From: Halohasta litchfieldiae
Lineage (GTDB): Archaea > Halobacteriota > Halobacteria > Halobacteriales > Haloferacaceae
NCBI RefSeq assembly: GCF_002788215.1
Contig: NZ_CP024845.1
Span: 1,488,001 to 1,552,000 of the forward strand
Direction of reading: 5' to 3'
DNA: 64,000 nt
The notes below the pieces were generated by a model. The model saw only the letters and a program-made list of their open reading frames with translations, was not told where the DNA came from and did no database searches. A program made the translations under genes and the position numbers. Below, piece by piece: positions 1 to 64,000 of this stretch; position 1 is the first letter of the stretch, and every line of letters starts with the position of its first letter.

Positions 1-1317
1 ATGCAACCAGTTGCATTTCTGAACAAGGTTACATTCTCAAAACTGGTCTATCTGAATTATATTTCCGCAGGGATATTATTGCATAGTGAAATATTTAATA
101 GCATACACATTCTTAGCCCTGTTTACTTTCTCGGAATCGGAGCCATTATTTTACTTCAAAAAAACGCCCATGACCCAGCAACGGACAAAACCGTATTTTT
201 ATCAGTATTCGCATTATTCCCGTATGGAATCACAACACTGAATCTTCTAATCTATTCACAGTGGGAAAGGATGATAATCGATGTTATTGATGTCTGGGTG
301 AGAACTATACAGTTAACCAATGAGTTGGTGGCCAAGATAGTCCAGGTCTCGCTGATAGGCCTCAATACAGACCAAGGCAAAATAATAGCTGAATTTACCA
401 GAAATTTGATAGCAAGTTTGCGGTTTGTGAGTGAGTTACTCGCAGCAATATCTCAAACTCCGCTAGTAGGACTCATTATAACAAATTTGCTGATATTATA
501 TGTTTTGACCCACCTCAAACAAAATCTTGATTCGCCGAGCGACCCGTTCGGGATGTACACTCACCCACCAAATATTACCGATAAAAAATATTTACGAATC
601 GGTATGTCACTGATATTATGCGTATATATCATGACTTCGCTTGGGATTTTACTTTCACAGCTGTTTGGGTATCCATTCATTCCAATCGGTGCAGTGACCA
701 GTGGAATATTGATTTTCTGGCCATTAGGTATAATTCTCCCAGCAGGCATTGCCGTGTGGTATCGACATCGCAGCGATCGTACAGCAATCAATGATATTGA
801 CGTGGGTAATCATCAGTTTGAAATTGAGAGCATTCCCGTAGTAGTCAAAGATATTATTAAAAAAGGAAAATTAGCGTTTGTGTTACCGAATTCGGGCAAA
901 CCAGTGATTATAGTAGACCAACAACTCTGTAATAAACTGTCCGATGACGAAATGAAAGCAATCTGTTATCACGAATTGTACCACGTCAACCACGACTCAA
1001 TCAGGTACCAGACTCGAATTGAGACCCCAATAATTGGAACCCTGTTGTTCTTTTTATTCACAAATCTTGAGAAAATCTATAACGATGAGTACCGTGCAGA
1101 TGAGTTTGCTGCCCAGCAGGTCAGTGCTGAGACGGTCATAGATGCACTTCGAAAGGCAGAGTCATTGAAGCAAACCAACGATAAGTCAAAAATAAAAGCT
1201 GAAATCGACCAAGGGTGGTGGGGTTATCTTGAATTATTCTGTTCGCCCCCTGTGCTATCAATATATTCACCACCAACAAAGGATCGAATCATGCGATTAG
1301 AGGCACTGTCTATTTGA
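1..1317 (+). CDS. membrane-bound M48/BlaR-type zinc metalloprotease
   Basis: A 438-residue protein with several hydrophobic stretches in its first 260 residues, followed by a soluble part carrying the zinc-protease motif HELYH (residues 324-328) and a downstream EYRAD stretch (E363 to D367) that fits the third zinc ligand of M48 peptidases. Family members cleave membrane or membrane-associated proteins. The ATG is the first base of the window, so a more upstream start cannot be excluded. Base composition is more AT-rich than in the following genes, which suggests separate acquisition. Substrate unknown. No operon partner is visible; the next gene is convergent. Confidence 0.8.
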   Translation: MQPVAFLNKVTFSKLVYLNYISAGILLHSEIFNSIHILSPVYFLGIGAIILLQKNAHDPATDKTVFLSVFALFPYGITTLNLLIYSQWERMIIDVIDVWVRTIQLTNELVAKIVQVSLIGLNTDQGKIIAEFTRNLIASLRFVSELLAAISQTPLVGLIITNLLILYVLTHLKQNLDSPSDPFGMYTHPPNITDKKYLRIGMSLILCVYIMTSLGILLSQLFGYPFIPIGAVTSGILIFWPLGIILPAGIAVWYRHRSDRTAINDIDVGNHQFEIESIPVVVKDIIKKGKLAFVLPNSGKPVIIVDQQLCNKLSDDEMKAICYHELYHVNHDSIRYQTRIETPIIGTLLFFLFTNLEKIYNDEYRADEFAAQQVSAETVIDALRKAESLKQTNDKSKIKAEIDQGWWGYLELFCSPPVLSIYSPPTKDRIMRLEALSI

Positions 1318-1392
1318 GCACCTCTCCAACAGGAGTTCGACTATCTAACGCTTGGTTCGGTCGATCATTGTTATAATGATGTATAGCATATA

Positions 1393-1630
1393 TTGGAAGT
1401 TCGCGTATTGTCAAAATATAAACTAGTGGAGGTCCAATCGTCGACTTGTAGGTGTACGAAGTCGACATCATCGGCGAATCCTGTACCTGTTCCGATTGAC
1501 AACAGCGAGCACCAGAGAGTGACTACAAGCACCTGCGCCGCGTCGACCATGAGATCAAGCAGGAATACATTCTCCGGCCGGATGGTCGACTTCCCTCAAC
1601 ACAAGAGTCGAAAACAAAATTACTCAACCA
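1393..1630 (+). pseudogene. SWIM-type zinc-finger protein relic
   Basis: Two plus-strand reading frames together resemble the C-terminal half of haloarchaeal SWIM zinc-finger proteins: a VEVQSST stretch near 1430, then after a frame change VYEVDIIGESCTCSD followed by a stop, then KHLRRVDHEIKQ and RPDGRLPS near 1530-1600. The CxC...KH ligand pattern is recognisable but the frame is broken at least twice, so I read it as a dead fragment. Family call is from memory of the motif only. Confidence 0.4.
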
Positions 1631-2423
1631 GACTGACTGTGTCACCATCTCGGCGTACCCGGTCAAATTTTGCAAGATACGCGATCCGATCGTGAACCTC
1701 ATTCGTATCCAGCTCCAGTTCAACGACCAGTTCGTCGACGGTCATCGGTTCGTCGAGTGCCTGTAGAACTTCAAGCCCCCGGTAATACCTATTCGTGAGC
1801 TCCTGAACGCGGGCCTCAATTGGCGTGGTCACCCCGTACCGCTCCTCAAGTTCGACCAAGGCTTCGTTCGCGAACGTGGCGAACTGATCGTCGTCTAGGC
1901 GTTCGATCTGGGCTTCGAGTTCATCCCGGACGACGTCATAGTCGAGGCCAGCCTGTACAAGCATATTCATATCCTCAATGTCGTCGTCGCGGCCTGCGAT
2001 CAGTTTGAACAGGAAGATATCCTCGTTGCTGACCAGCCGAACCGTCAATCGGTCCGTGTTGAGGAACGGCTCGCTACGCTCCTGCATACCGTCGGTGAGC
2101 ACGAGCTTATTCGCTACCTGCTGGTTGAAGATGTCGAGGCGGCATCTATCGTCGTTCTCAACGCAGCTGGTCGCACCTAGGGCCCGATAATCAGCATCCA
2201 GCGGTTGCACCTCCGCATACCCGAGATCCATCAGAACAGCCCACAGCTGGCCGTACGTATCGCCGTCAGCGACGACTAGGTCGATATCCTTCGTCGCCCC
2301 CTTGAGATCGCGCAGCGACATCGCGCCCCCACCAATTAAGTAGACTGTAAGCGGGTTAGACAGCTCTTCTGTGATTCGCTGGAACTCGTTCTCGATATAT
2401 TCTCGTCCGAATGTTGGTCTCAT
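1620..2423 (-). CDS. MNT-like nucleotidyltransferase (DUF6036-type)
   Basis: A 267-residue protein whose start has the nucleotidyltransferase signature GGGAMSLRDLKGATKDIDLV, with the Gly-rich/Ser loop and DxD metal-binding pair. The C-terminal quarter looks like a winged helix. It overlaps the upstream HTH gene by 4 bases (ATGA), so the two are translationally coupled. Such minimal nucleotidyltransferases often act as antitoxins or as toxins in two-gene modules. Here the partner is a two-domain HTH protein, so a toxin-antitoxin or phage-defence role is possible but is inference. Confidence 0.75.
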   Translation of the reverse strand: MRPTFGREYIENEFQRITEELSNPLTVYLIGGGAMSLRDLKGATKDIDLVVADGDTYGQLWAVLMDLGYAEVQPLDADYRALGATSCVENDDRCRLDIFNQQVANKLVLTDGMQERSEPFLNTDRLTVRLVSNEDIFLFKLIAGRDDDIEDMNMLVQAGLDYDVVRDELEAQIERLDDDQFATFANEALVELEERYGVTTPIEARVQELTNRYYRGLEVLQALDEPMTVDELVVELELDTNEVHDRIAYLAKFDRVRRDGDTVSLVE

Positions 2424-3346
2424 TGTGGTAGGTCAACCTCGTAATCAGCCGCCAGCTCCTGGAACTCGTCCCACTCCGGGAAGCGGTCGTCGTCGACTTC
2501 ACCATGCGTATCGAGGTAGCGGACCAAGGCGTCGATTTCGTCGACGAGCCCGTATTTCGCCGCTCGCTCACGAAGGTCGCTCCCGTCGACGTCGACATGA
2601 CTGAACAACAGGAGACAGTACGAGCGATGGCGAGTATCGTCGTCAATCAGCAACGTGTGACAACATAACTCTGCTGGCGAGACTGAGCTGTGATCCTCAG
2701 AATAGACGTAGTAGCGGTGACTGGTTAACAGAAACTGAAGATCGAAGGCCGCGAATCGAGCGAGTCCAGTTTCGTGGAATCCCTCTGCGTCGACCTCTGT
2801 TTGGGTCTGTGCGAGAAATTCGCTGTGGTCTTCCCAAAGAATGGTCCCGTTCGGGGCGACGGATTCAAGCCGTCGACGATGGAGACGGTGTGCGAGTTCA
2901 CGTGCGAACTCGTGGAGTCGGTCGAAGTCACCGTTGAACTGGTACAGACTGTCGGTCGTCCCGACGAGGCCGCGGTTACGGAGCCGTTTGAGTACCCGAT
3001 TAACGGTGTTACGGTAGTTATCAGTCCGTGCAGCGAGGTCCGTGACGGTTCGCGGCTGATCGAGATAATAGAGGACCTCGAAGGTCTTCCCCGTCAACAG
3101 TTCCGAGAAGTCGATGTGGGAGTGCTGCCGGACGAGATCCTGGTAGATTTCTACAGCCCGGGCATCCGAGGGAACGACTCGCTTCCGACGGCCGTCCCGT
3201 TCCGTGTAGAGCAACCCTTTTTCGACGAGGTCCGTCACGGCACGAGAGAGATAGCTCTCGCTGTGGTCGAGCTTCGTTGCAAGCTCGGAGATTGTGTCGC
3301 CGCGTTCGACGATGGCGAGGACTTCAAGTTCGATACGCCGGAGCAC
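2420..3346 (-). CDS. two-domain winged-helix transcription regulator
   Basis: A 308-residue protein with an N-terminal MarR-like winged helix (residues 1-60, ISELATKLDHSESYLSRAV) and a second HTH near residues 85-130 (VTDLAARTDNYRNTVNRVLK). The C-terminal 150 residues have no recognisable fold. It is the first gene of a two-gene operon with the nucleotidyltransferase. An AT-rich TATA-like stretch lies just upstream (3360-3380 on the minus strand). It probably autoregulates the operon; the C-terminal part may be the effector. Confidence 0.75.
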   Translation of the reverse strand: MLRRIELEVLAIVERGDTISELATKLDHSESYLSRAVTDLVEKGLLYTERDGRRKRVVPSDARAVEIYQDLVRQHSHIDFSELLTGKTFEVLYYLDQPRTVTDLAARTDNYRNTVNRVLKRLRNRGLVGTTDSLYQFNGDFDRLHEFARELAHRLHRRRLESVAPNGTILWEDHSEFLAQTQTEVDAEGFHETGLARFAAFDLQFLLTSHRYYVYSEDHSSVSPAELCCHTLLIDDDTRHRSYCLLLFSHVDVDGSDLRERAAKYGLVDEIDALVRYLDTHGEVDDDRFPEWDEFQELAADYEVDLPQ

Positions 3347-3437
3347 AGTGTAACATAATAAGAAACATATTTATAAAGAAGTTTCGAGTAGTGTTACGAT
3401 TTGTAGCCAAGTCGGATCAAGTTCTGTGAGAGATTGC

Positions 3438-3478
3438 TTAACCAACAAAACTATGCAGTCGGCCATACTGTTGGTTAA
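3438..3478. promoter_or_regulatory. 10-bp-arm palindrome TTAACCAACA/TGTTGGTTAA
   Basis: Perfect 10-bp arms at 3438-3447 and 3469-3478 separated by 21 bases, directly upstream of a small gene. A second copy with the same arms and a 20-base spacer lies at 40931-40970. This looks like a dimer operator or a recombinase site. Confidence 0.5.
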
Positions 3479-3494
3479 CACGAGGCGACCGCTG

Positions 3495-3818
3495 ATGTCC
3501 TACGAGCCACCGACGCCACCAGCAGAGCTTCCGACAGAAACTGTCGACACACTCAACAGGTTCTCTCCAGACCAACTCCAAGACGTTGCCCGCTACGCCG
3601 AGGCACTAGCCGAACACAAAGCTCGCAAGGCCCGCCTCAAGGAGGAGTCGGATGACGACGAGATCGAGGAACGGCTGGACGACCTCCCAGATGATGTTCC
3701 GACAAAAGCCACGATTACCATCAAGGAGATCAACGACAATCGCTACTACTACTGGCAGTGGAGAGAGGGAGAGAAGGTCAAGTCAAAATATAAATCACCA
3801 GTCAATCCCGACGAGTAG
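3495..3818 (+). CDS. conserved small haloarchaeal protein, function unknown
   Basis: A 107-residue protein with an N-terminal helix (LNRFSPDQLQDVARYAEALAE), an acidic linker and a C-terminal motif RYYYWQWREGEKVKSKYK, which recurs in small haloarchaeal plasmid and virus proteins. I chose the ATG at 3495 because the in-frame extension upstream runs through the palindrome at 3438-3478. Function unknown; the basic, aromatic tail could bind nucleic acid. Confidence 0.65.
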   Translation: MSYEPPTPPAELPTETVDTLNRFSPDQLQDVARYAEALAEHKARKARLKEESDDDEIEERLDDLPDDVPTKATITIKEINDNRYYYWQWREGEKVKSKYKSPVNPDE

Positions 3819-4002
3819 ATTGAGAACTATCGGCATCCCGGGAGAACACACCATGTGCAAAGTGAATACCAGAACAGCAGACAGTGTGGTGTGCTCAAAT
3901 GTCGATTAACTTACCCTACTAGAATACGGAGTAGAGAGCTTCAGTCCGAGATTTACTCCGGACAGAGTGGTGTTCGAGTGTGGTAAAATGGTGCGCGAAG
4001 CA

Positions 4003-4030
4003 GGAATTAGAACAGCGGACACGGAGGGGT
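4003..4030 (-). repeat. outlying origin-1 recognition box
   Basis: The stretch around AACAGCGGACACGGAGGGG is the reverse complement of the origin-1 repeat (consensus CACCACTATGTCCGCTGTTC) with a few changes. It lies just downstream of the orc1/cdc6 gene, so boxes flank the gene on both sides. Confidence 0.5.
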
Positions 4031-4060
4031 AGCAGGTAATAACGACGTAGCCTGTTTTGC

Positions 4061-5317
4061 CTAAGAGAAATCGGTTAACGCGGTCGTTTCTTCGGATTCA
4101 GTATCCGAAATGAGGTGCTGCTTCACCGATTCGTGAACACCAACATCATTGAGAACGTCATCTAACGCGCTGAGAATCAGTTCTGGACTCATGTCCATGT
4201 CGTATTCACGGTACGTTCCTCCACGGCGCCCTTCGTTTCGTTCGGTGACCGAGATCAGTCCAAGCATCGCAAGCTCCGATAGGTGATCACGCATTCGGCG
4301 TGGTACGAGTGGATCACGTCCCGCCCGTTCCGCAAATAAAGAGTACCGTGGCCGGATGTCCCGCGAACGAACCGGTGTCTCCTGTTCGAGATCGAGCGTC
4401 AACAATGCATACAACACGAGGTGGCCATGCTGGGTGAGACCATTAATCCCCTCCTCGATACGACCGCGTTCGAGATTACGCCGACCTCGTTCCACGTGCT
4501 CCTCAGTAACGATTTCGCTGTTATCATCGCGAGCAATGTCACCGGTCTTCATGAGCAGATCGATTGACTGTCTGGCGTCTCCGGCATCTTTCGCACCGTA
4601 TGCTGCACAGAGTGGGATGACAGCATCGTCGAGGACATCATCGTAGAAGGCAACCGTAGCTCGCTGGGTGAGTATCTTCTGTAGGTCATCTGCGTCGTAG
4701 GCGGGGAAATGAATCTCCTGTTCGCAAAGGGAACTTTTAACTTTCGGCGAAAGATCGTCACGGAAGGAGAAATCATTGGAAATCCCAATGATTCCTATCT
4801 TTGTCGACGAGAGATTCCCATTTGCCCGAGCGCGTGGGAGCTGATACAGGATCGAATCGTCCTGGACATGGTCGACTTCATCAAGTACGACAAGAACGGT
4901 GCCACCGAGCTCGTCAAGTTCCTCCCACAACATCTCGTAGACGCTCGAGCGTGGATATCCGGTGGTACTGATCTGATTCGAATCGTCACGAAGTTCGTTG
5001 ACGAGCCGTGTCGCGATTTGGTACGAGGAAATCAATCCGTCGCAGTTCAGGAAAACGAGATTGAAATCAATGTCTTCGTACTGTTTAACGTCCTCTTTGA
5101 GGTGAGACAAGAGATACCGTGTTGCGGCAGTCTTCCCGACCCCTGTTTTACCGTAGAGGAAGATATTGTTCGGTTGTTCGGCGTTGATCACGGGTTGAAG
5201 TGCAGTCTGATAAGCTCGGAGTTCCTCGTCTCGACCGACGAGTTCTTCCGGCTGATAATCTTCGCGAAGGGCGTCTCGGTCACGGTAGATGTCTGTATCT
5301 CGTTCGAAGATTCCCAT
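4061..5317 (-). CDS. orc1: Orc1/Cdc6 replication initiator (origin 1)
   Basis: A 418-residue AAA+ initiator: Walker A GKTGVGKT (residues 56-63), Walker B LVVLDEVD, sensor 1 GISND, and a C-terminal winged helix (from about residue 320). Archaeal Orc1/Cdc6 proteins bind origin recognition boxes and load the MCM helicase. I chose the ATG at 5317 (protein starts MGIFERDTD, the usual start in haloarchaeal members) rather than one 45 codons upstream, since that extension runs into the origin repeats. The upstream 0.6 kb holds six or more matching boxes, so this is a self-contained origin plus initiator. No other replication gene is adjacent. Confidence 0.9.
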   Translation of the reverse strand: MGIFERDTDIYRDRDALREDYQPEELVGRDEELRAYQTALQPVINAEQPNNIFLYGKTGVGKTAATRYLLSHLKEDVKQYEDIDFNLVFLNCDGLISSYQIATRLVNELRDDSNQISTTGYPRSSVYEMLWEELDELGGTVLVVLDEVDHVQDDSILYQLPRARANGNLSSTKIGIIGISNDFSFRDDLSPKVKSSLCEQEIHFPAYDADDLQKILTQRATVAFYDDVLDDAVIPLCAAYGAKDAGDARQSIDLLMKTGDIARDDNSEIVTEEHVERGRRNLERGRIEEGINGLTQHGHLVLYALLTLDLEQETPVRSRDIRPRYSLFAERAGRDPLVPRRMRDHLSELAMLGLISVTERNEGRRGGTYREYDMDMSPELILSALDDVLNDVGVHESVKQHLISDTESEETTALTDFS

Positions 5318-5359
5318 GGACGTAGTCTGATTGTGCAGCAGTAGACACGCATTCTTTAT

Positions 5360-5990
5360 AAAACCACTGCGTCCGGAGTTTCCGCTGTTCTGAGAGTATT
5401 TAAATAAAGCACGGTCACACCCCCACCACTTTGTCCGCTGTTCTTTAACCATCGAAAGGGTGGACAGGCTCTACAGCTCAAATGGTCTTCTTCATAAAGA
5501 AAGATTTATATTATATTTGTCTGTACTAGTCCGCAGTAGATCTAACTAACGTGAATGTGTGTGGATACTACCACATTCACGGGAAGAGACCGTCTTAGGT
5601 ATCTCTATTTGCGATAGCGGCATACAGAGGTGCTGTCTACTCATCGTTGTTCCTCTCTATTATAGGGTATTTCATACGGAACAGCGGACAAAGTGGGGGG
5701 AGAGTGTTTGACCCTTCATCAGAACGTTTGAATTCAGGTAGATCGACTAATGTGCCACAAAGAGTGCCGAGCTCGGTATTCTCTAAATCACACTACCGTT
5801 TCTTTCGATGAACAATACACCACTATGTCCGCCGTTCTTTGAATCGGCAGGCTTCTCATCTGAATTACTGCGGACATAGTGGTGTGTGATATGTCTCAAT
5901 AATAACTGATATACACAGTTTTACACCACTATGTCCGTTGTTAAATTGATATAAAACGCTTGGTACACCACCATGTCCGCTGTTCTCTTT
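5360..5990. other. oriC1: replication origin 1 (AT-rich, origin recognition boxes)
   Basis: Boxes related to CACCACTATGTCCGCTGTTC occur at 5417-5446 (plus), 5676-5700 (minus), 5816-5841 (plus), 5862-5890 (minus), 5919-5945 (plus) and 5962-5990 (plus); a variant lies near 5363-5392. Both orientations are present around AT-rich DNA, which is the usual architecture of haloarchaeal Orc-dependent origins. The segment sits just upstream of orc1. No gene is evident. Confidence 0.8.
5550..5581. repeat. inverted repeat CGTGAATGTG/CACATTCACG in origin 1
   Basis: Perfect 10-bp arms with a 12-base loop inside the AT-rich part of origin 1. The core CACATTCAC is shared with a palindrome upstream of parA (19096-19112), so the same DNA-binding protein could act at both places; this is inference. 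Confidence 0.45.
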
Positions 5991-6036
5991 GTACCGATTG
6001 ACGTGAAGTAGACAAATGTAAGGTCATTAGTAGCTA

Positions 6037-6222
6037 TCATTCACTACTCTCAGAGGTTGACTCCACAGTAAGTGTATAGAGGTGTTTTCCGGCGTCTTGC
6101 AGCGATATTCTCGATTTGACGGCGTCTACTTGTTGTAACTTATTGAGACCTAGGCGGACAGTCCGTTCTGAGAGGAGTGACTCTGCACCGGTTCTTATTG
6201 CGAAGAGCGTTCTATCGTGTAC
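6037..6222 (-). pseudogene. relic of small HTH protein (paralogue of 30579-30863)
   Basis: Read on the minus strand this gives SLLSERTVRLGLNKLQQVD and SLQDAGKHLYTLTV, closely matching the C-terminal two thirds of the intact HTH protein at 30579-30863 (SERTVRYGLNELQQVD, SLQDARKRLYTLTV). A stop codon lies directly upstream in frame (6223-6225) and no start is available, so this is a 5'-dead copy. It sits at the edge of origin 1. Confidence 0.6.
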
Positions 6223-6305
6223 CTAGAGCGTTTGGTTCGGCTCTTCCTCCGGTTAGGGACTGCTGATCGGCCCACCGAGCGTATCCATCGGACGTTACCG
6301 AAGTA

Positions 6306-6988
6306 ATGTTGTATATCGCTCGCTCGACTCAGAGCTTCGATTTCATCAGTATTCGAGATATCGCCTACGGGTTGTCGCAACTGCCAGCAGAGCGATTGTT
6401 ACCTGAGCTGCCGCCGACAGCGATGAAACTGCTGAAAACAATGCTGGATGCAGACGAGCCGATGGGGCGCTCCGACATTATTGAGGCCGCTGGGATCTCT
6501 GGGAGCAGTTACGACCGCCATATCAACGAGCTAGCGGCATGAGACATCATCGAGCCGACCGAATCGGAGGGTCGACGGCGCTGGGAAGGCCACTTAGAGC
6601 CATGGTGGAGCCCCCAGAGTCATCGCGAAGAACTGTTCGGCGATCCAGATCCGGATACCGCAATCATCGACGCAGAGTTCGCCCGTGACGTAGGGAGTCG
6701 TGTGATGTGTCACTACATTATACACTACGATCTCCCAGAGTTAGAAGAGGTGTATTGTATATGAGTGGGTTGTATCCGATCGCTCCAGAAGATCATATAG
6801 AGGCATTGTTTGGAAGGCATCGTCGGTTATCGAGGTAGTGGGCGTTCTTGTGGGGGGCATATGCAGATAGAGACGAGATAGCGACCGCTGAAGTTGCCAC
6901 AACTTCGGAGACTGCGGTCCGAATTGGGAAGTTGCCTGAATCTGTGGATCAACAGAGTCTCACTGTGTGTGAATCCATCTCTGTCTAA
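6306..6988 (+). pseudogene. decayed winged-helix regulator
   Basis: The first part (6306-6542) encodes a helix-turn-helix (SDIIEAAGISGSSYDRHINE). After an in-frame TGA (6540-6542) homologous-looking coding continues (DIIEPTESEGRRRWEGHLEP) to 6764. The frame then shifts and continues from 6761 (PEDHIEALFGRHRRLSR, stop, WAFLWGAYADRDE) to a TAA at 6988. Two nonsense codons and one frameshift show a dead gene of about 220 codons. The intact family would be a haloarchaeal DNA-binding regulator. Confidence 0.6.
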
Positions 6989-7024
6989 CAGTAGAGATTA
7001 GTGGATTCGGATGAATATCGAGAT

Positions 7025-7126
7025 ATGGGACGAAAGAAACTCCTCGTGGTTGTTACTGTGGCAGCGATTATGGCTACTCTCTATAGCCGAAAATCAGGGA
7101 CTACAGAGACAGAGAGCTCCGACTGA
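7025..7126 (+). CDS. 33-residue single-span membrane protein
   Basis: ATG to TGA, sequence of type MGRKKLLVVVTVAAIMATLY followed by a short polar acidic tail. One transmembrane helix after a basic start. A close relative (MGRNKLLILVSVATIIGTLY...) is encoded at 36434-36535 on the other strand, and both the upstream 40 bases and a downstream 85-base block are also conserved, which argues that the tiny gene is real. Function unknown; both copies lie near an orc-type origin. Confidence 0.6.
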   Translation: MGRKKLLVVVTVAAIMATLYSRKSGTTETESSD

Positions 7127-7206
7127 GCTTACGAGTACGACTTTTGGAATCCGTTTTGTAGCCGGTGCATTCAGTCAATAGATTTTAGTTAGAAACACGA
7201 ATAGTA

Positions 7207-7290
7207 GCAACTGGTTGATCCTCTAGCCCTAATGGATCGACCACTTCTGGGGGTATCCCGTCGTCTCGTCACCCTTTCACCACTTCCGGG
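7207..7290 (+). repeat. block shared with 36276-36370 (inverted copy)
   Basis: About 85 bases (GTTGATCCTCTAGC..., CCCTTTCACC...CTTCCGGGCTTTT) match the reverse complement of 36276-36370 at high identity. Both lie downstream of the two small membrane-protein genes. On the minus strand part of it can be read as a peptide ending GIPPEVVDPLGLEDQPV, so it may be the 3' end of an older gene. Confidence 0.55.
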
Positions 7291-7303
7291 CTTTTTCGAT
7301 CTC

Positions 7304-7336
7304 GTGAACCGCCTCGGGGTCAAGCCCCGAGGCACT
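7304..7336. repeat. orphan IS200/IS605-type end hairpin
   Basis: The palindrome GCCTCGGGGTCAAGCCCCGAGGC is flanked by GTGAA (TTCAC on the other strand). Related copies lie at 36950-36985 and 40864-40914. This form is typical of right ends of TnpB-type elements in haloarchaea; no tnpA or tnpB is attached here. Confidence 0.45.
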
Positions 7337-7472
7337 CGGCCTGCTCCGCCTGTAGAAATCTTACCAGCACTCGCATCTCGTTTTCGTAGAGGTCTGACTT
7401 AGAAAGGTCGGTGACTTCGAGTTCCTCATCAAGTTTAGAGATGTCGACAGTGGCAACACGTTCGTGGTCCAT
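7320..7472 (-). pseudogene. fragment of the coiled-coil family (see 14296-15261)
   Basis: The minus-strand reading gives HERVATVDISKLDEELEVTD and LSKSDLYENE, matching the central part of the intact protein (RERVLSVDRSKVDEALEVTT, LSESDVYEIQES). Only about 35 residues are preserved before the reading runs into the IS-type hairpin. It is one of four family loci in the window. Confidence 0.55.
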
Positions 7473-7719
7473 CCTTTGATACTCAAGTTTACTCGAGTAA
7501 GGGTAGGCAAGATCGCAAAGATAGGGTGGGAGATCACCCTAATGTTCAACAGACCGAGGCCAAGTCGGTCGAGGCAGGTGCCTCAATTACGCTTTTGTTC
7601 TAACAGGTTAAAAGACTATCTTATTATTGGTTCTGATATTTAGAGAGACAGTTTTAATTTGTGACTATACGTTCGACAACATAGGTCTGGAGTGTGAACT
7701 CACAGACAGTCACAAGACA

Positions 7720-8298
7720 ATGAATATAGACAATGACAGAGGTCAAGTCGGGATTGGAACACTGATCGTGTTCATCGCGATGGTCCTCGTAGCCGCGATT
7801 GCAGCAGGCGTACTGATTAATACAGCTGGACTCCTTCAAACGCAGGCTGAAGCCACTGGTGAGGAATCTACAGAGCAGGTTGCTGACCGACTCCAGATTC
7901 AGAGTGCAACTGGAAATGTTGACAGTTCTGTTACCCCTACAGAAATCAACTATTTCAACCTCACTGTGACGAAATCACCCGGTGCAGGCGATATTCAACT
8001 TAATGAGACAAGCTACCAAATAGTCACAGATGGGGCAGTTGAAACGGGGATTCTAAATTCGAGTGAAGTGACTATTGCAAATGTCACCTCAGCCACCAAC
8101 GATAACGTCATCACTGAGCGATCAGATCGCTACAATATCAAGTTCGATCTGAATCAAAGTAGTACCAACATCACAGGTCAGGGTCTGGTAGGTGGAGAGT
8201 CAGTTAGTGTAACCCTCACAACGGCCCCAGGTGCCTCAACGGTGACGGAACTCCGAGTTCCGGATTCGCTGGTGAGCCGCTCGGCGGTGAGTCTATAG
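7720..8298 (+). CDS. archaellin (archaellum filament protein) 1
   Basis: A 192-residue archaellin. The class III signal [20 protein letters not shown] has the prepilin-peptidase site before the hydrophobic helix that forms the filament core; the C-terminal domain is beta-rich with several NxS/T sequons for N-glycosylation. I chose the ATG at 7720 because it leaves the normal short basic leader. It is followed after 4 bases by a second archaellin, so the two are an operon. No other archaellum gene is in the window; the motor must be encoded elsewhere. Confidence 0.85.
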
Positions 8299-8302
8299 AA
8301 CA

Positions 8303-8905
8303 ATGTTCAGTAAACTATTCAATAACGAGGATCGCGGTCAGGTCGGTATCGGGACGCTCATCGTGTTCATCGCGATGGTCCTTGTCGCCGCGATCGCAGC
8401 GGGCGTCCTGATTAATACTGCTGGACTCCTCCAAACGCAGGCTGAAGCAACTGGTGAAGAATCCACCGAGCAGGTCAGTGACCGAATCAATATCCAGAGT
8501 GCAACAGGAAATGTAACTGATAGTGGTGATATTGACCAGTTCAATCTCACCCTAACGAAATCTGCGGGCGCGGGTGATATTCAACTCAATGAGACTAGCT
8601 ACCAGATCGTCACAGATGGGGCGGTCAAAACCGGTGTACTCAGTGGTAACGCAACTGTAATTGGGGCTATCACATCTGAAACCCCTGATAACGTGATCAC
8701 TGATCGATCAGACCGGTATGAGGTCCAATTCAATATCAGTACTGTCGGTGGAGCTCCTACGTACCCTGATCAAGAGATTATTGGCACTGCTCTCCAAGGC
8801 GGCGAATCGGTTCGGGTAACTCTCACAACTGCTGCTGGAGCTTCGACAGTTGCCGAACTCCGAGTCCCCGACTCGTTAGTTGACAAAAGCGCTGTGAGCC
8901 TGTAG
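8303..8905 (+). CDS. archaellin (archaellum filament protein) 2
   Basis: A 200-residue archaellin with leader [19 protein letters not shown]. Residues from RGQVGIGTL to EESTEQV are identical to archaellin 1, and the C-terminal tail ([10 protein letters not shown] versus [10 protein letters not shown]) is also kept, while the central exposed domain differs. Haloarchaea commonly build filaments from two archaellins. The identity of the ends suggests recent tandem duplication or gene conversion. Confidence 0.85.
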
Positions 8906-9260
8906 AGCCTCTCAACATACTCTCGCTATTTTTTGAGTCGGCTCAGAGAATATTATAGACGACTGTAGAACTCATCGACGAGAGAGATTGATAAGTATGG
9001 AACTACTGTTATCAATTCAATCTATAATGAGCCACAGACCGTTGCCCGCAGTGTCGATACATACTCGTTTCTGCTTCTACTGTCGACCCACAGCGTCGAC
9101 ATTCATTGTCGACTGATGACATCGCCAACCATCATAAATATTCAGGGATGATCACACAATACACAGAGAAAGAATTCTGAGCGTAGTCGGACACGAGAAA
9201 TAAAGGGGAATGAACATAGTAGTGTCCCACGAACGGGGCACGACGATATGGTAGTCAGTC
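8906..9260. other. no gene seen; possible zinc-finger remnant
   Basis: No convincing gene. Near 9027-9140 the sequence reads in one frame as CPQCR...SASTVDPQRRHSLSTDD, reminiscent of a small zinc-finger protein with lost cysteines, but no intact frame exists. Confidence 0.3.
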
Positions 9261-9298
9261 GGGTCCCCGCTGCGCTTCGGCCCTCCAAGACGAAGCGC
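9261..9298 (+). other. hairpin with loop GCCCTCCAAGA
   Basis: GGGTCCCCGCTG is followed by an 8-bp perfect stem GCGCTTCG/CGAAGCGC (9272-9279 and 9291-9298) around the loop GCCCTCCAAGA. The same leader and loop with a differently paired stem stand at 34724-34760 upstream of another copy of the same gene family. Could be an RNA leader or a mobile-element end. Confidence 0.5.
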
Positions 9299-9341
9299 AT
9301 CTCAACTTTCAAACTCGGAGAACATAATTGTATTCAATAAC

Positions 9342-9932
9342 GTGTGGTTTCAAAACCGGTTCCAGTACTCTGCCCAACCATTCCTTTTTTTGATCAATAC
9401 CCTCGAACGCTATGAGCCGCCCGACCTCGAAACAATGGAGACCGCTGGGGTCGTCTATCTCTATACGCTCTGCTCGGATATCCAGCGCAATGCCGATGGT
9501 CTCCGCCAACAGATCCGCTCGCTTCTCTTAGATCGCTTCCACCACAACCAACCCGTCTACGGCCAGTACGGCACCGTTCTGCCTACCAGTCGACGCAATC
9601 GAACCCTCAAAGATGACGAAACCGTCATTAAACTACTCAAAGGTCAAGGTATTGACCGCGAATGTGTCACTACTCTCGACACCGCCAAAGTCGACGAGGC
9701 ACTCGAAGTCACCGATCTCTCGGAGTCTGAGCTCTACGAGATCGACGAAAGCCAGTACGTCCGCAAAGCCGATGTCGACGAAGAGCGCAAAGAATCTCGC
9801 CTCCGGGGTCTCAAAGACCAACTCGCCGCTGTCGACGAACCAGAAACAGAGGAACTCCAAGACGAAATCGAAGAGCTCGAAGCCCGCATTGAAGACCTCA
9901 CCAGCTTTAGCTCCGCCAGTGAAGTCGACTGA
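9342..9932 (+). pseudogene. 5'-truncated copy of the coiled-coil family
   Basis: Matches residues from about 140 to the end of the intact 321-residue protein at 14296-15261 (TLERYEPPDLETMETAG..., SQYVRKADVDEE..., C-terminal coiled coil). The N-terminal 140 residues are replaced by unrelated sequence, joined at LINTLERY. The open frame of 196 codons may still be translated but lacks the N-terminal domain. The hairpin at 9261-9298 precedes it as in the 34.8-kb copy, so a deletion within a complete unit is likely. Confidence 0.6.
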
Positions 9933-9979
9933 TTTCATTGAGAAAGTATATTATACGATATGAAGACAATCACGAGTAG

Positions 9980-10951
9980 ATGTATTCGTGGCTGAGTCGA
10001 CAACTACGGCGGGCATATGAGCAGGTGCTCCGCCGTGAGATCGGCGAGGGGCCGACCCACGTCGGAATTATTCAAGATGGGAATCGGCGATATGCCCGCA
10101 AGCAAGGCGACGAGACGCCAGAGGGCCACCGGGCGGGGGCCAGTACCTCCGAACAGGTGCTTAATTGGTGTGAGCAACTCGATATCGCGGAGCTGACACT
10201 GTATGCGTTTTCGACCGAGAACTTCGATCGGCCGCCCGAAGAGCGTGAACCACTGTTCGACATCATCGAATCGAAACTGTACGAACTCGCCGACAGCAAA
10301 CGAGTTCACGACACTGAGGTCCGTATTCGGGCCATCGGCGAGATTGATAGGCTTCCCGACCGCGTTCAGGAGGCAATCACCTACGCGGAGGCCGAAACGG
10401 CCGACTACGACCGCTTCCGACTCAACGTCGCGCTGGCCTACGGCGGCCGCAACGAACTGCTCCGGGCGACCCGCGAGGCGACCGCCGCCGTCGACGCGGG
10501 TGAGCTCGCCCTGGAAGAGATCGACGTCGAAACAGTCGAATCCCATCTCTACCGTCAGCCGATCCGGGATGTCGACCTCATTATCCGAACCGGCGGCGAC
10601 GAGCGGACCTCGAACTTCCTGCCGTGGCACGCCAACGGCAACGAGGCCGCGGTCTATTTCTGTGCGCCTTACTGGCCGGAGTTTTCGAAAGTCGATTTCC
10701 TCCGTGGCATTCGGACCTACGAAGCCCGCGAGGAGTCCTGGCAGCAGACCAAGGTCGACCGCGCAGTTACGCTCATCCAAGCACTCGGAGAAGTCGAACT
10801 CACAGAGGCCCGTGGGATCGGGCGTCGACTCCACGAGCAACTGCCGGGTCGGGGTCTCGAAGAAGTCACCGACGAACTCCCCACTCAGCACTCAGCCGCA
10901 TCCGAAGAGCCCACCGAGACGGAGCACACACAAACAAAGCCCGCCGATTGA
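9980..10951 (+). CDS. uppS: cis-prenyltransferase (undecaprenyl-type diphosphate synthase)
   Basis: A 323-residue member of the UPP synthetase family: catalytic loop IIQDGNRRYARKQG, NVALAYGGRNEL, and the C-terminal signature DLIIRTGGDERTSNFLPW. It condenses isopentenyl diphosphate onto an allylic primer to make the long polyprenyl or dolichyl carrier used in glycan and N-glycan assembly. The last 50 residues form an acidic tail typical of halophiles. Codon use is GC-rich, unlike the neighbouring relics. It is followed by an ABC exporter, so the pair may have moved together. A chromosomal paralogue is expected. Confidence 0.9.
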   Translation: MYSWLSRQLRRAYEQVLRREIGEGPTHVGIIQDGNRRYARKQGDETPEGHRAGASTSEQVLNWCEQLDIAELTLYAFSTENFDRPPEEREPLFDIIESKLYELADSKRVHDTEVRIRAIGEIDRLPDRVQEAITYAEAETADYDRFRLNVALAYGGRNELLRATREATAAVDAGELALEEIDVETVESHLYRQPIRDVDLIIRTGGDERTSNFLPWHANGNEAAVYFCAPYWPEFSKVDFLRGIRTYEAREESWQQTKVDRAVTLIQALGEVELTEARGIGRRLHEQLPGRGLEEVTDELPTQHSAASEEPTETEHTQTKPAD

Positions 10952-11073
10952 CACCGATCCCCTGTCGAGTGACGGTGACTCGTCAGTCGACTCCCCGTTC
11001 ACGGCGGAGTACTCCAGTGTCGAAACACTTTCATCTGTGACATTCTGTATAACAGATAACTGATTGAATTCGC

Positions 11074-11871
11074 ATGACACGCTTGCCACTTATTGACTGT
11101 GTGAATCTGAGTCGGTCCTACGGACGTGGTGGTAGTCGAAGTCGTTGGTTTCGGAGGGGAAATACTGAAACGCCGACTGTCACTGCCCTCTCGAATATCG
11201 ATCTACAGATCGAACGCGGCGAGATCGTCGGCTGTGCAGGTCCAAGTGGGAGTGGCAAATCGACGCTCTTGCATCTGTTGGCCGGTCTCGATATGCCGAC
11301 CACGGGAACCGTCTCGTTCGACGGGACCGACCTGAGTTCGCTGTCCGACCGGGCCCGAACCCGCCACCGACTCGACCACGTCGGGATCGTTTTTCAGCAT
11401 TTTCATCTCCTTGAGTCGCTGTCGGCTCGCGCCAACGTCGCCCTCCCGCTTGTCGAACTTGGTCGACCGAAATCAGAACGCCGCGAGCGGGCGACAGAGC
11501 TCCTAGAAGCGATGGGGCTTGGCGACCGGGTGACACACCGACCGACACAGCTCAGCGGCGGCGAACAACAACGCGTTGCGATCGCGCGGGCGTTGGTGAC
11601 TGAGCCGGATCTCGTGATCGCCGACGAACCGACCGGCGAGCTCGATACCCAGACCGGCAAGCGTGTTCTTTCGCGGTTTCGAGAGGTCGCAACCGAACTC
11701 GACGCTGCGGTCGTGATCGCCTCACACGACGAGCCGACGCTGGCGATCGCCGATCGACTCGTCCGGATGCGTGATGGTCGAATCGAAGACATAGAGATAC
11801 TCTCTGAGGACGATGGGCCGCAAGACGATCGCCCAGCTAAGAAGTCTGCACAGCTGAATCAGGGGCGATAA
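11074..11871 (+). CDS. ABC transporter ATPase, LolD/MacB type
   Basis: A 265-residue ATPase with Walker A GPSGSGKST, signature LSGGEQQR, Walker B LVIADEPTGEL and a switch His (ASHDEP). It energises a FtsX/MacB-type permease encoded 4 bases downstream. The highly acidic C-terminal tail is a halophile feature. Substrate unknown; candidates are lipids, peptides or a release function at the membrane. Confidence 0.9.
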   Translation: MTRLPLIDCVNLSRSYGRGGSRSRWFRRGNTETPTVTALSNIDLQIERGEIVGCAGPSGSGKSTLLHLLAGLDMPTTGTVSFDGTDLSSLSDRARTRHRLDHVGIVFQHFHLLESLSARANVALPLVELGRPKSERRERATELLEAMGLGDRVTHRPTQLSGGEQQRVAIARALVTEPDLVIADEPTGELDTQTGKRVLSRFREVATELDAAVVIASHDEPTLAIADRLVRMRDGRIEDIEILSEDDGPQDDRPAKKSAQLNQGR

Positions 11872-11875
11872 CGAG

Positions 11876-13105
11876 ATGGGTCTGGCTAGTCTCTTTCAAC
11901 GGGTCGTCGGACTCCTCGGTGTCAGTTTCCGTCGCACGTACGTCCGTGCGACACAAACGGCTCCCGGTCGGACGTGGCTGAGTGTCGGAGGTGTGGCTCT
12001 CGCGGTCGGCCTGATGGTCGTCGTCACAGGGATCGGTGTCGGGATCGCAACCCAGTCGACAGTCTACAGCGAGAACGTCGACTACTGGATCACGCCCGAA
12101 ACCGACGGCGGTTCGTCCGCACTCGTCGATGCCGACAGCCCACAGTTCGGCTCAGTCCATCCGACGGCCGCCGATCTCACTGCAATGGACTCGATCAAGT
12201 ATGCATCGCCGGTGTTACAACAACCGATCCGTCTCGAAACGGACTCCGGGGGGGCCGAGTACGTCCTTGCGGTCGGGATCGTCGGCCACCCCGAGTTCAC
12301 TGAAATCGCCGACACGATGACAGCGGGGCTGACCCCCGGAGATCCCTACTACGCGAATGGAACCTGGACTGGTGAAGTCGTGCTATCGGCGGGTGCCGCG
12401 GAGTTATTATCGGCAAGCGAGGGCGACCGAGTGAACGTGACACGGCCACAGGCCGGGTCTGAGCGGAACTTTTCGGTCGTCACGGTCGACCCCGGCACCC
12501 AGTCGGGCAGTCAGTTTCCCATTGCTGTGATGCAGTTGAGCGAACTACAAGCGATCACGGGAGGAAATGTGAATGATGAAGCCGGACAGATTGTTGTGAG
12601 TTCGACCGATCCGGATATTGAGCCGATGTTGGCAAATATCTATCCACGATCTACTGTCTCGACGCGGGCAGGATTGAATGCACAGGCTGTCTTCGAAGAG
12701 GAGCTTCCACTGGCACTATCGGTAACTTCCGCTATCATCGCAATCGTCATTGGGACACTGTTTGTGATGACGACAACTGGACTGTCAGTGGCTTCGGATC
12801 GTGGGAAAATCGCAACGCTTGCAGCAATTGGGATTTCTCGGCGGACGCGATTCGGGCTGTTGGCCAGTGAGATTCTCACGATTACGGCGGTTGGTGGTGT
12901 CGTCGGTGTCGTTCTCGGGGCGGGCGGGATTCGTGTGACGAATATCGTCGCCCAGCAGACCTTGACGAGTGGCGATGTTGCATCAGCCGATCCCATCGTG
13001 ATCGGCTTCGGGTTCGTGATTTCTGGTGTGATTGGTCTGCTTGTGTTGCCATATCTGGCCGTGTTGCTGTCGCGTGTCGGGCGGGCGAGGGAGGTAGGCC
13101 GGTGA
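11876..13105 (+). CDS. ABC transporter permease, MacB/FtsX type
   Basis: A 409-residue permease: one N-terminal transmembrane helix (around residues 38-60), a large extracytoplasmic MacB-like domain, then three helices near residues 280-400 (SAIIAIVIGTLFVMTTTGL and others). It follows the ATPase gene in an operon, and its stop overlaps the GTG start of a second, truncated permease. Confidence 0.85.
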   Translation: MGLASLFQRVVGLLGVSFRRTYVRATQTAPGRTWLSVGGVALAVGLMVVVTGIGVGIATQSTVYSENVDYWITPETDGGSSALVDADSPQFGSVHPTAADLTAMDSIKYASPVLQQPIRLETDSGGAEYVLAVGIVGHPEFTEIADTMTAGLTPGDPYYANGTWTGEVVLSAGAAELLSASEGDRVNVTRPQAGSERNFSVVTVDPGTQSGSQFPIAVMQLSELQAITGGNVNDEAGQIVVSSTDPDIEPMLANIYPRSTVSTRAGLNAQAVFEEELPLALSVTSAIIAIVIGTLFVMTTTGLSVASDRGKIATLAAIGISRRTRFGLLASEILTITAVGGVVGVVLGAGGIRVTNIVAQQTLTSGDVASADPIVIGFGFVISGVIGLLVLPYLAVLLSRVGRAREVGR

Positions 13106-13257
13106 GCGTAGTTCGGTGGGGTCGACGGGCCCGGGGGACCGCAGGGATCGTCCTCGCACAGCTCACGCGCAATCGGCTGCGAACCACCTTTGCGATTATC
13201 GGAATCGTCCTGGCGGGCTCTGTTGAAACCCTATTCTTCAGACATATTATTGCCTGA
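13102..13257 (+). pseudogene. second FtsX/MacB-type permease, cut after 39 codons
   Basis: GTG start overlaps the stop of the preceding permease (GTGA). The first 39 residues (QLTRNRLRTTFAIIGIVLAG) are the typical start of a MacB-like permease. The frame then enters an insertion-sequence end (GGCTCTGTTGAAAC at 13216) and stops. The exporter has therefore lost one of its two permeases. Confidence 0.7.
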
Positions 13258-13308
13258 AACAGCCAGTCACTGATGGGTGCTTATTTATCAATAAGTTGTT
13301 TCAGTAGT
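13216..13308. mobile_element. solo end of an IS5-like element
   Basis: GGCTCTGTTGAAACCCTATT is nearly the terminal repeat of the complete IS at 20520-21712 (GGCTCTGTTGAAATCCT). No transposase is left; the element is cut off by the palindrome-bounded DNA that begins near 13309. Confidence 0.5.
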
Positions 13309-13786
13309 AGTGACATCCTCGCCCGCCGTAAACGGCGGGGCTTCCCTTCCACAGCGGGGAACCCGGTCGTCCGGTTCGGTTTCAAGACTGGCTCTCCCGG
13401 CGTCGATGGGGCGGGTTTCGACCCTCGGCCGGGAGCGTCTTGTGGCGCTGTCACGGGCGCTCCCATCCGAAAGCGTGTCATCGCGGTCGATTTTCAACCG
13501 ACCGCTCTCACCCAATCGGTCGAACCTCGCGGTTCTGTGTCGGCACGGTTCACACCTTGTCGGCCAAAGGCCATCAACCGGGCTTCCCGCGCGCCGCAAA
13601 CATGGGTGGAGTGCGGCCCACATCCCGCGCTCGTTCGCAATGGGATGTGGCGTAACCCTATCGAAACACACGTTTGCGGACGACTTAGCGGTTTCGGTGG
13701 GGGTTCCGGCCGTGCCACTGGCGGCGGTTGCGTCACGGAACGGACGCGATTCACGCCCGCCGTGAACGGCGGGATTCTCTCGCTGA
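13309..13786. mobile_element. palindrome-bounded element (PATE-like, IS200/IS605-derived)
   Basis: The segment begins with GTGACATCCTCGCCCGCCGTAA...CGGCGGG and ends with CGCCCGCCGTGAACGGCGGG, two related hairpins facing outward. The roughly 430 bases between them are GC-rich, with no convincing gene. This fits a palindrome-associated element that has kept element ends but lost tnpA and tnpB. Exact borders are uncertain. Confidence 0.45.
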
Positions 13787-14293
13787 TTAAAGATAGAGTG
13801 GATCAGGGAGCGCCGAATCGCTTTCAGTGGTTCCCAGCGCGTCGTACTGGTCGCCGATAGACTCGCCTTTCTCTCTCACTAGCTCCGGTAGTTTGTCGCT
13901 CGTCTCATCGCTGAGAATCTCTTTCAAGATGGCGTAGAACCGCCATTCGTCGCCGTAGTCGTAGAGATAGCAGATGCGATCGTACTGTTCGAGTCCAAGC
14001 TGTCGGGTCATCTCGCCGATCGTCACCTCGTCAGCGTTCTCAATCCGTTCCGTACGCAATACCGGATCGCCACCAAGCGACTCCTCGTATTCCTGCGGAC
14101 ACTGGTATTTGATGGCGCTGTCCCAGTAGTCCTCGTCGTCGCCGACGAACCAGAGGTGGCTCTGATCAAGGCCGAATGCGGGGTTGATCGCCGACTGGAA
14201 CTCGGCGATCGTCCTGTCCGCGCCGACGACGATATCCCGCCACAGTGACGTCGGATCGGGGTCGAATTTGACGCGAAAGCGGTAGGCAGTCAT
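13787..14293 (-). CDS. pRiA4b ORF-3-like plasmid protein
   Basis: A 168-residue protein starting YRFRVKFDPDPTSLWRDIVV, with the conserved stretches LDQSHLWFVGDDEDYWDSA and CYLYDYGDEWRFYAIL. This pattern is that of the plasmid pRiA4b ORF-3 family, common on mobile elements and of unknown molecular function. Its gene ends 2 bases from the upstream coiled-coil gene, so the two form an operon. Confidence 0.75.
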   Translation of the reverse strand: MTAYRFRVKFDPDPTSLWRDIVVGADRTIAEFQSAINPAFGLDQSHLWFVGDDEDYWDSAIKYQCPQEYEESLGGDPVLRTERIENADEVTIGEMTRQLGLEQYDRICYLYDYGDEWRFYAILKEILSDETSDKLPELVREKGESIGDQYDALGTTESDSALPDPLYL

Positions 14294-14295
14294 TT

Positions 14296-15261
14296 TTATA
14301 TCTCCGCTCCAGTGCGGAAACTGGTGAGGTCGTCGATACGCTGCTCGAGCTCCTCTATCTCCGTTTGGAGCTGGTTCGCCTCATCGTCCTCGCTGGCAGC
14401 AAGGCGGTCTTTCAACCCCTGGAGCCGGGACTCTTTCACGTCTTCATCGACCTCTGCCTTGCGGACGTACTCGCTTTCTTGGATCTCGTACACATCGGAT
14501 TCGGAGAGCGTGGTGACCTCAAGTGCTTCATCGACTTTCGAGCGGTCGACACTCAGTACACGTTCGCGGTCGATGCCAGCGTTCTCGAGGTGTTTCAGCA
14601 CCTCGTCGTCGTCTTTGAGCGAGCGATTGCGGCGACTCGTCCGTTGGACAGAGCCATACTGCCCAGAAACCGGACGGTCGTGATGGAGCCGGGCGAGGAG
14701 GACATCCGCGACCTCCTTGCGGAATTCGTTAGCATCTCGCTGGACATCCGAAACCAGGGTGTAGAGATTCACCAACGCGTCTGTCTCCAGTTCGGAGAGA
14801 GTAGTCACATCGTGGCGTTCGAGTGCGTCGATGAGGAGGAGCGCGTCCGAGTAGACATCAAGTCCGTCGGGCTCAGTTCGTTCATCGTCCGTTGGTTCCT
14901 GCTCTACACCCATCACCTGCGTTGCCGTCGCAACCGCTGATTGTGTGATGATGCCAGCGTCCTCATCGACCTCGAATCGTGGATGGACACTCCACACCGT
15001 CGGGTACGGATCGGCATCCGGCGGGAGACGGTCAAGGTCAAACCCGTCGGGAGCGTCCTCGATTCGTCGATAGAGCGTTTCGAACTGGTCGCGCTGGAGC
15101 GGCCGCGTCTCGTCTCTGTCTTCAAACTGAATGATGACGCGAGCGTCCTGCACGTCAGTAATACGAAATCGCTGATGGGAGAGCGGCGTGATGAGCGTCG
15201 CACTCTCGGGGAGGTCGTCAAGTTCGTCGAGAAGCGTGTGCCAGCTGGCAGTGAAAGACAT
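14296..15261 (-). CDS. haloarchaeal multi-copy coiled-coil protein (intact copy)
   Basis: A 321-residue protein, the only intact member of a family with four loci here. The N-terminal part (FTASWHTLLDELDDLP...; residues 1-110) looks beta-rich; a middle part contains ALLLIDALERHDVTTLSELE and RTSRRNRSLKDDDEV; residues 245-321 form an acidic coiled coil. No catalytic motif is recognised. It lies in an operon with the pRiA4b ORF-3-like gene. Repeated occurrence, decay of three copies and a conserved upstream hairpin suggest a mobile or addiction-like gene, but this is inference. Confidence 0.65.
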   Translation of the reverse strand: MSFTASWHTLLDELDDLPESATLITPLSHQRFRITDVQDARVIIQFEDRDETRPLQRDQFETLYRRIEDAPDGFDLDRLPPDADPYPTVWSVHPRFEVDEDAGIITQSAVATATQVMGVEQEPTDDERTEPDGLDVYSDALLLIDALERHDVTTLSELETDALVNLYTLVSDVQRDANEFRKEVADVLLARLHHDRPVSGQYGSVQRTSRRNRSLKDDDEVLKHLENAGIDRERVLSVDRSKVDEALEVTTLSESDVYEIQESEYVRKAEVDEDVKESRLQGLKDRLAASEDDEANQLQTEIEELEQRIDDLTSFRTGAEI

Positions 15262-15368
15262 ATACAGTAGTTGCGAGCCATTCCGACTAAATCTTGTTCA
15301 CGACACGGCCACTAGCGGGTCGTCTCTTCAACAGACAGTCTGATACGTGGTACTTCGGAACTACCGAT

Positions 15369-15728
15369 ATGGCTGAGACGTACGCAATCCGTGTCCAGGT
15401 CGAGTCACATGAATACGACGGCGAGTTCTATCTCGTTGGCGAAGGGTACGGGACCCCAGCAGACGTGTTGGACAACGTCGCTGCCGATCATCTCTTACGA
15501 ATCGCAAATGCGCCACGTATCGAAGAGTACCTGCTCGACGTGCTGAAGCACGGAGAGAATACAGGTAAAGCCGAGTATGACCCGACAGACAGCGATGTCG
15601 AATGCTGGATTCACGTCGACGTCTCCTACCGGAGATACGCCTTCGGTGTCGGGGACAGAGTGTTTGAGTTCTCAAGCGAACCGACCAAAAGCGAAATCGC
15701 ATCGACTGTCACGCAACTCCAGTCATAG
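15369..15728 (+). CDS. hypothetical acidic protein
   Basis: A 119-residue acidic soluble protein (AETYAIRVQVESHEYDGEFY...). I chose the ATG at 15369 because the conserved-looking reading starts there. No family is recognised. It is convergent with the next gene, ending 15 bases from it. Confidence 0.6.
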   Translation: MAETYAIRVQVESHEYDGEFYLVGEGYGTPADVLDNVAADHLLRIANAPRIEEYLLDVLKHGENTGKAEYDPTDSDVECWIHVDVSYRRYAFGVGDRVFEFSSEPTKSEIASTVTQLQS

Positions 15729-15743
15729 GCTGTGGACTCTCGT

Positions 15744-16652
15744 TCAGGGATCGAAGTGGTAGATGTAGGGGTGGTCAGTTTTACCAGCGGGCATAATCTC
15801 TTCGAGTAGCTTGCGAACCTCGGATTCGGAGGGTGCACTGGTGATAATCCGATCATCGTAGATCGCTACATAGGCTTCGTTAAGTTCCAACTCGCGCAGT
15901 TCGCGACCCAAGCTGCGGGCTCGGGCCTTCCCCATTTCCTGGTGGTAAATCCGCTCCAGTTCGTTGGTTTTCTCCCGCAACTGCTCGATCTCCGATGCGT
16001 ATCGTTCTCGGTTGCGCTTGTTCTTCATGTAGAAGCGCAATTCCTCGGCGTCCGTCTTTTCGTCTTCCTCAGGTACTGGAAGCGAGTCAATGATGCCGAA
16101 GCGATGTTTGGCCTCTTCGTACTCGTCACCGATGTCAGTACTGAGGGACCCCCCGAAAATGATGTTCTTGACCCCGATCCACCCGTCGTAGACGATCTGG
16201 TCCTCGAACGGCAATAGGACGACACTCGAAACTGGGACTGGAAGTGCGGACTCGTCCCACACTTCGGCGAACGGAAGTCGAGCCGGGCGGACTGCATATG
16301 CTTTCGGTGGTTCTGTCCAATCGAGGAAGATCGCATCGTCCTCTCGATAGCGGACGACGACGAACTCTCCGGCGACAAAATCAGTCCACGCTGTGACCTG
16401 TTCGAGATCAGCCTCCGACAGGTCGGGAGGGTTCTCTTCAACGAAGTCCTCTATCAGGTCTGTCGTCGACTCGTTGTACAGCGTGTTTCGGAGCGGGAGA
16501 AGCTCGTCAGTGTAGTGCTGTTCAAGATCAGCGACCGTTTCGATTTCTCCGATGACCTCGAATCGGTCGTTGACATACACCAACAGATGGGCGTACAGGT
16601 CTAGAAACCGTTGTTCGCTCTCCTCGGACAGCCGTCTGTCGGTCTCAGTCAT
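15744..16652 (-). CDS. hypothetical protein, 302 residues
   Basis: An acidic soluble protein without recognised motif. The middle contains FGGSLSTDIGDEYEEAKHRF, and residues 200-250 form a likely coiled coil (RERYASEIEQLREKTNELER). It is probably haloarchaea-specific. It lies 58 bases downstream of the PIN toxin gene on the same strand. Confidence 0.6.
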   Translation of the reverse strand: MTETDRRLSEESEQRFLDLYAHLLVYVNDRFEVIGEIETVADLEQHYTDELLPLRNTLYNESTTDLIEDFVEENPPDLSEADLEQVTAWTDFVAGEFVVVRYREDDAIFLDWTEPPKAYAVRPARLPFAEVWDESALPVPVSSVVLLPFEDQIVYDGWIGVKNIIFGGSLSTDIGDEYEEAKHRFGIIDSLPVPEEDEKTDAEELRFYMKNKRNRERYASEIEQLREKTNELERIYHQEMGKARARSLGRELRELELNEAYVAIYDDRIITSAPSESEVRKLLEEIMPAGKTDHPYIYHFDP

Positions 16653-16710
16653 GGGTTATACACGTGTTCACAGTCACGCCAATCAATCGTTTCGAACTCC
16701 GAGCAATTCT

Positions 16711-17217
16711 TCATCGGTAATCCGAGATGGTTCGGTAGGGGACGTAGTAGCCGATCTCATCGATCCACGTCGACAGCCACTCGTCAGCAGTCGCTTCATC
16801 GATCTTTCCAGCATCGATTGCGGCCAACAGAACGCCGACCGACCCGATAACGGTCACACCTTGGTCTTTCGCAAACGACCGGGCATCTCCGTCGTCTGTC
16901 AGTAGTCGACCGTCGTGTGCGTCGGCAAGGGCGAACGCCTGTGCTTCCCCGGGATCGAGATGCTCACCAACAATGGCTTCTCTGTTTGCGACAGTGTCCG
17001 AAACCGTCGCGACTGGAATTTCGTCGACGAGTACATCGAGTGCCGACTGAAGATACGGGTGATCGTCAACGCCGTGTTTGAGTTCCTTGCGAACGACTGG
17101 AACCGCACAGATTCCAGAGAGTCCTGCAACCACCCACAGCTGGTCTACATACGCAAAATTCGAGAGGACAGTCGTGTTCAGGACGCTTGGATTCGCTGGT
17201 ATCTCGTCATCTCTCAT
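16711..17217 (-). CDS. PIN-domain toxin of a VapBC-like pair, copy 1
   Basis: A 168-residue PIN-fold protein: VLNTTVLSNFA at the N-terminus, a central Glu (PGEAQAFALADAHDG) and LLTDDGDARSFA with the C-terminal acidic residues. PIN toxins are RNases that cleave tRNA or mRNA. The first metal-binding Asp position is Asn here and also in the second copy, so it may be a subfamily feature. The gene overlaps its upstream antitoxin by 4 bases. A copy with nine differences in 168 residues lies at 62581-63087. Confidence 0.75.
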   Translation of the reverse strand: MRDDEIPANPSVLNTTVLSNFAYVDQLWVVAGLSGICAVPVVRKELKHGVDDHPYLQSALDVLVDEIPVATVSDTVANREAIVGEHLDPGEAQAFALADAHDGRLLTDDGDARSFAKDQGVTVIGSVGVLLAAIDAGKIDEATADEWLSTWIDEIGYYVPYRTISDYR

Positions 17218-17582
17218 TTCGTACGCGATTCCTCGTCGCCTGAATCCTCATCACTGAATTCGAGTCCACTCGCCGCCTCTACCTCGTAAGCTGCATCGTC
17301 TTCATCAACGAGTCCGAGGCGGAGTTCAACGCCGTGCTCACGGAGGATATCACGCATTGTCCAGCGGTCGACATCAGCGAGTCTTGCTGCATCACCGAGC
17401 GTGATCTGCTCGCGCTTGTAGAGGGCGACCGCAGCAGCAATACGCTCGTTTTCGTGGTCCTCGAAATATTTACGGACGAACTCACGTAATGCATCGCTCT
17501 TGCCACCAAACACCCCTGCCTCAACAGCACCTTCGATCAGAAGGTCAAGGTCGTCTGGATAGGAGCCGGTGATTCGTGCCAT
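17214..17582 (-). CDS. antitoxin of PIN pair (UPF0175-like), copy 1
   Basis: A 122-residue protein: N-terminal RHH-like segment (MARITGSYPDDLDLLIE), helix ALREFVRKYFEDHENERIAA, then an HTH (ITLGDAARLADVDRWTMRDI), as in UPF0175 antitoxins. Its acidic C-terminus probably neutralises the toxin. The toxin start overlaps the antitoxin stop. It likely represses its own promoter. Nearly identical copy at 63084-63452. Confidence 0.75.
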   Translation of the reverse strand: MARITGSYPDDLDLLIEGAVEAGVFGGKSDALREFVRKYFEDHENERIAAAVALYKREQITLGDAARLADVDRWTMRDILREHGVELRLGLVDEDDAAYEVEAASGLEFSDEDSGDEESRTK

Positions 17583-17702
17583 TGTTCTATCCCTAACTAC
17601 GCATTCATACTATTTATGAACTACGTCGGAATCCCATATGCATTGAGAAGGCTGGTCTCAACTTCTGTCTGCCCTGATTTCAGACAGAATCTGATACGCC
17701 GA

Positions 17703-18143
17703 CTACTGTTTTGTCTCGATAAGCTCTCCAGATTTCCGGTTTTCTCTCGTCTGGATAAATGCTTCAGATATATCCTCTACGGTCAGTTGCTTCGCTGCTG
17801 CCAGTAGCAAAGCATTGTGTAGCTCGCGTTTTTGAACCGAGCCATATCCGCTACGCCGTAGTTTGATCTCGGCTTCGAATAAGAGTCCTGATGACCCGTC
17901 TATGGTGTCCCACGTGTCTGGAAGACAATAGACTGAATGCTGCGTCTGGGCCTTAGCCGTCGGGAACGCTGGATCATTCTGCAGATCGTACTCTGAATTA
18001 TTTTCCTCGCTTGTTTTTTCAGTTGTATTATTCGACTCAGAACTTTGGTCGCCAGATAGTGTACCAGCGAGATCATCAAGAGCCTCATCTCCTGGACTGG
18101 ATTCTTCTTCGCTTTCTTCGTCCTCCAAATCATCGAAGGCCAT
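17703..18143 (-). CDS. ParB-type partner of ParA (centromere-binding candidate)
   Basis: A 146-residue protein with a very acidic first half and a C-terminal domain (EAEIKLRRSGYGSVQKRELH, ALLLAAAKQLTVEDI). Its start codon shares one base with the ParA stop (TAATG), so the two are coupled. Small proteins in this position are the DNA-binding adaptors of plasmid partition systems. The family itself is not recognised, so the role rests on context. Confidence 0.6.
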   Translation of the reverse strand: MAFDDLEDEESEEESSPGDEALDDLAGTLSGDQSSESNNTTEKTSEENNSEYDLQNDPAFPTAKAQTQHSVYCLPDTWDTIDGSSGLLFEAEIKLRRSGYGSVQKRELHNALLLAAAKQLTVEDISEAFIQTRENRKSGELIETKQ

Positions 18144-19021
18144 TATCGCCTCACCTCTCCGTACTCAACGATCTGAGCCAGTTCATCATAACAATGGAGC
18201 TGATCACACTCGGGATCATAGTCGCGTAATGTTTTGTGAGCCCGGTGTGCTTTATCAATACTAGCGCGGTGGCGGATACCTGGTAGCTCTTTGCTGTAGG
18301 TGCCGTTATCAATGTCTTCCCAGTCGGAAGACGTCAATCGGGCAAAGTTTGGCACGCACGGCGCGAGCCCGTCCCGACTGTTTATCGCATAGAGAAGATT
18401 CCTATCTCGAGTATCCTGGTCTAATCGTTCGCTTAGATCAGTCGGGACTAACGCAAGCAGCTGGAGGTCGAAGTACTGCTGTGCTTCCTTAATCAATCGC
18501 TTATTCGTTTGGGTGATACCCGATTCCCAGCCGCTCTCGGGCCGCAGTGGAATGATCAGATTCTTCGTGGCGAACAGTGCGTTGTCGTTTAGTTTCCCTC
18601 GGTTTGCGGGCGTGTCGACAACGATATATGAGTAAGTATCTCCAAGGAGTGGGTCAATGACATTTCGGTGTAGTCGTTGGCTTGAAGCCATAGCTGATTT
18701 CAGATTAGTCTCTACGTCTTCGAGTGATTCATGAGATGGCAACAGATCTAAATTGTCTGTGATCGATACAACGTGGTCAATCGGATCCTCGCCATCTATA
18801 AGGACTTGTTGTAGGTGGTTCTCGGCTTCATATTGATCTTGATGACCAAGATTGAACGTAGTGTGACCGTTGTCATCTAAATCGATTAGAAGCACGCGTT
18901 CATTGCGTTCTGCAAGTTCTCGTGCAAGATTTATGGCGGTTGTTGACTTACCAAATCCTCCCTTGAGAACGTTGACGGCGACTGCCCGGGGTTCTTTTTC
19001 ACCGACGGTCTCTGTAGCCAT
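18143..19021 (-). CDS. parA: ParA partition ATPase
   Basis: A 292-residue deviant Walker ATPase: NVLKGGFGKSTTAINLA (P-loop with signature Lys), LLIDLDDNGHTT, and YIVVDTPANRG. ParA distributes plasmid copies along the nucleoid together with a centromere-binding protein, here the next gene. There is no N-terminal HTH, so promoter control is left to the partner. This is the only partition operon in the window and presumably serves the present composite replicon. Confidence 0.9.
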   Translation of the reverse strand: MATETVGEKEPRAVAVNVLKGGFGKSTTAINLARELAERNERVLLIDLDDNGHTTFNLGHQDQYEAENHLQQVLIDGEDPIDHVVSITDNLDLLPSHESLEDVETNLKSAMASSQRLHRNVIDPLLGDTYSYIVVDTPANRGKLNDNALFATKNLIIPLRPESGWESGITQTNKRLIKEAQQYFDLQLLALVPTDLSERLDQDTRDRNLLYAINSRDGLAPCVPNFARLTSSDWEDIDNGTYSKELPGIRHRASIDKAHRAHKTLRDYDPECDQLHCYDELAQIVEYGEVRR

Positions 19022-19330
19022 AGTACTCCATCATTCTCTCACCGTATAAAATGTAGTGAGTGTTCAGGATGTGAATAAAGGAAGTAATCTAAAGAAGTGA
19101 ACCACATTCACTACGTTATATAATAGTTTGAGAGTCACGAATGTTGTTGACTTAATTAGTGTATTAGATGTAGCCACATTACTTCATGTAGAAATAGAAT
19201 AGTTAGCATGATTTGCTGTGCTCTGCTGATGCCTAGGCCAGCTATCCATCTTTTCGATTTTTATGTGAGTGTATGAAAATGGAATTCGTTGGTCGACTAC
19301 ACTCCTCTATCGATGTGTTATGCAGGAGAT
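19022..19330. other. AT-rich region upstream of parA
   Basis: No gene seen. The 300 bases contain the parA promoter and the palindrome above; a centromere for ParA would be expected here. Confidence 0.4.
19096..19112. promoter_or_regulatory. palindrome AGTGAA/TTCACT upstream of parA
   Basis: Perfect 6-bp arms with a 5-base spacer about 75 bases upstream of parA, within AT-rich DNA that has further partial copies (GTAGTGAGTGTTC near 19052). A candidate operator or partition site. The half-site resembles the origin-1 inverted repeat at 5550-5581. Confidence 0.4.
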
Positions 19331-19608
19331 CTAGTCCTCACTCAACTGTCGCCAATACCCGGATATTGGTCTCAGAATGGAATTCGCGTTGAGTATGTGC
19401 ACCATGTTTAGTAAGGAATTCCTCAACACGGCAGCTAACGAGCTGGTATCTTCCCCATCAACGTGGACGATCAGCGTGGGACGCTCAGAATACAGAAGTC
19501 AATCATGAGTGAGATCGCTTTGAACTCATCAGACTGCCTGTGTGATGTAAATTCATCGTCGACCTTGGCAGTGAGTGCCTCAAGAGCGTCGACTGAATCC
19601 GTTGTCAT
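19331..19608 (-). pseudogene. frameshifted small protein
   Basis: The minus strand starts with TDSVDALEALTAKVDDEFTS and SLMIDFCILSVP, then a TGA at 19471-19473. One frame over, coding continues as LIVHVDGEDTSSLAAVLRNS and ends ISGYWRQLSED before TAG. Joined, this is one protein of about 92 residues broken by a single-base indel near 19475. Family unknown. Confidence 0.5.
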
Positions 19609-19737
19609 AGGCGGATAATCGAGAGAACGTGATTAAGAATGAGCTAATTAGATTTGATGTAGCAGCCATGGACGCCAGTCTCCCGAGATTCCAATCGAGT
19701 TCTAGCATAACTCGATTACGCACCAGAGGCAGCATTT

Positions 19738-20519
19738 TCACTCGGAGACAGCTTCCTCAACGATCTTGATTTCCTCGTCCGTCAGCCCGTAGAGGTCGTA
19801 CACGATTTCGTCGATCAACTCGTCAGTATGTTCGATCTTCGCTTCGAGCTCGTCAGCTCGCTGTTTCGTCTCGGTGTAGCTTTCCAGCCCCGCCTCGACA
19901 TCATTGAGGGCCGGGAGTGTGAGTTTTCGGAGCCGGTCGACAAGCGAATTTGTCTTGGTTGCGGTCTCACGGAAGCCTGCAAAGCCACCGGCTTCGTCGA
20001 CGGCGACCGGGACGAACGCCTCGATCAGGTCAGCCTCCGTGGGTGTGAGATCGGTGATCTGCAACGCCGGTTCGAGATCGGTTTCGGTGTAGCCCCACTG
20101 GTCAGTCTCATAGGCGTCCTCGTCGTCTGGTTTGTAGCGGGCACTCAACTGGATCTCGACGCTGGTCTCCGAGTCGCGGTCGACGCGAACGGTTCCGACT
20201 CGGAGGTTAGGTTTCTGTTTGGCCGTCTCCTGGAGGACTGACCCGGCGGCCCCACGTGGGGGTTGAGTGAGGCCAATGTCGGCGAGGGTTTGATCGTCGT
20301 CGTAGTTTCCAAGGTGGTCTAGGAGTGACGTGTTTAATTCACGTCGGGTACTTATATAGTCAATTATGTCGCCAATGTGCTGATTGAGCCTTGAGGAGTC
20401 CTCTGTTATAACAGGAAATTCAGATAGATGGACAGTACGATACTCCAAGTAACCACCACGTACACTTGACAATTTATTTTCTGCCCAAAATTCGCCCAAC
20501 TTAGAATTAAGAATCCCTA
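19738..20519 (-). pseudogene. C-terminal remnant of an Eco57I/PglX-like methylase
   Basis: About 260 codons remain. The end (TDELIDEIVYDLYGLTDEEI) is the characteristic tail of large adenine-specific methylase/specificity proteins of type IIG or BREX PglX type. The methyltransferase and most of the protein are missing: the reading enters an IS5-like element at 20520, and the DNA beyond that element encodes an unrelated protein. A run-on frame into the IS gives an artificial start at 20625. Confidence 0.6.
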
Positions 20520-20571
20520 GGCTCTGTTGAAATCCTTGAAGATTTACATGTTTGTCGTGTAATTCCATGAG

Positions 20572-21393
20572 ATGAAGACCCTCCCGAAGTCGCAGATTCT
20601 CCGTTTTACTGAGAAGGCGATCCACCTAGCACGCCGAGCAGTCTCTCGATACTCCTCGAAGTTTTCTAAACACCGCTATACACTCCCGCAGCACGTTGTT
20701 CTACTGTGTCTCAAAGTTCGGAAGAACACGACCTATCGTGGTCTGCTTGACGAACTGATCGAGATGCCACGCATTCGTCAAGCTCTTGGATTAACTGAAC
20801 TACCTACGCCATCAACGCTCTGTAAGGCGTTCAATCGGCTTGATATGGCTGTATGGCGTGTTGTATTGACTCTCTCAGCGACGCTACTTCCGACGAGTGG
20901 AATCGTTGGAGTTGATGCGTCAGGGTTCGACCGCAGTCACGCCTCAAAACATTACACGAAACGGGCTGAACTCACGATTCAGCAGCTCAAAGTGACGCTG
21001 TTGGTAGATACGAAAGTGAACGCAATTCTCGATCTGCACGTGACGACGACACGAAAACACGATAGTCAGATCGCTCCATCGTTGATCAAACGCAACCCCG
21101 AGACCATCGACATTCTGCTCGGTGACAAAGGCTACGACGACCAGAAGATCAGACGACTTGCCCGTCACCACGAGGTTCGGCCACTGATTAAGCATCGTGA
21201 GTTCACATCTCTCCACAAGGCATGGAACGCACGCTTAGACGCTGATCTCTACGGACAGAGAAGTCAATCAGAGACGGTCAACTCAACGCTCAAACGAAAG
21301 TACGGTGCCTTCGTTCGCTCCCGACAATGGTGGAAACAGTTCCGTGAACTCGTTCTTAGATGTCTTGTCCACAATATCGACCGAGCCCTCTAA
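20572..21393 (+). CDS. IS5-type DDE transposase
   Basis: A 273-residue transposase. First Asp in GIVGVDASGFDRS, second in ILLGDKGYDD, Glu in QRSQSETVNSTLKRKYG. The N-terminal part resembles the HTH of halophile IS5/IS4-type enzymes. The gene lies just inside the left terminal repeat and is intact, so the element is probably active. Confidence 0.85.
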   Translation: MKTLPKSQILRFTEKAIHLARRAVSRYSSKFSKHRYTLPQHVVLLCLKVRKNTTYRGLLDELIEMPRIRQALGLTELPTPSTLCKAFNRLDMAVWRVVLTLSATLLPTSGIVGVDASGFDRSHASKHYTKRAELTIQQLKVTLLVDTKVNAILDLHVTTTRKHDSQIAPSLIKRNPETIDILLGDKGYDDQKIRRLARHHEVRPLIKHREFTSLHKAWNARLDADLYGQRSQSETVNSTLKRKYGAFVRSRQWWKQFRELVLRCLVHNIDRAL

Positions 21394-21452
21394 GATCAGT
21401 ACAGAGCAAAGGTCCCACAATCGTTATCTCATCAGGCATTAACCCATTATGT

Positions 21453-21626
21453 ATGTCAAAAGTAATTTGGACACTTGCTGTAGCATATGGTCTCGTTGGA
21501 CTCGGTCTATTCTACAGTTTAGCAGTAGATTCTAGTGAGCTATTTTTAGCCATGACTACCGTCATCTATGTTCTAATGCTTCCATTAGCATATCTAGTCT
21601 ATAAAAAACGGGTTGTAAGTGAGTAA
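21453..21626 (+). CDS. two-helix membrane protein, IS passenger gene
   Basis: A 57-residue protein with two predicted transmembrane helices (VIWTLAVAYGLVGLGLFYSL and LFLAMTTVIYVLMLPLAYLV) and a basic end. It lies between the transposase stop and the right terminal repeat, hence is carried by the element. Function unknown. Confidence 0.55.
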   Translation: MSKVIWTLAVAYGLVGLGLFYSLAVDSSELFLAMTTVIYVLMLPLAYLVYKKRVVSE

Positions 21627-21742
21627 TCGCTCAAGAAACAGCCAATTCCCACATCTACGTAGCAGCTGTGTCACTGCTAAAAGTGTTAGTTCAATAGGAT
21701 TTCAACAAAGCCCCCTATTTATATATTCTATCGATTTGGTGT

Positions 21743-23239
21743 TCAGTCTTGCCCGTCGACGGGTCGATACTCGTGGGTCAGGCCAACAGGCTCATAGCCC
21801 GGCACATAGGTGAAGTGCTTGTCTGGCTCACCGTGGAACAAGAGAGGAAGCGGGTTCCGTTTTTCGCGGGCCGTAGAGGTAGTTGGGAACGAGATGAGAT
21901 CGTCGCTGAGTGCCAAGGAGGTTGGCGCTGGGAGTGCTCCTCGGTTGAGGTCGTCGAGTTCTAAGACTCGCACTTCCCACGTGTTGGCAATTTCTTTAGC
22001 ACGGTCTGTCAGCTGAGTTGTATGACACAACACGGGCATTGCTTTGGCGCTGAAGGCAAGCATACACAGCCGGAAGATCACATCTGGGGTGATCGGTCGA
22101 TTTTCCCAGTCTTTGCACTGGGAGACGATCCAGTCGGTGGGGTCGTTTTGTTTGGGATCGCGGCGCGCGACGACATCGACCTCCAGTCCGTAGATCGGTT
22201 CTCGGAGTTGGGTCCGGTAGCCCCACCGCTGCAGTGAGTTACTCAGTTGATATTCGAGCCACCGTCCATCGCCATTTTGGCGGCCGTCCGTGTCGGTCCG
22301 TGGTGGGACGTCGGTAGAGGTACACAACACCGAGCGCAGTTTGTCGACTTCATGTTGGGCGCTGCTGAATTTGAGGGCACACTGTTGGCGATCCAAACTC
22401 CCGGTCTCGTCGGTGGCCTGTGTTTCCAGTTGTTCGAGGTTGCTTTGTAGGTGGTCGAGTGTTGTGTGGTAGGCCGTGATGGGATCGGCCTCGTCGGCGG
22501 TCGGCTGCCAGTCGGGATCTGCTGGAGGATCACACAGCATGTTGTGAGCATCGAGCAGCGTCGTTTGGATGTTTTGGAGACGGCGTCTGGCTTCTGTCTG
22601 TGTAGTGTCGGTGAGGTCGTCGTCGGTGGCGACCGTCTCGTTGAGTGCAGCGACCGTATGGATCGCTGTGTCGAGGCCCTCATACTCGGCCAGCGGTTGG
22701 TCGGTGGTGGTCGAGTTGGTGTCTGGGCGAGTGTCGACTAGCTCGTATTGTCGGTGTGGGCCTGCCCGTGGGCGCACGAGAAGTTCAGTTGTTGTGGGGT
22801 CGTTGCAGGGAGCTAGCAAGCGGTCATCGTAGGCTTCGAGTCCCGGATCAGGAATCCGGAGTTCGTGACTTTCGGTGTCGGTTTCGACGACCAGAAAGCC
22901 AGTGTAGCCGACGAGGTAGGCCGGGACGTTGAGACCCTGTTCGGTGATTTCGAGTGGTTCTGTGGCGTGGTCTTTGACCGAGAGTTCACAGAGCTCACCA
23001 CGGTAGGTCGTTTGACCGTCTGTGAGTTCGGCAACCGAAATTTCGCGTCCGTCTTCGGCCGGGACCAACAGCAGCGTGCTCCCGGTGGCTTCGATGCGTC
23101 TGGCCGCCGAGTGAGGATCGTAGGAGACGAGCTGGCCTTTGGTTTGGGCGGTGCCGTTGGGTGTCTGCCAGGTGAGTTCGACCGTCGATTCTGGTGGGAT
23201 GGTTTCGAGGTGGGCCGTGAGGGCAGCTGTGTCAGTCAT
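21743..23239 (-). CDS. PD-(D/E)XK restriction-type endonuclease
   Basis: A 498-residue protein. Residues 1-170 look beta-rich, residues 200-330 helical, and the C-terminal part carries a nuclease core: WLEYQLSNSLQRWGY, then YGLEVDVVARR and IVSQCKDWENRPI, i.e. the E...D...QxK pattern of Mrr-like restriction enzymes. It would cut DNA, possibly modified or foreign. The gene overlaps the upstream zinc-finger-like gene by 8 bases. It lies beside the methylase remnant, so a former restriction or defence locus is likely. Confidence 0.7.
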   Translation of the reverse strand: MTDTAALTAHLETIPPESTVELTWQTPNGTAQTKGQLVSYDPHSAARRIEATGSTLLLVPAEDGREISVAELTDGQTTYRGELCELSVKDHATEPLEITEQGLNVPAYLVGYTGFLVVETDTESHELRIPDPGLEAYDDRLLAPCNDPTTTELLVRPRAGPHRQYELVDTRPDTNSTTTDQPLAEYEGLDTAIHTVAALNETVATDDDLTDTTQTEARRRLQNIQTTLLDAHNMLCDPPADPDWQPTADEADPITAYHTTLDHLQSNLEQLETQATDETGSLDRQQCALKFSSAQHEVDKLRSVLCTSTDVPPRTDTDGRQNGDGRWLEYQLSNSLQRWGYRTQLREPIYGLEVDVVARRDPKQNDPTDWIVSQCKDWENRPITPDVIFRLCMLAFSAKAMPVLCHTTQLTDRAKEIANTWEVRVLELDDLNRGALPAPTSLALSDDLISFPTTSTAREKRNPLPLLFHGEPDKHFTYVPGYEPVGLTHEYRPVDGQD

Positions 23240-23744
23240 CGGTCTCGAATGCCTCCAGGGTGGGCTCTGTCGACGGTGTGGACTCGGTGTGTTGGGGTGT
23301 GTTCTCAGTGGGTGTCTGTGGGGTGTTTTCTGGGAGTTCGGCGGCCACTATTTCGGTGGCCGTGGTCTGGAGTGTGTCGGCGACCTGGAGTGCCTGTTGT
23401 GGGGTCAGTTCGATTGTGGTCGACTCTCGATTGGTGATTAACCCGAGGGTCAGTGTTGGCTCGGTGGTTGCAGCTCGTGTAATTTCGAGGCTGCCGGTGG
23501 TGTAGTCGGCTTCTCGTTGGCGGGCGATGGATGTGTTGAGTTTGAGTGCTGGGCCTTGGGTTGTGGTGGTGTCCGTGTTGGTGTGCTTGTGGGAGGCTGA
23601 GTTACGTGCTTGATTCGGACGGTAGTCGTGGGCTGCAATCCGTTCTGGGAGGCCAACCACATCGTAGTTCGGACAGGCTTGGAGTTGCGGTTGGTCGCTG
23701 TGCTGTTCGACAGATTCATCTGGCGTAGATTCGGAGTCTTTCAT
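23232..23744 (-). CDS. Thr-rich protein with a degenerate zinc finger
   Basis: A 170-residue acidic, Thr/Pro-rich protein. Near the N-terminus it has CPNYDVVGLPERIAAHDY, a clear relative of CPVCGRTGLPERIAQHNC in the protein at 43478-43768, but two of four ligands are Tyr. The middle (TIELTPQQALQVADTLQTTA) is conserved-looking. It is cotranscribed with the nuclease gene (8-base overlap) and may be its DNA-binding or regulatory partner. Confidence 0.6.
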   Translation of the reverse strand: MKDSESTPDESVEQHSDQPQLQACPNYDVVGLPERIAAHDYRPNQARNSASHKHTNTDTTTTQGPALKLNTSIARQREADYTTGSLEITRAATTEPTLTLGLITNRESTTIELTPQQALQVADTLQTTATEIVAAELPENTPQTPTENTPQHTESTPSTEPTLEAFETDD

Positions 23745-23931
23745 GCTTCGTCCTGCGAAGCACGGGGTCGGTGTTGTCGCACCGGCCTCACTTTCTGAGG
23801 CAGTCCGTGCTTCTGATTAGCATTAAATCTTGATAGAACATAAACCTATGGGTAATAGGCTATTGGTATTTGGTTACTGGCTATAGACACAAGCCAATCA
23901 TCTTAACATGATTGAGTAGACACCTACGTAT

Positions 23932-24144
23932 ATGAATGCGGACGATCTACGCGATGCCGACTGGGAAATTATAGAAGTTCTCCGTGAAGGGAGAAATAAT
24001 GCTCCGAACATCGGTGATCGAACAGGGTATTCAAAACAATACATACGGGAGCGATTTAAGCGACTATCTGATGAAGGAATAATTACAAATATCGGGAGTG
24101 GAATTTATGAGCTTATTCCTGAAGAAGTACCCGAAAAAGATTGA
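23932..24144 (+). CDS. small winged-helix DNA-binding protein
   Basis: A 70-residue wHTH (LRDADWEIIEVLREGRNNAP, IGDRTGYSKQYIRERFKRL, wing IITNIGSGIYELI). Typical of regulators on haloarchaeal viruses and plasmids. It is a single gene with AT-rich upstream DNA, divergent from the nuclease operon, which it may control. Confidence 0.75.
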   Translation: MNADDLRDADWEIIEVLREGRNNAPNIGDRTGYSKQYIRERFKRLSDEGIITNIGSGIYELIPEEVPEKD

Positions 24145-24254
24145 TATATGCCATGAAGAGAGGCCTATATCAAAGATATTTTGCCCGCAATCGAAAGAAG
24201 CCACCTCACATCTTAATATACATTGACCGATACTCTTCGATTACGAAGTGTTCC

Positions 24255-24627
24255 TCACGATGAAAAGTAGTCAATCTCTGAATCTGCCGCGAGTGTTTGG
24301 TTGACGATATCGAGATCTTCGAGAATTCGGTGAGTATTGGTAATTCCTTTGCCTCTTCCTCGACCAATCCGTGCTGAACGGATTACCGAATGGAAATTAA
24401 ACTGCTTGAGAATTTCAGAGACACGTCGTTCCGAGACAGGGGTTGACTCGGTCGACTTGATGATTTCTGTGTACTGATTGTATACCGCCTAGGTAGGTAC
24501 AGTGCCATCTTGCTGTTCGACCTGCAGTACAAGTGCAGAAAGAACCAGCTTTGCTAACTGTGTCTCGCCATTGATCAGCTCACGCTCGCAGTCTTGCATG
24601 ACAGATCGAGTATACAATTTGCTCAGG
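24255..24627 (-). pseudogene. C-terminal part of a third Orc1/Cdc6, split by IS6
   Basis: The minus strand reads LSKLYTRSVMQDCEREL, INGETQLAKLVLSALVL, then an amber codon, then STPVSERRVSEILKQF and a winged-helix end, which is the C-terminal domain of an archaeal Orc. The frame also runs across the insertion site into 25370-25420 (GEERDLSK). The N-terminal AAA+ part is absent. It was disabled before or after the IS6 insertion. Confidence 0.6.
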
Positions 24628-25369
24628 GGCACTGTCTAGATAACCTCCTCAACTGGTGTTCGTCCATCAAGAGCTTGATGCGGTCGCTGAAAGTTGTAGT
24701 ATTGTGCAAACTGCATTAACCACTCACGGACGCATCCATGACTGCCCACCCATGAATTATGGAAGCGGTCGATCCTCATTTTGAGCGTGTGAAACCATTT
24801 TTCGATGAGGTTTCGCTTGACGTAGTCAAGCCGACCGCTTAAGCCTAATCGAGCGAGGGCTGTCTGGTACCCGTAGCCATCGACGAGAAAAACGGCCTCG
24901 GAGAGGTCGTGTTTCTCGGTCAGTCGATGGAGGAACGCCGCAGCCGGATCGGTACCATGTCGTCCGAACAACTCGACATCAAGAATCAATTTTGTCTCGA
25001 TGTCTATTGCAGCATACAGCCAAGACCACTCTCCATTGATTTTGACAGCGGTCTCGTCTACGGCAACCCGCTTCGGCTGCGCCTCAGGCGGATTGTGACC
25101 GCTGTCAGCTATCTGATGTACCCACTGCCAAATTGCTTGATGAGAGCGTTGAACGCCTAACAATCGAAGAATCTCTTTTGTTTCTCTAAGTGAACAGCCG
25201 GTCGCGTGGAGCTGGACGGCGAACACCCTAACGGGTGTCGCCGTCCGCTCACGCTCCCAACATTCTTGATAATCCACCGCTAACGACTCGCTGAGCAGGT
25301 CTGCGAGCATTTTGACCAATTATCGCAACGACCTGCTCACTTCTCAAACTAGCTTAACTAGACAGTGCC
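24628..25369 (-). mobile_element. IS6-family element with 8-bp target duplication
   Basis: Terminal repeats GGCACTGTCTAG at both ends, 742 bp, flanked by TGCTCAGG at 24620-24627 and 25370-25377. One transposase gene. Confidence 0.9.
24636..25319 (-). CDS. IS6-family transposase
   Basis: A 227-residue DDE transposase: VAVDETAVKINGEWSW (first Asp), VFLVDGYGYQ (second Asp), and Glu in NLIEKWFHTLKMRIDRF, with the end RPHQALDGRTP. Full length for the family; intact ends and target duplication suggest activity. Confidence 0.9.
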   Translation of the reverse strand: MVKMLADLLSESLAVDYQECWERERTATPVRVFAVQLHATGCSLRETKEILRLLGVQRSHQAIWQWVHQIADSGHNPPEAQPKRVAVDETAVKINGEWSWLYAAIDIETKLILDVELFGRHGTDPAAAFLHRLTEKHDLSEAVFLVDGYGYQTALARLGLSGRLDYVKRNLIEKWFHTLKMRIDRFHNSWVGSHGCVREWLMQFAQYYNFQRPHQALDGRTPVEEVI

Positions 25370-25377
25370 TGCTCAGG

Positions 25378-25630
25378 TCTCTTTCCTCACCGGTGTTCAA
25401 AGACAGCCAGAGCGACCGTAACCGAGTTATTCAATAAAGCGATCATAGTCTAAACTGTGCTGTACCGAAATTAAGGGGCTAATTATCGTTGAATGGCAAG
25501 CAATGAACTATTCTCAGGGCGGTGAATTCGATAGCGGTTGTGATCCAATCCGGAACGTCTACTGAAGACATCTACTGACTGGCAATCTCTCGTGCAAACC
25601 TTTTAGTCTATAGTCCGCGAACTATGCACT
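25378..25630. other. orc relic upstream part and IS relic
   Basis: The first 40 bases continue the split orc relic. TAACCGAGTTATTCAATAAA near 25418 resembles 28761-28782 (TAACCGAGTTGTTCAACAA), a sign of a shared IS fragment. The rest holds the promoter of the following pair; no other gene is seen. Confidence 0.35.
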
Positions 25631-26260
25631 ATGTCGAAAGCTCCGCCCTCCACACCGTCACCGGATGCTGGACAGACAGCACATCAGTTCTTTGTTGTCC
25701 AGGAGCTATTGAGAATTCCCGAACTCGCACGGTTTTACACTGATCTGCTGATCAACTCGCCAACGACCGTCGTTGCAGCTCGTGATCGACAAGGGTTCTC
25801 AAAGAGTACAGCCTACAAATACGCCAACACACTAGCAGAGCTAGGCATCGCAACGGAACTAGACACGTACGAAAACGGATCGTCACTGTGGCGTGCTGAA
25901 CCGGTAAGCGGTAACTGGACGGATCAAACAACCATCGAACTCGGCCCCGTCCTTATCGCCGTCTATGGGGCGACGAGTGTCGACGACGATCTGGAACTCT
26001 TTGTCGACCGACACGGCAAGGCGGCCCTCGCTCCTGTGGTTATGTCGACAATCGAGTATCTGAAAGGTGAAACTACCCGTCGTGGTGTTGCAGATGACCT
26101 TGATATCCCTGCCGTAGAAGCAATTGCAGTCACCCAGGTGATTGAACGTATCATCACTGTAGTCAAAGACCACGATCCGACACTAACCGGGGTTTCCTTC
26201 GACGTCGACGTCCACGACCGGGCACTCGACCAGGGGCCATACCAGCGTGCCGATGAGTGA
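25631..26260 (+). CDS. winged-helix antitoxin-like regulator
   Basis: A 209-residue protein with an N-terminal HTH (RQGFSKSTAYKYANTLAELG, residues 50-80) and a C-terminal domain of unknown function. Its end overlaps the next gene, which encodes a PIN-like protein, in the arrangement of haloarchaeal HTH/PIN toxin-antitoxin pairs. It probably binds the shared promoter. Confidence 0.65.
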   Translation: MSKAPPSTPSPDAGQTAHQFFVVQELLRIPELARFYTDLLINSPTTVVAARDRQGFSKSTAYKYANTLAELGIATELDTYENGSSLWRAEPVSGNWTDQTTIELGPVLIAVYGATSVDDDLELFVDRHGKAALAPVVMSTIEYLKGETTRRGVADDLDIPAVEAIAVTQVIERIITVVKDHDPTLTGVSFDVDVHDRALDQGPYQRADE

Positions 26261-26801
26261 GGTCCACCCATCGCCGTTTCCGACTGCACTCATCTGTGAT
26301 ACGAGTTTCCTGCGAACAATTGGTGGGACAGATAGCGATCCGTACCAGACGTTTATCGAGTACGTCCAGGCCGAGGACCGTCAGCTCTACCTGAGTCGTG
26401 GTGTCGTCGAAGAACTGACCGAACAGCGTGGATACATTAGCATTGATTGGGTCGACCGAGCAGCAACGACAGAGTGGATCACTACCGTCGACGACGTGCA
26501 ACTGGGGGTGCGAGTTCACGATGGGCCTCGTGCTGGAGAAGTCATGGACCGAGTCCACGAGCGGCTGGCTAAATTCGAACAAACCGACCCAGATGTGTTA
26601 CGAAAGACAGATTCAGAACTGCCTGCAGTCGCTGTGATGTTGCTCGGGTCGACATCACATGAGTCAGTCGGGATTTTGATGGATGATAGAAACGCCGAAA
26701 AAGCGATCTCTGGAGTGATTGAGAACACATACTACGAGGGGAGAGTTCGAATCATAGATATTTGGACCGCGATAGAATTCATGGAGTCACAGCAGAACTG
26801 A
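26253..26801 (+). CDS. PIN-like ribonuclease, toxin candidate
   Basis: A 182-residue protein: ALICDTSFLRTIGG (first Asp of a PIN fold), RGVVEELTEQRGY (Glu), and DSELPAVAVML with ILMDDRNAEKAI as the C-terminal acidic cluster. I chose the ATG at 26253, which overlaps the end of the HTH gene; a GTG two codons earlier is possible. All acidic ligands seem present, unlike in the other PIN pair of this window. Confidence 0.65.
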   Translation: MSEVHPSPFPTALICDTSFLRTIGGTDSDPYQTFIEYVQAEDRQLYLSRGVVEELTEQRGYISIDWVDRAATTEWITTVDDVQLGVRVHDGPRAGEVMDRVHERLAKFEQTDPDVLRKTDSELPAVAVMLLGSTSHESVGILMDDRNAEKAISGVIENTYYEGRVRIIDIWTAIEFMESQQN

Positions 26802-26931
26802 CCACACTCGCAACGCGATATTTTATCAAACGCTGACATACAAGGCTGCAAACGTACGTATCGATATTTTGGTCTATCAGATACTGATATTTGGACCGAT
26901 ACAGATATTTTTACGACTGGCAACTCAAGGT

Positions 26932-27156
26932 ATGGACGATAGCTCACCAGATTTCACAGACGACAGAATCCAACTTCGAGGAGCTATTGTTTCAGCACTC
27001 GTGGATCACAGAGCCCTCTCTACAGACGACGTTGCCTCTGTCGTTGAGGCTGATACAGAGATCGTCCAAGAACAACTGCATCTGATGGCCAATACCGGCC
27101 AGATCGAGCAACGAAAAACGGATAACCAGGATGTCTGGTTATCGTGGAAATCTTGA
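26932..27156 (+). CDS. small winged-helix protein
   Basis: A 74-residue protein (DRIQLRGAIVSALVDHRALS, DDVASVVEADTEIVQEQLHL, then QIEQRKTDN as the wing). The ATG at 26932 was chosen because the upstream in-frame extension runs through AT-rich promoter-like DNA with GATATTT repeats. Probably a repressor. Confidence 0.6.
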   Translation: MDDSSPDFTDDRIQLRGAIVSALVDHRALSTDDVASVVEADTEIVQEQLHLMANTGQIEQRKTDNQDVWLSWKS

Positions 27157-27606
27157 CCTTCCTGTGTCAGGATCGATAACGGAGTGTGTCTTCACTTTGA
27201 ACGTGGGGTGTGAGATAACAGCGGAAACCCGGTGTGTATTTCACTCGGCACATGAAGTGCAGTCATGACGGCCATATTATATTTAGAGCTTGAATTTGTC
27301 GCCTTATCTCACCCCATCATTCCTTTGTCTGTTGGAGGGTGTCGCGGGGTTTTGCAGCGTGGACAGTGATTATTCACGGTAGTATTGTAGACTCTGTAAC
27401 ATTTAATACACTTGGTTGTATTACCCCCCATTCTTAATGATTGTTTCTATAAGATATAATCTTATTTATTTATAGTGCCAATTTCCCACATTTCTGTCAC
27501 TAAAAACATAAAGTGTGAGACTCCCACCTATAGTCTTCCACACACATTCTACGTCAACAGACGTGAGTCACGTTCCGCCTACAACCGACTTGGTCTGGGG
27601 ACGGCA
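27157..27606. other. no gene seen
   Basis: AT-rich DNA without a supported gene. One stretch (AACAGCGG near 27218) faintly resembles an origin-1 half-box but is too short to call. Confidence 0.3.
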
Positions 27607-28152
27607 TCAGTCCGGTCGTGGATCGCGATAACCGATGACGGCGACATCATCAATGAACAGGACGCTTTTCATGAAGTCGAGTTTGGTCAGGCTATGCTGG
27701 TAGAGGTTATCCGATCCCCGGTAGTTCACTGGCACGACCAGGCACCCGAACTCGATCTTCGGTCGACCATCTTTCTGGGTTCTATACCCCTTCTGGAACT
27801 TAATCAGATCGTCGCTGACGCTCTTCCGTTCGGTCTTCTCGACTTCGATGGCAATCCGGGCGTCGGCGTCGTAGAGGTCGACACTGTAATTAAATCCTAG
27901 GTGCGACCAGAGCTTACAGTTTGGGTTGTAGCCGCCAGCAGCGTCCCCTTCGTATTCGTACTGGGGGATGCCGTTGGCGATTGTGGCATCAAACCCCCCG
28001 ACTTCCGTGTGTTTCGCCGATCCATCGAATACACTTGATGGGACGGCATCGACCGCTGATCGAATCAATGCAAGTGCTTCGTCCGGAAACGCCTCGGACG
28101 AGGTCTGATTGCGGCGCTCGCTTAATCGGGTAACCTTTTCGACAACGACCAT
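27607..28152 (-). CDS. PD-(D/E)XK nuclease-like protein
   Basis: A 181-residue protein. The segment NYSVDLYDADARIAIEVEKT with following ERKSVSDDLIKFQKG has the D...ExK geometry of restriction-type nucleases (BglII-like). No methylase or other partner is adjacent. It could be a solitary restriction enzyme or an RNA/DNA-ending nuclease of a mobile element. Confidence 0.55.
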   Translation of the reverse strand: MVVVEKVTRLSERRNQTSSEAFPDEALALIRSAVDAVPSSVFDGSAKHTEVGGFDATIANGIPQYEYEGDAAGGYNPNCKLWSHLGFNYSVDLYDADARIAIEVEKTERKSVSDDLIKFQKGYRTQKDGRPKIEFGCLVVPVNYRGSDNLYQHSLTKLDFMKSVLFIDDVAVIGYRDPRPD

Positions 28153-28319
28153 ATTGGCCCCCGACAGTAAGCGGGATTATAAAACCCGTTACGACGGATT
28201 TCGTACTAACTGGCCGCTATGGTACACTCTCTGGGGGTTGACAGAAGTCGTACGTGTTATCGACAGTCAGTACTGGGGTAGCAACACAACAAACTGTATT
28301 CAGACCGTTGACTATCATA

Positions 28320-28472
28320 ATGGTTGCCTGTACTCACTGTGGCGAAGAAAATAATATTGAACTCATCCTTATGGCGGACTTCATTATTGACGAAGAAACT
28401 GGGCGACCGTATGCGATGTATCGCTACCGATGTGATACTTGTGAGAATGAGTTCGATGAAGAACTGAAATGA
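28320..28472 (+). CDS. small zinc-ribbon protein
   Basis: A 50-residue protein with CTHCGEENNIE at the start and YRCDTCENEFDEEL at the end, a two-CxxC zinc ribbon. The ATG at 28320 gives a compact domain; an upstream in-frame start adds residues without character. Role unknown. Confidence 0.6.
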   Translation: MVACTHCGEENNIELILMADFIIDEETGRPYAMYRYRCDTCENEFDEELK

Positions 28473-28804
28473 TGGAAATAGCCACCAGAAACACGATCAA
28501 TCAGACTGTTTGGATTTTAAACTGGACAGTGTTGATAGATCTATCCACTATGTCTTGCACATTCCCTCAAAGATAGTTGGATACCTAGGCTCAGTCGATC
28601 ACATAGGGTTAGAGGAAGTGTCTGCTTGGACGTAGTAAGAAACCAAACCAAGTAGACAACCAGATCAAGGAAGAGCATCTGCTCAATTTTGCCGTCAACA
28701 GCCTCAATAAGAATCCTCCGATTATAGAGAAGAACAGCGGAAGCAGTGGTGTGTGTTATAACCGAGTTGTTCAACAACGCGATCAGGCTCACCAACGGTC
28801 TCAA

Positions 28805-28890
28805 TAACTGACTCACTCTTGTGTAGAACTGCGGAAACAGGTTGATCGCTGACGAGAGATACTGCTTGAGATACCGTGTGAAACCAGATT
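28805..28890 (-). mobile_element. relic of an IS1595-like right end
   Basis: On the minus strand this reads LKQYLSSAINLFPQFYTRVS and includes a 23-base stretch like the IS1595 terminal repeat at 42001-42023 (TTCCACAGCTCTACATAAGAG). A similar relic lies in the opposite orientation at 29815-29890. The surrounding 28473-28995 has no intact gene. Confidence 0.4.
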
Positions 28891-28995
28891 TGTCTTCTTT
28901 CATCTCAGAGATGGCCGTCCTCTAGCCTGATGGGATCAACTCACGTCTCCCTATCGCTTCTGGGCATTTTTGAAAGCTATCAGTTTGGCAGTTAG

Positions 28996-29190
28996 CTACT
29001 GTGACGGTCGCTTGCCGCCACCATTACGAAGCTCACGGCCTGTCGAACAGTTCATACAGCCGTACAGCGAGCCGTCATTTGTACCGAAGACACGAACGAA
29101 CTGTTTGGTGACGTACTCACCACAGTTCTGACACACACGCTGCCGAGAGTGATGTTTATTACGATTGTTCTCGATTTGGAGAGTATCCAT
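28996..29190 (-). CDS. DUF7563-like zinc-ribbon protein
   Basis: A 64-residue protein with VCQNCGEYVTKQFVRVFG and GCMNCSTGRELRNG, a four-Cys zinc ribbon found in many haloarchaeal genomes, often in several copies on plasmids. A basic C-terminus could contact nucleic acid. Confidence 0.75.
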   Translation of the reverse strand: MDTLQIENNRNKHHSRQRVCQNCGEYVTKQFVRVFGTNDGSLYGCMNCSTGRELRNGGGKRPSQ

Positions 29191-29347
29191 AGAGGCTACG
29201 AGATGGATATCGTCTATATTATAAATATCCTACTACCGGTTTAGCGGGTGGTAGGCTCTGCCTACTCGCCTGTGTGTAGTCTGGGGTGTCTTGATAACAA
29301 TTAATTTGTATCTAACTAATAGGTGGTCAGATATATTTTGAAGTAGA

Positions 29348-29680
29348 ATGTCTCAGACACAGTCATTCGAACTGACTGGCTTCCAGCGTGACCTCCTGTA
29401 TGTCGTCGCAGGCTCTGACCAGCCCTCGGGTCAGACGGTCCGCCGAGAGATGGAACAGTATGTCGACAACGTCAACCACGGTCGCCTGTATCCAAACCTC
29501 GATGTGTTGGTCGAACACTCGCTGGTCGAGAAAGGGAGCCAAGATCAGCGAACCAACTATTATGAAGTTACTGAGAGTGGTGAACAACTTCTCACAGATC
29601 GCTTGAAATGGGAAAATCAGTATGTGTCCGATCTACTGGAGGCTGATCAGGTTACTCTCGCCAGTTCATCGTCAGACTGA
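29348..29680 (+). CDS. PadR-family transcription regulator
   Basis: A 110-residue winged helix: ELTGFQRDLLYVVAG, then the PadR signature VNHGRLYPNLDVLVEHSLVE and YYEVTESGEQLL. Members repress nearby genes in response to small molecules. The gene stands alone with an AT-rich promoter region; no obvious target is adjacent. Confidence 0.85.
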   Translation: MSQTQSFELTGFQRDLLYVVAGSDQPSGQTVRREMEQYVDNVNHGRLYPNLDVLVEHSLVEKGSQDQRTNYYEVTESGEQLLTDRLKWENQYVSDLLEADQVTLASSSSD

Positions 29681-29814
29681 CCAGGGATCCGGTTCGTTCC
29701 GGGGACCAACACAGAATACTCGCTACTGTTGTCTCGGTCGGTACAATGGGTACTCCTCTCATCTGATGGTATACCCCGACAGTGGCGCAGTGTACTAATC
29801 TGTCGATATTGTCT

Positions 29815-29945
29815 TTCACGCAGCACTTCAAGCAGTATCTCTCGTCAGCGACCAACCTGTTTCCAGAGCTCTACACAAGAGCGAGCAGTCCCGGCGATAC
29901 CAGAGGCAGATCCGATGTGAGAACTGAACGGCTCTCTGTGGCTGG
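29815..29945 (+). mobile_element. relic of an IS1595-like right end
   Basis: Reads HFKQYLSSATNLFPELYTRA and contains CTCTACACAAGAGCG, near the IS1595 terminal repeat. The following 60 bases (AGCAGTC...GCGATACCA...CGATGTGAGAAC) recur after the other relic at 31028. No intact transposase. Confidence 0.4.
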
Positions 29946-30038
29946 TAGTTCTGTCGTGTGTTCAGAAGAGATTGTTCGATAGTTTTCTGATCAGATTTTT
30001 AAATAGCCGGAGAAAGTATCTCAAACGAACGCTCACAA

Positions 30039-30308
30039 ATGCCATCCGAAGGAGACCCAGCACTCCCGGACTGGATCGAAAATGCGTATCTCCCTCTTGA
30101 GCGGTATCTCTGTGAACAGTCAGATCAAGACGCATTTACACACCACCAAGCAACAGAACTCATCGCTGAAGCCAATCCAGACTTTCGGGATACCGATATC
30201 GACCACGCCCTCAATTACCTACACAACCACGGTTGGCTCTACAAAGTCGACGATCTGTTATTCATCACCGAGTTACAGTGTGCGAAATTCGAGGAATCGA
30301 CCGAGTGA
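30039..30308 (+). CDS. small HTH-like protein
   Basis: An 89-residue protein; HHQATELIAEANPDFRDTDI and ALNYLHNHGWLYKVDDLLFI look like a winged helix. No family is recognised with certainty. Function unknown. Confidence 0.55.
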   Translation: MPSEGDPALPDWIENAYLPLERYLCEQSDQDAFTHHQATELIAEANPDFRDTDIDHALNYLHNHGWLYKVDDLLFITELQCAKFEESTE

Positions 30309-30578
30309 CTATCTCTTGACTATCGTGCCCTCAGCTGGAATCTGAGGATTCGACTTGGTCGTCTCTCGTTGGGTGGCGACTGTCTACCCATCACCCCCTG
30401 ACCGACGAGCTGTCGACTCCGTGTCAAGGTCCCAAAACTGTTGAACACCTTTCGGAGGCTCCGATAAAGTTCGCAATAGGCGAGGTACCGAGTGACCTGT
30501 TTCATACTGTTTGAACAGTCGCACACGCGAGTGCTGTAAGTCAGTAATATTATACAATCAAGCCGACAACCTCACCTA
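30309..30578. other. no supported gene
   Basis: A 61-codon minus-strand frame (starting near 30505, KQVTRYLAYCELYRSLRKVF) exists but has no support; otherwise only the promoter region of the next gene. Confidence 0.25.
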
Positions 30579-30863
30579 ATGACCACACAGGGGGAACTCC
30601 AGATAGCATCGTTTACAGAGTTACGAGATGCGATTCAAGATCTCCCACCAAGTGCCAAGTTAGTTGCTCTTATTCTCAAACATGAAGGAACACTCTCCCA
30701 ACGAGAAATCGCCACAAAGTCACACCTCTCAGAACGAACCGTACGGTACGGTCTCAATGAGTTACAACAAGTCGACGTCGTCGAATCGAGAACATCACTG
30801 CAGGACGCCCGCAAACGTCTCTATACACTTACTGTCAGAGATTCCCATCAAGACAGCCGATAG
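30579..30863 (+). CDS. small MarR-like HTH protein
   Basis: A 94-residue winged helix (SAKLVALILKHEGTLSQREI, SHLSERTVRYGLNELQQVD). A dead paralogue lies at 6037-6222 near origin 1. It is directly followed by an IS1595 relic. Probable repressor. Confidence 0.7.
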   Translation: MTTQGELQIASFTELRDAIQDLPPSAKLVALILKHEGTLSQREIATKSHLSERTVRYGLNELQQVDVVESRTSLQDARKRLYTLTVRDSHQDSR

Positions 30864-30869
30864 TCATGG

Positions 30870-31028
30870 CTGATGAGGCGCATCGAGCGACTCCGTGGTG
30901 ATGGTGATCACGCCGAGATCAATGAGCTGGCGAAGTATCCGGCCGAAGGCTGGATCTGAGGAGGGCGCATCTCCTCATTTGGGATCGTAGACCGTAGCTA
31001 TAGGAACGTTCCACGTTTCTACATAAGA
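30870..31028 (-). mobile_element. left-end fragment of an IS1595 element
   Basis: The segment is the reverse complement of the left 130 bases of the intact IS at 40978 with scattered changes, including the transposase start region and the terminal repeat (CGCTCTTATGTAGAAACGTGG on the minus strand). The rest of the element is gone. Confidence 0.65.
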
Positions 31029-31218
31029 GCGAGCAGTCTTAGCGATACCAAGTGCAGGTGCGATGTGAGAACAGATCGAGTCTCTATGGCTCTTATTTCG
31101 ACTAGGTGAGTTGTAGAGACCAATGTACAAACTGAGATACATAGGATTCAATATGACTATTGTAATGAATAATTTGCCAATAGGTAATCTTATTATCATT
31201 TGCTGTCTTGGCATAGAT

Positions 31219-31779
31219 ATGCTCAAAAGCATAATTCGAACATTTGTCCCGAATAGTAGCAAAAGTAGTGTCGAAGACCAACCTGAAGACAGTTCTAGAT
31301 CGACAAACACGAGTAAAATAGGCTGTGTGGGTCAAAAGATGAATTCCAGATTAGGTGTGACAGATCCCCCTTCACAGCAGATGAGATCAGATGGAGGAGT
31401 TCAATCCGAAACCGCACCACAGGTCGCCAATCAACAGTCCCCTGTCGGAACCCAACAATCTTCGCAGCCTCAAAGTGCTCGTGCCGATAGTGATAAGGTT
31501 GTAATCGAGCGTGATCGGCTCGAAGAACTTCAAACGTCCACCCACGAACTTACTGCGGCTGCCGAACAGATTGCCGAAAGCACCGATGAGATAAGCGGTG
31601 TTGCTAGCGAACAGGCGAATAATATGACAGAGGTTGCGGATGAGGCCTCTGATCTGAGTGCCACTATCGAGGAACTCGCCGCCGCCAATGAAGAACAGAC
31701 TGCCGAAGTAACCGAGATTGCCCAGCTTGTCGATACATTCAGCGACGACTGGGACACCGAGTTCGAAGCTAGTCAATAA
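31219..31779 (+). CDS. soluble methyl-accepting-transducer-like protein
   Basis: A 186-residue protein. The C-terminal 90 residues (LQTSTHELTAAAEQIAESTD, VASEQANNMTEVADEASDLS) have the heptad pattern and Ala/Glu/Gln spacing of the signalling helix of methyl-accepting proteins, but the domain is short and lacks a return arm. The N-terminal half is polar and low in complexity. I chose the ATG at 31219; one at 31123 would add a hydrophobic stretch. It precedes a histidine kinase by about 200 bases and may feed it a signal. Confidence 0.5.
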   Translation: MLKSIIRTFVPNSSKSSVEDQPEDSSRSTNTSKIGCVGQKMNSRLGVTDPPSQQMRSDGGVQSETAPQVANQQSPVGTQQSSQPQSARADSDKVVIERDRLEELQTSTHELTAAAEQIAESTDEISGVASEQANNMTEVADEASDLSATIEELAAANEEQTAEVTEIAQLVDTFSDDWDTEFEASQ

Positions 31780-31975
31780 GACACAATGTGTGACATCAAG
31801 ACGGTTAAGACACTAACCAGCCGTTTTGACGTCACTATCGAAGACCACCGACCAAGTAGGAAGGCAGTCAGTATTGTCATGATCTGTTCAACAAGTACGA
31901 CAACTCCGTCTTCGAAACACGAGGCGGATACCCTCAGCACCCAAAAAGATACGATCGAGTGTTGATCCCATTCCT

Positions 31976-32998
31976 ATGACAGCCCAGCAATTGACAACGA
32001 CCACGAATCACTTCGAATCGCTATTCAATCAATTAAATGACCCCACTGTGGAGTTCAAATTAGAAGATGACGAGCCGATCATCGTCCAGGCGAACGCGGC
32101 GTTCCGTGAGGTGTTCTGTGCGGATGAGTCGGTCACAGGTCTGCCGCTCAACGAACTGATAGTACCGGACGACCAGCGTGATGAGGCCAAAACCTTTGAT
32201 CAGCGAACAGCCGATGGGAAGCCGAACCGAGCGGTTATTGAACGGATGACTTCCAATGGTCCCCGAAAGTTCCTGTACCGAGGCGTCCCAACAGGGGAGG
32301 AGCATGGATTTGCAATCTACAGTGATATTACTGATAAGCTCCGTCGGGAACGATACCTCGATGTCCTTCAGCGTGTCCTCCGTCACAACTTACGCAACGA
32401 CGTGAACATCATCACTGCCTACAGTAAGCATGCCGTCGAGTCTGCAGAAAACGAACAGACTCGTGAAGCCCTCGAATCAGTTATTGAAACCGCCGACAGT
32501 CTTACCCAGCTGTGTTCAGAGGCAAATACGATCCGAAAAGTCCTCGACGAGCCCACATCGGTAGAACCAATCGATCTTCATGCAGTCATCGAAACGGTTG
32601 AGAAAGATTGCCGAGAACGGTTCTCAGAGGCCGATATTACCGTCGACTGTCCTCGTGGTCTTACCGTAGCGGCCGACAAACGACTTCAGATCGTCGTCGA
32701 CAGCCTACTAGATAATGCAATCCGACACAACACGTCGGCGATACCAAAAGCAATCATCTCTGCAAATGTCGACGACGGTATGATTGAATTGATCGTCGCT
32801 GACAACGGTCCCGGAATTCCGCAGACCGAACGTCAAATCGTCACAGAAAGCATGGACGTCTCGCCATTAAAACATGGTAGCGGACTAGGGTTATGGCTCG
32901 TCAAATGGCTCACTGAACGCTACGGTGGCAGCCTTGAGATCGAAATTCCTGAAGACTTCGGGACTGCCGTTCGGCTTCGGCTTCCTCGAAGTAGCTAG
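31976..32998 (+). CDS. PAS-domain sensor histidine kinase
   Basis: A 340-residue soluble kinase: N-terminal PAS domain (residues 10-120), H-box LQRVLRHNLRNDVNII with the phospho-His at residue 137, and an ATPase domain with LLDNAIRHNT, VADNGPGIPQ and GSGLGLWLVKWL. This is the HTR/bat-type architecture common in haloarchaea, usually with a single-domain response regulator encoded elsewhere. No membrane segment and no regulator gene adjacent. Confidence 0.9.
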   Translation: MTAQQLTTTTNHFESLFNQLNDPTVEFKLEDDEPIIVQANAAFREVFCADESVTGLPLNELIVPDDQRDEAKTFDQRTADGKPNRAVIERMTSNGPRKFLYRGVPTGEEHGFAIYSDITDKLRRERYLDVLQRVLRHNLRNDVNIITAYSKHAVESAENEQTREALESVIETADSLTQLCSEANTIRKVLDEPTSVEPIDLHAVIETVEKDCRERFSEADITVDCPRGLTVAADKRLQIVVDSLLDNAIRHNTSAIPKAIISANVDDGMIELIVADNGPGIPQTERQIVTESMDVSPLKHGSGLGLWLVKWLTERYGGSLEIEIPEDFGTAVRLRLPRSS

Positions 32999-33088
32999 GT
33001 GAGTACAATTGAGTATAGGCTAGACGACCATGTCGACGGCGACAGATCAGTCATATAGAAAACACTTCTGAACGGCGGTAACCAATGA

Positions 33089-33682
33089 TTAGAGGGAGAA
33101 TGCGAGTCGTTGGTTGCCAAGCCGTCCTCGGGGTGAGATTGTGTGGACAACTTTCTTTACGTCGACTCTCGGGGGCAACTGTTCAACCGGTGTGATTATC
33201 CGGGCTCGACAGCCTGGTTCGACCTCTACCTGTCTGGAGAAACAGCCAGCACCCAACCGCGATGGATCGAGTGAGAGATTGGCCTGTCTGTATGTGTAGC
33301 CATCGCTACCGATGAATTTGGTCTGTCTGCTCATCCAGTGAATGGGAGCATTACTCGTGTTTTCAACATCGAACAACGCACAAGTGCGTGTAGAACTGAC
33401 AATCCCGTTGCGTTGGTGTGCGTAGACAAGGTCGTCAATCCGCACTTGGGCAACTCCAACAAGTGTTGCTGTTATGTCCCCAGTCTCGATGGTGAGTGGT
33501 TCGCCCGTAAGCACCTGAATCCGATCAGCCACAGAACTGCTTTGTGTAGCAGTTTCGGTGGCTCTATCCGTATCTACGGAGATATCTCGCCACTCAACCG
33601 ATTCGGACGTCCCTGTTTCAACTGTCGGTTCAGCAGTCTGTTTCCTGTCCACAGTATCTAATCGGTTGATTTCACGAGACAT
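33089..33682 (-). CDS. hypothetical protein with beta-rich C-terminal domain
   Basis: A 197-residue protein; the first 55 residues are Thr/Glu-rich and probably disordered, the rest (LTGEPLTIETGDITATLVGV, YTYRQANLSLDPSR, VEPGCRARIITPVEQLPP) resembles a beta-sandwich of the type seen in DUF4352-like proteins. No signal peptide is visible. Function unknown. Confidence 0.55.
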   Translation of the reverse strand: MSREINRLDTVDRKQTAEPTVETGTSESVEWRDISVDTDRATETATQSSSVADRIQVLTGEPLTIETGDITATLVGVAQVRIDDLVYAHQRNGIVSSTRTCALFDVENTSNAPIHWMSRQTKFIGSDGYTYRQANLSLDPSRLGAGCFSRQVEVEPGCRARIITPVEQLPPRVDVKKVVHTISPRGRLGNQRLAFSL

Positions 33683-33912
33683 ATATAATGGTCAATATAC
33701 AATATAATAAATATTAGGATCAAGTGGAACCGCGCTGTTTAATTCAGAAAATGTGAGAAACATGCACATTATAAGTACTTTTGAACAGACTACATACAGG
33801 ATTCTCAGATGATACTAAACATTTGTTATCGAAGAAACTAGTTTTCCAAACAGCCACTTAGCTACTGATGTAGTCTTTTAGTTTTAGCAGAATTCAGTCG
33901 ACGTGATATAGT

Positions 33913-34350
33913 CTAATTTGAAGCCATGGAGTCGGCACTACCGAGATGTTCGAGCACGTGTGCAAACGCAACTGTCTCTCGCACCGTTTCGATTTTAATC
34001 CGAACCCGCTGTCCTTTCTTGGTCTCAGGAACGATTACGACGAAACCACGCTCTACGCGGGCAAGACCATCTCCTTGATCTCCTAACTCCGAGATCTCGA
34101 CAACCCGATTTTCGCCTTTGCTTACGGGTGGCTGATCAGTCTCCGGTTGCTGATCGTGGGTATCGCTTGATTGTGAAGGAGCCGACTGTGAGGGGTTCTC
34201 AGCGGTCCCGACAAGTGCAATTTGGTAATCTTCAGCAGGGTCGACGTAGCCGACATCAACTTCCTGTTTAGGTACTTCAAGAACGTACGATTGGTCGTGT
34301 TCTTCGACTTCAGCAGTAAACAGACAGGTGAGTTCTTCGGAGATATCCAT
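33913..34350 (-). CDS. TRAM-domain protein
   Basis: A 145-residue protein with a C-terminal TRAM domain (VVEISELGDQGDGLARVERG, FVVIVPETKKGQRVRIKIE). TRAM domains bind RNA; stand-alone archaeal TRAM proteins act as RNA chaperones or translation modulators. The N-terminal 80 residues include a beta segment and a Ser/Gln-rich linker, longer than in the minimal 60-70-residue proteins. Confidence 0.8.
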   Translation of the reverse strand: MDISEELTCLFTAEVEEHDQSYVLEVPKQEVDVGYVDPAEDYQIALVGTAENPSQSAPSQSSDTHDQQPETDQPPVSKGENRVVEISELGDQGDGLARVERGFVVIVPETKKGQRVRIKIETVRETVAFAHVLEHLGSADSMASN

Positions 34351-34411
34351 TGAGAGTTCGTAATAAGCACTGCGATAACAAGGAACTTGAGGCTGTCGAG
34401 AGAATCGATCC

Positions 34412-34561
34412 CTAACTCACAACATATTCAGCTACTGACTGCTGTTCACACACTGGACAGACTGTCGTTCCCGACTCCACCGTCGACCCACATCTCCGAC
34501 ACTCAGAGTAGGTCTGATCTCGTCGACCACCAAACAAAGTGCTGAGCTGTGGTACCCTCAT
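34412..34561 (-). CDS. small zinc-ribbon protein
   Basis: A 49-residue protein with ECRRCGSTVESGTTVCPVCE, a rubredoxin-like CxxC pair. The ATG at 34561 is preferred; an upstream start adds 35 residues rich in Cys and Val with no pattern. Function unknown. Confidence 0.6.
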   Translation of the reverse strand: MRVPQLSTLFGGRRDQTYSECRRCGSTVESGTTVCPVCEQQSVAEYVVS

Positions 34562-34723
34562 ATCACACTGTGAGACAGCAACACAACATAAAGATACATG
34601 ACTGTTCACGCTACTGTCATCCGCCACGTCGTCCAAGCACTGAGAGAACCACACAAAATACACCACAAAATCCGTGAGACCTACACAATGACGGAGTGTA
34701 GGTCACGGCTTGATCGTTAGGTG

Positions 34724-34760
34724 GGTCCCCGCTGACGCTCTGGCCCTCCAAGACAGAGCG
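34724..34760 (+). other. hairpin with loop GCCCTCCAAGA, second copy
   Basis: GGGTCCCCGCTGA, then a 7-bp stem CGCTCTG/CAGAGCG (34736-34742, 34754-34760) around the same 11-base loop as at 9261-9298. Two base pairs of the stem differ and are both compensated. It lies 110 bases before a family pseudogene. Confidence 0.5.
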
Positions 34761-34869
34761 CAACTTGGAATATTCACTCCAGAAACAATAATGTTTGGCA
34801 ACATTACACAAGAATACAACAGGATACAGTCGACACTAGCATTTTGTCTCCCGAAGCTAACGTATTCAT

Positions 34870-35867
34870 ATGCCATTCTCCGTCACCTGGCACACGATTC
34901 TCGACGAACTAGACGAGGTGCCACCCGATACATCCTTCCATACCCCACTGTCTGAAAAGCCATTCCGCCTCGAAGACGTCCAAGAACACCGACTCCTCAT
35001 CTCCTACCGTGAGCAAGACACTACTATTCCACTCAAACGGGACCAATTCGAGACTCTCTATGAACGTATTTCTGAGTCCCCACAGGCCTTCGATCTTGAT
35101 CGTCTCCCAGCTGACGCCGAACCCTACGCTACCATCCTCTCTGTACATCCACGCTTCGAGATTGACCAACGCGAGGGCGTGCTGAAAAACACCGATACTC
35201 CGACTCCCTCCTCGCTTGTCGACGCTCCACTCACTGTCGAAAGCCAAGATCATGAACCCGCCCGTAAGGAACCCGACCTCCCACTCTACTCGGATTCGTT
35301 GCTCTTGACTCGGATTCGTTGCTCTTGATCGATGCCCTCGAACGCTATGCTCCGACCGACCTCGAAACGATGGAAACCTCTGAGCTGGTCAATCTCTATA
35401 CGCTCTGCTCGGATGTTCAGCGCAATGCCGATGATCTCCGCCAGAACGTTCGCTCGCTTCTCCTCGACCGCCTCCACCATGATCAACCTGTCTATGGTCA
35501 GTATGGCTCTGTTCAGCGCACCAGTCGACGCAATCGAACCCTCAAAGACGACCAAACTGTCCTCGAACTTCTCGAAGACCAAGGTATCGACCGCGAACGT
35601 GTCACCAGCGTCGACACCTCCAAAGTCGACGAGGCACTCGAAGTCACCGACCTCTCGGAGTCGGACCTCTACAAGATCGACGAAAGCCAGTACGTCCGCA
35701 AGGCCGATGTCGATCAAGAGCGTTAAGAATCCCGCCTCCAGGGCCTCAAAGATCAACTGGCTGCTGCTGAGAGCCCGGAGACCGACGAACTCCAACGAGA
35801 AATCGAAGATCTCGAAGCTCGTATCGACGAACTCACCAGTTTTAGCTCTGCCAGCGAAGTCGACTGA
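34870..35867 (+). pseudogene. full-length but broken copy of the coiled-coil family
   Basis: Starts MPFSVTWHTILDELDEVP and follows the intact protein throughout. A 20-base tandem duplication (ACTCGGATTCGTTGCTCTTG, about 35286-35325) shifts the frame after residue 148, and a TAA at 35724-35726 replaces a Lys codon further on. Coding continues in the corrected frame to TGA at 35867. Two independent lesions show it is not expressed as a whole. Confidence 0.7.
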
Positions 35868-36433
35868 AAACCCTCTCAGCAAGGAGTGGTGAACATGAGA
35901 AAGCAGACCACAAGCCGGTGATGGGAACGGCTTGGGTCCAGCAGGGCCGAGCCTAAGCCGGGTACAAGGGTAAGGCGTGATGAGAATTTGCACTACCCTA
36001 TGTAACTACTGCGATGGGGCGACAATGGCTCTTTGGAGCCAGCGTCGACCCTCACTATAGCCGTAATTCAGACCGACATCCCCTTGACACTAATTACCAT
36101 ATCTACGAGAGTACTGCCATATAAATCTTGCATAGAATCTCACAAAGACAGAGACTATACACAAATAAGAGATTGAATACCAATTTATTTAGTGAAAAGC
36201 AGTACTCTCAAGAGAAAAATAGCACAAGTAGCAAAAACAAGTTGTTAAATCGAGGTGCAGATACGGGTGAAATCTCTACGGAGTCGAAAAGCCCGGAAGC
36301 GGTGAAAGGGTGGTGGGACGGCGGGATACCCCAGAGGCGGTCGATCCATCAGCGCTAGAGGATCAACCACAAAAACCATAGATTGGAGGCAATTACAACA
36401 AAATAGACGTATGAGGGCTGGTACTCGCGATTT
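35868..36433. other. no gene; contains inverted copy of the 7.2-kb block
   Basis: 36276-36370 is the reverse complement of the block at 7207-7290. The segment near 35900-36040 (GGCTTGGGTCCAGCAGGGCC...) is GC-rich and structured but not recognised. No intact gene. Confidence 0.4.
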
Positions 36434-36535
36434 TTATTCGGCGCTCTCAGCCTCTTTTGTGTCTGATTCTCGAATGTAGAGTGTACCAATGATTGTCGCC
36501 ACGCTAACAAGGATTAAGAGTTTGTTTCGTCCCAT
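36434..36535 (-). CDS. 33-residue single-span membrane protein, copy 2
   Basis: MGRNKLLILVSVATIIGTLY plus a polar acidic tail, the paralogue of 7025-7126. The upstream bases (ATTAGTGGAT...ATGGGACGAAA) and the downstream block are also conserved. It lies directly beside origin 2. Confidence 0.6.
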   Translation of the reverse strand: MGRNKLLILVSVATIIGTLYIRESDTKEAESAE

Positions 36536-36690
36536 ACTCTAATGTTCGTCTGGATCCACTAATTTCTATTGTTGAATCAACACAGATCCCAGTCATCGAA
36601 ACTCTGTTAGGAGTCCTCAAGCGTCCCGATAACCGGTGGTGTTGATTCAATTTTGACATAGCTCTCACAGCTCGGACGATTATCTGGAAG

Positions 36691-37457
36691 GACACACCCA
36701 CCACTGTTTCAGCAATTTAACAACGGCGTCGACGGGGAAGATCTCGGACAGAAACACAAGACACCCACCACTGTTTCAGCAATTTATTTGCCTAGAAAGA
36801 CAATAACATCCAAAAATTAAAGAAAGTATGAAAATCATTTAAAATAAGATAACTGATCAATACTCGTTTTGGGAGCAGATCATAGTTCCTTCGGAAGATC
36901 AATTACACCTGTCTAGAGTCAAGTGACGAGGACTCAACCGGTTCTCTCTGTGAATGGCCTCGGGGTCAAGCCGCGAAACTTTCCATAATTTAGTCGGACA
37001 CTCCCACACTTAGCTTGGTAGTCTCGAACGATCGAATGAGTGACGACCGAAGCGTCTACAGCTCCTGATACTTACTGTCGTACATTTATCTGTTCGCGCT
37101 TTCGTGACAAGAAGTTCGAGACCCCCACCACCGTTTCAGCAATTCACCTAGATTAGAGGGAAGGTTAGAAAGTAGGTTAAATTCTAGAGGTTATGCTGAA
37201 AGTAGTTTAGCTTATAAACGGATCAAAATATGATAACTAGTTTAGTGTAAAATCACATTAGAAGGCTTCTACTATTACACTTACTACTACTAGACGAAAA
37301 CGTTATATTATAATAATAGTAGCTGTTGTTACTCTAGCCAAAACGGGTTTTATACAACCTAAACTACGTGTATTCATTCTGTATAGTGTACCTAACCCAT
37401 ATCTACCTTCTTCCTCTTTTTCACACGAGAATTGCTGAAACAGTGGTGTGGGTGTGG
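36691..37457. other. oriC2: replication origin 2 (repeat CACCCACCACTGTTTCAGCAATTT)
   Basis: Copies at 36691-36720, 36760-36786 and 37120-37146 (plus strand) and 37427-37457 (minus strand) around very AT-rich DNA (37150-37420). Outlying copies at 38915-38941 and 40729-40755 lie beyond the initiator gene. The repeat differs from that of origin 1 after the common CCACCACT core. The initiator gene follows directly. Confidence 0.8.
36950..36985. repeat. orphan IS200/IS605-type end hairpin
   Basis: GTGAATGGCCTCGGGGTCAA followed by GCCGCGAAA, related to the hairpins at 7304 and 40864. No transposase attached. Confidence 0.4.
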
Positions 37458-37548
37458 TCAGTCTATTTCCCATCGAACTACCTATTAAAGACATTTAGGA
37501 CATTCCTGCAACGGGGGTTTTATTATGTCTTGCTTAGAGGTTCTGTGT

Positions 37549-38874
37549 ATGACCGAGTTCTCGGATATGTCACCTATCTTTCAACAGGAAGAAGTTCTTC
37601 GTGAAGAATATCGCCCTAACGATCTCCCAGAACGAACCGACGAAATGGAGGATCTCCATATGTCGTTGGCTCCTGCCGCCCGAGGAGTCGGTGCTAATAA
37701 CGTGTTTCTCCACGGGAAAGCTGGCCAAGGGAAAACTGCTGCTGCGAAAGCAAAGCTCTCTGAACTTCAGGCACACGCTGAGGAGGAATCTGACCACTTA
37801 GATCTTACGACAGCATATGTCTCCTGTGAATCTCACGACCTCTCGACATCATATAAAACCGCTTCGCGCATCTACCAAGAACTCACCGGCAACAGTCGTC
37901 CAACAGGCTACGCGACAGATGTAGTGATGGACATGATGTTCGAGGCAATGAACGATATTGGTGGCACGATTATCATCGTCCTCGACGAAATCGATACCCT
38001 CGGTGATGACGACAGGATTCTCTATAGTCTTCCCCGAGCCCGAGCCCAGGACTACGTTGAAGATCACGTCTACCCCAGTATCATCGGTATCAGTAATGAC
38101 CTCCAGTGGCGAGATAATCTCAGTCCGAAAGTGAAGAGTTCACTGTACGATGATTCTGTGCTTTTTTCACCATATGATGCGACACAACTCCAACAGATTC
38201 TCCGCCGGCGCGCAGCGAAGGCGTTTCGCGATACCGAACTTATCCCACTCAACGAACCCGACACCGATGGAGATTTGAATGGAACTGTCGTCAAAATTGA
38301 TCAATCCGAACGAGAGTATTTGTTCCGAAGTAGTGTGTTAACCGACGACGTAATTCCTCTCATCGCTGCGCTCTCGGCACAGGATACTGGAGATGCTCGA
38401 CAGGCCATCAAATACCTTCGTAAGGCTGGTGAATTGGCAGATAAACACGGTGATGATCGAGTTAGTGCGGATCACGCTCGCGAAGCTCAAGCACTTGTAG
38501 AACGGGAAGCCGTCGTCGAGGCAATGCGAGAAATGACGACACAAGCCCATCTCGCCCTTGCCGCCCTCACTGCTTTAGAACTCTCTGGGGATGCTCCTGT
38601 CCGAGCAAAACCGATCTACGGTGTGTACAAGAGTGTTGCCTCACGAATTGATGCTGACAAACTCGGTCAGCGCCGATTTAAAGACCATCTCCGTGAACTC
38701 GATATGCAGGGAATCGCCGATGGAGAAAAGGTGACGGCAGGTTCGATCGGTGGGCCAGCATGGGAGTACCAGCTGCAAGTTGATACCGAGATCGCAGTCG
38801 AAGTTATCAAGGATACGACTCGATTCGCAGATATCGATTTTGAGCGCATCAGTGCTGATCGACCGAACGCCTAG
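37549..38874 (+). CDS. orc2: Orc1/Cdc6 replication initiator (origin 2)
   Basis: A 441-residue AAA+ initiator: Walker A GKAGQGKT (residues 56-63), Walker B IIIVLDEID, sensor GISNDLQWRD, and a C-terminal winged helix (from about residue 345). I chose the ATG at 37549; an earlier in-frame start adds eight residues. It is clearly diverged from the initiator at 4061-5317, in line with a different cognate repeat. A 20-residue insertion (NEPDTDGDLNGTVVKIDQSE) between AAA+ subdomains is unusual. Confidence 0.9.
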   Translation: MTEFSDMSPIFQQEEVLREEYRPNDLPERTDEMEDLHMSLAPAARGVGANNVFLHGKAGQGKTAAAKAKLSELQAHAEEESDHLDLTTAYVSCESHDLSTSYKTASRIYQELTGNSRPTGYATDVVMDMMFEAMNDIGGTIIIVLDEIDTLGDDDRILYSLPRARAQDYVEDHVYPSIIGISNDLQWRDNLSPKVKSSLYDDSVLFSPYDATQLQQILRRRAAKAFRDTELIPLNEPDTDGDLNGTVVKIDQSEREYLFRSSVLTDDVIPLIAALSAQDTGDARQAIKYLRKAGELADKHGDDRVSADHAREAQALVEREAVVEAMREMTTQAHLALAALTALELSGDAPVRAKPIYGVYKSVASRIDADKLGQRRFKDHLRELDMQGIADGEKVTAGSIGGPAWEYQLQVDTEIAVEVIKDTTRFADIDFERISADRPNA

Positions 38875-38944
38875 TCTTGTTGGTGAGCGGGTCTCGAACC
38901 AATATTAGGCTCCTCAACACCCCCCACCATTTCAGCAATTTCAA

Positions 38945-39010
38945 GTGAACTACCCCTGCCTACTTCGCTCACCTAACGGTTCGCTTCGTTGAGGCAGGGG
39001 CTTCCAAGTC
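38945..39010 (-). ncRNA. predicted omega (guide) RNA region of tnpB
   Basis: TnpB nucleases use an RNA from the right end of their element; its 3' part beyond the end acts as guide. The hairpin here overlaps the tnpB stop region as usual. Inferred from family knowledge and position only; the RNA itself is not shown by sequence. Confidence 0.4.
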
Positions 39011-40113
39011 GGCTCGCAAGCATACCGTGGCAGAGGCTTGGTCAGCACCGCTCGGTCCGAGCACAGGTTCACAGACTGCGCCGAGACTGGATAGTGGGCA
39101 CGCGATGTCCTTACCCAATCCTTTCTTTGCGATGTTCGTCGCACCGTTCTTGTCCGCGTTGTCGTCCAACCCGCACTCATGGCACAGGTGTTGGCCCTGT
39201 CCCTTGCGGGTCGTCGCTTCCTGCTCGCCACACCGCCAACACGTCTGACTCGTCATATACTCGTTCACGGACTTCACTGCGATACCCGCGAACATCGCCT
39301 TATACTCGATGTAGGTCTTGAGCGTATGATGTGGCATCGAGTGGAGCCGACGATTCATCTCCGCGCCGAGGTCTTGATTCTGGATACCTTCGAGATCCCC
39401 GACCACGATAAGCGCGTCACACTCTTTTGCTTCCTCCACGATGGCGCGTGAAATCTTGTGGAGGCGGTCGTTCACCTGACGGTACTCCTTCACCTTGACC
39501 GACTGGAGCGTGCCGTAGGCTCCTTTCTCTTGCAGGCGAGTGCGAAGGTCATGATGATGACGGCGGATGCGGCGAATTTCTCTGCCGTAGAACTCGGTGT
39601 TGCGGGATGGCAACGCCACCGACGTTGCTACCCACCGAACACCGAAATCCACGCCGATAACACCGCCGTACTCCTCGCTGACTTCCACCTCTTGCTGAAC
39701 CGTCAGGTGGGCGTAGTAGTCCCCATTTACCCGAACAATTTTTGAGTCCTTCACGTCGGCTTCGTCTGGAATCTCGTCGTGCGGTTGAATCGGGACGTTC
39801 ACGCCACCCCAGACCTGCGATACGGGGAGTTTCAGCCACCAGTCCGTCAGGTCGGTATCGTGCTGTTCCACGTCAACACCAACGTCGAACACGTCGTTAC
39901 GGATGAACCACGGGTAGTCGTGGTCGTCGCGCAGGTTGTCGGTGTCCACGTAGGCATCGGCGCATTGTTTCGTGGCCGAGTAGAGATCTGCTTCCTCGTC
40001 ACCACGAATGTATCGCTGGAACGCCTCATACTCGTGGTTGATGGCGTCAAGTTTCGACTGCGTTAGGTCGTTGGTGAAGATTTTTGCCACGACCGTTTTC
40101 TCGGCAGTCTGTT

Positions 40114-40117
<4 letters not shown>
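38969..40117 (-). CDS. tnpB: TnpB RNA-guided nuclease of IS200/IS605
   Basis: A 382-residue TnpB: RuvC Asp in GGVIGVDFGVRW, Glu in LIVVGDLEGIQN, a zinc finger (QTCWRCGEQE and HLCHECGLDD) and the last Asp in NADKNGATNIA. All catalytic residues are present. TnpB cuts the donor-free target to retain the element. The last 50 residues extend into the end hairpin. It overlaps tnpA by ATGA. Confidence 0.9.
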
Positions 40118-40579
<462 letters not shown>

Positions 40580-40863
40580 TCATGTAATTCTTTGGTTAGG
40601 GTGTGCGATTTCGTGGGGTGCCTAATTTCGTGTCGGCTGTATCCCCGCCCTACTGCGCTACTCGGTCGCTACGCTCCCTGCGTTGCTCCTTGAGGACGGG
40701 GACTTAGCCTTGCAAGAGTTAAATCGGAGGGCCACACCACCGTTTCATAAATTTTTTTCTGACAATCAGTGCTAGCGTCACTTGGTACCTGTATGGGACG
40801 TCGAATGTTGGCCGGCTGGTGATCTCTTGAGGGTATCGAACCACTTTTTGAACATTTCCACGT

Positions 40864-40914
40864 CTACAGATAAGCAAGGCGAGTGCCTCGGGGCTTGACC
40901 GCGAGGTGGTTCAC
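40864..40914. repeat. orphan IS200/IS605-type end hairpin
   Basis: GTGCCTCGGGGCTTGACCGC followed by GAGGTGGTTCAC, the same family as 7304 and 36950, ending in TTCAC. Directly after it ATAAGAGCG resembles an IS1595 end. Confidence 0.45.
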
Positions 40915-40930
40915 ATAAGAGCGCCTTGTG

Positions 40931-40970
40931 TTAACCAACAAAACGAGTATAAGATAGATTTGTTGGTTAA
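40931..40970. promoter_or_regulatory. palindrome TTAACCAACA/TGTTGGTTAA, second copy
   Basis: Arms extend to 13 bp here (GTTAACCAACAAA / TTTGTTGGTTAAC). Matches 3438-3478. The IS1595 element inserted at its right edge, so the gene it might have controlled is separated or lost. Confidence 0.45.
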
Positions 40971-40977
40971 CCTGTTG

Positions 40978-42023
40978 CGCTCTTATGTAGAAACGTGGAA
41001 AGTCCATATAGCTACGGTCTACGGTGTCAAATGAGGGAGTATGTCCTCCTCAGATCCAGCCTTCGGCCGGATGCTTCGCCAGCTTGTCGATCTGGGCGTG
41101 ATCACAATCAACACGGAGCCGCTCGATGCGGCCATCGAGCGGCGACTCAAGCAGTTCTGGGAGAGTACAACCTGCCCTCGGTGCGGCAACCCAAGCCTCT
41201 ACACTTGGGAATCATCTGACCGAGTCTGCTGTCGCAATTGTCCGTTTAAGCCCGTCTATACCTACGGTACACCGTTTCACGAGAAACACCTCTCCTGCGG
41301 AGAGGTGCTTCTCGCGTTCATGCTCTATGCGGATACCTTGCTGAATATCTCGGATATCGAGGTCATACTAGATCGTGCGTACAAGACGGTCTTCTATGCG
41401 ATTCGAGAGGTTGAAGCCGCGGTTCACCGGGGCTTCCCCCTCGTCTGGAGTCAGTTCCAGCACGCGATCTCTGGACCAACGCAGATCGACGAGTCTGGAA
41501 AGGTCTGTTCCGGATTCAAAGGCCAAGACCCGCCGCGAGACAGCCGTCATCGCGGCGGGTCGTCCCGGACTGGACGATCACGCTGGAAAGGTCGTCACGG
41601 CGATCAACTGACGCTCGTCGCGGCCTGCCGCGACGCGCTCCGAGTGATTCAGGGGAAACTTGGTATCGACTATGACACCGATTTAGAGCCTGTAATAGAG
41701 GAAACTGCCGACCTCTCCCAGCCGCTGGGAGAGGTCTGGACAGACGGTCTCCAAGCATATCGTCGGATGGAACACGACCACAAGATCGTGATTCACGACG
41801 AGACGTACGTCTCGTCAGAAGGAATCCACATCAACCAAGTGGAGTGCTTATTTTCGCTTGTCAAGCCGTGGCTCCGGAAGTTTCGCGGCCTCTCCAAGCA
41901 CGGCTTGGAGCAGGCCGCTCACACCTTCGGCATCGTCCGCTCAGTGAATCTCGTCGGCGCATCGTTCGAATTCCTCGTCGACTGCCTTGCTATTGGGGGA
42001 TTCCACAGCTCTACATAAGAGCG
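40978..42023 (+). mobile_element. IS1595-family element with 8-bp target duplication
   Basis: Terminal repeats CGCTCTTATGTAGAAACGTG (left) and CGCTCTTATGTAGAGCTGTG (right, reverse complement). Target duplication ACCTGTTG at 40970-40977 and 42024-42031. Length 1046 bp, one transposase gene. Confidence 0.9.
41041..42018 (+). CDS. IS1595-family transposase
   Basis: A 325-residue ISXO2-type enzyme: N-terminal zinc ribbon (TTCPRCGNPSLYTW, RVCCRNCPFK), DDE-type core with TQIDESGK, VWTDGLQAYRR and HINQVECLFSLVKPWLRKFRG (Asn/Glu region typical of the family). Intact; probably mobile. Confidence 0.9.
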   Translation: MSSSDPAFGRMLRQLVDLGVITINTEPLDAAIERRLKQFWESTTCPRCGNPSLYTWESSDRVCCRNCPFKPVYTYGTPFHEKHLSCGEVLLAFMLYADTLLNISDIEVILDRAYKTVFYAIREVEAAVHRGFPLVWSQFQHAISGPTQIDESGKVCSGFKGQDPPRDSRHRGGSSRTGRSRWKGRHGDQLTLVAACRDALRVIQGKLGIDYDTDLEPVIEETADLSQPLGEVWTDGLQAYRRMEHDHKIVIHDETYVSSEGIHINQVECLFSLVKPWLRKFRGLSKHGLEQAAHTFGIVRSVNLVGASFEFLVDCLAIGGFHSST

Positions 42024-42035
42024 ACCTGTTGCGCT

Positions 42036-42470
42036 CTAATTGAGCCAACAATTTCTACCACTCCTGGTAGACGGCCACTGCCTGCCGGCGGCCACTGCCT
42101 GCCGGACTAGTGCCTCGTGGGGATCACACGCCTTGCGATGGTCTGCGGCCTGTTCGAATACTTGCTCAATACTGGTGTCTTGTACGATTACGAGAGCAGT
42201 GGCCGCAACCGAGGGGCTCCGGGAGGCACCACGAGAACAATGGACTAGCACTGTCTCGCCGGATTCAAGCGCCGAGACCAGTGTGTCGACGGCCGTCTCA
42301 AACTGTGATCGATCGTTTTGTGGACCGTCGGTAAGCGGGACCTGCCTCACTGACACTGTCTCTGGAAACCCGGTGTCAGGAGGGCTGTGGGTCAGGGAAA
42401 CGACGGTCTCGATGCCGTGATTCTCTAGGAATGCCCCTCTATCAGCGTCTTCGATGGTGCCGACAAACAC
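42036..42470 (-). CDS. dual-specificity protein phosphatase
   Basis: A 144-residue protein with the active-site loop VLVHCSRGASRSPSVAAT (HCxxGxxRS; nucleophile Cys, then Arg) and a general-acid Asp probably in PLTDGPQ. It removes phosphate from Ser/Thr/Tyr residues. The last residues run up to the edge of the IS1595 insertion, and a tandem GGCCACTGCCTGCCGG repeat lies in the 3' end, so the C-terminus may be altered. It lies 23 bases after the FtsZ-like gene on the same strand. Confidence 0.8.
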   Translation of the reverse strand: MFVGTIEDADRGAFLENHGIETVVSLTHSPPDTGFPETVSVRQVPLTDGPQNDRSQFETAVDTLVSALESGETVLVHCSRGASRSPSVAATALVIVQDTSIEQVFEQAADHRKACDPHEALVRQAVAAGRQWPSTRSGRNCWLN

Positions 42471-42493
42471 GACTCAGCAACCCGGTCCATGTA

Positions 42494-43195
42494 TCACATC
42501 CTCCGTAGCAGTGTCAATCGGCACTTGGATGGGTCGTCGAATGTCGTCTGGCCGGTGACGATTTCCGGAGTCTCGAACTGGGCTTCGAGCGTTTCTGCGT
42601 CCGCTAGCGTGAATTCGGAGCCAGCCTCGACATACCCCAGTACCACCTCTTCGGGACCACCACAGTCGTCGACGAGTGCAGCAAGTTCTTCACGAGTGCG
42701 GACTGCCCGGGACAACGTTATGACGCCGGCTTCTCGCAGGTTCGAGTTGATATGAGCGTAGTCTGCGTGTAGCATCATCGGCTGGGAAAACAGTGTGAAT
42801 ACGTCCGTTGCGTGTTCTCTAATCTTCCCCTCTTGTTCGAGTGGAACAACGGTCCCGAAGGCACCTTCGAGACGGGCCAGATCGGTCGCCGTTGGGTCAC
42901 CGTTGACGACGGCTATCGTGACGGCATCGCTAGCACACGCATCACCAACACGAACTACAGTGTCGACGGCATCGTCTACCGCCGCGCTCCCCGTTGTGAC
43001 GACGACGTCGAACTCCGAAAACTGGTCGTCGGTGACCGACCCCGTGCAGTCGACGACGGCGTCGGCTGGGTCCGGAACTTCGTCCGGAACCATCGTGGCA
43101 CTTGCGTCACGACGTTCGATGCCGTCACCGATGCGCTCGGCACCGGTGGCGCCGATTCCGACGAAACACGAGCGTGTTCGGAACTGGTCGTCCAT
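42494..43195 (-). CDS. degenerate FtsZ/tubulin-like protein
   Basis: A 233-residue protein. CFVGIGATGAERIGDGIER at the start looks like a nucleotide-binding first loop, and the second half (GTVVPLEQEGKIREHATDVF, LHADYAHINSNLREAGVITL) follows the FtsZ pattern after the GTPase domain (P-N-D-x-L region, D-Y/F-A-D-x-x-x-x-x-x). The canonical GGTGTG signature is replaced (VVTTGSAAVDDAV), so GTPase activity is doubtful. It forms an operon with the phosphatase. The assignment is by remote pattern. Confidence 0.45.
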   Translation of the reverse strand: MDDQFRTRSCFVGIGATGAERIGDGIERRDASATMVPDEVPDPADAVVDCTGSVTDDQFSEFDVVVTTGSAAVDDAVDTVVRVGDACASDAVTIAVVNGDPTATDLARLEGAFGTVVPLEQEGKIREHATDVFTLFSQPMMLHADYAHINSNLREAGVITLSRAVRTREELAALVDDCGGPEEVVLGYVEAGSEFTLADAETLEAQFETPEIVTGQTTFDDPSKCRLTLLRRM

Positions 43196-43477
43196 CTGTT
43201 TGGAGGTGCGAGGTGCTCTATCTTAGTTCTCAATCTCACTCTTCTGCTGTCTTGCTGTTCCTCTCACCACTGATCGCCGCGTCGGGCGGTCGACTGAGGA
43301 ACTCACCAGATGAGTCGATAGCCAATTTATACTCTATGATAGCACCGAAAACAGCCTACGAGAGCGAGCGGAGATGCGTGAATAACAACTAGTACTAGTT
43401 ATACAACACCCGTAACCATATATTTTTGTTGGTAATGGCTTGGTGTGTTTATATTGGTTGTATCTTTGACTCCTAGC

Positions 43478-43768
43478 TTACTGTGTCGACCTTGGTGTAC
43501 AGTTGTGCTGGGCGATCCGTTCGGGAAGTCCAGTCCGACCACACACAGGACACTCAACGAGTGGGGTTGGTGTGCAATCACTACGCGAGTTGGAGATGTC
43601 GATCTCGATCTCGTCGAGTGGGTCGCGGCTTACGATCTGCCACGAACCGTCTACCCACTCATAGATGAGGTGCCAGTATCCTGATCCGTCGGATCGAGAG
43701 CAATACTGGTGCTTCCGTGTTGGTTGGTTTCGACGCGTCGTAATTATCTCTAGTATCGTATTCTTCAT
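43478..43768 (-). CDS. small protein with C-terminal GLPERIA-type zinc finger
   Basis: A 96-residue protein; the first 70 residues form a beta-rich domain (YWHLIYEWVDGSWQIVS), the end is VECPVCGRTGLPERIAQHNC, a C-C-H-C zinc finger. The same finger with two lost ligands is in the protein at 23232-23744. Function unknown. Confidence 0.6.
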   Translation of the reverse strand: MKNTILEIITTRRNQPTRKHQYCSRSDGSGYWHLIYEWVDGSWQIVSRDPLDEIEIDISNSRSDCTPTPLVECPVCGRTGLPERIAQHNCTPRSTQ

Positions 43769-44028
43769 GGTCTTATTTATATTACAACTGCAATATTAAC
43801 AAATAAAAATAATATACTCAGGCGTTCGAAGCCATACAAAGTCGCAACCACCATACATGAGATAATCTTATTCAGCAGACCCGAAGCCACTCGGCAAAGC
43901 CGAAGAGATACTCCAGGATGCAGTCTCACGAGGCGAGATCTACTCTCCGGCGTTTGAGTCAGACGGCCAGTATGTGATCAACGACCCCGCCACAGACGAG
44001 GGCCCAGAGATCACCCGGAAACTCGGCG

Positions 44029-47000
44029 GTGAAACCACCGACGACAACGACGATGACGATGATGGAGGCGACAACGGAGACGGTGAGCAATCAATCGACA
44101 CCGAGACTGCAGACGACAGCCCAGCAACCACGGGTGAGGAAGGTGGGGAAAGTGCTGAGAGTGAAAATGGAAGTGATGGGGCCGACACCTCGAACACGTC
44201 AGACGAAGCCCCCGCACAGACTGCCGCTGACACAGACGCCGCAGAATCGGCTGGTGAGCAATCGGACGCCGAAGCCGATACATCCTACCACCGACACAGA
44301 CGAACCGCAGACAGCGGCCAACACAGACGGGACTGCCGAGACCACAGCAACTAGCGACGATCAAGACGCCGACGCCGACGAAGACGACACCGCAACACCC
44401 ACCGACGAGTCGACGGAGACTGAATCAGAGACGGGGGAAGAGACCGAGACAGACACGACTCCCACCAAGACCAAACAGGACTATCTTGATGAAGACTACT
44501 CGGAACTCGAAGCCGAACTCGCCGTCGACCCACCCGAAGAACACCGGATCAAGGCGGCAATGGCAGCGGCTATCGAATTCTTCCACCAACAGCTTGACGC
44601 CGAGATCCCTGAAAACAGAGAGTGGAACCGCGACAACCCCAACGCCGCCTACCGCAAACCCGAAACGCCACGGGAATACTTCCGCGATCCGGAATACGAC
44701 GCCGACACCAGCACCGCCGTCGAGTTCAACGAGCGGGCTGACCTAATCAAACAGAACCTCACTGCCGAGGATGGACGGGCCGAATACGAAATCTCGCCAG
44801 CTGCGAGTCGGGAGATCGATGCAACGACTGCGAGTAATGACTCAGTAATTACTTCTGACGAAGACGGCGACCAGAGTAATGACTCAGTAATTACTCCCGA
44901 CGAAGACGGCGACCAGAGTAATGACTCAGTAATTACTCCCGACGAAGACGCTACCGACGCCGACGACAGCGAATCCATGGTCCTGTACAACTACCAGACA
45001 CGGGACAACCGTGGGTGGAGTCCCGAGACAATCGAATCGAAGAAACTCGGCTGGGCCCCACGCGATACCGACTCGCTGCGCGAACACCTCCTGGATGAAG
45101 GCTTCTCGATCAAGGAGTTGTTTGCGACCGGCCTGTTCAACGATATTGGCGACGGTGGGCTGTTGCCGTTCATGCAGGCCCGTTACATCATCCCGTATTT
45201 CGACGCCGATGGTGAGCCCGTGTTCCTGATCAGTCGGTCGATAGACACCGACATGGAACAGGACAAACAATCGGACTTCCACCGCCCGACAAAATACCTC
45301 AAGCCCAAAGAGGCCCACATCGAAGAGCCGATCTACGGCACCGAGACCATCGAGGAAGGCAAACCACTGGTCATTACCGAGGGGATTGCCGATGCAATCA
45401 CCGCCCACGAACACGACATCCCGTGTATCTCGCCGGTGACTGTCCAATTCAAAGACGAACACTACCCCATCCTGCGTGATCTAATCGTCTCGAATGACGT
45501 GCCACAGGTCTTCATCATTCAGGATGCCGACCCACCGACTACCTCAGTCCCAGAGCGGTTCACCCCGGAGTACGCCGCTAACTACGACCCCGAGGAAGAC
45601 GCAGACAAACGGGAACCAGTTGAGATTGACTCCCTGGAAGACGACAACGCCGACCGAGCGATTACGGTCAACCAGAAAGGCCCCGGATTCAACGGCGCAC
45701 TGAAAACCGCCCTCGAACTTGACGAGGAAGCGCGCAGACGCGGCGCTGAGCGAAGTCAGTCCCAAGACGGTACAGACACCGACCAGTCGGAGGAAACGGA
45801 GACAGCGGATCAAATTCACACCGTCGAAGGCGAAGCTACACCAAGCGCCGTAGCCGACCGCGAGAGCCACCGGGTCCACCCCGAAGCCTGTGGGTATGCA
45901 ACTCCCGACCGCGCCTTCGAGACCTACCTCATTGAGTTGCCACGGTTTGGCGAGATCAAATACGATCTCGATGATTACCTCTCGGATGGGCTAGCGACGG
46001 TCGCCCCACCAGCGATGTGGGCCAGCGACCACGTCGACAGACTCACCCCGACGACCGACTGGGTGACCAACCTTGCCTTGGATGGGGACCTTGCATACGC
46101 AGATCCCCAACGGTATGTCGACACACCAGCAGTCGGTGGGCTCACTGTCGACAGCGAGGCCGACGACACCACCACCTCACAGACGGTCCCACTCAGACAG
46201 ACAGTGTTGAATTACCTCCCGACGATCACCCCCAACCACACCGCGTTGAGCGAGTCGGTCGAGGCTCCATATCTCGATACGACAGGCAGTGGATTCGACT
46301 CGGATCTCCCGAGCATGGAAGGCGGTTCATCTACGGATGCTGATATGTGGGACCTGACGTGGCGTGACGTGTTCGGCCTGGACGAAGGCTACCGAGGCGT
46401 CAGTCCGTTCGGACATATCGGAGAGTCGAGAGATTACTTCGTCGTGATCTCTCCCGAGAAGGCCTACTGCCACAAACGCAAGGTGACCTACACACCCAGT
46501 ACGGGGGTGCTTGTTCGGGAGGGTGAACGCTTCCCAGAAGACCCTGAAGGACAGCTCTCGGATTGGGAGCAGTTCGTCTATTGGGCCTCCCTCAGAGAAC
46601 AAGGAATCGTCGATGATGCACCCCCGAACAAAGCCCTGCTTGCGTACGCTCGCAAACACGATCTGGCCACCGATGGTGATGGCATCGAAACCATCGACGG
46701 CGAGTACGGTGAGTTCGATGCGCTCACCAAAGAGCGACTGTATCAGGTTTGTGATCATATCGAGGCCGACTACGCTATCGATATCCAGTGGGACCCCTAC
46801 GGTGACAGGCATACGGAATCTGATACAACAGACACGTCAGCAGATAACGATGGATCGACTAAGCAATCCAATGATAGCCCACAAGACAGTCAGGCTGCGT
46901 CGACTTCCGATACTGATTCGACGTCGACTGACAGTGGGGCTACGACCGGTGAGGGTGAGACCGATCCCGCAGTCGAACAGTACCTCGCTGATGACGACGA

Positions 47001-47676
47001 CAACACCTCGGCCAGCGACCAGCCGGGCGGGGACGACTCGGCGGATGAGAGTCCGGCGACCTCTCAGAAAACGGAGACAACGCAGGGCGACACAACAGCG
47101 ACCGACGAGCCAGCTGGAACCGACAGTGACGGAACCGAGATCCCAGTCGAAGACGACTCCGACGAGGATGTCGACGAGCTCAAAGAGCGCCGCAATGCCA
47201 ACCGTGATATTCCCGACGAGCGTGAGGATTCCGTCGAGGTCGAAGGGGGTACGAACTTCCATGAAGTCATGGATCAGATGGGGACAGACGACCCACATGA
47301 AAAGTTCCGGACATACAATGGTCCCACCGAGCCCGACGACGACAACGACGATGTCGACGTAGATCGGGAGGCAGTGCTGCAGTTCGTCGAGGAGTTCACG
47401 AACACAGATGGTAGTGGGTCAAAAGAGCTGAAAGAGCACAAAAGAACTCTATACGATGCATTCAACACATGGGCTAAAATAAACGATATCGAGCTCAATG
47501 AAGTAAGCGAAGATGTGTGGGAAAATCATCGGATAGGGAACTTCAAAGATATCCTCGAAAATGAATTTGAACTAACGCATAGCAGATACACTGTGCGCGG
47601 TGAGCGGAAGAAAGGGTTTGCTGGAATTAGACTATCAGATGAGGGATATGACTTGGTTGATATGGAAATAGAATAG
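44029..47676 (+). CDS. Toprim primase/replication protein (Rep), N-terminus frameshifted
   Basis: A large plasmid replication protein. From about residue 300 it is clearly coding: YNYQTRDNRGWSPETIES, a primase-like segment, and a Toprim domain with the Glu in PLVITEGIADAITAHEH (E451) and DxD in VFIIQDADPP (D499, D501). The end resembles a P4/D5 primase C-terminal domain (KKGFAGIRLSDEGYDL). The acidic N-terminal linker is readable in another frame (43974-44280, DNDDDDDGGDNGDGEQ) and before that DPKPLGKAEEILQDAVSRGE (43878 on), so a frameshift near 44285 separates the gene from its natural start, for which no ATG is seen. The start at 44029 is only the formal one. Confidence 0.7.
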   Translation: MKPPTTTTMTMMEATTETVSNQSTPRLQTTAQQPRVRKVGKVLRVKMEVMGPTPRTRQTKPPHRLPLTQTPQNRLVSNRTPKPIHPTTDTDEPQTAANTDGTAETTATSDDQDADADEDDTATPTDESTETESETGEETETDTTPTKTKQDYLDEDYSELEAELAVDPPEEHRIKAAMAAAIEFFHQQLDAEIPENREWNRDNPNAAYRKPETPREYFRDPEYDADTSTAVEFNERADLIKQNLTAEDGRAEYEISPAASREIDATTASNDSVITSDEDGDQSNDSVITPDEDGDQSNDSVITPDEDATDADDSESMVLYNYQTRDNRGWSPETIESKKLGWAPRDTDSLREHLLDEGFSIKELFATGLFNDIGDGGLLPFMQARYIIPYFDADGEPVFLISRSIDTDMEQDKQSDFHRPTKYLKPKEAHIEEPIYGTETIEEGKPLVITEGIADAITAHEHDIPCISPVTVQFKDEHYPILRDLIVSNDVPQVFIIQDADPPTTSVPERFTPEYAANYDPEEDADKREPVEIDSLEDDNADRAITVNQKGPGFNGALKTALELDEEARRRGAERSQSQDGTDTDQSEETETADQIHTVEGEATPSAVADRESHRVHPEACGYATPDRAFETYLIELPRFGEIKYDLDDYLSDGLATVAPPAMWASDHVDRLTPTTDWVTNLALDGDLAYADPQRYVDTPAVGGLTVDSEADDTTTSQTVPLRQTVLNYLPTITPNHTALSESVEAPYLDTTGSGFDSDLPSMEGGSSTDADMWDLTWRDVFGLDEGYRGVSPFGHIGESRDYFVVISPEKAYCHKRKVTYTPSTGVLVREGERFPEDPEGQLSDWEQFVYWASLREQGIVDDAPPNKALLAYARKHDLATDGDGIETIDGEYGEFDALTKERLYQVCDHIEADYAIDIQWDPYGDRHTESDTTDTSADNDGSTKQSNDSPQDSQAASTSDTDSTSTDSGATTGEGETDPAVEQYLADDDDNTSASDQPGGDDSADESPATSQKTETTQGDTTATDEPAGTDSDGTEIPVEDDSDEDVDELKERRNANRDIPDEREDSVEVEGGTNFHEVMDQMGTDDPHEKFRTYNGPTEPDDDNDDVDVDREAVLQFVEEFTNTDGSGSKELKEHKRTLYDAFNTWAKINDIELNEVSEDVWENHRIGNFKDILENEFELTHSRYTVRGERKKGFAGIRLSDEGYDLVDMEIE
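44833..44950 (+). repeat. 42-bp tandem repeat inside rep, 2.8 copies
   Basis: Unit AGTAATGACTCAGTAATTAC followed by 22 bases, at 44833, 44875 and 44917. It encodes SNDSVITPDEDGDQ repeated in frame, and probably varies in copy number. Confidence 0.85.
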
Positions 47677-47687
47677 CTAAACAATTT

Positions 47688-49130
47688 GGTCGTGTCGCAA
47701 AGTCCTCTAGAGTTCAGTAGTAACTGACTCCCGTGAAGGCGGGGTTGCCTCTGGTGTCCAAACCGAGGTACCCCATGCACGCCACAATCGACGTGCGGTT
47801 CGAACTGAGTATCGACGACGACAAAACGCTACCGCTCGCCACGCTTGCCGAGGCCGTCACTGACCAGAACCTCGAAGCAGTCCTTCTCGAATCGCTGGTC
47901 GAGAGCCTCGACGCCGCCAGCGTCGAGGCGCTCTGTGGTGAGAAACACGCACATGGCAACGGTGACCAGCGCTTCCAACGCGCCGGCACCGACACCCGCA
48001 CAGCTGTCACAACTGCCGGAGAACACGAGTTCTCTCTCCACTACGTCGAAGATACAGCCGCTTCCCCAGACGAATCCAGCTACTTCCGGCCCGTCGAAGA
48101 CTTTCTCGACTTCGACGGGCAGAACCGCTATCAGCAGGACATCGCCGCCAAAAGCGTCGATCTCGCTACCTCGCTCAGCTATCGAGACGCTGCCAATCAC
48201 GGCGACAGCTTCGTCTCGATGCCGTCGCCGACCACCATCAACCGCCGTGCCAAGAAATACGGCCACAAGCTCAAACAGTTCCTTCCAGACTGTGTCGCTG
48301 GCACAGACGCTGACGCCGTCATTCCTGACGGGACAAAGTGCCACAGCCAAGACGACGACCGCTCGTCCCACTCCGTCCAAGCAACGCTCGGCGAAGACAC
48401 CGCCGAAGAGTCACGCTCCCTGCTGGATCTGTCGGTCAACGCTGACTGGGACGAAACTGCCGCCGAACTCGATGATATCGGCGCAGTCACTGACGACGCG
48501 ACGGTCGTCAGTGACGCTGATAGCGGCATCGTCACAGCCTTTACCGACGAAAACCGTGACCACCAGCTCGATCTCGTCCACGTCGGCCGAACGCTGGGTA
48601 ACACCCTCTGGGACGATGGCGTCTTCTCCTTGGACCGTCGGAAGGAGATCGTTTCGGAGGTGATCGACGAGGTGTTCCATCTGAAGAACTCTGTGGCGAA
48701 GCATCGTCCAGCGGAGGAGTTCGCGGCGATCCGCTCGCGGATCGCGCGAACGAGAGAGCGATTAGAGAAGACAGCGTGGCAACTGGAGCAGTTCGGGTCA
48801 GCAAAGGCTGCAGGGTATCTTCGGCGGTGGCTGCCGTCGATTGTGACGTTCGCCGAGCACGCTGTCGAGGGGTTCGAGGTTCCGTGGACCTCGAACCCCG
48901 TCGAACGACTGATGGGCGAGGTCAGCAAGCGGTGCAAGAACCAGTGGATGCGCTGGACAGCAGAGGGATTGGAAGCGATACTCCAACTTCGGTTGGTGAA
49001 GTACGCCGACCCCGAGTACTACCAAGCGTTCCTCGACGAACTGCTCCAACGTTCGACCAAAACAGCAATCAACTGTGACCTCTCAATTGAGAGTACCAGC
49101 GGCAAAGTCTAGACCGCTTTGCAACACGAC
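47688..49130 (+). mobile_element. ISH6-family element with 8-bp target duplication
   Basis: Terminal repeats GGTCGTGTCGCAAAG (left) and GGTCGTGTTGCAAAG (right, reverse complement). Target duplication AACAATTT at 47680-47687 and 49131-49138. Length 1443 bp. It has inserted between rep and its iterons. Confidence 0.9.
47775..49112 (+). CDS. ISH6-family transposase
   Basis: A 445-residue transposase of the halophile ISH6 group: beta-rich start (HATIDVRFELSIDDDKTLPL), HTH near SMPSPTTINRRAKKYGHKLK, catalytic Asp in DAVIPDGTKCHS and VVSDADSGIVTAF, Glu in SNPVERLMGEVSKRCKNQW. ATG at 47775 chosen since it matches the usual protein start. Intact. Confidence 0.9.
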   Translation: MHATIDVRFELSIDDDKTLPLATLAEAVTDQNLEAVLLESLVESLDAASVEALCGEKHAHGNGDQRFQRAGTDTRTAVTTAGEHEFSLHYVEDTAASPDESSYFRPVEDFLDFDGQNRYQQDIAAKSVDLATSLSYRDAANHGDSFVSMPSPTTINRRAKKYGHKLKQFLPDCVAGTDADAVIPDGTKCHSQDDDRSSHSVQATLGEDTAEESRSLLDLSVNADWDETAAELDDIGAVTDDATVVSDADSGIVTAFTDENRDHQLDLVHVGRTLGNTLWDDGVFSLDRRKEIVSEVIDEVFHLKNSVAKHRPAEEFAAIRSRIARTRERLEKTAWQLEQFGSAKAAGYLRRWLPSIVTFAEHAVEGFEVPWTSNPVERLMGEVSKRCKNQWMRWTAEGLEAILQLRLVKYADPEYYQAFLDELLQRSTKTAINCDLSIESTSGKV

Positions 49131-49316
49131 CAACAATTTAATCAACTCGTTGGACATCATATTCTAATCTCCCATCTACAATTCTTTCTCTCGGTGTCTT
49201 AATCCCCATTCTTCTAAGCTAAATTCTACCATCAACTTCTGTATTCACTCCTGAATCATATCGGTATTTCGTCCCGCTACTGATTTTAATGAGATTTAAT
49301 TTTATATAATAAACGC

Positions 49317-49665
49317 AGTACGGCGTGAAGGTGTCACCATCTTTAGGGGGATGGTGACACCAAGAAGATAAAATAACACCCCTATCTACCTAAAACCGCA
49401 GTACAACGTAGGGGTGTCACCATCTTTAGGGGGATGGTGACACCTTATCTTTACAGCAAAGCACCATATCTGTCCAAAATCGCAGTACTGCGTGGGGGTG
49501 TCACCATCCCTGCCCAGAATCGTCTTTTCTATAAAAATTCTTATGCTTGTGGAAAACTGTGAAACTGGCATACGGCGTCGGGGTGTCATCATGTAAGGGG
49601 ATGGTGACACCCTTGCTGTATGCCGATTTCATCGATTTTGAAGAGGGTGTCACCATCCCCCTCAA
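49317..49665. repeat. array of long palindromic iterons (origin 3 candidate)
   Basis: GGTGTCACCATC and GATGGTGACACC form 12-bp inverted arms, complete at 49331-49361, 49414-49444 and (with changes) 49582-49611; half copies at about 49499 and 49646. Each is preceded by a spaced CGCAGTACNNCGTG motif. The array lies downstream of rep, separated by ISH6, and no gene is present. A replication origin, or a rep-binding control site, is the likely role. Confidence 0.65.
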
Positions 49666-49699
49666 AATCCGGCTAACGTCTAGAGTAAAGGGGGGTCAA

Positions 49700-51400
49700 G
49701 CCTGACGGAGAGTTCTAGAGGGCCACATCGGCCTAACTACAATTTGTTTGGATTGTGATACAGAGGCACCTGCCCAGATGGAGGTTGGCCACCGACCCTG
49801 AGTGGGTGGCGGTTGGACCCCCAACTACCCACCTGAGAATAGGGGTAGTTGGCCCCCCTCAGTGTGAATGGATTGCAAGGCAACTGCACCGGAACCGAGG
49901 TGTCTGTCACAGCGGCACCGAGGGGTGGTGTCGAACCGATGGGGCCCGACACAGATGGCCGTCGATGACAGCGACGGCTACATACGTATCCTGATAGGAC
50001 TGGTGTCCCGACGACTAGAACGCCGCCGAGTTTGGGAACTGGTCAGCAGACGGATCGACCGGAATGTGGTGGCAACTGGGCCCACCGACAGGACCACTCA
50101 CCAGCGGTGGTGAGGCCACCAACCGACCACTCGAATGAGTGGCTGACCACCGGCTCACTGACGACTGCAATGACCCCTGCAGTTGGGTGTGGTTCGAGGC
50201 CCAAGTGGCGACTCGAATGGACGCCGATTGTGGGTGTCCAGCAGTGGGCCGACAACACGGATCGGCTCCGGCGGCTGGTTGCTTAGCTTGGTGGGTCGGA
50301 CCACCGAACTGTCTCGACCTATCAGGATTTCGAGACAGGGTGTTCGCAGTGGTTCGGGTGTTGGCTCAGTGGGGAGGCAACCTAGTTGTGGCCCGTTGGG
50401 ACAACAGGTGATTCGGTGGCTGTTGTATCGCACCTGCAGTCTCGTCTCGATGGCCGACCACTCAATGCTGGGCGTTAGTGTGGGGAGGTCGCCGTGGTTC
50501 GAGCCATAGTTGGTGGTAGTGTGTGACTGCGCTGTGGGGCCACCTTCTCGGCTATTTTTCTCAGGATTGTGATACAGCCATTTGGGGCGTGATCGTGTGG
50601 GTGGCACAGTGGGGTTCGTGGCTCCTACGATGGGGCTGTTCCCAGTGGTGCCATAGGGACAATCAGTATGGCGAGACACACCCTTCGATTCATGAATCCT
50701 CATTACTCTCAGGTGTGGCTTGTTGGGTGTGGGGGTTGGACTGTGGGGGCTACTGTTCTCAGTCGGGTTGGTGGAACTACCGACGACAACAGTGGTGGAA
50801 CTAGTCGTAGTGGTGTTTACGCTACCTGATAGGTTTTGGCTGCTCTCAGCTGGGCCAGCAGTGTCAGTGGGGCGGTTGTGTTTGTCTCTAATTTGTGATA
50901 CAAGGGCGGTGGGGTAGCGGGGTTCTAAGGACCGCAGAAGACCTAAGATTGGGACCCCCTCAGTGTCCATCGAACGCGTGGATTCAGCCTGCCCGACCGG
51001 GTGGGATTCGGCGCTGTTTCGACTCCCGACTGACCGCCGAAATGACTCGGTGGATCACCGCCAACCTCACTTTGATTCAGGGGTGGTTGTGCCCGGCGAG
51101 ACGCCCCGACCGACGACGCTGTTTCGGCGGCCACCTACTCTACTCGGAGACCCCGTGTGCGAAGTGTAACGCTCGCCGGTCAGGATTGGTTTCGGCGGCG
51201 TCGAACTCCGCCGCCCGACACATACGCTCGGTGGTAGGTCGGTAGGTGTCTCGGTCAGGCTCCACCCCCGACCACAGAAACGGCGGGCGGGGTCGCCCCG
51301 ACTCGAAGGTAGGTTTTGTCGAGTTTCGTATATACTGGTCAGTGCTGTTGTTGGGGGCCGACCCCCACCTGTTGGACCGCCGATTTCTCCCCGATTCTGT
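49700..51400. other. gene-poor region with strand-biased composition
   Basis: No convincing gene in 1.7 kb. The plus strand is rich in G and T (runs of GTGGGG, GGTGG), so the minus strand has long open but low-complexity frames. The motif TTGTGATACA occurs at about 49754, 50568 and 50898, and CCCCCTCAGTGT at 49853 and 50954. Purpose unknown. Confidence 0.4.
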
Positions 51401-51407
51401 GTCGACT

Positions 51408-51613
51408 CCTGGAGCCATATCTGACAGTCGCAGCCCCCACATATCGTCGCCCACCATCGGCGCGATCTGACACCGCGCGCTCTCCCCTCCTGCCGAGCGC
51501 GCGGTGTGATCGCGGCCCCGATGGCTCCTGCGCGCCGTGGCGTGCTCGTCGGTCAGCGGAGCTGACTGAACGAACGTATGTGGGGGCTGCTTTGTGTCAG
51601 ATATGGCTCCAGA
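51408..51613. repeat. large nested inverted repeat
   Basis: Outer arms CTGGAGCCATATCTGACA (51410 on) and TGTCAGATATGGCTCCAG (about 51595-51613), extended inward by GCAGCCCCCACATA and its complement. Inside lies a second perfect palindrome, ACACCGCGCGCTC/GAGCGCGCGGTGT (about 51472-51507). The right outer arm overlaps the start of the next gene. Confidence 0.75.
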
Positions 51614-52133
51614 GACCATGACCGCGACCGAGGCACAGCCCGCAACCAAGACCGACGACGTGATCAAAGCCTTCATGCGCGATGATGACTTCAGGCGGCT
51701 GAATCACCACGTGGACGCGGCTGTTGACGGCGAAGACGTGCGTGCGGTGTTCAGTATCGACATGACCGCCACCAACACCTCCCTCAGAGTCCTCATCACG
51801 GAGACCGGCGACGTGATCGAGACCGACCCCCACGGTGACCACTGTTCACACTGTGAGGCCAACGAGGCGTACGTCGCCCGACGAGGAACCCCGAACGGGA
51901 CGCGCGCGAAGGAGCGGCGACAAGCAAACTGTCGGCACGCCAACGCCGCCAGCAAGACGAAGGCCCTCGGTGATGCTCACGTCAACGACTCGGACAACGC
52001 CTGTCCGAACTGTGGCCACTACGCCATCGAGGTACAGGTGACGCCGATCACCCGCCGGACACCCCACGGCGACCGTGTTCATGTTAGCGATGTCGAACAG
52101 CGCCGGTGTGGTCACTGTGCCCACAACCGATAG
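51603..52133 (+). CDS. zinc-binding protein with two CxxC pairs
   Basis: A 176-residue protein. HCSHCEANEAYVARRG near the middle, then RQANCRHANAASKTKALGDA, and DNACPNCGHYAIEVQV and RRCGHCAHNR at the end, giving three or four Cys pairs. The N-terminal part (DVIKAFMRDDDFRRLNHHVD) is helical. The start lies inside the right arm of the nested palindrome, so translation or transcription may be controlled by it. Function unknown; nucleic-acid binding is plausible. Confidence 0.55.
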   Translation: MAPETMTATEAQPATKTDDVIKAFMRDDDFRRLNHHVDAAVDGEDVRAVFSIDMTATNTSLRVLITETGDVIETDPHGDHCSHCEANEAYVARRGTPNGTRAKERRQANCRHANAASKTKALGDAHVNDSDNACPNCGHYAIEVQVTPITRRTPHGDRVHVSDVEQRRCGHCAHNR

Positions 52134-52230
52134 CTAGGTCCGACGACGATAGGGGGTCCGGCCCCACGTCGACGGCCCGTTGGCGAATCCTCGACGCTCG
52201 GCGTCGACCTCGCCGCCGACGACGGCTACG

Positions 52231-52336
52231 TCCGCGCGCGTCGAGATCGCGCGCGGATGATCGCCCGCAGGGAAACCGACCCGACACCGGTGGCGCGCGC
52301 CCACCTCCAATCGCGCGCCACCGACACCGGGTCGGT
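52231..52336. repeat. two GC-rich palindromes
   Basis: First: TCCGCGCGCG/CGCGCGCGGA (52231-52240, 52248-52257). Second: ACCGACCC...GGTGGCGCGCG with the complementary CGCGCGCCACC...GGGTCGGT (52275-52336). They follow the zinc-protein gene and resemble the core of the nested repeat at 51.4 kb. Confidence 0.65.
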
Positions 52337-52517
52337 ACAGATGCCCTTGGCCTCCAGGAAACCGCCCGAGCCGTGGGTTCGGCGGTATGCTTGTCTCTCG
52401 CAGGTAGGCCCTTGCCTGCAAGGTTCCATCGTGCCTGCCGTAGGCGGGCGCGATCCCAGCCTACTGTGTTTGGTGAGGCGGTCGACGCGGGCCCTTTGTC
52501 TTGGGGTGAAGCCTGCC

Positions 52518-52634
52518 ATGCCCAATACCTGTACGAACTGTGGCGACCCGACGACGAACCGCGTGAGCCGCCATTCAGGATCGGCGCTGTGTGATGACTG
52601 CGACTCGTCGATCTTCGTTGGCCCCACGCCCTGA
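52518..52634 (+). CDS. 38-residue zinc-ribbon protein
   Basis: MPNTCTNCGDPTTNRVSRHS followed by GSALCDDCDSSIFVG, a complete two-CxxC mini-domain between two stop-bounded ends. Not long enough to be certain, but such proteins are frequent in haloarchaea. Confidence 0.5.
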   Translation: MPNTCTNCGDPTTNRVSRHSGSALCDDCDSSIFVGPTP

Positions 52635-53226
52635 ACAGTTCGCTGTGTGTGAAGAGGGGGGTCGTCGTCATGCCACCCCCACTGCCCACAGAACTACTGA
52701 TGTCGACGCCGTCGACGTGGGAGTGACCGCCTTGAAAGCCCCCAGCCCGCTCGCGGTCGCTGAGCGACATATCTGACCGCCGAGTTTGCCTGAGTTTGCC
52801 TCGCAGATAGGGGTCGTCTCACCCGACCACGTAAACGCGAGCGGGCTGGCCCCTTTCAGTCCCACCCCGCCAGCAGCAGAAATCGGGCCGACGACGCGAC
52901 CCCTGGGTTCGAGCTCCACGACAGGAGTTGGGGGTTGGGCCCCGCTCGACAGGTCGCCACCCCGCCGGTGGTTGTTGTCGCCCAGCGCGGCCTCGGCTTT
53001 CGGGATGGGGATTTGCCGTGTCTCTCGGGCCGCTTTTTCTTCCTCAGGGCCCGTCTCGGATGGACATGAGACCCGGGAAACCGGTCGATTCCGAAATCAA
53101 ACTCCCCCCATCTGTCAAGACTGATCCGCGCGCGTCCCTCGCCCAGGAACATCTCATTATATTGTCTTCACTCGGGGTGACCTGCGCTACGGTTTTGCTC
53201 GGTCACGACACAGGGGTCGCAAAGAC
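52635..53226. other. no supported gene
   Basis: GC-rich DNA with overlapping open frames on both strands, none with a recognisable domain. Confidence 0.3.
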
Positions 53227-53466
53227 TTACTCAAAATCGTCTGCTATTGACCAAACCAACGAGTTCCCCACTTTCTTTTTATTGACTGTTCCCTGTTTGA
53301 CTAACTTTCTCAGGCGATAGTCGGCACTCTGCCTGGCTATATCAAATTCGTTAGCAATCTCTTGAGTTGCTGCTGGTTCATGCTTCCTAACAGCACTTAA
53401 TATATCTTCATCGCTATATGCTGGTTCGTATTGGCCATCCTCATTTCGATGCCGATCTTCATCCAT
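53227..53466 (-). CDS. small winged-helix DNA-binding protein
   Basis: A 79-residue wHTH (DEDILSAVRKHEPAATQEIA, FDIARQSADYRLRKLVKQGT, VGNSLVWSI). The ATG at 53466 is taken; an upstream one adds five residues. Divergent from the 53.6-kb operon with an AT-rich gap between, so it may regulate it. Confidence 0.75.
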   Translation of the reverse strand: MDEDRHRNEDGQYEPAYSDEDILSAVRKHEPAATQEIANEFDIARQSADYRLRKLVKQGTVNKKKVGNSLVWSIADDFE

Positions 53467-53637
53467 CAGGTACAGAGACACATGGTTTTAATTTGAGCCT
53501 TTTGCCGCTTTGCCATAGGAATAACGTTTATAACCTTATGCTACATAGCATATGGTAGGAAGCACCGGCCACTAGGGCATTTCAGTCAAATGCCCACGTG
53601 TTGGAGACACGTAGGCTGGGCTTTCATAACCAAACCC

Positions 53638-53892
53638 ATGAGACAATTACAATCGAATCTTGAAATTGCTGACGGTCAGTCGCTAGTAGCGATGGTCGGC
53701 AACGCTGAGCACGAAGCACTTGCAGACAGTACCATCGAGCAACACGCTCGCAACATCCTCGTCTCGGAAAACAAAAACGTGATCTGTCACGTCCACAGCT
53801 CCGCTGAACAGAAAAAATCTCACACTGAAACCCAGTTGAACGGTACCTATCTCAAAAAGTCGACTCCACTTTATCAAGAGGGTGATGCCTAA
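53638..53892 (+). CDS. small protein coupled to HNH gene
   Basis: An 84-residue protein (RQLQSNLEIADGQSLVAMVG...). No family is recognised. Its stop shares one base with the ATG of the HNH gene (TAATG), so both are made from one message. The ATG at 53638 was chosen over one 16 codons earlier, which adds Trp/His-rich residues. Confidence 0.6.
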   Translation: MRQLQSNLEIADGQSLVAMVGNAEHEALADSTIEQHARNILVSENKNVICHVHSSAEQKKSHTETQLNGTYLKKSTPLYQEGDA

Positions 53893-55067
53893 TGTCAGAC
53901 GCAGCTGACACACCAGATGGAGAGCAGACCCCCGACCGTGATGAGATTCCGCCCACTCGACGAAATAAGGCACTCTCACGAGACGAACATACCTGCCAAC
54001 TCTGCGGAACAAAAGGTCCAGATGCTGGCGGGATCATCCCCGTGGAGGTCCATCACAAAACGTACAACCCGACTGAGTGTAGGGTCCATGATCTCCCAAA
54101 TCTGATTACGCTCTGTCGACACTGTCACAACTGGCATCATAACAGACCAAGCGACGAGACACCAGCAGTCGATATCAGCGACGAAGCCAAAGCCAAACTG
54201 ATCGAGACCGATATCGAAATCATACATCTTCTCACACAAAACGGTCCACTAACGATCGCCGAAATCGCTGACCGAGTGAGCCCGGATCAAACACAACAGG
54301 CAGTCAAAGAGCGACTGTATCGAATTATGGGAATTGATACAGAGATCGATACCCAAGAGACACAACTCATTGATCAAGATGCAGAGACCGGACAGTGGGG
54401 ACTCCCCCATCAGATCGACATCTCCCAACGACGGGTCCCAGATGAGGTCCAAGAAATCGTCCAACGGACTGTAGACAAGATCGTTGAATTGGCGATAAAG
54501 CGAGGCTGTGATCGGGAAACTGTCGCTAAAATCGTTGATATCAACGCTCGAACTGCGTATTTGTATAAATACCGGGCCCAAGCTTATGATTTCCCGATTG
54601 GTCTGTATACTGGACAAGGGAGACCACGCAAGAATAGCGAGGAAATCACACACAAGTCCGCAGAAGAGAGCACCGGCGACGGAGAGAGCCAACAATCTCT
54701 CGATAATCTTTCCGTAGAAGAGCCGACCGGTGAAGATGCAGACGGAGAGCCCGCCACCACCGACGACGTCGACACAGACGAGACAGACCCCGAAGAGACC
54801 TCACCAGTGACGGATTCGGCGAGTGATAATAATGACCCGCCGGAAGAATTTGAGGTGATCGACCCTATGCAGCCACAGCCTGATGGGAGCAACCGGGAGT
54901 ACTTGATTACGGCTGCAGACTATCCTGAAGAACTCCATCCGATTATTCATCGGCTTAATCTTGCTAAAATCTCCAAACGAGAGCATGGACAATCGTCGGA
55001 GGATCCTCAGACAAATGGATTAGTCGAGTCACTATTCCAGAATATCCAAGATTTAGAGTTTGAGTGA
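53892..55067 (+). CDS. HNH endonuclease with HTH domains
   Basis: A 391-residue protein. N-terminal HNH domain (residues 25-85): CQLCGTKGPDAGGIIPVEVH with HHK and then LITLCRHCHNWHH, the zinc-supported beta-beta-alpha nuclease. A winged helix follows (PLTIAEIADRVSPDQTQQAV) and a second HTH (GCDRETVAKIVDINARTAYL). The C-terminal third is acidic linker plus a short conserved end. It may nick or cut DNA at a specific site, as in plasmid mobilisation or replication control. Confidence 0.75.
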   Translation: MSDAADTPDGEQTPDRDEIPPTRRNKALSRDEHTCQLCGTKGPDAGGIIPVEVHHKTYNPTECRVHDLPNLITLCRHCHNWHHNRPSDETPAVDISDEAKAKLIETDIEIIHLLTQNGPLTIAEIADRVSPDQTQQAVKERLYRIMGIDTEIDTQETQLIDQDAETGQWGLPHQIDISQRRVPDEVQEIVQRTVDKIVELAIKRGCDRETVAKIVDINARTAYLYKYRAQAYDFPIGLYTGQGRPRKNSEEITHKSAEESTGDGESQQSLDNLSVEEPTGEDADGEPATTDDVDTDETDPEETSPVTDSASDNNDPPEEFEVIDPMQPQPDGSNREYLITAADYPEELHPIIHRLNLAKISKREHGQSSEDPQTNGLVESLFQNIQDLEFE

Positions 55068-55306
55068 TCTCGCCGCCCACCATATTCGTCCGTTCAGAGA
55101 GTCAATGCTGGTCTCTCGGCTGTAGAAGCCAATATCATAACAATCTCATGACTCTCTGTTATGTGTGTCACCGCATCATTAAAATAAACTAGCTTTAGCA
55201 GGGGGACTGATCAAAATAGTTGGCATATTTCTCGGTATGATTGAGTGATTGTCTATAAATATTGTAGGTATACGCCAATTAGTTTTAATCGACGTATATA
55301 CACAGT

Positions 55307-55637
55307 ATGCAATCTCACGCCAAAACCCAATCTCTGTCAAGTGATACACTCCCATTTGAGATCCATGTTGGAGATCTCAGCCACCTCTGGGACGAGACCG
55401 GTCGTTCATTAACGCCGCATCATTTGGTTGTTACTCCGACTGATCTCCATCAACGAAACCTCGAAGAACAGCTCCGAAAACACCAGTGGCCCCACAGCAA
55501 TTTCAAGTTTCGTCGAATCGGCGAACTCGCTATAGGTATTAGCATTCATTTGCAGAGTTCCGTCGTAGGAAACCGTGCGAGGAGAAATCGAGTGGCAGAA
55601 GCTGATCCTGAATTTAATCGCTCGCTCTTGTGGCGTA
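55307..55637 (+). pseudogene. start of a helicase/exonuclease-like gene cut by IS1595
   Basis: About 110 codons. LTPHHLVVTPTDLHQRNLEE looks like the nucleotide-binding start of an AddB/UvrD-type helicase, but without a P-loop in the remaining part. The reading enters the IS at 55638; no continuation is found on the other side. Confidence 0.4.
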
Positions 55638-56611
55638 GATTGTTGGTGAGTTAGAGCACAGTTTCAAGAATTGTTTCTAATGCCTCCTTTCCCGGTTTTC
55701 GGAAGACTTCACGGCGAAGCTGAAACGCTCTGAGGTACGGCGTGAGTTTGTCTTTGGAGATACCTCGATGGGGCGAGAGCCAGGATCGCACCAGCGATCC
55801 GTGGCTCTCGCAGGTATTGACGTGGACATCTCCATCAACGTACTCGCCATCGCCGTGGACGACGTATTCACGAGTGAATTCGTCGTCCTCCTCAAGCGGT
55901 TCATACGCCCGAAAGCCGTCGGTATAGACAGTCAGCGACTCCTGGTGGCGGTCAGCCAGCAGGAGTCGGATCGTCGATTCATCGGCGGCTTTCGCTGGGA
56001 TCACGTACCGCTCACCGGTGCCGCGATCAGCCAAAATAAACACAGGTGGCTTGTCCTTTTCATATGTTCCACGCCCGCGTGTCGACAGGCCACGCGAGCG
56101 CGACGGCTGGTCGCGCTCGCGGCCTTTGAGTCCGGCTTTCACGTACAGCTCGTCGATCTCAACAGGACCTTCGAGGTGTGGCAGAGGCGCATCCAGCGCC
56201 CGCAGGAAGCGCTGGATGCGCCGATAGATCGTCTTGTAGGAAACGTCAATTTCCACGTCGAGCTGTCTAAAACTCGTGTTGAAGCGGATGTAGGTGTAGA
56301 CCGCGAGGAACCATTTTTTGAGAGCAACCGCTGAGTGTTCAAAGACTGTGGCTGTCTGATCGTTGAACGTACGGTCGCAATTTTTACACTGGTATCGCTG
56401 GAACACTCGATAGCCGCCGTACCGAATCACAGATTCGGCACGGCAGCGTGGGCAATAGACGCCGTCACGCCAGCGAACCTGTCGTAGCAGGTTCGCGGCT
56501 CGACGCTCCGAGACAAACGTCTTGATTGGAAACATCGTTTGTCGGGTGACACGAACGTGTCACCCTTGCCCGCTGTGACTTTCAGCTACTGCTAAGCCCT
56601 GACCAACAATC
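55638..56611 (-). mobile_element. IS1595-family element, second type
   Basis: Ends GATTGTTGGTGAGTTAGAGC (left) and GATTGTTGGTCAGGGCTTAG (right, reverse complement). I see no target duplication, so flanking DNA may have been lost. Distinct from the IS1595 at 41 kb. Confidence 0.75.
55651..56535 (-). CDS. IS1595-family transposase
   Basis: A 294-residue enzyme: zinc ribbon YCPRCRAESVIRYGGYRVF with CKNC, an HTH, catalytic EGPVEIDELYVKAG, LTVYTDGFRAY, and HVNTCESHGSLVRSWLSPHRG. Full length. Confidence 0.9.
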   Translation of the reverse strand: MFPIKTFVSERRAANLLRQVRWRDGVYCPRCRAESVIRYGGYRVFQRYQCKNCDRTFNDQTATVFEHSAVALKKWFLAVYTYIRFNTSFRQLDVEIDVSYKTIYRRIQRFLRALDAPLPHLEGPVEIDELYVKAGLKGRERDQPSRSRGLSTRGRGTYEKDKPPVFILADRGTGERYVIPAKAADESTIRLLLADRHQESLTVYTDGFRAYEPLEEDDEFTREYVVHGDGEYVDGDVHVNTCESHGSLVRSWLSPHRGISKDKLTPYLRAFQLRREVFRKPGKEALETILETVL

Positions 56612-56703
56612 CTCTACCCAAGAGCGTAATCGCTAATCCCTATATGTTATGCGCATCTTGAGGAGGTAATTCACTTCGGGACGCGAATTTTTGTCGAAGA
56701 AAT

Positions 56704-56777
56704 GGGCCCTGTCGGATTCGAACCAACGACCACCGAGTTATGAGCTCGGCGCTCTAACCAGACTAAGCTAAGGGCCC
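56704..56777 (-). tRNA. tRNA, anticodon CAT (Met or Ile2)
   Basis: A 74-nt cloverleaf: acceptor GGGCCCT/AGGGCCC, D arm GCTTAGTCTGGTTAGAGC, anticodon arm CCGAG-CTCATAA-CTCGG, T arm GTTGG-TTCGAAT-CCGAC. No intron and no encoded CCA. Elongator Met and agmatidine-modified Ile tRNA both have CAT, which I cannot separate by eye. Confidence 0.9.
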
Positions 56778-57112
56778 GTTAAATCGAGATACCGGCCAGT
56801 CTCATATGAGTGTGTCGAGACACCTACTCCAGCAATACAACTGGAAGGTGCCATCACCAGCCTCTTTCAAAACCACAGCAAGGCTACATCCACCGGTGAG
56901 AAGCCGACCGTTCGATTCCGATGGATGTGCCGGTTGGTGAGCAATTCCCGAGGCTCAAAACACAGAGACCATCCGACAGCGTGGATCCGGAAACACTCCG
57001 GTCGGTCACTGACTCCGGTTGTTTCGAGTGTGGCGAACAATACTTCAACCGAGGGGCGGTGACCAATCGGTGTCGACGCTTCTCGAAACGGTTAGTATTG
57101 ATGAAGCTGGGT

Positions 57113-57592
57113 TTACCCGTGTTTCGCGGTGTATTGCTCCAATGCGTGTTTGATAGCTTTCGGGCTGTTGGCAACTCTATTTGTAGCTACTCGCATCAAA
57201 TTTGGCGGCGAATACCCGTCTGAATACTCGAAAATGCGATGTACTGCCGATGTTGGAACCGCTACCGGCGTAAAGTCATCGACGGTGTAAATGAGGGGTG
57301 CAGACGTACTGTCCCATAACGTTGTACTCGCCCATTGCTGTTCGTCCTCGAAGGTGGTTCCGATCCAGCCAGTGCCAACGTACTCACCATCCTGATGGAA
57401 GAGCACGAGATCGCCAGTAGTCATCTTCTCAAAGGTATCATCTCTGCTTTCTGGAGCCCCGAAGAATTGCACTGTCTCCATTCCAGCGATCGGTTCAGGA
57501 CAATCTGGATAGTCATCTACGTCGACAGTTGAGCGGACCGTCGCATCAAAATCTGCTGGCAAGGTTCGTGCCAGAAAGATATTAGAACTCAC
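57113..57592 (-). CDS. EVE/PUA-like domain protein
   Basis: A 159-residue protein (NIFLARTLPADFDATVRSTV..., TGDLVLFHQDGEYVGTGWIG, and VDDFTPVAVP). The order of motifs resembles EVE-type PUA domains, which read modified bases and often sit in modification-dependent restriction. No nuclease domain is attached. Divergent gene relics lie upstream. Confidence 0.55.
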   Translation of the reverse strand: MSSNIFLARTLPADFDATVRSTVDVDDYPDCPEPIAGMETVQFFGAPESRDDTFEKMTTGDLVLFHQDGEYVGTGWIGTTFEDEQQWASTTLWDSTSAPLIYTVDDFTPVAVPTSAVHRIFEYSDGYSPPNLMRVATNRVANSPKAIKHALEQYTAKHG

Positions 57593-57593
57593 A

Positions 57594-57767
57594 CTGACTG
57601 ATTATTTACGGCCGAACAAATACTCTCTGGAGCATCGTTACTACGAACTGAGCGGAACAAAAGTAGTTCCTGGAACCTGGCTCTCACGGAATGAATACAA
57701 AGTACTTCCGTGGGAAGCCGAGACCTTTGAACAGGAAGTGATTACCCGGCTGATGGAGTTCCTATGA
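57594..57767 (+). pseudogene. 3' end of an unknown gene
   Basis: Open from 57594 without start: LEHRYYELSGTKVVPGTWLS and EAETFEQEVITRLMEFL before TGA. Coding-like composition; the upstream part is missing. Confidence 0.35.
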
Positions 57768-57849
57768 TGCTATCGAGCTATAATTTGGCTCCGCCCATAG
57801 AGGAGATAGACATGGAGTGACGATGGTGAGAAAGATCGAGATAGAGTGT

Positions 57850-58164
57850 TCAGGCCCAGTCATGATTATCGATGCCCTCGTAGTGTTTCAATCGACTCTT
57901 GATCTCCCAAGCCTCCCATCGACACTCGTAATAGAGAACATCAGCAAGGTCGTCGAAATTGCTCTTATTGAGTTCAATACCACGGTTTCCACGGTGGGTG
58001 ATGTAAGGTTCGCTTCGGAGGTTGGCGTAGACTTCACTTGCCGTAGGGTAGTCGTCTCCAATAGCTGAGAGACTGAGGAGAGCCTCCTCTGTGATTGGCG
58101 TACCCCACTTATGTTTCGCAATCATCGTCGCCAGGAGGGCACACTTCACCGACGGTTTCTCCAT
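57850..58164 (-). CDS. hypothetical protein, 104 residues
   Basis: KPSVKCALLATMIAKHKWGT, then ASEVYANLRSEPYITHRGNR; the shape suggests a wHTH-like fold. Divergent from the HTH gene at 58258 with a TTAAC-containing palindrome (TGTTAATGGTGGTTAACA) between them. Possibly two regulators sharing an operator. Confidence 0.55.
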   Translation of the reverse strand: MEKPSVKCALLATMIAKHKWGTPITEEALLSLSAIGDDYPTASEVYANLRSEPYITHRGNRGIELNKSNFDDLADVLYYECRWEAWEIKSRLKHYEGIDNHDWA

Positions 58165-58257
58165 AACCGATGGATAAACCCACTTTGATATAAATGCTGT
58201 TAATGGTGGTTAACAGTGGTGGAAATACTTATGCACACACGGGTGTTGTCTCACAGT

Positions 58258-58599
58258 ATGAGCAGTATCGAACACGTAGCTGACCGCGGAGAAAAAAAGC
58301 AACTCCGTATGGACCATCCAAGCGGGTGGCTCTACCTCACACAGCACGATGCCATTCCAATTCTGGTAGATGCCTTGCTTGATCTCCCACCGAACCGTGA
58401 ATTCAACAAAACCGAACTCGCAGATCACGCCGGTGTTACTCGCCAGACCGTCGGGAACTATACTGATCTCCTACTCGAGGTCGAACTTATAGAGGAAGTT
58501 CAGAACACGTCTCCGCGTCGGTACCGAGTTGCGGACAGCAATGTCGTCCGAGAACTTTTTGAGTTGAATAGTGCGCTCAACAACGTTGGCACAAAGTAG
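58258..58599 (+). CDS. winged-helix regulator
   Basis: A 113-residue protein with an HTH (FNKTELADHAGVTRQTVGNY) and wing (ISPRRYRV-like, TSPRRYRVADSN). The ATG at 58258 follows a TATA-like region; an earlier in-frame start lies at 58216. Confidence 0.7.
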   Translation: MSSIEHVADRGEKKQLRMDHPSGWLYLTQHDAIPILVDALLDLPPNREFNKTELADHAGVTRQTVGNYTDLLLEVELIEEVQNTSPRRYRVADSNVVRELFELNSALNNVGTK

Positions 58600-58739
58600 G
58601 GGTACTTACACTCTAAGCGATCATCTGTGAAGTCATCACCTGTAGGTTCATCCCGAACACATCATCTATGTTTGGCTTTTAAATATAGTCTGACAGCATC
58701 CAGTCGTCGACTTATGAGCCTACAGGCGAACCATCTGGT

Positions 58740-59708
58740 ATGACTGAGCCGGATCCGGCGGAGCTCCCGCCGCTGAATGAGGGAACACCGTCGCTTGACG
58801 CGCCGGTCGCGGTGGAATGGTGGTTCAAATTCGGGGAAGACGGACAACCTGATCTCGACACTTTCCACGGGTTTCACGATGCCAAGAAGATTGCTGACGG
58901 GGAGCCACCGGCAGTTACGGGTACCGAGGTTGTGACTTCAGCAGGGGTTTCCGTAGAGCCCAACAGTGATTCGAAGGCCGATGCCGGGGACTCTCATCAT
59001 TTGTTTCTCACACACCGAGAAGCGCTTGAACGCGGTATCGATCCGTGTGTCGAGTGTTTCCCAGCGTACGCGACGGACCGTCGAATCGAGAAAGAACGAA
59101 GCGGTGACGGAATTCTCTGTGAACAAGGTGTTGAAGGAATCGTGTTCGCATTATCGACTCGTCACGACTTGGACTCAGAGTGGAAGATCGACTCAGTGCA
59201 TGAATCATACACGTCGTTGTTGTACCGGGCGCGCGCGGTTCGTGCACACGTCGGTTCGGCTGCCGGGCGGCTTCGTGTTTCGTATATGCCGCTTCGACAG
59301 GCTTCGTACACGTCGTTTGAGGAGGCGATGGAGACAGAGCCTTTCATGACACACGTGTCCGAGCTCAGACCGATACAGCCAACAGAGCTCTCAGCGGTTC
59401 GTGATCGGGTCGGAGACGAGGCCCTAGAGACGCAAGTACAACATGAACACCGTTATTCGGAGACAGGGAACACGAAGCCGTCGGTCGTTCATAGAGCGGA
59501 CACACCACCGTGCGAGTATGAACGCGACTTCTCTCCGTCGTGGGGAGAGGAAGACAGTGAACTCCGGGAGATGCTTGATGAGGTACGGCAAACTACTGCT
59601 GACGTCATCGAGCGAGGGAACGTTGTCGAGTTCTGTGCGTCGTGTTTCCCGGAACTTGCAGCGTGGACTGGTGATTCTGAGGAGACAACTGAGAAACGTG
59701 AACCGTAG
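58740..59708 (+). CDS. hypothetical protein with two CxxCFP motifs
   Basis: A 322-residue acidic protein with no recognised family. CVECFPAYATDRRI (about residue 102) and FCASCFPELAAW (about residue 305) are two CxxCFP motifs far apart, which could form one zinc site or bind separate metals. The middle is basic (YRARAVRAHVGSAAGRLRVS). It is convergent with the Fic gene, three bases apart. Confidence 0.5.
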   Translation: MTEPDPAELPPLNEGTPSLDAPVAVEWWFKFGEDGQPDLDTFHGFHDAKKIADGEPPAVTGTEVVTSAGVSVEPNSDSKADAGDSHHLFLTHREALERGIDPCVECFPAYATDRRIEKERSGDGILCEQGVEGIVFALSTRHDLDSEWKIDSVHESYTSLLYRARAVRAHVGSAAGRLRVSYMPLRQASYTSFEEAMETEPFMTHVSELRPIQPTELSAVRDRVGDEALETQVQHEHRYSETGNTKPSVVHRADTPPCEYERDFSPSWGEEDSELREMLDEVRQTTADVIERGNVVEFCASCFPELAAWTGDSEETTEKREP

Positions 59709-59711
59709 TGT

Positions 59712-60857
59712 TCAATTCAGAATGTCGAACACTTCGACAGCTTTGTACTCCTTACCCCGTTCTTTGCCGGTCACTTCCTCGATAATGCCATCCGACTCGA
59801 GGTCTTCGACGATTTTGTAGGCGGTCCGGCGTGAAACATCGAGATAGTCTACGAGGTCTAGTGGTGTGAAATACGGATACTGGAGTAGCTGTCGAGCGAA
59901 CTTATCTGTATTCGTGCTACCCGAGTACTCTTTGTCGTAGTGGGCTTGGAGATCTCGGAGTCGATGAGTCCGGTTGTACGATGTCTCGGCTTGAGTTCGA
60001 AGTCCCTCGACGAAGAATGTGATCCACTCGTCCCATGCGCCAGTTTCACTCACTGCACGCATTCGTTCGACGTACTCGATTTTGTGACGATTGAAGTATG
60101 CACTCGGGTAGATATACGGGCTTTCGAGGTACCCTTCGCTGGCCAAATAGAGGATAATAAGTAGTCGACCGAGTCGGCCGTTGCCATCTGAAAACGGGTG
60201 AACTGTCTCGAAAAAGTAGTGGATGATGGCGGCGTCGACAAGTGGGTGATACTGTCCACCCATCTGAATGTATGATTCAAATGAGGTCATGAGTCCATTG
60301 AGTCCCTCGGGAGCGGGTGGGACAAACGGACGCTTTCCTGGCTGTGGACTCGCGAGATGAACCATATGGTCGCGGAAACCTCCCACGACATCACCTTCAT
60401 TGCGGACGTCCTCAAGCAAGATCGAATGGAGGTTTTTGAGTAGTGAGAGTGTTAGTGATTCTCTGCTTTCGATTTTGTTGAGCCCATGCGTAAGCGCGGT
60501 CTCGTAGTTGAGAGCCTCTTTCAGGTCTTTCTCGATTTTGGGGTCAGTCTGGCCTTCGGGGTGTCTTGTGTGATAGGCTTCGACATCTTGGTAGGCAACA
60601 TTTGCGCCTTCGATCCGCGCTGATTCGACAGCTTCAATCCGAATGAGAGAGGTGTAAAGAACTGCAGAGAAGTCGACTGTCGAGCTGATACCGTCAACAC
60701 GGCCGATTTGATACGCTGCATCGGCGACCAGATCACGCGTCTGTTCGGGGAGTTCGAGTTTTGGCTCTATCGGGAGAGGTTCGGGTGAATAGTACGGCTC
60801 CGGATGATACGGGACATATTTCCCTGGTGCATCCTCGGGAAGCTCTTTGGTAGGCAT
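59712..60857 (-). CDS. Fic-family AMP-transferase
   Basis: A 381-residue protein: N-terminal Fic_N region with the inhibitory motif ESARIEGAN, Fic core VHPFSDGNGRLGRLLI (catalytic His), and a C-terminal winged helix (FTPLDLVDYLDVSRRTAYKI). Family enzymes transfer AMP to protein hydroxyls; this class is self-inhibited by its own N-terminal helix. Often on mobile DNA as a toxin-like or regulatory gene. Confidence 0.9.
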   Translation of the reverse strand: MPTKELPEDAPGKYVPYHPEPYYSPEPLPIEPKLELPEQTRDLVADAAYQIGRVDGISSTVDFSAVLYTSLIRIEAVESARIEGANVAYQDVEAYHTRHPEGQTDPKIEKDLKEALNYETALTHGLNKIESRESLTLSLLKNLHSILLEDVRNEGDVVGGFRDHMVHLASPQPGKRPFVPPAPEGLNGLMTSFESYIQMGGQYHPLVDAAIIHYFFETVHPFSDGNGRLGRLLIILYLASEGYLESPYIYPSAYFNRHKIEYVERMRAVSETGAWDEWITFFVEGLRTQAETSYNRTHRLRDLQAHYDKEYSGSTNTDKFARQLLQYPYFTPLDLVDYLDVSRRTAYKIVEDLESDGIIEEVTGKERGKEYKAVEVFDILN

Positions 60858-61039
60858 TTTGTTGTCGTTATCACTAAGAGCCCCTGTTGGTATAGCTGTT
60901 TATATATTGGGTATACGTAGGGGTGGTCTCGGGCCTGCTGTGTAAACTAAGGTGCGAATAGTATACTTGAGAACACCAGCACAGGTAGTAGATGCAATCA
61001 ATATATAAAAGAGTATACTGGGATCGCATTTGCATTTTT

Positions 61040-61068
61040 GAGACACCACCTTGTCCGCAGTTCTTTCA
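61040..61068 (+). repeat. stray origin-1 type box
   Basis: ACACCACCTTGTCCGCAGTT closely matches the origin-1 repeats at 5.4-6 kb, 55 kb away. It lies between the Fic gene and the integrase end. Confidence 0.55.
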
Positions 61069-61103
61069 CTTGCAATCTGGTGTGTCTTCACTCAGCGAAT
61101 GGG

Positions 61104-62348
61104 TCAGATATGATCGAAGACGTCACTCAGTTCCTCACGCATGGAGTCTCGTCGATAGCGTCGCTTCTCGGCTTCTGAGAGGTAGTTCTGAGAAACGACT
61201 TCCGTACTCGACGAGCCTTGATCGGCAGCGATTCCTTCGAGACCTTCCATCATCTGCTTGACAGCCTCGTTGTAGGTGGTGTACCAGAAGCGCCGGCTCA
61301 TCTTGGCGGTCGGTGTCTTCGCCTCGACAGTGACTCCTGCGTCCTCAACAAGCCGCTTGAACCGTTGGTTGACTGTTTGCGGTGCGATATGCCCTGACGA
61401 CGAGCGACTGGATGGGAAGAGATAGCCATCCCAATTCGGGCCATCGAGATCAACAATCCGCTGGTTGAGCACGTCGACGCCGAACAGCAGCGCAACCTCT
61501 CCAGGACCGTTCTTGCGCTGCTCGAAGATGATTCGATTGTCCTCGTCGTCGGTGAGCACGAACTGATCGATAGAGAGCGATGCAACCTCGTTGGGTCGGA
61601 GCCCCCAGGCTCCAAGAGCCAACACGAGGAGTTGAGAGTCAATAGAGTCGGCGGCCTCGTAGATCGCCCGCATCCCGTCGGCGTCGACGGTCTTGTTGTC
61701 GGGTGTATCGATCTCCCAGCGGAATTGATCGTTGGCTCCGTCGAGTGGATTGTATTTCGCGCCCTCGAACCGTACTTGGTGATCGTAGAACTGCTGGACA
61801 TCGCCGAGGTACTTGAGCCGAGACTGATCGGTCGACAGGCGGTCTTTGAGGATATCGAAAACCTCCATACAGCGGTCATTTTCAGCTGGCCGCTCGTCGA
61901 TATGATCAAGGTTTCGGGTGAGATTGTGTGGGCCATGCAGCTGCTCGTAGATTCGAGCATACTCCGCCAGTCGAGAGCGTCGACTCACCACTGTCGACGG
62001 TGCGAGCTCCCCACGGTTACGCTGTGTCGAGAGATACGTCTGGATTGCTTCGATAGTCTCGTCGCTTCTAACTCCCCAATCGTAGCCTGATTCCTCGTTG
62101 TTCCCTCCTGGATTCTCGTCGTCAAGACCGACCTCGTCGACGAAGAACTCTTTGACCGTGAGATCGTGGTGCTCTCGGAGCGTGTAGGACAGTCCGGAGA
62201 AGCCGTTGGCAGCTAGCCACTCGTAGCTCGGTCGACCGTGTTTTGGGTTGTAATCGTCTTCTTGCATCGCCGGTCGGATCTTGGTGTAGTAGAAGTCGAC
62301 CAACTCACTGAGTGACTTACGCGCCCACTGATACTGAGATTCGGTCAC
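61104..62348 (-). CDS. tyrosine recombinase (integrase)
   Basis: A 414-residue recombinase with an N-terminal SAM-like core-binding region (residues 120-220) and a catalytic domain: first Arg in LGAWGLRPNEVASL, later RFWYTTYNEAVK and the Tyr in VVSQNYLSEAEKRRY. The box II His-x-x-Arg is written SRR here, so the His position is uncertain. It may integrate a plasmid or virus, or resolve dimers. No matching attachment repeats were seen near the tRNA at 56.7 kb. Confidence 0.8.
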   Translation of the reverse strand: MTESQYQWARKSLSELVDFYYTKIRPAMQEDDYNPKHGRPSYEWLAANGFSGLSYTLREHHDLTVKEFFVDEVGLDDENPGGNNEESGYDWGVRSDETIEAIQTYLSTQRNRGELAPSTVVSRRSRLAEYARIYEQLHGPHNLTRNLDHIDERPAENDRCMEVFDILKDRLSTDQSRLKYLGDVQQFYDHQVRFEGAKYNPLDGANDQFRWEIDTPDNKTVDADGMRAIYEAADSIDSQLLVLALGAWGLRPNEVASLSIDQFVLTDDEDNRIIFEQRKNGPGEVALLFGVDVLNQRIVDLDGPNWDGYLFPSSRSSSGHIAPQTVNQRFKRLVEDAGVTVEAKTPTAKMSRRFWYTTYNEAVKQMMEGLEGIAADQGSSSTEVVSQNYLSEAEKRRYRRDSMREELSDVFDHI

Positions 62349-62580
62349 GGGAAGGCCCTCGCTGTGTTTCGGGGTGATTTGATATCGCTCATTTTCGTGG
62401 AGTAGCGTTTATCTTACGATTATCTAATACTTCTGGTTAGCTACTTGTCTGGTAGAGACAACACGCTAAGTAACTAAATGGGTTGATATCTGGAAAAATT
62501 GTATAAATCATATGCTGCTATAGAAATGTGAAATATTCTGCTGTATACGGAAGGTCGATTTTGAACTCCGAGCAAGCTAA

Positions 62581-63087
62581 TTACCGGTACTCAGAAATCG
62601 TTCGATACGGGACGTAGTAGCCGATTTCATCGATCCACGTCGACAGCCACTCGTCAGCAGTCGCTTCGTCGATCTTTCCAGCATCGATTGCAGCCAACAT
62701 AACGCCGACCGACCCGACAACGGTCACACCTTGGTCTTTCGCAAACGACCGGGCATCTCCGTCGTCTGTCAGTAGTCGACCGTCGTGCGCGTCGGCGAGG
62801 GCGAAAGCCTGTGCTTCCCCAGGATCGAGATGCCCACCAACAATGGCTTCTCTGTTTGCGACAGTGTCCGAAATCGTCGCAACTGGAATCTCGTCGACGA
62901 GTACATCGAGTGCCGACTGAAGATACGGATGATCGTCAACGCCATGTTCGAGTTCCTTGCGAACGACTGGAACTGCACAGATTCCAGAGAGTCCTGCAAC
63001 CACCCACAGCTGGTCTATGTACGCAAAATTTGAGAGGACAGTCGTGTTCAGAACGCTTGGATTCGCTGGAATATCGTCAGCTGTCAT
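62581..63087 (-). CDS. PIN-domain toxin, copy 2
   Basis: A 168-residue protein with nine differences from the toxin at 16711-17217, keeping VLNTTVLSNFA and LLTDDGDARSFA. It overlaps its antitoxin by 4 bases. Both loci point in the same direction. Confidence 0.75.
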   Translation of the reverse strand: MTADDIPANPSVLNTTVLSNFAYIDQLWVVAGLSGICAVPVVRKELEHGVDDHPYLQSALDVLVDEIPVATISDTVANREAIVGGHLDPGEAQAFALADAHDGRLLTDDGDARSFAKDQGVTVVGSVGVMLAAIDAGKIDEATADEWLSTWIDEIGYYVPYRTISEYR

Positions 63088-63452
63088 TTCGCATCCGATT
63101 TCTCGTCGGCCGAGTCCTTATCATCGAATTCGAGTTCACTCGCCGCCTCTACCTCGTACGCTGCGTCGTCTTCGTCAACGAGTCCGAGGCGGAGTTCAAC
63201 GCCGTGCTCACGGAGGATATCACGCATCGTCCAGCGGTCGACATCAGCGAGTCTTGCTGCATCACCGAGCGTGATCTGCTCGCGTTTGTAGAGGGCGACC
63301 GCAGCTGCAATACGCTCGTTTTCGTGGTCTTCGAAATACGTACGGACGAACTCGCGTAATGCATCGCTCTTGCCACCAAACACCCCTGCCTCAACGGAAC
63401 CTTCGATTAGAAGGTCAAGGTCGTCTGGATAGGAGCCGGTGATCCGTGCCAT
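63084..63452 (-). CDS. antitoxin, copy 2
   Basis: A 122-residue protein nearly identical to that at 17214-17582 up to the acidic tail, where most differences fall. The homology also covers about 60 bases upstream (GCCATTGTTCTATCCCT...). An in-frame ATG five codons earlier exists; I use the one shared with copy 1. Confidence 0.75.
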   Translation of the reverse strand: MARITGSYPDDLDLLIEGSVEAGVFGGKSDALREFVRTYFEDHENERIAAAVALYKREQITLGDAARLADVDRWTMRDILREHGVELRLGLVDEDDAAYEVEAASELEFDDKDSADEKSDAK

Positions 63453-63526
63453 TGTTCTATCCCTCACTACGCCTTCATACTATTTATGAACTACGTCAGA
63501 ATCCCGTATGCAATCATCACACCGAA

Positions 63527-63859
63527 GGCAATCTCCCGTGGAGCCAAGTTACGTTCCCCACCTCGGTTGATGAACCTGTATCTATCCTACTCCTCCATCA
63601 AACACTTGAACAACTCTCTGGCCCGAAGAAAGATAGCGTCGACCTCAAACAGATTCAACAGCGATTCGATGGCTCGTTTGACTTCGTTGCGTCAGGCCAT
63701 CACCACGATGGGGCTCGGAAAACCTGTTGTGGTGTCCCTGTTATGTACACGGGCGCAGTTGAGCGAATGAGTCCAAACAAGGACCCGACAGATCGTGTTG
63801 CATGGCTTCTGACCGTCAAGGGTGGATCAGTGTTTTGTGACCGGTACGATATTCCTTGA
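63527..63859 (+). pseudogene. 3' end of an SbcD/Mre11-like metallophosphoesterase
   Basis: About 110 codons: VSILLLHQTLEQLSG, FDFVASGHHHDG, and VPVMYTGAVERMSPN with TDRVAWLLTV. The GHHH motif and YxGxxER are those of SbcD/Mre11-type nucleases. The catalytic N-terminal part is absent; the homology starts just where the toxin-antitoxin duplication ends. Confidence 0.6.
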
Positions 63860-64000
63860 TTTGACCAATCTCTCGTAGCAAACGCCGTTTAAAACAAAAT
63901 ACTACTGATAGCGCCTAAATCGAGTGAAGTAGGAGTCTGTTGGGAACTGGACCACTACCACCTTAGACGTGTAATGAGATTTGCAAACCTCTCCAGCAAC
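63860..64000. other. no gene seen
   Basis: Short end piece without a supported feature. Confidence 0.3.

Follow-up and report, generated by a model that had tools for sequence, protein, structure and literature searches.

The window, by which we mean the whole 64,000-nt stretch of DNA analysed here, covers positions 1488001-1552000 of a single-contig genome of 3.33 Mb and has haloarchaeal gene content and nearest relatives. Besides the genes and insertion sequences listed in Table 1, it has a ParA-type gene and, at 59715-60857, a gene for a Fic-domain protein with a strong match to SoFic. The region around the element described below looks like integrated plasmid-type DNA. This element is a large foldback, lying directly upstream of a gene for a cysteine-rich protein.

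Table 1. Parts of the foldback and features of its surroundings, in window coordinates.
Feature	Coordinates	Strand	Remarks
Orc1/Cdc6 gene	37525-38874		
TnpB gene	38972-40117		
Primase-like protein gene	44029-47676		Relatives in haloarchaeal plasmids
ISH6	47733-49112		
TATA-box-like stretch TTTCGTATATAC	51324-51335	+	Found by eye, letters confirmed; about 75 nt upstream of the foldback
Left outer arm, distal block	51409-51426	+	18 bp, 100% complementary to 51595-51612
Left outer arm, proximal block	51430-51443	+	14 bp, 100% complementary to 51577-51590
Inner 27-bp hairpin	51454-51524	+	12-nt loop at 51483-51494; from repeats and fold
Small hairpin, 6 bp	51530-51545	+	From fold
Small hairpin, 12 bp	51546-51573	+	From fold
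Right outer arm, proximal block	51577-51590	+	14 bp, complement of 51430-51443
Right outer arm, distal block	51595-51612	+	18 bp, complement of 51409-51426
Gene of 171-aa cysteine-rich (zinc-ribbon-like) protein	51618-52133	+	Likely start ATG 51618; homologues begin at the aligned residue
HNH protein gene	53892-55067		
IS1595	55654-56535		
tRNA-Met	56703-56777		
Integrase (tyrosine-recombinase) gene	61107-62348		

The first-pass annotation had described nested perfect palindromes spanning about 200 bp, and its geometry is borne out: the foldback measures 204 bp (51409-51612) and is larger than described. The outer inverted repeat of about 32 matched bases consists of 18 and 14 perfect pairs, and the inner GC palindrome with 13-bp arms is perfect as well (51470-51482 with 51495-51507, 12-nt loop). 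In the predicted fold, the inner hairpin is lengthened to 27 bp, as 51454-51467 pairs with 51508-51514 and 51518-51524, and the 14-bp proximal helix is extended by 3 bp (51445-51447 with 51574-51576). The result is a branched foldback made of an 18-bp helix, a 3/4-nt internal loop, a 14(+3)-bp helix, and a junction that carries the 27-bp hairpin and the two small ones. Its 80 pairs comprise 52 G-C, 26 A-T and 2 G-T, i.e. 78 are Watson-Crick, and its terminal inverted repeats extend over about 36 nt, imperfectly. The proposed folding check was run computationally: 51400-51625 folds at -146.2 kcal/mol as RNA (z -11.95), with a z of -12.25 under DNA parameters and of -10.88 for the opposite strand as RNA. 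The inner and outer palindromes have common 8-mers near their ends (ATCTGACA, ATGGCTCC), which is what one would expect if related palindromes were nested; in a post hoc test, shuffling the inner arms 2000 times gave 17 scores as high.

No open reading frame of at least 50 aa is listed wholly inside the foldback, and the three frames that overlap it on either strand (178, 101 and 74 aa) match no Pfam or PHROG family. It has no Rfam match at E <= 1, and a scan for sigma-type promoters and intrinsic terminators, which does not cover archaeal promoters, places none on it.

The foldback is real, extreme and discrete, and lies far beyond chance. Counting one or two neighbouring perfect blocks, the best inverted repeat in the window has 32 matched bases; when the whole window was dinucleotide-shuffled 30 times, the best repeats had 10-14. 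In the genome at large, sampled as twenty 20-kb pieces (400 kb of the 3.33 Mb), three gapped repeats have 20-22 matched bases and none has at least 25. Among 639 windows of 200 nt (20 shuffles each), the lowest z (-7.5) belongs to 51401-51600. The flanking 200-nt windows are unstructured, with z of +0.5 (51201-51400) and +1.1 (51601-51800), and the structure therefore stops at the arms of the foldback. As for G-T pairs, they average about 10% in 60 random 204-nt segments, 3 of which also have a share of at most 3%; the low count in the foldback is expected for symmetry kept in DNA and lends it weak support.

We searched for homologues with the whole element, its arms and its inner hairpin, using DNA similarity, exact patterns and a structure model built from this one sequence. 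In its own genome, DNA similarity finds the foldback in one place only, and the 18-nt end has no other site within 2 mismatches; therefore no partner insertion sequence was seen there. No second copy was found by DNA similarity in 99 relatives (at most 8 candidates scored per genome) or in 391 genomes of the class (at most 2), nor by the structure model in 99 genomes (at most 24); diverged copies may have been missed because only 2, 8 or 24 candidates were scored per genome. Plasmids and phages searched by DNA similarity, and viral and genome contigs searched by exact patterns, contained no convincing relative. The best non-self match of the structure model among 28 sequences had an E of 0.17, and among the listed matches outside its own genome none covers both arms.

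The matches that did appear were not taken as relatives. Short ones occur in 46 of the 99 genomes (E <= 0.1) and others in 10 of the 391 (E <= 0.001), the own genome being included in both counts; the 9 non-self matches of the latter search lie inside stop-free frames of 1008-2385 nt and are probably coding DNA. Matches in two genomes (G061 and G349) cover the left arm, where the surrounding inverted repeats reach only 9-10 bp. Weak matches were also set aside in 5 bacterial plasmid records (E 0.05), in 13 mycobacteriophage records (E 0.02), and in further bacterial plasmids (4 at E 0.6 or worse, 5 at E 0.01 or worse). The pattern matches in viral contigs (24 and 94 stretches) have none of their 119 sites in an inverted repeat of at least 11 bp. 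The four matches in genome contigs come from bacterial MAG contigs, one touching a 9-bp inverted repeat and the rest none.

The window holds several other repeats. A hairpin at 52425-52466 has arms (CATCGTGCCTGC...GCGGGCGCGAT) that, leaving its loop aside, are identical to a section of a non-coding repeat dispersed in Haloarcula plasmids. This repeat matches 13 plasmid records (12 of Haloarcula, 1 of Halorientalis), and the pattern of 52425-52466 occurs in 14 of the 391 genomes, its own included, two of which (G166 and G355) differ inside. We rejected the foldback as a copy of this repeat, whose sole match in the window is 52425-52466 (profile E 3e-8). The AT-rich non-coding DNA after ISH6 (49328-49665) contains several inverted, iteron-like copies of GGTGTCACCATC(CCC) and has the second lowest fold z of the window. 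A nested GC hairpin with a 12-nt loop at 52275-52336 is laid out like the foldback's inner hairpin. Two more repeats lie further away: a gapped inverted repeat with 25 matched bases at 40913-40988, which separates the genes for TnpB and an IS1595-type transposase, and several inverted repeats around CCACTATGTCCGCTGTTC-like words at 5426-5985.

A further non-coding hairpin, at 52731-52868, belongs to a family of DNA hairpins dispersed in the class, which we call R1. It matches unannotated stretches in 5 haloarchaeal plasmid records, and DNA matches at E <= 1e-5 were found in 51 of 292 genomes of the class, its own included (at most 2 candidates scored per genome). A covariance model extends this, at the same threshold, to 74 of 194 genomes, again with its own, and 37 of 65 genera, the top genomes having at least 18 matches (18 candidates scored per genome). 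In its own genome, three places pass E <= 0.001, and two of these score weakly (37 and 35 bits). Copies mostly end in GAAAGCCC...CTTTCAGTCC(C)ACC, a constancy that is partly by construction because the motif filter, which turned 38 placements into 34 distinct sequences, requires both ends; copies with other ends exist (L213, L227). After two sequences with a different core (L241 and L244) and an extra partial copy (L211) were left out, the alignment of 31 copies has 22 pairs, of which 14 vary on both sides. Among its 678 cells, which count related sequences and not events, 95.9% are paired and 2 are G-U, and none of 500 shuffles reaches the observed values. The family has no Rfam match in the window or in six loci, and we found no paper containing any of four 14-nt R1 words; a literature search on small mobile repeats returned PMC3119063 alone. 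Paired changes without G-U intermediates suggest that the R1 hairpin is selected as DNA, and, with its presence in many genera of the class, R1 offers a case in which such selection can be tested. The foldback does not belong to this family: the covariance model gives 105.6 bits for 52731-52868, and inside 51409-51612 it never exceeds 4.6 bits.

Our tentative preference is to see the foldback as an orphan non-coding element of the miniature mobile-repeat type (MITE or SMR) sitting in integrated plasmid-like DNA. We infer its mobility because terminal inverted repeats surround a non-coding unit with nested palindromes and common end 8-mers, because G-T pairs are few and the element is not conserved with the adjacent gene, and because its neighbourhood is mobile, with ISH6, IS1595, TnpB, integrase, Orc1/Cdc6, ParA-type and primase-like genes. 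The outer arms would once have been recognised as ends by a DNA-acting recombinase or transposase, and the inner palindrome may be a second unit nested inside the first. The foldback would have come with the plasmid-like region and now be a single relic. What speaks against such a relic is that, when alone, it has no need to retain 78 Watson-Crick pairs out of 80, except if it is young or under selection. The two flanks have no target duplication of 3-10 nt directly at the arm ends, a feature frequent in MITEs and not universal, and no direct repeat of at least 6 nt surrounds the element. Because we found neither a second copy nor a target duplication nor a partner transposase, we do not claim membership among MITEs or SMRs. 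The foldback is ordinary in kind and unusual in size.

The same near-pure Watson-Crick symmetry would fit a DNA hairpin or cruciform that works in the integrated plasmid when single-stranded, as a site of priming, transfer or recombination; we consider this unlikely though still worth weighing. The plasmid-related primase-like gene and the Orc1/Cdc6 and integrase genes of the window are consistent with it, as are the clustered palindromic repeats of 49328-49665 and the GC hairpins at 52275-52336 and 52731-52868; moreover, PMC13107129 reports a hairpin DNA origin, backed by mutations, in the haloarchaeal pleolipovirus SNJ2. Against it, the foldback is not conserved with any neighbour, and among 25 chosen ORFs of the window (82 are listed), Pfam finds no rolling-circle Rep or relaxase domain. 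The single-strand origin suggested by the first-pass annotation thus lacks a cognate Rep among these ORFs, and the search it proposed in small plasmids gives it no help: among small plasmids that carry primase relatives, four taken whole and one over 20 kb have no comparable repeat, nor have parts of two larger plasmids. The longest repeat in the plasmids with primase relatives has 20 matched bases around a 355-nt gap. The idea of a resolution site fares no better, the tyrosine-recombinase gene being about 9.5 kb away with no link to the repeat found. If it works as a DNA hairpin, the foldback would give archaeal plasmid DNA a large branched site. A broader version, in which 51409-51612, 52275-52336, 52731-52868 and the cluster 49328-49665 together form a DNA-level control region rich in hairpins, belonging to a lineage of haloarchaeal plasmids and recognised as branched single-stranded DNA by a plasmid primase or recombinase, strikes us as very doubtful.

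We regard it as quite improbable that the foldback serves the zinc-protein gene as a structured leader RNA or riboregulator, although several observations make the idea natural: it folds with a z of about -12, it ends just before the gene, and if the TATA-like stretch spotted by eye upstream were used, the whole foldback would be the 5' leader of the transcript. The right arm had been said to reach into the start of the gene, placing the start codon in a stem. Homologue starts align at ATG 51618, so the foldback ends 5 nt before the likely start, which is probably outside the arm; only an in-frame GTG at 51594 or ATG at 51603 would fall inside. The protein itself matches no Pfam, PHROG, NCBIfam or PADLOC family at E <= 0.001. 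Of the 390 other genomes of the class, 8 gave a match to its gene, in one case broken up by stop codons; of 72,556 plasmid records one did (Haloarcula sp. CBA1115, where conjugation genes lie nearby). Phages gave none, nor did narrower pattern scans of genome and viral contigs.

These homologues allow the comparison that decides against a switch on the gene. Eight loci were measured, seven genomes and the plasmid; the start was taken as the nearest upstream ATG in one (L011), and a ninth (L012), a weak match with stops in which no start could be placed, was left out. In all 8, the best gapped inverted repeat within 400 nt upstream has no more than 14 matched bases, compared with 32 in the foldback, which is absent from each of them, an outcome that the first-pass annotation had named beforehand as refuting its proposal. 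As a leader RNA, a conserved foldback thus precedes the gene in 0 of the 8 loci. In favour of a leader, GC-rich non-coding DNA precedes the homologues too, with fold z of -0.1 to -4.1. The lack of an Rfam match, the two strands folding about equally well, and the G-U pairs numbering only 2 of 80 also argue against an RNA role. Under the mobile-repeat reading, too, a side effect may be expected: in any transcript that runs into the gene, a very stable hairpin would end 5 nt ahead of the start codon and should depress translation.

A functionless palindrome created by local inverted duplication, for instance through template switching, would explain why the foldback is single-copy and has no relatives that we could find. 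However, its helices of 18, 17, 27, 6 and 12 bp are distinct and have different arms, such that several independent events would be needed, and we judge this origin rather improbable. In retrons, a1/a2 repeats lie outside and a long msd hairpin inside; the architecture alone recalls such an msr-msd RNA, with the outer repeat as a1/a2 and the inner hairpin as msd, an extremely improbable identity given that the downstream 171-aa protein has no reverse-transcriptase match and that the 25 chosen ORFs, neighbours of the foldback included, contain no reverse transcriptase, adjacent or otherwise.

The comparison with known systems can be made for three kinds of element. The origin of SNJ2 resembles our locus as a palindrome beside a hairpin in haloarchaeal mobile DNA; unlike the foldback, where neither was found, it has a Rep-Arvir gene directly upstream and a conserved hairpin motif, as described in PMC13107129. 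With the MITEs of haloarchaea, as presented in PMC3119063, the foldback shares a short non-coding unit between terminal inverted repeats. It differs from them in that we saw no further copy (own genome, and the candidates scored in other genomes), no target duplication, and no transposon whose ends match its own (own genome, up to 2 mismatches to the 18-nt end). PMC3119063 also describes the small repeats of Haloquadratum walsbyi, which have terminal inverted repeats without target duplication or known transposase and whose mobilisation it calls enigmatic. There, SMR-A measures about 110 bp and one SMR-B 80 bp, and all are multi-copy, whereas the foldback is a single copy of 204 bp, its inner hairpin accounting for 71 bp of sequence. 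Like SMR-A and SMR-B, it is non-coding, lacks a target duplication, and has terminal inverted repeats unrelated to a known transposon, a relation assessed in its own genome. If it is of the mobile type, it adds one more orphan to a class whose haloarchaeal movers are, by that account, unknown. These small repeats insert inside near-terminal palindromes of other elements, SMR-A in those of PATE/IS605 (PMC3119063). The palindromes of the foldback are nested and have common end 8-mers, and no host element was identified; its layout may thus recall that of SMR-A sitting within other palindromes.
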